Assembly: GCA_023132505.1 (NCBI GenBank)
Contig: JAGLYE010000016.1
Location: 1 to 14,885 of the forward strand
DNA: 14,885 nucleotides
Direction of reading: 5' to 3'
Origin: Bacteroidales bacterium
Lineage (GTDB): Bacteria > Bacteroidota > Bacteroidia > Bacteroidales > B18-G4
In this document: positions 1-14,885 of the stretch, one piece after another
Position numbering within the stretch: position 1 is the stretch's first letter
Layout of the letters: each line of letters begins with the position of its first letter
The notes under the pieces: generated by a model
Told to the model about the DNA's origin: nothing
Databases searched by the model: none
Seen by the model: the letters and a program-made list of their open reading frames with translations, nothing else
Program-made: the position numbers and the translations under genes

Positions 1-125
1 ATTTCATATACAGGCCTATCTATTATAATACACAAATAGCAGAATTGTCACATATTATTTATGGAAATATTGCACTTACACCAGCGAATGCTCAAATCTT
101 ACTAAAAATGAGCAGGACATTTTGA
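1..125 (+). CDS. Possible C-terminal fragment of an unidentified convergent gene
   Basis: The plus-strand frame beginning at base 3 is open from the window edge to a TGA at 123-125, giving about 40 residues. It ends with IALTPANAQILLKMSRTF, whose composition looks protein-like. If real, it is the 3' end of a gene converging on the minus-strand cassette, with the terminator at 235-262 between them. I do not recognise the family. The fragment is short enough that a chance open frame is quite possible in AT-rich DNA, so this is a weak call. Confidence 0.35.
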   Translation, partial: FIYRPIYYNTQIAELSHIIYGNIALTPANAQILLKMSRTF

Positions 126-157
126 ATTTGGTGCTTGGCAAATTGTAATTTGTTTCG

Positions 158-203
158 AATTTAGGGATTTAGAGCTTAGGATTTATTCGACTTAGATTTT
201 CAT
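158..203. repeat. Short degenerate intergenic repeat
   Basis: Three imperfect units of the form (C/T)TTAGG-GATTTA follow one another: TTAGGGATTTAGAG at 161-174, CTTAGGATTTATTCGA at 175-190 and CTTAGATTTTCAT at 191-203. There is no open frame across them. They look like low-complexity intergenic drift; I assign no function. Confidence 0.3.
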
Positions 204-234
204 CTCGCTTCGCATGATAAAAATCAGTCTCATT

Positions 235-262
235 AAAAAGGAGCGACCAAAAAGGCCGCTCC
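235..262 (-). terminator. Rho-independent terminator after the second cassette
   Basis: Read on the minus strand, bases 262-254 and 248-240 form a 9-bp stem (GGAGCGGCC with GGTCGCTCC, one G-U pair) around a UUUUU loop. It is followed at once by a five-U tract (239-235). It lies 25 nt beyond the stop codon of the PKD/T9SS gene that ends at 287. Only the minus strand has the trailing U tract, so it acts in that direction. Confidence 0.85.
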
Positions 263-286
263 CGTCTTCAGACCAGAAAACATTAA

Positions 287-2299
287 CTAATCAACCTTAA
301 TAAAGGTTCTCATCAAGGGTTTGCCATTAGCTGCCTGCAAGCGCAAGTAATACACGCTCTCAGGCAGGTTTGCTATATTTAACTCCAGTTTATTAACTCC
401 TTTATAAACCCAGTGGGTTTGCATGGACATCTTTTGCCCAAGTTGATTATAAATACATATTTCGACAGGCCCTGATTTTTCAGCCGAGACCTCCAGATTA
501 ATACTGCTGTTTGCCGGATTGGGATATAATACATGAATACTGATCGCCTCCTTATATGGCTCTTCGATGGAGAGTGGAGCAGTTTCATACATTGTTATAT
601 AAATCGAATCAGCGACAGGGAAATTCTCATCAAGGATAACGGTCTCGGGATAAGAGAAGATGCTTGCAATATCTGCATATATCCGGTAGGTGCCATATGC
701 GATATTCTCAAATGTAAACTGTCCTTGATCATTGGTCTGGGTCCAGGCCAGCGGCTGGCTTGAAGCATCAGTGAGAATAACGGGCACCTCGTCATAAGAG
801 CGAATGCTGCCAAGCTCCCACCTGTTTTCATCACTTATCACCCTGCCCTTAATTTTACCAATGCCGGGGTCAATACCACTTACTTCAATCAGAAAAGTAT
901 GTGTGTCAAACATATCTTCTTCCAGAAAGACAGATCCTGATTGCGGCCAGGTCATTGCAGAAGGATAATAGGAAGGGATCACTTCCTGGTAATTTTCTGA
1001 TCCGGGGGTAAGGCTGATCCTGATCACATAAGCTAACTCCATCATGTCGGCAAACCAGTAATAACCATGTTCAGTAAATATATTGGTGTCAACAGCCACA
1101 AGGCTCTGATTTGGCCTTTGCCTGTAAAGGATCGCCATGCCGGTGTCGCCGGTATGGTATGGATTATTGATTGGATTCGAGCCAATAAAAGCTTGTCCGC
1201 CAAGTTTAAAATAATTCGCTGTCTGCAAGAGTTTGCATTGAATATCATTACATCCCGGATAATTGCTGTTCCCGCTGTTGAGGCATACTTCATAAAGCCC
1301 GGGCGCATCATAAATATGGGTGGGATGTTGCTCATTGGAAATATTCTCATCGCCAAAATCCCATAGCCAGTGGTCAGGATAACCGCTACTCTGGTCATAG
1401 AATGTGTAATGGTACATCACATTACTGCTTGAATCTACCATGGTATAATATTCCGATTCACAGATTATGGTGTCGGGAAGATTCAGGGTCTTGCATATAA
1501 AGTGGAAGCATGTTTCCAGCGAATCGGCATTGTAAACATTGAGGCATACAAGATATTCATCAGGTGCCGGGAATAAATGAACCGGGTTTTGTTCTGAAGA
1601 AACCGTTCCATCGCCAAAATTCCACTCCCAGTTGGTGATATTGCCGCTTGATTGATCGAAGAATGATACTTCCAGCGGATAATAAGGGTCAATTTCAAAA
1701 GTATAAGCAGCTTCACAATTCACTGAGTCAGGAATGATGATGGTTTTACAAATAGAGTCGGTGCAGAAGTACACTGTATCTGTATGTTGAATGGTCAGGC
1801 ATACCTCATAGCTGCCCGGCTGCACGTAAGGATGAACCGGATTTTGACCATTAGAGGTGCTCCCATCGCCAAAATCCCATAGCCAATTATCGGGATAACC
1901 TAATGATAGGTCTGTAAACTGGACATGGATGGGAGTAGTGGGGACATAAGAATATTCAAAATCGGCCTGGCATTGAGGAACAACCTCAACGGTATCGCAA
2001 TATGTATCGGTGGAGCCAACACCATCGCTAACAGTCAGGCAAACGATATAGGTTCCAAAGGTGCCAAACTCCTTCTCGGGGTGAAAAACGCCTGAGGTAG
2101 TACCATCACCAAAATCCCACATCCATGTGTTGAAGTTGCCGGAAGACTCATTATAAAATTGTATGGTGCTGTTTAAACCGGATACCTGCTCCCAGGTGAA
2201 GTAGCTAATGCATTCAAACATGCTTCTGGCATTATTCCCTGGCAGGAATCCAATGCTGAGGATAAGCGTGAGTAGTGTTAACCGGATCTTTTTATTCAT
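287..2299 (-). CDS. Four-PKD surface protein with T9SS type A sorting domain (cassette 2 cargo)
   Basis: A 670-residue secreted protein. A signal peptide (residues 1 to about 24, hydrophobic LTLLTLILSIGFL) is followed by four PKD domains, recognised by W-(D/N)-F-G-D-(G/E) at residues 61, 141, 226 and 313. Next come a domain opening with GGQAF (367-371), a carboxypeptidase-regulatory-like or CNA-B-like beta domain (about 482-570) and a T9SS type A sorting domain from YPNPA (592-596) to the end. The family is exported by the Sec pathway, then moved across the outer membrane by T9SS and anchored or released. PKD folds usually serve binding or adhesion; no catalytic domain is visible. PKD2-4 carry a repeated cysteine pattern (see findings). 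The gene starts 15 nt after the barrel gene and ends at a strong terminator, so it is the last gene of its operon. Cargo role is inferred from context; the ligand is unknown. Confidence 0.93.
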   Translation of the reverse strand: MNKKIRLTLLTLILSIGFLPGNNARSMFECISYFTWEQVSGLNSTIQFYNESSGNFNTWMWDFGDGTTSGVFHPEKEFGTFGTYIVCLTVSDGVGSTDTYCDTVEVVPQCQADFEYSYVPTTPIHVQFTDLSLGYPDNWLWDFGDGSTSNGQNPVHPYVQPGSYEVCLTIQHTDTVYFCTDSICKTIIIPDSVNCEAAYTFEIDPYYPLEVSFFDQSSGNITNWEWNFGDGTVSSEQNPVHLFPAPDEYLVCLNVYNADSLETCFHFICKTLNLPDTIICESEYYTMVDSSSNVMYHYTFYDQSSGYPDHWLWDFGDENISNEQHPTHIYDAPGLYEVCLNSGNSNYPGCNDIQCKLLQTANYFKLGGQAFIGSNPINNPYHTGDTGMAILYRQRPNQSLVAVDTNIFTEHGYYWFADMMELAYVIRISLTPGSENYQEVIPSYYPSAMTWPQSGSVFLEEDMFDTHTFLIEVSGIDPGIGKIKGRVISDENRWELGSIRSYDEVPVILTDASSQPLAWTQTNDQGQFTFENIAYGTYRIYADIASIFSYPETVILDENFPVADSIYITMYETAPLSIEEPYKEAISIHVLYPNPANSSINLEVSAEKSGPVEICIYNQLGQKMSMQTHWVYKGVNKLELNIANLPESVYYLRLQAANGKPLMRTFIKVD

Positions 2300-2314
2300 T
2301 GTTGTATCGTTTCA

Positions 2315-3622
2315 TTAGAAATGCAAATAAATCCCACCCCTGATCCCGAAGGAATAGGGCGAACGGGCCGGAAATTCCGAAGCCGGGGAATAAACGGATT
2401 TTATATATTGCCTGTAAAATGGTTCCAGTGTAAATCTTAACTGCCTGTTAATTTGATAGTTTATCCCGATGCCGGCAGTATACTGCCATGTTGTAGTCAG
2501 GCGGTCGGGATACTGCCTGATAACTTCTATTTGTTCTGCATCACTTCCCTGGTAAGGCACACCCGGTATATCTTTATATAATTGCAGGGAGAATAATATC
2601 CCGGCTTTGATGTCGAGTGCAAAGCGATTTCCTTCAAAGATCCTGTACCCTACCCGCAACGGTATCTGCAGATAAACAAATTTGTTGGTATTTTCATTGA
2701 TCCTGAAATGATCGATGCTATCGTAGAGGTTCTTTAAACTGGTTTCAAAGATCACCGAATCAGGGTTTTCGGGGGCAATGTTAAAAGAGGTGATCCCTAC
2801 ATAGAATCCAACACTGTCGTAGCTTGAATAATTGATCCGGTATTTAGCACTTTCGCTGGTGTAGTTAACTCCGAGACCACTTTCAAGGATAAAACGTGAT
2901 TTTTCATATGCAGCAACAAATTCCAGGGAATAGTCATTCCGGTTTTGTCTCTCAGGGTAAAAATTTACTGCCGGGCTGAAAGCTGCACCGTAAAGCACAT
3001 CAGCTTTTTTCACATAGTCACCTTTAGTATTAAGGTTAAAGATGGGTTCCGGAGTTTCCCTTAGTTGTGATTCTTTAATTTCCGGCATTGAGTTCACTTT
3101 GATCACACAGGATCTTAATTCCGCCTGGTCGAGATAACAAGTTGAAGTGAGTCTATAACCAAATTCTCCTTGCCGGAGTACTGGTTCATTTTCAGGATCA
3201 GAAAAAATTGGTTTGTTTTCTTCTACAAGAGAAGGAACTCCCTGATCTCCGGGGTAGCCTAAGGAAGAATTCGTATTTGATAAGGGTATAGCTGGTTTAT
3301 TAACAGCTGCTTCTGTACTATTGTTATTACTCAATAAAATGTCAGGGCTTACAGGGTCTTCTAATACAATTGGAATGGCTTCGGTATGTACTTCTTCTGA
3401 TTTAATAAACTGCTCCGGACGTTCATCAAAAATTCCGTACATCAGTAATACAAATGCACCGATCACAATCACTGAGATAAGGAATATGAAGGTGCCTTTT
3501 CCTTTTGCAGACGGGATATGGGTGGTCAGTGATTCCCAAATACCTGCCGAAGGTTCTATCCGGTGCCCGGCCAGGGATTCAAGAAAAAGTTTATCGATAC
3601 TATTTTTTCGTTCTTTTTTCAT
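2315..3622 (-). CDS. Membrane-spanning outer-membrane beta-barrel protein, putative anti-sigma sensor (cassette 2)
   Basis: A 435-residue protein with an unusual layout. Residues 1-42 are polar and contain DKLF-x4-AG-x3-EP-x3-IWE. Residues 44-65 form one strongly hydrophobic helix (FIFLISVIVIGAFVLL). Residues 66-206 are a Pro/Asn/Ser/Glu-rich linker with two cysteines (162 and 172). Residues about 207-435 are alternating beta strands typical of the OMP_b-brl group, ending in YLHF, where the terminal aromatic fits a BAM recognition signal. The ATG overlaps the TGA of the sigma gene by 4 nt (ATGA), implying coupled translation. Adjacency to an ECF sigma gene, plus a cytoplasmic tail and a transmembrane helix, suggests an anti-sigma role; this is inference. 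No zinc-type anti-sigma HxxxCxxC motif is present. An alternative is an ordinary porin-like protein whose hydrophobic segment is a cleaved late signal peptide. Confidence 0.85.
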   Translation of the reverse strand: MKKERKNSIDKLFLESLAGHRIEPSAGIWESLTTHIPSAKGKGTFIFLISVIVIGAFVLLMYGIFDERPEQFIKSEEVHTEAIPIVLEDPVSPDILLSNNNSTEAAVNKPAIPLSNTNSSLGYPGDQGVPSLVEENKPIFSDPENEPVLRQGEFGYRLTSTCYLDQAELRSCVIKVNSMPEIKESQLRETPEPIFNLNTKGDYVKKADVLYGAAFSPAVNFYPERQNRNDYSLEFVAAYEKSRFILESGLGVNYTSESAKYRINYSSYDSVGFYVGITSFNIAPENPDSVIFETSLKNLYDSIDHFRINENTNKFVYLQIPLRVGYRIFEGNRFALDIKAGILFSLQLYKDIPGVPYQGSDAEQIEVIRQYPDRLTTTWQYTAGIGINYQINRQLRFTLEPFYRQYIKSVYSPASEFPARSPYSFGIRGGIYLHF

Positions 3623-4185
3623 TTTGAACGGATATTGGGTTGCATTTTATAGGTCTGTAGCAGTTTTTTTTGCAGTCGGCGCCTTGCCTTTGCCAGTTGA
3701 GATTTTGATGTGTTTACCGAAATGCCTAATTCCCGTGCGATCTCTTTGTGCGAAAAATCTTCAAAAACATACATGTTAAACACAAATCGATAACCATTCG
3801 GCAGGTCCTGTATGAGGCTTAGCAACTCAGACCTGGAAGGTGCATTGTTATATATTCCTTCCTCTTCATCTCCTGTTGTTATGTCCCCCATTTCTTCCAC
3901 ACCAGTTTTGAAATAATGCTTCAGGTTAGCATGATAATAGCTCAATGAAGTATTGATCATAATTCTTTTTATCCAGCCTTCGAAAGAACCTTCTCCCCTA
4001 AATTTGGAGACATTACTGAATACTTTGATGAAGCCTTCATGAAGTACATCTTCAGCTTCTTCTTTCCGTTTGCAATACCGCATGCAAATACCCAGCATGG
4101 TTGATGCATATTTATTATACAACAAACCGAAAGCATGTCTTTCTCCTGATCTGCAGCCTTCTAATATTTCCTGGTCTGGAATCAT
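3619..4185 (-). CDS. ECF-type RNA polymerase sigma factor (cassette 2)
   Basis: A 188-residue sigma-70 family protein with only regions 2 and 4. Region 2 (about 22-80) has the core-binding and -10 recognition stretch AEDVLHEGFIKVF and then GSFEGWIKRIMIN. Region 4 (about 119-175) has the helix-turn-helix HKEIARELGISVNTSKSQLA. An acidic linker (about 96-112) separates them. A TTG codon lies 12 nt upstream in frame (4195-4197), but the ATG at 4183-4185 fits the usual family N-terminus and is preferred. The gene heads the second cassette. It would direct RNA polymerase to envelope-related promoters, probably including its own (candidate site at 4204-4230). It is close in sequence to the sigma factor at 7289-7828, for example in AEDVL-x-EGFIKVF and NTSKSQL. 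Confidence 0.93.
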   Translation of the reverse strand: MIPDQEILEGCRSGERHAFGLLYNKYASTMLGICMRYCKRKEEAEDVLHEGFIKVFSNVSKFRGEGSFEGWIKRIMINTSLSYYHANLKHYFKTGVEEMGDITTGDEEEGIYNNAPSRSELLSLIQDLPNGYRFVFNMYVFEDFSHKEIARELGISVNTSKSQLAKARRRLQKKLLQTYKMQPNIRSK

Positions 4186-4203
4186 CAAAAACCCCAACTG
4201 TTT

Positions 4204-4230
4204 TTAAGACTGTTGTCCATGACAAAGGTT
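4204..4230 (-). promoter_or_regulatory. Candidate ECF-type promoter for cassette 2
   Basis: On the minus strand GCAACCTTT (AACC at 4230-4227) is followed after 16 nt by GTCTTAA (4210-4204). This is the general shape of ECF promoters: an AAC-type -35 element, a 16-17 nt spacer and a GTC-type -10 element. Transcription would begin roughly 10-15 nt upstream of the ATG at 4185, giving a very short leader. A small dyad (TTGTC-cat-GACAA, 4213-4225) lies in the spacer. This suggests autoregulation by the encoded or sister sigma factor. The match is by eye only. Confidence 0.4.
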
Positions 4231-4288
4231 GCCTAAAGGAAAATGTTTACTTCCCTTTATTATCAGGCCTCCCTGACTCTCTGTAAAT

Positions 4289-4322
4289 AAAAAAGACATC
4301 CCGAGAAACATTGCGGGATGCC
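4289..4322 (-). terminator. Rho-independent terminator after cassette 1
   Basis: On the minus strand bases 4322-4314 pair with 4303-4295 (core GCATCCCG with CGGGATGT, one G-U pair) around a 10-nt loop. A run of six U follows (4294-4289). It sits 24 nt beyond the cargo stop at 4346 and just before the presumed promoter of cassette 2, so the two cassettes are probably separate transcripts. The other strand also has five T after the stem, so it could act in both directions. Confidence 0.85.
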
Positions 4323-4345
4323 TTTTTCTCATATGGGTACAGTCC

Positions 4346-5962
4346 TTAGTTAATTTTTATAAAGGATTTAATATGTTTTTCATTTCCAAATAATACCATC
4401 ACTTTATACATACCGGCAGAAAGATTAGATGTATTCATTTGTAACAGGTTTTCACCTGTTTGATGATGGCTGTTGTATTTGTCAACTACCTGACCACTTT
4501 GGTTCAGGATAAATACCTGTACAGATCCGGTTTCAAGCAAATTAAACCTGATGTTAACATACAACCGGGCAGGGTTAGGGTAAGGATCACCAAGTCCGGT
4601 GAGCTTAGCATTGATATCATTGCTGATGCCATAATAGATATCTTCATCGTAAACAATGATGCTTATATCTTCTACTGTGGGATGATCAGCTGAAAGAATA
4701 ATGCTGGTAGGATAACTGAACTTGCCGGGGACTTCGGCCAAAATCTTATAGGTTCCATATGCAAGATCGGAGAACTCAAAAATCCCGTTTTTACCGGACT
4801 TAATGTATGTCAGGCAGTTGTCACTTTCATTAAATAAAATGATCTCGACATCTTCGAAAACAGTGTTTTTCCCATTGAGGAAAACCACACCGTCAATATT
4901 ACCGGGCCCTGCGTTAAACTCATAGTTTGGCACCATATTAATATTGTATTCCCAGGCAGTGGCATTCAGTTTTATGGTTTCAGCTTTTGTCCAAAGCAGG
5001 ACATTTCCGAAATACGTTGGCAAATAATCTCCGGCATGGACTGAACTGCCCGAAGGGAAGGTTTTTACCTTATAATTTCCCTCAATCATCTGATAGAAGT
5101 AATAACACCCAAGAGTATCAAATTCTGTAGTGTCGATGGGGATAAATTCATCTTCCTCAATTTTATAAAGAAATGCTGTTCCTACATCAACCGGGAAGTA
5201 GCCGGCAAAAGCCTGTCCGCCAAAATGATAATACTCACGCATGCCAACCTTCACTTTTTTAATGAGTATGCTGGTAATGACATCATAGGTATAACTTTCA
5301 GTAGAAATTGTCAGGGAAACATCATAAACACCGGCTTGTTCATAAACATGATTTGGGTTTTTATCCATTGATGTGCTCCCATCTCCAAAGGTCCAATACC
5401 AGGATGCAATTCCTGCACCGGTCGATTCATTGGTAAAATAATAACTGAGGTTGTTATGGGTGATGGTATCCCTGTTAGGACTAAAGTTTGCCTGGAAAAC
5501 GTTTGCCGAACTTGGGTCAAATACCTTTAATGCGACATTTGCATAATAGGTTTGTTCCCAGCGAAATCTAAAAAACTCTTCTGTTTCGTATTTGACGCCA
5601 TTTACATCAAATGCAGAAATAAGCAATGAGCCTTTTTCTGAAATTGTGCTGATGGTATCATAGAAAAATCCATAAACATCAGTGTATTTGATGTGACAAA
5701 AGCTCATTCCCCCGCCTGTAGCTATGTTTGACTGTATATACACCTTTTGGTCTGAAACTGGTGCTCCGTTTTCAGTATTTGTGATCTGCCCCGAAAGATA
5801 TACAGAGTTTGTTTTGTTCTGGGCAAAGGTAGTAGTAATAGAAATGATAAAAAGTATCGTTAAGGGCAAAAGCATCCTTTGTAGCAGCAATTTTCGCCGG
5901 CTTTGGGTCTGCCTTAAATGCAATCGTATTCGGGAGTATAAATGTTGCATGGTCAGGTTCAT
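4346..5962 (-). CDS. Single-PKD surface protein with T9SS type A sorting domain (cassette 1 cargo)
   Basis: A 538-residue secreted protein. The N-terminus has a long basic region (about 30 residues) before the hydrophobic core LLPLTILFIISI and a cleavage site near FAQ (46-48). A beta-sandwich regulatory-like domain follows (about 52-147), then one PKD domain (about 150-235, WTFGDG at 190-195), then a domain with GGQAFAG (248-254) and PTYFGN (315-320). A second carboxypeptidase-regulatory-like domain (about 353-438) and a T9SS type A sorting domain from YPNPA (461-465) complete it. The start ATG overlaps the barrel-gene TAA as TAATG, which supports this start despite the long N-region. An internal Met30 would give a conventional signal peptide. 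From GGQAF to the C-terminus it matches the cargo at 287-2299 in domain order, so the two are paralogues. No enzymatic motif was seen. Confidence 0.92.
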   Translation of the reverse strand: MNLTMQHLYSRIRLHLRQTQSRRKLLLQRMLLPLTILFIISITTTFAQNKTNSVYLSGQITNTENGAPVSDQKVYIQSNIATGGGMSFCHIKYTDVYGFFYDTISTISEKGSLLISAFDVNGVKYETEEFFRFRWEQTYYANVALKVFDPSSANVFQANFSPNRDTITHNNLSYYFTNESTGAGIASWYWTFGDGSTSMDKNPNHVYEQAGVYDVSLTISTESYTYDVITSILIKKVKVGMREYYHFGGQAFAGYFPVDVGTAFLYKIEEDEFIPIDTTEFDTLGCYYFYQMIEGNYKVKTFPSGSSVHAGDYLPTYFGNVLLWTKAETIKLNATAWEYNINMVPNYEFNAGPGNIDGVVFLNGKNTVFEDVEIILFNESDNCLTYIKSGKNGIFEFSDLAYGTYKILAEVPGKFSYPTSIILSADHPTVEDISIIVYDEDIYYGISNDINAKLTGLGDPYPNPARLYVNIRFNLLETGSVQVFILNQSGQVVDKYNSHHQTGENLLQMNTSNLSAGMYKVMVLFGNEKHIKSFIKIN

Positions 5963-7296
5963 TAAAAGTTAAACAATAGTCCGGTCCTTAAACCAACAGC
6001 ATAAGGATGACGGGTAGTTATATACTTGCGTTCGTATTGTGAGTTCAAATAATATTTCAATGTAGGTTCAATGGCAATACTGACTTTCCGTGACAGCTGA
6101 TAGGTTAATCCGGCACTAAAGGCCAGTTGCCAGTGTGCATTTACACGTGTTGGCATTTGCTGATTGACATCGATAATCCTGTCGTTGCCGGCATCCGGTT
6201 TTGGAATATTTTCGTTCACCAGGATAGATAATACAGGCCCACCTTTGATGAACCACCCAAAGCGGTTTACCTCTTTATGGAAACCGATATATACAGGAAT
6301 TTGCAGATATGTATAGCGGTTCTTGGTTTTCTCAATTTTAAACTTACTGATAGAATCATAAACACCTACAATAGTTGTGTGGTATATGGGTACAATAGCT
6401 CCTCCTTCTGTTGTGTCGAAAGTAACATTATACACATCGTCATACGTTCCGAGGAACTTTTCATAGTCGATGTTATATTTCCCGTCGTCGGAAGAAAAAG
6501 AAAGGCCAAGGCCGGATTCAACAAAGAATTCATTTTTCTGCCATTTTCCTGTGACCTCAACAGTATAACTCTTCTGGTTAGGGATGGAGTCATCGGGGTA
6601 AAAGATCACTTCTGGGGTGAAATAAAAGCCCAGCTGCCATGCAGCCCTTCGATTATACCGGCGTTCCCCATCGTTTATTCCGGCATATTTCGGATTGAGC
6701 CTGCTGTCGCGGACCTGTATATTTTCAGAGTTTAATCTTAGCATGGATGTATGCAGTGAGTATGATCGCCGCGCCCTGAGTTTGGCCAATCGTGCTTTTT
6801 CAGAAAATGCATCTCCAAATGTTGTTTCCACATAGTAAGTGTGCAAGCTGGAATGGGGTTCATTTCCCGGCAGTGTTACACCTTCCGTTTTTTCACCTTC
6901 ACTTTTAATATCTGAAGATCCGGGTATAGGTTTTGGCCCAGGTATTATATCTTGTTCATTTTCAATATTAGCAGGAAGGTCTTCTGCAATAACCGGGATT
7001 TTTGCCACTTCAGGAGCAACAATGGAAGTCTCTTCAATAATCATTGCTGTTTGGCCATCGATAACCAAATTATTATGTGTAATACCTGGAGAATCTTTGA
7101 TGATGCTGAATCCAAGCAGGCCGGAGATCATCACGAGGGCAGCCAGAACAGCAAGGTTTACCGGGTTTACAGAGCCACCACCTTTACCGTGCAGTTCGGC
7201 ATGGACATTTTCCCATACCGAAGCAGGCGGTTCTGTTTCAAAACCGGCAAACTTGCTTTGAAAAAGCTTATCCAGGTATTTGCTTTCTTCAGTCAC
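5962..7296 (-). CDS. Membrane-spanning outer-membrane beta-barrel protein, putative anti-sigma sensor (cassette 1)
   Basis: A 444-residue paralogue of the protein at 2315-3622. Residues 1-45 are polar and hold DKLF-x4-AG-x3-EP-x3-VWE. Residues 47-66 are one hydrophobic helix (NLAVLAALVMISGLLGFSII). Residues 67-217 form a linker rich in Pro, Glu and Ile. Residues about 218-444 are a beta-barrel ending in LLFNF. Shared barrel blocks include F-Y-P-(E/D), F-x-(L/V)-ESGLG and YLQIP-x3-G. The start is GTG (7294-7296) and overlaps the sigma gene by 8 nt; the next in-frame Met (56) lies inside the membrane helix, so GTG is the only start that keeps the N-terminal motif. The stop overlaps the next start (TAATG). 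Anti-sigma or signal-transducing function is inferred from position and topology. It has no linker cysteines, unlike its paralogue. Confidence 0.85.
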   Translation of the reverse strand: MTEESKYLDKLFQSKFAGFETEPPASVWENVHAELHGKGGGSVNPVNLAVLAALVMISGLLGFSIIKDSPGITHNNLVIDGQTAMIIEETSIVAPEVAKIPVIAEDLPANIENEQDIIPGPKPIPGSSDIKSEGEKTEGVTLPGNEPHSSLHTYYVETTFGDAFSEKARLAKLRARRSYSLHTSMLRLNSENIQVRDSRLNPKYAGINDGERRYNRRAAWQLGFYFTPEVIFYPDDSIPNQKSYTVEVTGKWQKNEFFVESGLGLSFSSDDGKYNIDYEKFLGTYDDVYNVTFDTTEGGAIVPIYHTTIVGVYDSISKFKIEKTKNRYTYLQIPVYIGFHKEVNRFGWFIKGGPVLSILVNENIPKPDAGNDRIIDVNQQMPTRVNAHWQLAFSAGLTYQLSRKVSIAIEPTLKYYLNSQYERKYITTRHPYAVGLRTGLLFNF

Positions 7297-7828
7297 CTTT
7301 TACTTTTCTTTTTAGTTTTTCCTGAAGAACGCCCCTTGCCCGTGATAATTGAGATTTCGAGGTGTTTTCAGAAATATTCAGCATATCACCAATCTCCTTA
7401 TGTGTATATCCTTCAATTACATTGAGGTTAAAAACCATGCGATACCCATCCGGGAGTTCCTGTATCAACTCCAGCAACTCTTTGGCCGACAGTTTGTCAA
7501 TAGCGCTTTCTTCTTCGTTATTGATGGGCTCGGTTTGGTCAAGGCTAACATCTTTCTGGTATTTAACCTTTTTCTTATAGAAATTAATGGCCGTATTTAC
7601 CACGGTTTTGCGGATCCATCCTTCCAGTGATCCTTCATTCCTATAATCCTTCAAATACCTGAATACCTTGATAAAGCCTTCCTGCAAAACGTCTTCGGCT
7701 TCCATCTTGTTTTTTGTGTAACGCAGACAAATGCCAAACATTTTGGGCGCAAACTGCCGGTATAACTCCCCCTGTGTTTTGGAGTCGTTATTCAGACAAC
7801 GTTCTATGAAGTCCTCATCAAAATGCAT
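7289..7828 (-). CDS. ECF-type RNA polymerase sigma factor (cassette 1)
   Basis: A 179-residue sigma-70 family protein. Region 2 (about 21-85) contains AEDVLQEGFIKVF and GSLEGWIRKTVVNTA. Region 4 (about 114-172) contains the DNA-binding helices HKEIGDMLNISENTSKSQLS. The open frame extends 29 codons further upstream to 7915, but that extension is cysteine- and hydrophobic-rich and unlike the family. The ATG at 7826-7828 aligns the N-terminus with the paralogue at 3619-4185 and is chosen. The gene heads the first cassette. It has a leader of dyads (7844-7859, 7883-7907) but no clear Shine-Dalgarno sequence, which is normal for Bacteroidota. Its targets are unknown; autoregulation of the cassette is likely. 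Confidence 0.93.
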   Translation of the reverse strand: MHFDEDFIERCLNNDSKTQGELYRQFAPKMFGICLRYTKNKMEAEDVLQEGFIKVFRYLKDYRNEGSLEGWIRKTVVNTAINFYKKKVKYQKDVSLDQTEPINNEEESAIDKLSAKELLELIQELPDGYRMVFNLNVIEGYTHKEIGDMLNISENTSKSQLSRARGVLQEKLKRKVKGD

Positions 7829-7843
7829 ACAACATAATAAGCA

Positions 7844-7859
7844 CAACACTTTTGTGTTG
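7844..7859. promoter_or_regulatory. Perfect inverted repeat 15 nt upstream of the sigma start
   Basis: CAACAC-tttt-GTGTTG (plus strand) has perfect 6-bp arms and a 4-nt loop, ending 15 nt before the ATG at 7828. In RNA it would form a small hairpin near the ribosome-binding zone. As DNA it could be a repressor site. There is no T tract, so it is not a terminator. Confidence 0.45.
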
Positions 7860-7882
7860 GCTAAAATAATGTTAAAACCCTG

Positions 7883-7907
7883 ACCCTGACACATATAAGT
7901 GTCGGGT
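7883..7907. promoter_or_regulatory. Bulged inverted repeat in the sigma leader
   Basis: ACCC-t-GACAC-atataa-GTGTC-GGGT pairs through nine positions with one bulged base. It shares the ACAC...GTGT arms of the dyad at 7844-7859, with 6 rather than 4 nt between the arms. It overlaps the edge of the candidate promoter at 7907-7932. Operator or leader hairpin are both possible. Confidence 0.45.
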
Positions 7908-7932
7908 AGATACAATTTATCAAAGTAAAGTT
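7907..7932 (-). promoter_or_regulatory. Weak candidate ECF-type promoter for cassette 1
   Basis: On the minus strand TTAACTTT (AAC at 7932-7930) and GTATCTA (7913-7907) are 16 nt apart, loosely echoing AACC-N16-GTCTTAA at 4204-4230. The -10 half is a poor match. It would give a leader of roughly 70 nt that includes both dyads. Confidence 0.22.
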
Positions 7933-8006
7933 AAGGAATTTTTTACTCGATAGGCATTTAAATCCGGATTTTTTGGTTTTAACATAGCGCGCTTATGTCT
8001 ATGCAT
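7920..8006 (-). CDS. Possible 28-residue basic peptide
   Basis: ATG at 8004-8006 to TGA at 7920-7922 encodes 28 residues starting MHRHKRAMLKPKNPDL and ending NSLTLL. It has seven Lys/Arg plus two His and only one acidic residue. It is preceded, at 7-nt spacing, by GGAGGAG (8020-8014), a near-perfect Shine-Dalgarno sequence that is rare in this phylum. No homologue is recognised. It could be a small protein, a leader peptide for the sigma cassette, or chance. The Shine-Dalgarno is the main support. Confidence 0.27.
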   Translation of the reverse strand: MHRHKRAMLKPKNPDLNAYRVKNSLTLL

Positions 8007-8013
8007 TATGGTT

Positions 8014-8020
8014 CTCCTCC
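8014..8020 (-). promoter_or_regulatory. Strong Shine-Dalgarno sequence GGAGGAG
   Basis: On the minus strand GGAGGAG lies 7 nt before the ATG at 8006. None of the large genes in the window shows such a site, which makes this one stand out. Confidence 0.4.
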
Positions 8021-8029
8021 TATTTAAAA

Positions 8030-8060
8030 GAACAATATTGCAATACATCACGTAGACAAA
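8030..8060 (-). promoter_or_regulatory. Weak candidate Bacteroidota housekeeping promoter
   Basis: On the minus strand TTTG (8060-8057) is followed after 19 nt by TATTGTTC (8037-8030), a partial match to the Bacteroidota TTTG / TAnnTTTG pattern. It would place the start of transcription just upstream of the GGAGGAG site. The -7 element has two mismatches. Confidence 0.17.
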
Positions 8061-8081
8061 AATTTTATGAAAAGGGTTGCA

Positions 8082-8096
8082 TGAATATGATATTCA
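8082..8096. promoter_or_regulatory. Perfect 15-bp dyad after the RND gene
   Basis: TGAATAT-g-ATATTCA has 7-bp arms around a single base, 16 nt past the stop of the RND permease gene. The centre is too tight for an RNA hairpin of full length and no T tract follows. A protein-binding site is possible; no regulator is known. Confidence 0.3.
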
Positions 8097-8112
8097 AGCT
8101 TGTCAGATGCGT

Positions 8113-11100
8113 TTATTGTGTTTTATGTCGTGGGATGAAAAGTTTGATTTTTGCAAGGTAAAGCACGTGATACATAGATGGCACGATAACAAGCGTGAGG
8201 AAGGTAGCAAATGTTAAACCATAAATGATGGTCCATGAAATTGGCCCCCAAAACGCAACATTGTCACCTCCCCAATATAATTGTGCGTCGAAAGTTGCCA
8301 GGAAGGATGCAAAGTTAATATTAAGACCCATGGCAAGTGGCAATAAGCCCAGGATGGTAGTGATGGCTGTGAGCAAGACCGGGCGTAACCTTGTTTTTCC
8401 GGCTTCTACGATACATCGGGTCGAATCCTGGACAGATATTACCGCCCCGGAAGACAAGCCAAGTTCTTTTCGCCTGCGACGTTTAAGCAAATCGACATAA
8501 TCTATCAGAACAATAGCATTGTTCACAACAACTCCTGACAGGGAAACAATTCCTATCCCTGTCATTATTACGACAAAATCCATCCCGCTGATCATCAGCC
8601 CGGCGAATACTCCAATTGTGCTGAAGATCACACTGAATATGATAATGGCAGGTTTAACAATAGAGTTGAACTGAGATACAAGGATGATGGTGATAAGGGA
8701 AATGGCGATCAAAAGGGCATTTATCAGGAACGCCATAGATTCTTCTTGTTCTTCCTGTTCACCGGTAAACTTATAATTATATCCGGGAGGCATATCAAAA
8801 TATAGCATCTGGGCCTTTAGCTGCTCATTTATCTTGGTGGCATTATAACCTTCTACCACATTGGAGTAAATTGTCACTGCCCTTTCCATATCCTTTCTTT
8901 TTACCGAGCCGTAAGTAGAGGTATAGCTAATTTCAGCAACAGCGGATATCGGAACCTGTGTAATCTTTCCGGTTGAAGGGCTCCTGAAGGTGATCATTTG
9001 ATTCAGCAATGCAGGAAGGTTGTAGCGGTATTCCTCTTTTAGCCTGAGCTGTATGGGATATTCATCTTCACCAACCTTAAACCCTGATACTTCTTTTCCG
9101 AATAGAGCCGTACGGATTGTGCTTGCGATCTGTACCGTTGACAGTCCGAAACGCCTGGCCTTATCGCGGTCGATATTGATAATAATCTCCGGCTTGCCAA
9201 GGTCAAGGTCGATTTTAAGTCCTTCAATACCCTCAATATTAGCAGTATTCAAATATGCCTGAATCGTATCGGAAAGGTAAACCAACTGATCGAACTCCCT
9301 GCCGAGGATCTCAAGGTTGATCGGTTTCCCGGCCGGTGGGCCCTCATTTTGCTTTTCGATGGTCATTTCAACCCCCGGGTACCTGCCTAAAAGGGTCTCA
9401 CTCAACTGAACCAGTATATCGCCCGTGTTTATACCCTCTCTATCCTCATAATCAATAAACGAAATAGTGATCAATCCCCTGAACATCTTTTCTGACATGT
9501 CGTTGATATCATCTTCGAGCCTGGCTCCGGCACCCACTGTTGTGAGAACGGACTTTACAACTGATTGATTTGGCTCCAGGACAGCAAATACATCTTCCTC
9601 AAGCGTCTTCATAAACTCGTTTGTAGCTGTAATGTCGGTCCCAATAGGCAAGTCAGCGAGGACATTGATATACTTCGGGTCACTCGATGGGAAGTTAATC
9701 ACATTGGGATTACTGTTGAAATATATGTATATCGTGAGGATGAGCACTACAAGAGTGGATCCGATGAAATAGAAAGAATTGTTTTTACGAAGGGCAAAGC
9801 TTATCAGTTTAAGGTAGCCATTTTCGAGTTTAATCAGAAATATATTCTGGAACCACCTTGCGGCCCGGTTCAACACATAAGTATTCAGGATTCCGATGAT
9901 GGCAAAAATTGCACATAAAGTACCCATGGTGTTGATACCTCCCAGATAGAAAAATACTGACATCAGCGCAAGGATGCCTGTAATAATGAGTGACCGTTTG
10001 ATGTTCGGTTTTGGATTCTGATCACCTGCTTTGATGAAAGTAGATGAAATCACCGGAATGATCACCAATGCAACAAAAAGTGAAGACGACAAAACAATTA
10101 TCAGGGTTAAAGGAAGGTACTTCATGAACTCTCCCATTATACTATCCCAGAAGAGTAATGGGAAAAAGGCTGCCAAAGTAGTGGCAGTAGAGGTGATGAT
10201 CGGAATTGCGATCTCTCCCACTGCCCGTCTGGCTGCTTCAAGTTTTCCATATCCCCGGTCCACAAAACGGTAGATGTTTTCAACCACCACAATGGCATTG
10301 TCGACAAGCATACCCAGGGCCAGGATGAGGGCAAAGAGTACTATCATATTGATTCTGGATCCCATGAGCCCAAGAATCATGAATGACAGGAACATAGACA
10401 TGGGAATGGCAAAGCCGACAAACAGGGAATTCCTGGTTCCCAGGAAAAAGAAAAGTACGAGGATCACTAAGATCACACCCATGATCATGCTGTTCTCCAG
10501 GTTGCTGAGCTGGTCCCTGACCATCACCGACTGGTCGTTTGTGTAATCGATGCGCAGGTTTGAGGGCAGCCTTTTTGTTGCAACCGCATCATCAATTATT
10601 TCAAATACCTGATCGGTAGCATTTAACAGGTTTTTACCGCTTTTTTTGATTACCTGAAGGGAAACGACAGGATGCCGGTCGAGACGCGTAAAGCTCCTGG
10701 GCTCTTCAAAGCCATAAATAACCTCCGCTACATCGCGCATGTACACAATATTGTGATTTTCCCACTTCACGATAATGTCGCTGATCTCAGATGGATCAGC
10801 AAATTCGCCGATGACCCTGATCGAGCGCCGGCTGTTTCCAAGTTTTATCTCTCCACCCGACATGGATATATTCTCATAGGCAATGGCTTTTTCAATATCG
10901 TCGAAATTAAGCTCGAAAACATTCAGCTTATGCATGTCCACATTAATCTGTACTTCTCGTTCGTTGATCCCGGTAATATTGACTTTTGAGATTTCCGGTA
11001 CCCTTTCGATCTCGTCTTCAAGGAACTCTGCATACTCCTTGAGTTCGTTAATGCTATAATCACCGGAAAGGTTGATATTCATGATGGGGAATTCCGACAG

Positions 11101-11532
11101 GTCCAGATCGATCACCACGGGATCCGTCAAAAGGTTATCCGGCAATTCGCCTTTGGCTTTATCAACGGCATCCTTGACTTCCTGAAGGGCATCTTCGATC
11201 TTAATATTGGTATTAAACTCAACAAAGATGGCTGAAATGTCCTGTGTAGAGGTTGAACGGATTTCCTTTACCCCTTTAGCCGATTCAATTTCCTTTTCGA
11301 GTGGCCGGGTGATGAGGTTCTCAATATCCAGGGGCGGGTTGCCCGGATACATGGTCTGGACGAAGATTGTCGGCCAAACCAGGTCGGGGAACAACTCCTT
11401 GGGGAGAGAGCGGTAAGAATAAAAGCCAAATCCTAACAAAAGGATCATCATGAGAAAAACAGTATTCTTGTTTCTCAGGGCCCATGAACTGAGCTTGAAT
11501 TCCCGGATAACTTCTTTCTCCTTGATTTCCAT
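8113..11532 (-). CDS. RND-family efflux permease (AcrB-like)
   Basis: A 1139-residue inner-membrane proton-driven exporter. It has the two-fold RND plan: TM1 (about 24-40), a periplasmic porter domain (about 41-345), TM2-6 (about 346-500), a second periplasmic domain (about 605-930) and a final TM bundle (about 935-1128). TM4 carries GMLVDNAIVVVEN (407-419), with Asp411 at the proton-relay position; the twin on the second half is VVVNNAIVLIDYVD. This pattern resembles hydrophobic-amphiphilic (HAE-type) exporters more than metal-ion CusA types. Residues 513-531 and 534-553 add two hydrophobic helices between TM6 and TM7, beyond the usual twelve and making the protein longer than typical AcrB (about 1050). 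The start abuts the adaptor stop (TAAATG). Together with the adaptor and TolC-like protein it should form a tripartite pump. The substrate cannot be predicted. Confidence 0.95.
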   Translation of the reverse strand: MEIKEKEVIREFKLSSWALRNKNTVFLMMILLLGFGFYSYRSLPKELFPDLVWPTIFVQTMYPGNPPLDIENLITRPLEKEIESAKGVKEIRSTSTQDISAIFVEFNTNIKIEDALQEVKDAVDKAKGELPDNLLTDPVVIDLDLSEFPIMNINLSGDYSINELKEYAEFLEDEIERVPEISKVNITGINEREVQINVDMHKLNVFELNFDDIEKAIAYENISMSGGEIKLGNSRRSIRVIGEFADPSEISDIIVKWENHNIVYMRDVAEVIYGFEEPRSFTRLDRHPVVSLQVIKKSGKNLLNATDQVFEIIDDAVATKRLPSNLRIDYTNDQSVMVRDQLSNLENSMIMGVILVILVLFFFLGTRNSLFVGFAIPMSMFLSFMILGLMGSRINMIVLFALILALGMLVDNAIVVVENIYRFVDRGYGKLEAARRAVGEIAIPIITSTATTLAAFFPLLFWDSIMGEFMKYLPLTLIIVLSSSLFVALVIIPVISSTFIKAGDQNPKPNIKRSLIITGILALMSVFFYLGGINTMGTLCAIFAIIGILNTYVLNRAARWFQNIFLIKLENGYLKLISFALRKNNSFYFIGSTLVVLILTIYIYFNSNPNVINFPSSDPKYINVLADLPIGTDITATNEFMKTLEEDVFAVLEPNQSVVKSVLTTVGAGARLEDDINDMSEKMFRGLITISFIDYEDREGINTGDILVQLSETLLGRYPGVEMTIEKQNEGPPAGKPINLEILGREFDQLVYLSDTIQAYLNTANIEGIEGLKIDLDLGKPEIIINIDRDKARRFGLSTVQIASTIRTALFGKEVSGFKVGEDEYPIQLRLKEEYRYNLPALLNQMITFRSPSTGKITQVPISAVAEISYTSTYGSVKRKDMERAVTIYSNVVEGYNATKINEQLKAQMLYFDMPPGYNYKFTGEQEEQEESMAFLINALLIAISLITIILVSQFNSIVKPAIIIFSVIFSTIGVFAGLMISGMDFVVIMTGIGIVSLSGVVVNNAIVLIDYVDLLKRRRRKELGLSSGAVISVQDSTRCIVEAGKTRLRPVLLTAITTILGLLPLAMGLNINFASFLATFDAQLYWGGDNVAFWGPISWTIIYGLTFATFLTLVIVPSMYHVLYLAKIKLFIPRHKTQ

Positions 11533-12681
11533 TTAAATAATTTTTACTTCTGTACCGGCGGTAACCAGTGAATAACCTTCGATAATAACCTGATCGCCAG
11601 GGTTCAGGCCTGATAATATCATTGTTTCATCGTTGTATGACATCCCGGAGGTGATGTAGACCTTTTTGGCGATGGCTTTTCCATCGACCTCTTTGACAAT
11701 ATATACGTATTCACCCTGAATGTCTTCTTTAATAACGATAGAGGGAATAATAAGGGCATTGTTTTCATTGAAGTCCAGAAAGGTAATGAGCGCAAGGATA
11801 TTTGGCTTCAGCTGCCCATCGATATTATCGATCCTTAGCTCAACTGGAAATGTGCGGTTACCCAGATTGACAACATTGCCGGTGCGTTCCACAGCTACTT
11901 TCATTTCAATAGATGGAAAGGTAGGGAAAGTCAGTTCCACCACATCACCCTTGTTGATCACCGGGAGGTATTTTTCTGAAACGTTGGAAGAGATCTTGAG
12001 CTTATTCAGGTTGATCACCTGCATCAGCTGAAACCCGGGCATTGCCAATTCCCCTTCCTCAATAAAGATTGCATCAACGATCCCATTGATCGGGGATTTA
12101 ACATATGCCATATCAAGTTGTGCCTGCAGGGTTAGCAACTTGCTTTCCATGGCTTCCTTATTATTCTTGGCCTGAAGGTATTGTACTTCTGAACCGATAT
12201 TCTTATCCCAGAGTTGCTTTTGCTTCTCGTAAAGCGTGTTGGCCATCTCCTGCTGTGTTTTTATTTCCTGAATTGTGTTTTCGGTAATACTCGTGTTAAG
12301 CCTGGCAAGTAACTGCCCTTTTTTGACATGATCCCCTTCCTCTACCAGAATCTCTTTGACCTGGCCATTGATCTCCGGGCTGATAAATGCCTTTTCAACT
12401 GCATCAACATTCCCGCTGACCTGGAAATAATGATTGAATGGGCGCTCTTGCAGCCTATCGATCGTTACCGGGCTTATGAATTGTTCCCCTGTTTCTCCGA
12501 GTGATGCAAGCTCCTGCTCAAGCTCTTTGATCTTGATGTTCAGCCGGACTACCTCATCCTTATATTCCCTGATCTGGCTTTTGACCGCTTCCTTTTCGTC
12601 GACAGGATCGCATGATGCTGCTATAAGGATGATTATTGCAATGGAAAGGACTTTTCTCATTGTGTGGTTTATTAATTGCAT
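11533..12681 (-). CDS. Efflux RND periplasmic adaptor (membrane fusion protein), lipoprotein
   Basis: A 382-residue adaptor that links the RND permease to the outer-membrane channel. A signal with lipobox AASC puts the lipidated Cys at residue 24. A predicted coiled coil follows immediately (about 29-62). The lipoyl-like half-motifs are at about 100-128 (INGQVKEILVEEGDHVKKGQ) and 192-222 (VKSPINGIVDAIFIEEGELA), flanking an alpha-helical hairpin (about 130-190). Beta-barrel and membrane-proximal domains (about 225-382) complete it. The first ATG (12679-12681) overlaps the FKBP stop as TAATG, implying coupling. Met8 (start at 12660) would give a more standard signal peptide and is an equally good start. 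Its stop abuts the RND start. Confidence 0.94.
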   Translation of the reverse strand: MQLINHTMRKVLSIAIIILIAASCDPVDEKEAVKSQIREYKDEVVRLNIKIKELEQELASLGETGEQFISPVTIDRLQERPFNHYFQVSGNVDAVEKAFISPEINGQVKEILVEEGDHVKKGQLLARLNTSITENTIQEIKTQQEMANTLYEKQKQLWDKNIGSEVQYLQAKNNKEAMESKLLTLQAQLDMAYVKSPINGIVDAIFIEEGELAMPGFQLMQVINLNKLKISSNVSEKYLPVINKGDVVELTFPTFPSIEMKVAVERTGNVVNLGNRTFPVELRIDNIDGQLKPNILALITFLDFNENNALIIPSIVIKEDIQGEYVYIVKEVDGKAIAKKVYITSGMSYNDETMILSGLNPGDQVIIEGYSLVTAGTEVKII

Positions 12682-13382
12682 TAATAGATCTTAATAAGTT
12701 CAACATTGTAGATAAGGGTTTCACCTCCAAACATGACGTTGGGGATACCCTCATCACCATAAGCAAGACCGGATGGGATGAAAAGCTCATATATGCTTCC
12801 GGTATTCATAAGTTGGAGGCCCCCCGACAATCCGCTTATTACCTTTGACAATCTCACCCCCTGTGGGCCGCGCTGGTATGATTCATCAAATGTTGAACCA
12901 TCGATGAACATAGCCCTGTAATGGATCAGTACGCTGTCATTGGCAACAGGTGTTGGCCCGTTTCCTTTCTTAAGGATCCTGTATTGCAGTCCATCCGGCA
13001 GTTGTATAACCCCTTCACGCATTTTGTTCTGGGCCATGAAGAGGGCGCCGTCTTCTTTATTTTGACGTATCCTGGCAAGAATCTGTTCCTGTTGCTTCTC
13101 CTGGCTTTGTTTGTTGATTTCATCAAAAAAGACAAGTTTTACGGAATCAGGGAAATCATCTTTTCCGTTTACTGTATTATAGAAGCCCTTGTAGAAGGCC
13201 TCAGGGTTGGGTTCGTATCCATTCGCTTTGAGCACATTGGCATAATCGGATCCGATGATATAGCTTAAAGAGTCATTGTGATCTTTCAGCTGTACGGAGG
13301 AGGGATCATTGCCCGTTTCGCAAGCTGCCAGGAAGCATGCAGACAGGAGCAGTACAAATAACTTTTGGGATGGGTTTTTCAT
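12681..13382 (-). CDS. FKBP-type peptidyl-prolyl isomerase lipoprotein (Mip-like)
   Basis: A 233-residue protein with lipobox LAAC (18-21), an alpha-helical FKBP N-terminal dimerisation-like domain (about 34-125, Lys/Gln-rich helix 90-125) and a C-terminal FKBP domain (about 138-233). Conserved pocket elements seen are IHYRAMFIDGSTFDESY (Tyr155, Asp166) and GLAYGDEG (Tyr208). The usual Trp of the VIxGW motif is absent: residues 181-185 read VISGL. Ile-Pro at the usual IPPNATL site is replaced by VMFGGETL. Catalysis may be reduced, leaving a chaperone function. It acts in the periplasm, lipid-anchored. It lies between the TolC-like and adaptor genes and overlaps the adaptor start by 1 nt, so it may help fold or assemble the pump. 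That role is inferred. Confidence 0.92.
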   Translation of the reverse strand: MKNPSQKLFVLLLSACFLAACETGNDPSSVQLKDHNDSLSYIIGSDYANVLKANGYEPNPEAFYKGFYNTVNGKDDFPDSVKLVFFDEINKQSQEKQQEQILARIRQNKEDGALFMAQNKMREGVIQLPDGLQYRILKKGNGPTPVANDSVLIHYRAMFIDGSTFDESYQRGPQGVRLSKVISGLSGGLQLMNTGSIYELFIPSGLAYGDEGIPNVMFGGETLIYNVELIKIY

Positions 13383-13439
13383 GGTTGTTTTATTTATGGA
13401 TGTGAGTATCCTGTTATGATATATTCCAGATGCTGCTTA

Positions 13440-14789
13440 TCACTCACTGTACATAAGTTTTTCAAGTGTCAGCTTTTTTATGAGTACTCGCTGCATGGCG
13501 ACGATGTAATCTGAAGTATTGGTAAGAAACTGGTTGTTCGCCTGTAGCAAATCAAGGCTGGTTGAGATTCCTTCTTTGTATTTTTCGCTTGTGATCCGGA
13601 GGATCTTTTCCGCGGTATTCATCGCCCTGGATTTATTCATCATTACCAGGTAAGCATTATGAAATTCCGACTGTGCCGTTTGAACCTGTATGGTCAAGCC
13701 TGTACGCAACTGTTCATTGGCAATGTCCAGTTTATCAAGATTAATCCTGGCCTGTTGTACTCTGGACCTACGCATTCCACTGCTCCATATCGGGATGTTC
13801 ATTTCCACCCCCCAGAAGGAAGAGCCATACCATTTTTCTTCAGGGTTGAAAAAACTCCAGTTTGAACGTTGCGCCTGCGTCTGATAATTGATGAAAGCCA
13901 AAAGAGATGGCATATATTCCGATTTTTCAAGCCTAAGCTGGAGCTCAGCGATCTGTTGCTGGGTCTTCAAAATACGGTAATCGATATTATTCTCGTAATT
14001 AAACGGCTCTTCAAGCAAGGCTGTATAATTGACCTGTGCCAGCAAGTCATCCAGTTCGTCGGTAACGGTTACAAAATCCCCTATTTTCAACCCACACAAG
14101 AACTTAAGGTATGCATAAGCAATCTCAACCTGGGTTTCAGTAAGAATGATATTTGCCTCGAGGTCGGAAACAATGAGTTCCAGTTGATCAACATCAGTCT
14201 CTTCGGCAAATCCGGCCTCATAAGTGATCTTTGTCTCATAAAGCATTTTTTCCATATACTGCATGGTGCTGTCGAGAATGTTTTTGGTGTCTTCAGCAAC
14301 AAGGACCCTGTAGTATGAGGCCGAAACTGCTTCGTTCATGTCGAGCTTATTCTTGATGAACTGCTGTTTGGTCTTTTCAAGAAAACGCTTGGAAGCCTGC
14401 ACTCCCACGATATATTTTCCGTCGAAGATCAGCTGTGATGCAGTGGCATCAGCCGCAGCATTGTATTTGGTCCCAAACTGAATTTCCTGTCCGGGGTCAT
14501 CAGGGCCGAAAGCTCCCGGAGGGATGATCATGGTGGGCAGGGCAATATAATCGGTATAGTTTATTGATGCATTGACCTGAGGGAACCCTATAGCCATATA
14601 TTCCTTTACTTGTTGCTCGGCAGATTCAATGTTCTTATAGGAAGTCAGGATGTCGTAGTTGTTCTCATAGGCAAAATCAATTGCCTCCCTTAGCGTAAAG
14701 CGGTATTCTGTTTGTGCAGAAAGATTCTGGCTTAAAAATACCCCCAGCAAGCAAACCAATACCGGGAATGCGTAAAAAACTTTTTTCAT
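13440..14789 (-). CDS. TolC-family outer-membrane efflux channel
   Basis: A 449-residue outer-membrane factor. The signal peptide (1-25, FPVLVCLLGVFLSQNLSAQ) is cleaved near SAQ. Two repeats follow, each with long amphipathic helices (about 34-65, 130-215, 275-300 and 340-440), plus beta-strand segments (about 70-125 and 300-340). The N-terminal TLREAIDFAYENNYDI is the typical OEP opening. Length matches the family (about 420-490). It is first in the visible operon and is followed by a 57-nt gap to the FKBP gene. It should trimerise and form the exit duct for the pump. The true promoter lies upstream of or near the window edge. Confidence 0.95.
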   Translation of the reverse strand: MKKVFYAFPVLVCLLGVFLSQNLSAQTEYRFTLREAIDFAYENNYDILTSYKNIESAEQQVKEYMAIGFPQVNASINYTDYIALPTMIIPPGAFGPDDPGQEIQFGTKYNAAADATASQLIFDGKYIVGVQASKRFLEKTKQQFIKNKLDMNEAVSASYYRVLVAEDTKNILDSTMQYMEKMLYETKITYEAGFAEETDVDQLELIVSDLEANIILTETQVEIAYAYLKFLCGLKIGDFVTVTDELDDLLAQVNYTALLEEPFNYENNIDYRILKTQQQIAELQLRLEKSEYMPSLLAFINYQTQAQRSNWSFFNPEEKWYGSSFWGVEMNIPIWSSGMRRSRVQQARINLDKLDIANEQLRTGLTIQVQTAQSEFHNAYLVMMNKSRAMNTAEKILRITSEKYKEGISTSLDLLQANNQFLTNTSDYIVAMQRVLIKKLTLEKLMYSE

Positions 14790-14846
14790 TACATCGATTC
14801 GTTTTTTATCCGTCAGGATACCTGTATGACGCTTGACCCAAGTATT

Positions 14847-14885
14847 TTATTGTAAGTCTTCCTTCTTTAATTCTTTTTTGAAGAT
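14847..14885 (-). CDS. Possible C-terminal tail of an upstream gene (partial)
   Basis: The minus strand from the window edge reads IFKKELKKEDLQ and a TAA at 14847-14849. The stop is 57 nt before the TolC-like start. The composition (Lys/Glu/Leu-rich helix) fits the end of a small regulator; a TetR-type repressor commonly precedes such operons, but 12 residues cannot establish this. A second frame is open a little further (to 14807), so the frame itself is uncertain. Confidence 0.35.
   Translation of the reverse strand: MFKKELKKEDLQ

Follow-up and report, generated by a model that had tools for sequence, protein, structure and literature searches.

Tandem ECF sigma factor modules with predicted two-membrane, Dma-type regulators and putative type IX-secreted partners in a Bacteroidales contig

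Layout of the locus

The window, by which we mean the whole 14,885-nucleotide stretch of DNA that was analysed, holds two complete modules in tandem, each consisting of genes for an ECF sigma factor, a barrel protein (B) and a partner protein (P). The features are as follows.

8054..8081, minus strand: putative ECF promoter of the sigma1-B1-P1 operon, TGCAACC-N16-TGTCT (cross-genome pattern)
7289..7828, minus strand: sigma1, ECF sigma factor (Pfam Sigma70_r2 and r4_2; relatives)
5962..7296, minus strand: B1, Dma-type single-chain protein, 444 aa (ORF, Pfam, AlphaFold)
7165..7296, minus strand: B1 N-terminal putative sigma-binding segment, residues 1-44 (AlphaFold; conservation in 80 proteins)
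7099..7164, minus strand: B1 predicted transmembrane helix, residues 45-66 (hydropathy, AlphaFold)
6643..7098, minus strand: B1 linker, residues 67-218, predicted mostly disordered, with a weak helix at 166-177 (AlphaFold)
5965..6642, minus strand: B1 predicted small barrel, residues 219-444, apparently 8 strands (AlphaFold, fold matches)
4346..5962, minus strand: P1 (domain matches, signal peptide by eye)
4206..4234, minus strand: putative ECF promoter of the sigma2-B2-P2 operon, AGGCAACC-N16-GTCTT (elements one base closer together)
3619..4197, minus strand: sigma2, ECF sigma factor (Pfam)
2315..3622, minus strand: B2, Dma-type, 435 aa, with N-terminus 1-42, transmembrane helix 43-64, linker 65-207 and barrel 208-435
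3431..3496, minus strand: B2 predicted transmembrane helix, residues 43-64 (hydropathy, AlphaFold)
2318..3001, minus strand: B2 predicted barrel, residues 208-435 (Pfam, AlphaFold)
287..2299, minus strand: P2 (domain matches)

The ORFs of B1 (7296-5962) and B2 (3622-2315) lie where the earlier note had placed them. The GTG start of B1 is located 8 nt within the sigma1 ORF, and sigma2 and B2 are joined by an ATGA overlap. The longest ORF for sigma1 begins at a TTG at 7915; our reading is that translation starts at the ATG at 7828 (residue 30), in agreement with most relatives, which are 177-181 aa long. No Rfam element was found in the window at the gathering threshold.

Domain order and predicted structure of B1 and B2

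Each B protein begins with a polar stretch of ~45 residues followed by one transmembrane helix, with hydropathy maxima at residues 43-68 (B1) and 41-66 (B2), and the distance from the end of this helix to the first strand is 152 residues in B1 and 142 in B2. AlphaFold places a barrel in both chains, with 10-residue pLDDT means of 85-98 outside a few lower blocks (B1 has one, at 75; B2 has three, at 73-81), while pLDDT falls below 50 over most of residues 67-213 of B1 and 66-202 of B2. Among the best Foldseek matches are OmpA/NspA/Ail-like folds for the B1 barrel and OmpA/NspA/OmpW-like folds for the two barrels. The Pfam model OMP_b-brl_2 passes its 27-bit cut-off in B2 (30 bits) and stays below it in B1 (22.6 bits). 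Both proteins end in Phe. The ORFs, hydropathy and AlphaFold models thus bear out the earlier note, which had described an internal transmembrane helix, a linker of 140-150 residues and a terminal barrel ending in Phe, and which had named a predicted structure lacking a barrel as evidence to the contrary.

In the B1 model, the N-terminal segment forms helices at residues 3-16 and 25-35, and its sequence carries a PP..VW motif. No Pfam model for an anti-sigma domain matched the B N-termini at E<=1, and a PDB sequence search with B2 returned nine matches, the best at E 0.21, to unrelated proteins.

Relatives of B1 and B2

We assembled 80 complete, distinct B proteins. All 80 have a sigma gene directly upstream, at a gap of <=20 nt and with an overlap in 60, and the architecture is therefore no chance arrangement. 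The linker ranges from 104 to 297 residues (median 157), and conservation is concentrated at the two ends of the chain, the mean top-residue fraction being 0.40 in the N-terminal segment, 0.32 in the transmembrane helix, 0.21 in the linker and 0.41 in the barrel. Within the N-terminal segment the most frequent residue reaches 0.96 at W28, 0.78 at P23 and 0.76 at D9; a search for the P..W motif missed nine of the 80 proteins, including L147 and L148, which have the Dma2 layout. The final residue is Phe in 51 proteins, and F or Y in 58. The same N-terminus and transmembrane helix also occur on nine barrel-less proteins of 245-331 aa, each encoded behind a sigma gene. All 29 of the named loci come from metagenome-assembled genomes (MAGs).

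In a tree with 19 other ECF sigma factors, 74 of the 80 partner sigmas, including both from the window, form one clade into which none of the 19 falls. Support for this clade is weak (0.36), and is 0.76 for a subclade of 65 members. The 74-member clade leaves out the six sigmas that accompany the double-motif class (L045-L050).

Kinship to the Dma family

The Dma ("dual membrane-spanning anti-sigma") architecture has been published for Bacteroides (PMC13088901; also PMC9308784). As described in PMC13088901, it comprises an anti-sigma N-terminus, a transmembrane helix, a long disordered tether and a C-terminal barrel; Dma1, Dma2 and Dma3 of Bacteroides thetaiotaomicron occur with the ECF21 sigma factors Das1 and Das2, and the family is reported there from Bacteroidota only. 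B1 and B2 appear to have the same features, namely a barrel, a transmembrane helix after a short N-terminal segment and a long disordered tether.

When compared with the ORFs of 12 regions, the B profile matched the barrel genes of sigma-B-DUF4943 loci, which have the Dma2 layout, in two genomes of the same order (E 7.9e-17 in G297 and 1.8e-8 in G289), as well as L158, a barrel fused to a sigma factor as in the Dma3 layout. An hhalign comparison of alignments A2 and A3 (97.8%, E 6.5e-13) covered barrel columns alone, and N-terminal kinship to Dma is therefore drawn from the profile matches and the layout. The window sigmas group with those of Dma-layout loci, in a weakly supported tree. On their homology to Dma-layout loci and their layout, B1 and B2 probably belong with the Dma family, the founding paper of which reportedly appeared in PNAS in 2024. 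A single chain in two membranes is, as such, not new, as it is the Dma architecture. What is new is the P1/P2-like partner gene and an ECF promoter pattern with PorU and cargo targets.

The membrane helix compared with cleaved signal peptides

We compared the B helix with the corresponding region of 55 P proteins. The uncharged run has a median length of 21 residues in the 80 B proteins vs 16 in P, and begins at a median of residue 49 (after about 48 residues) vs residue 13. An [AVS]xA sequence near the end of the run was found in 9/80 B and 21/55 P proteins. The median flanking charge (4 vs 3) is by itself insufficient to separate the two groups. As a further control, 41 PF13568 matches were collected from three genomes and the N-termini of 29 picks (L110-L138) were viewed; 27 resembled ordinary short signal peptides by eye, or 26 distinct ones because L114 and L131 are the same gene, and L133 and L137 proved to be the wrong ORF. 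Judged from its sequence, the B helix does not look like a typical cleaved signal peptide, and B1 and B2 seem not to carry the short cleavable peptide of ordinary PF13568 outer-membrane proteins. The conserved N-terminus and barrel, the linker of at least 104 residues and the character of the helix all favour the two-membrane topology that the earlier note had put forward.

Partner genes and candidate promoters

P1 contains a signal peptide (by eye), a PKD domain, a stretch that we call P-core and a type A sorting tail of the type IX secretion system (T9SS), together with a carboxypeptidase-regulatory-like match slightly below cut-off; P2 contains four PKD stretches, P-core and the same type of tail. 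Both are predicted to be type IX-secreted surface proteins. A P1/P2-like gene follows B in 57 of the 80 loci and in none of the 23 B loci outside this lineage, so that P is no part of the core mechanism. Among five genomes, 18 P1-like genes were found at E<1e-30, 16 of them in sigma-B-P modules and two at contig starts. SprA was not found in genome G000.

With one mismatch allowed, the sigma1 promoter pattern is expected 1.16 times in the window and was found once, which is not significant alone; the evidence for it comes from comparing genomes. In ten genomes, which are related and not independent, TGCAACY-N16-TGTCT occurs at 55 sites, vs four for the reversed control, and this pattern or its GCAACY variant precedes the gene for the T9SS sortase (PorU) in all ten of these related genomes. 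Other targets among the 55 sites include papain-family, DUF3276 and cargo genes; of 46 non-sigma sites, four lack a sensible target and four have a target that is cut off. Since putative sigma1-type promoters precede PorU and other T9SS cargo, the freed sigma factor is likely to tune type IX secretion along with its own operon. The putative sigma2 promoter scores 9.0 with a matrix trained on sigma1, below the 99% null of 11.6. Genome-wide, the sigma2-type pattern is not enriched (8 vs 8), five of the eight sites precede sigma2 genes, and we rejected it as a genome-wide regulon. Which of the two sigma factors reads which site is our assignment from these patterns.

Proposed mechanism and alternatives

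We consider it likely that each B protein is a two-membrane regulator of the Dma type encoded beside a secreted P, with type IX secretion as the process to which it is most probably coupled. The N-terminal segment of ~45 residues would hold the cognate ECF sigma factor in the cytoplasm, the uncleaved helix would fix B to the inner membrane, the periplasm would be bridged by the disordered linker, and the small barrel would be seated in the outer membrane. Anchored in both membranes, one chain could thus carry the state of the surface or outer membrane to the sigma factor, which, once freed, would act on PorU, T9SS cargo and its own operon. We infer sigma binding, topology and signal alike, as well as a part for P in sensing, and we hypothesize that the sigma-binding segment may read barrel occupancy directly.

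A more specific version, which we offer tentatively and regard as on the unlikely side, makes each sigma-B-P module a self-contained T9SS gauge: P, exported by the T9SS, would meet the B barrel on the cell surface, and "cargo delivered" or "cargo missing" would be passed along B to the sigma factor, setting PorU and cargo expression. If true, one protein would replace the PorA-PorXY-SigP relay, with two such gauges in parallel and in tandem.

Proteolysis releases many membrane anti-sigma factors. The chain might accordingly span both membranes only at rest and signal by regulated, RseA-like cleavage of the linker or helix, for which a long, disordered and unconserved linker would be easily cut; we would put this at a little under even chances, and it is compatible with the two-membrane reading and no true opponent of it. 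It is unlikely that the barrel serves mainly to export or display P, the sigma arm being a feedback on cargo supply and no sensor of outside signals: the frequency of P behind B, the near confinement of P1-like genes to modules and the sites before PorU and cargo genes would fit, but the B loci outside this lineage do without such a partner. Still more doubtful is a tethered chain that does not span: until its assembly succeeds, the barrel would wait unassembled at the inner membrane or in the periplasm, and the protein would so report outer-membrane assembly (BAM) capacity. According to PMC9308784, a similar pair in Phocaeicola vulgatus (M0N98_03760-61) is induced by toxin, probably through envelope stress, and the treatment also induced many genes responsive to a BamA-binding peptide. 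The window itself gives nothing to tell assembly reporting from occupancy sensing. Hardly probable, and rejected as the main reading, is an unusually long cleaved signal peptide on an ordinary outer-membrane barrel, with the N-terminal piece discarded or acting alone: extended signal peptides exist on some outer-membrane proteins and a few B proteins have [AVS]xA, but the length and position of the uncharged run, the conserved W, the short peptides of the PF13568 control and the recurrence of the N-terminus and helix on barrel-less proteins behind sigma genes all speak against it.

Comparison with known systems

In FecA-FecR-FecI the barrel and the anti-sigma factor are separate proteins, the former a large, plugged receptor of the TonB-dependent type. 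The B modules would have in common with it the logic of signalling from an outer-membrane barrel to a cytoplasmic sigma factor, but no separate receptor, large TonB-dependent barrel or plug was seen in them, the B barrel being small. Since no FecR or TonB-receptor domain was detected in B1 or B2 by Pfam at E<=1, we rejected membership of the FecA/FecR class.

A narrowly worded search of one open-access library found no paper that ties an anti-sigma barrel to type IX secretion. In Porphyromonas gingivalis, an ECF sigma factor acts on T9SS genes, as predicted here, and PorA, a surface protein bearing a CTD, feeds the PorXY-SigP signal (PMC7712824, PMC4800418). There, the PorXY two-component system stands between the surface protein and the sigma factor (PMC7712824), whereas here one chain could be the relay. 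The M0N98_03760-61 pair resembles the B modules in having a large anti-sigma factor, predicted to cross the periplasm and to end in an outer-membrane barrel, with the sigma gene upstream; it differs in its induction by an antibacterial toxin, and the available sections of PMC9308784 mention no T9SS partner. The EcfO pair of B. fragilis, which both PMC13088901 and PMC9308784 cite, is grouped with it here.

The closest parallel is Dma of B. thetaiotaomicron, as set out in PMC13088901, with which B1 and B2 have domain order and an adjacent sigma gene in common; dma2 likewise lies in a three-gene operon. The third gene, however, encodes DUF4943 there and a T9SS-sorted PKD protein here, and the regulon comprises vesicle and PUL genes for Dma vs a predicted T9SS set (PorU, cargo) here (PMC13088901). 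Unlike Dma, the window has two complete tandem modules. Control of vesiculation has been shown for Dma1 and Dma2, and known Dma proteins are linked to vesicles and stress. The question touched upon is how the state of the outer membrane or surface is relayed to the cytoplasm over two membranes, to which Dma is the simplest possible answer. In the modules described here, a fixed partner P and a predicted regulon of PorU and surface cargo provide a concrete candidate ligand and function, and sensing by a Dma-type protein is therefore directly testable.

Two sigma-barrel-partner modules on the minus strand

The window carries two copies of a three-gene module, each comprising an ECF sigma gene, a single-chain transmembrane (TM)-linker-barrel protein (B) and a partner with a type IX secretion system (T9SS) tail (P):

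7915 or 7828 to 7289, minus: sigma1
7296-5962, minus: B1, GTG start 8 nt within the sigma1 ORF
5962-4346, minus: P1
4197-3619, minus: sigma2
3622-2315, minus: B2, ATGA overlap with sigma2
2299-287, minus: P2

The host genome (G000; 1.90 Mb, 75.7% complete), of which the window is contig C68, has MAGs of Bacteroidota and Bacteroidales as its nearest named records. The same strand carries, upstream of both modules (8113-14789), genes for an AcrB-type pump and an FKBP isomerase (Pfam), together with adaptor-like and outer-membrane efflux-like genes recognized by eye.

The earlier note had described both middle proteins as having a polar N-terminus, an internal TM helix, a long linker and a C-terminal barrel, and had seen this correctly, as judged by sequence and AlphaFold. 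The N-termini of B1 and B2 share the pattern D..(F)...L.....P(P)..(V)W, and each is followed by a single strong hydrophobic helix, the linker and the barrel. When each chain was modeled alone, as the note had suggested, a barrel was predicted in both. With 27 aligned sequences as input, the B1 model has helices at residues 3-16 and 25-35, a TM helix at 45-66 and, past a disordered stretch, a barrel that begins at 219; with 32, the B2 model has helices at 3-17 and 26-35 and a TM helix at 43-64, its barrel beginning at 208 after a disordered stretch. Read from the strand lists of the models, both barrels are apparently 8-stranded. The best fold matches include OmpA, NspA, Ail, OmpW and OmpX, but larger barrels match too, and the top match for B2 is a Legionella porin. 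TM-scores by query length are low (≤0.29 among the best 50 matches listed for each), because about one-third of the chain is disordered.

A sigma gene adjoins all 80 complete B genes

The B profile matched 93 distinct ORFs, drawn from the window itself, 20 regions from relatives (L031-L050), 29 MAG loci with names (L081-L109), 12 regions picked for their DUF4943 or phylum hits (L147-L158) and a further 20 from the phylum (L159-L178); the choice of regions never used the presence of a sigma gene. Of these ORFs, 80 ran intact from the N-terminus to the end of the barrel, whilst 13, including the sigma-fused L158, were cut, broken, barrel-less or partial, and were left out. In all 80, an ECF sigma gene lies immediately upstream of B with a gap of ≤20 nt, and the two genes overlap in 60. 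Two B2-type genes are split into two overlapping frames (L087, 4405-5779; L097, 8832-10164), reflecting either real decay or assembly error.

Across the 80 proteins the N-terminus and barrel are conserved, but the linker (104-297 residues, median 157) is not. At ~0.34 nm per residue for an extended chain, the shortest linker could reach ~35 nm. A regular expression found the P..W motif in 71/80 proteins and missed nine (L041, L042, L043, L147, L148, L156, L172, L173, L177). In a subclass (L045-L050), the P...W motif is doubled ahead of the TM helix.

The uncharged run of the B proteins spans 15-28 residues (median 21) and starts at median residue 49 (n = 80), compared with a median length of 16 and a median start of 13 in P-profile proteins (n = 55). 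An [AVS]xA motif close to the end of the run occurs in 9/80 B versus 21/55 P-profile proteins; the flanking-charge difference fails to separate the two sets (median 4 vs. 3). The outer-membrane barrel family PF13568 has 41 matches in G000, G002 and G007. Of the 29 picks viewed, two were a wrong ORF, and the N-termini of the other 27 (one gene having been picked twice) resemble short signal peptides by eye.

The B profile matches in 88/395 phylum genomes. Among the loci fetched from this search, nine proteins of 245-331 aa (L056, L057, L060, L063, L069, L070, L073, L074, L076), each encoded directly after a sigma gene, align with no more than the N-terminal section of the profile and have no barrel match. 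Since the N-terminus and TM helix are shared by barrel-less and barrel proteins, they form a unit used both with and without a barrel. Judged from sequence, such modular use is as expected of an anti-sigma part.

The partner protein and its association with T9SS

P1 and P2 contain PKD domains as well as a T9SS sorting tail of type A, whose presence was checked in these two and in the P1-like L298. A P-profile gene directly follows B in 57/80 loci, namely every one of the 57 complete loci in the window, L031-L050 and L081-L109, whilst the remaining 23 have no such gene. Five genomes yielded 18 P1 matches at E<1e-30, 16 inside modules and two lying where a contig begins and hence lacking an upstream side; G054 has two weaker matches (E 6.5e-18, 7.1e-15) outside any recognizable module. 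By eye, P1 (~residues 236-355) and P2 (~390-505) share a core stretch, without a Pfam name, that is nearly restricted to sigma-B-P modules in the five genomes. The core T9SS component SprA was found in 11/12 lineage genomes with a B match; it was not found in the incomplete G000, in which two genes for the T9SS sortase, PorU, are present.

Promoter pattern and predicted regulon

The top dyad upstream of P-module sigma genes was CAAC-N17-TGTC (29/55 regions); in five resampled control sets, no dyad exceeded 12. Twenty-five sites were left with full flanks (consensus TGCAACC-N16-TGTCT), and the matrix trained on them exceeded its own 99% null in 31/55 P-module regions (training sites included) and 4/23 others. 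The sigma2 site of the window falls below this null (9.0 vs. 11.6); its form, AGGCAACC-N16-GTCTT, is one base shorter, and it has a similar position in relatives. The putative sigma1 promoter precedes the probable start codon (ATG, 7828) by ~225 nt, and 16/25 sites sit 219-242 nt ahead of the ORF start. A structured leader between the sigma1 promoter and the ATG is possible; there was no Rfam match in 7828-8081.

Ten genomes (G000-G008, G054) contain 55 TGCAACY-N16-TGTCT sites versus 4 for the reversed pattern. Nine precede sigma1 operons (every genome but G003), leaving 46 others.

Targets of the 46 other sites
PorU: 5; L301 and L307 complete, L305, L317 and L319 cut (L305 short, below the model's cut-off)
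Papain-family + Lectin_like gene: 9; one each in G000-G008; seven score above the TIGR04183 cut-off, the tail of L304 is matched by Pfam only (26.8 vs. 27 bits), L293 is cut ahead of the tail
DUF3276: 9; G001-G008 and G054 (L286, L287, L292, L299, L302, L308, L311, L321, L327); one Pfam-checked, others assigned by near-identical starts
Other T9SS-tail genes: 9; including P1 of G004
Gene truncated where the contig or region stops: 4
Aldehyde dehydrogenase-like: 4; one checked against Pfam, the rest recognized by eye
MbnP-like: 2; hit by Pfam in one case and, weakly, by NCBIfam in the other
Without a sensible target: 4

PorU, papain-family or other tail-bearing genes make up 23/46 targets. Each genome has between 80 and at least 150 T9SS-tail matches, which at an assumed density of one gene per kb is about 5% of genes, giving a ~10-fold enrichment among targets in ten genomes that are related and share many orthologous targets. 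The DUF3276-like targets, seen in 9/10 genomes, are small proteins without an evident signal peptide.

Using its own profile, we also located PorU in G000, G001, G002, G003 and G054, where GCAAC[CT]-N16-TGTCT, with AG in front, lies 15-30 nt ahead of a PorU gene; in G001, the first in-frame ATG is 157 nt from the site. A site thus precedes PorU in 10/10 genomes (five TGCAACY type, five AG type). The five AG-type PorU sites combine a sigma2-type -35 with sigma1-type spacing, so either sigma may read them. PorU genes occur as tandem pairs in G000:C201, G002:C320, G003:C234, G021:C237 and G053:C29 (pieces in G001:C44 and G006:C189), with a site between the two, ahead of the second, in G000, G001, G002, G003 and G006.

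Proposed mechanism and relation to the Dma family

Our analysis established the gene and domain order, its conservation, the predicted structure, and the promoter pattern with its targets. We propose that the N-terminal segment of B would hold sigma, that the chain would span both membranes, and that a change at the barrel would free sigma, whether through a conformational pull, through misassembly of the barrel or through proteolysis. Once free, sigma would raise expression of PorU, of cargo and of the operon to which it belongs. P is the leading candidate for the external contact of the barrel, by analogy with PorA, a C-terminal-domain surface protein feeding PorXY-SigP control of T9SS (PMC7712824).

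The earlier note's inference that one chain spans both membranes is good and may well hold, and the idea is already in print as the dual membrane-spanning anti-sigma (Dma) family of Bacteroides (PMC13088901); a 2022 paper (PMC9308784) gives the same topology for Phocaeicola. DUF4943 matches occur in 7/198 genomes of the order. Regions were fetched for six of the seven. Two of them (L147, L148) have a sigma-barrel-DUF4943 order, and the B profile hits both when the ORFs of 12 regions are searched (E 7.9e-17 and 1.8e-8); the other four have neither a B nor a sigma match. The hhalign comparison of A2 with A3 gave 97.8%, covering the barrel only.

In a tree of 99 sigmas, 74/80 partner sigmas form one clade (support 0.36; 0.76 for a 65-member subclade) free of 19 other ECF sigmas; both sigmas of the window belong to it, as do all six from order relatives with the Dma layout. 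G000, G002 and G297 have 53 sigma-region-2 matches, of which 30 were fetched; besides the 19, these comprised six partners already in the set and others that lacked a usable ORF. The six double-motif partner sigmas (L045-L050) fall outside, beside one of the 19.

L158 (5763-7406, minus strand), from the order relative G453, which also has SprA, is a natural ECF sigma-TM-linker-barrel fusion with the layout of Dma3. To what is known of Dma proteins, the modules described here add a variant that is probably coupled to T9SS, has a fixed partner at the surface and is predicted to control a T9SS regulon.
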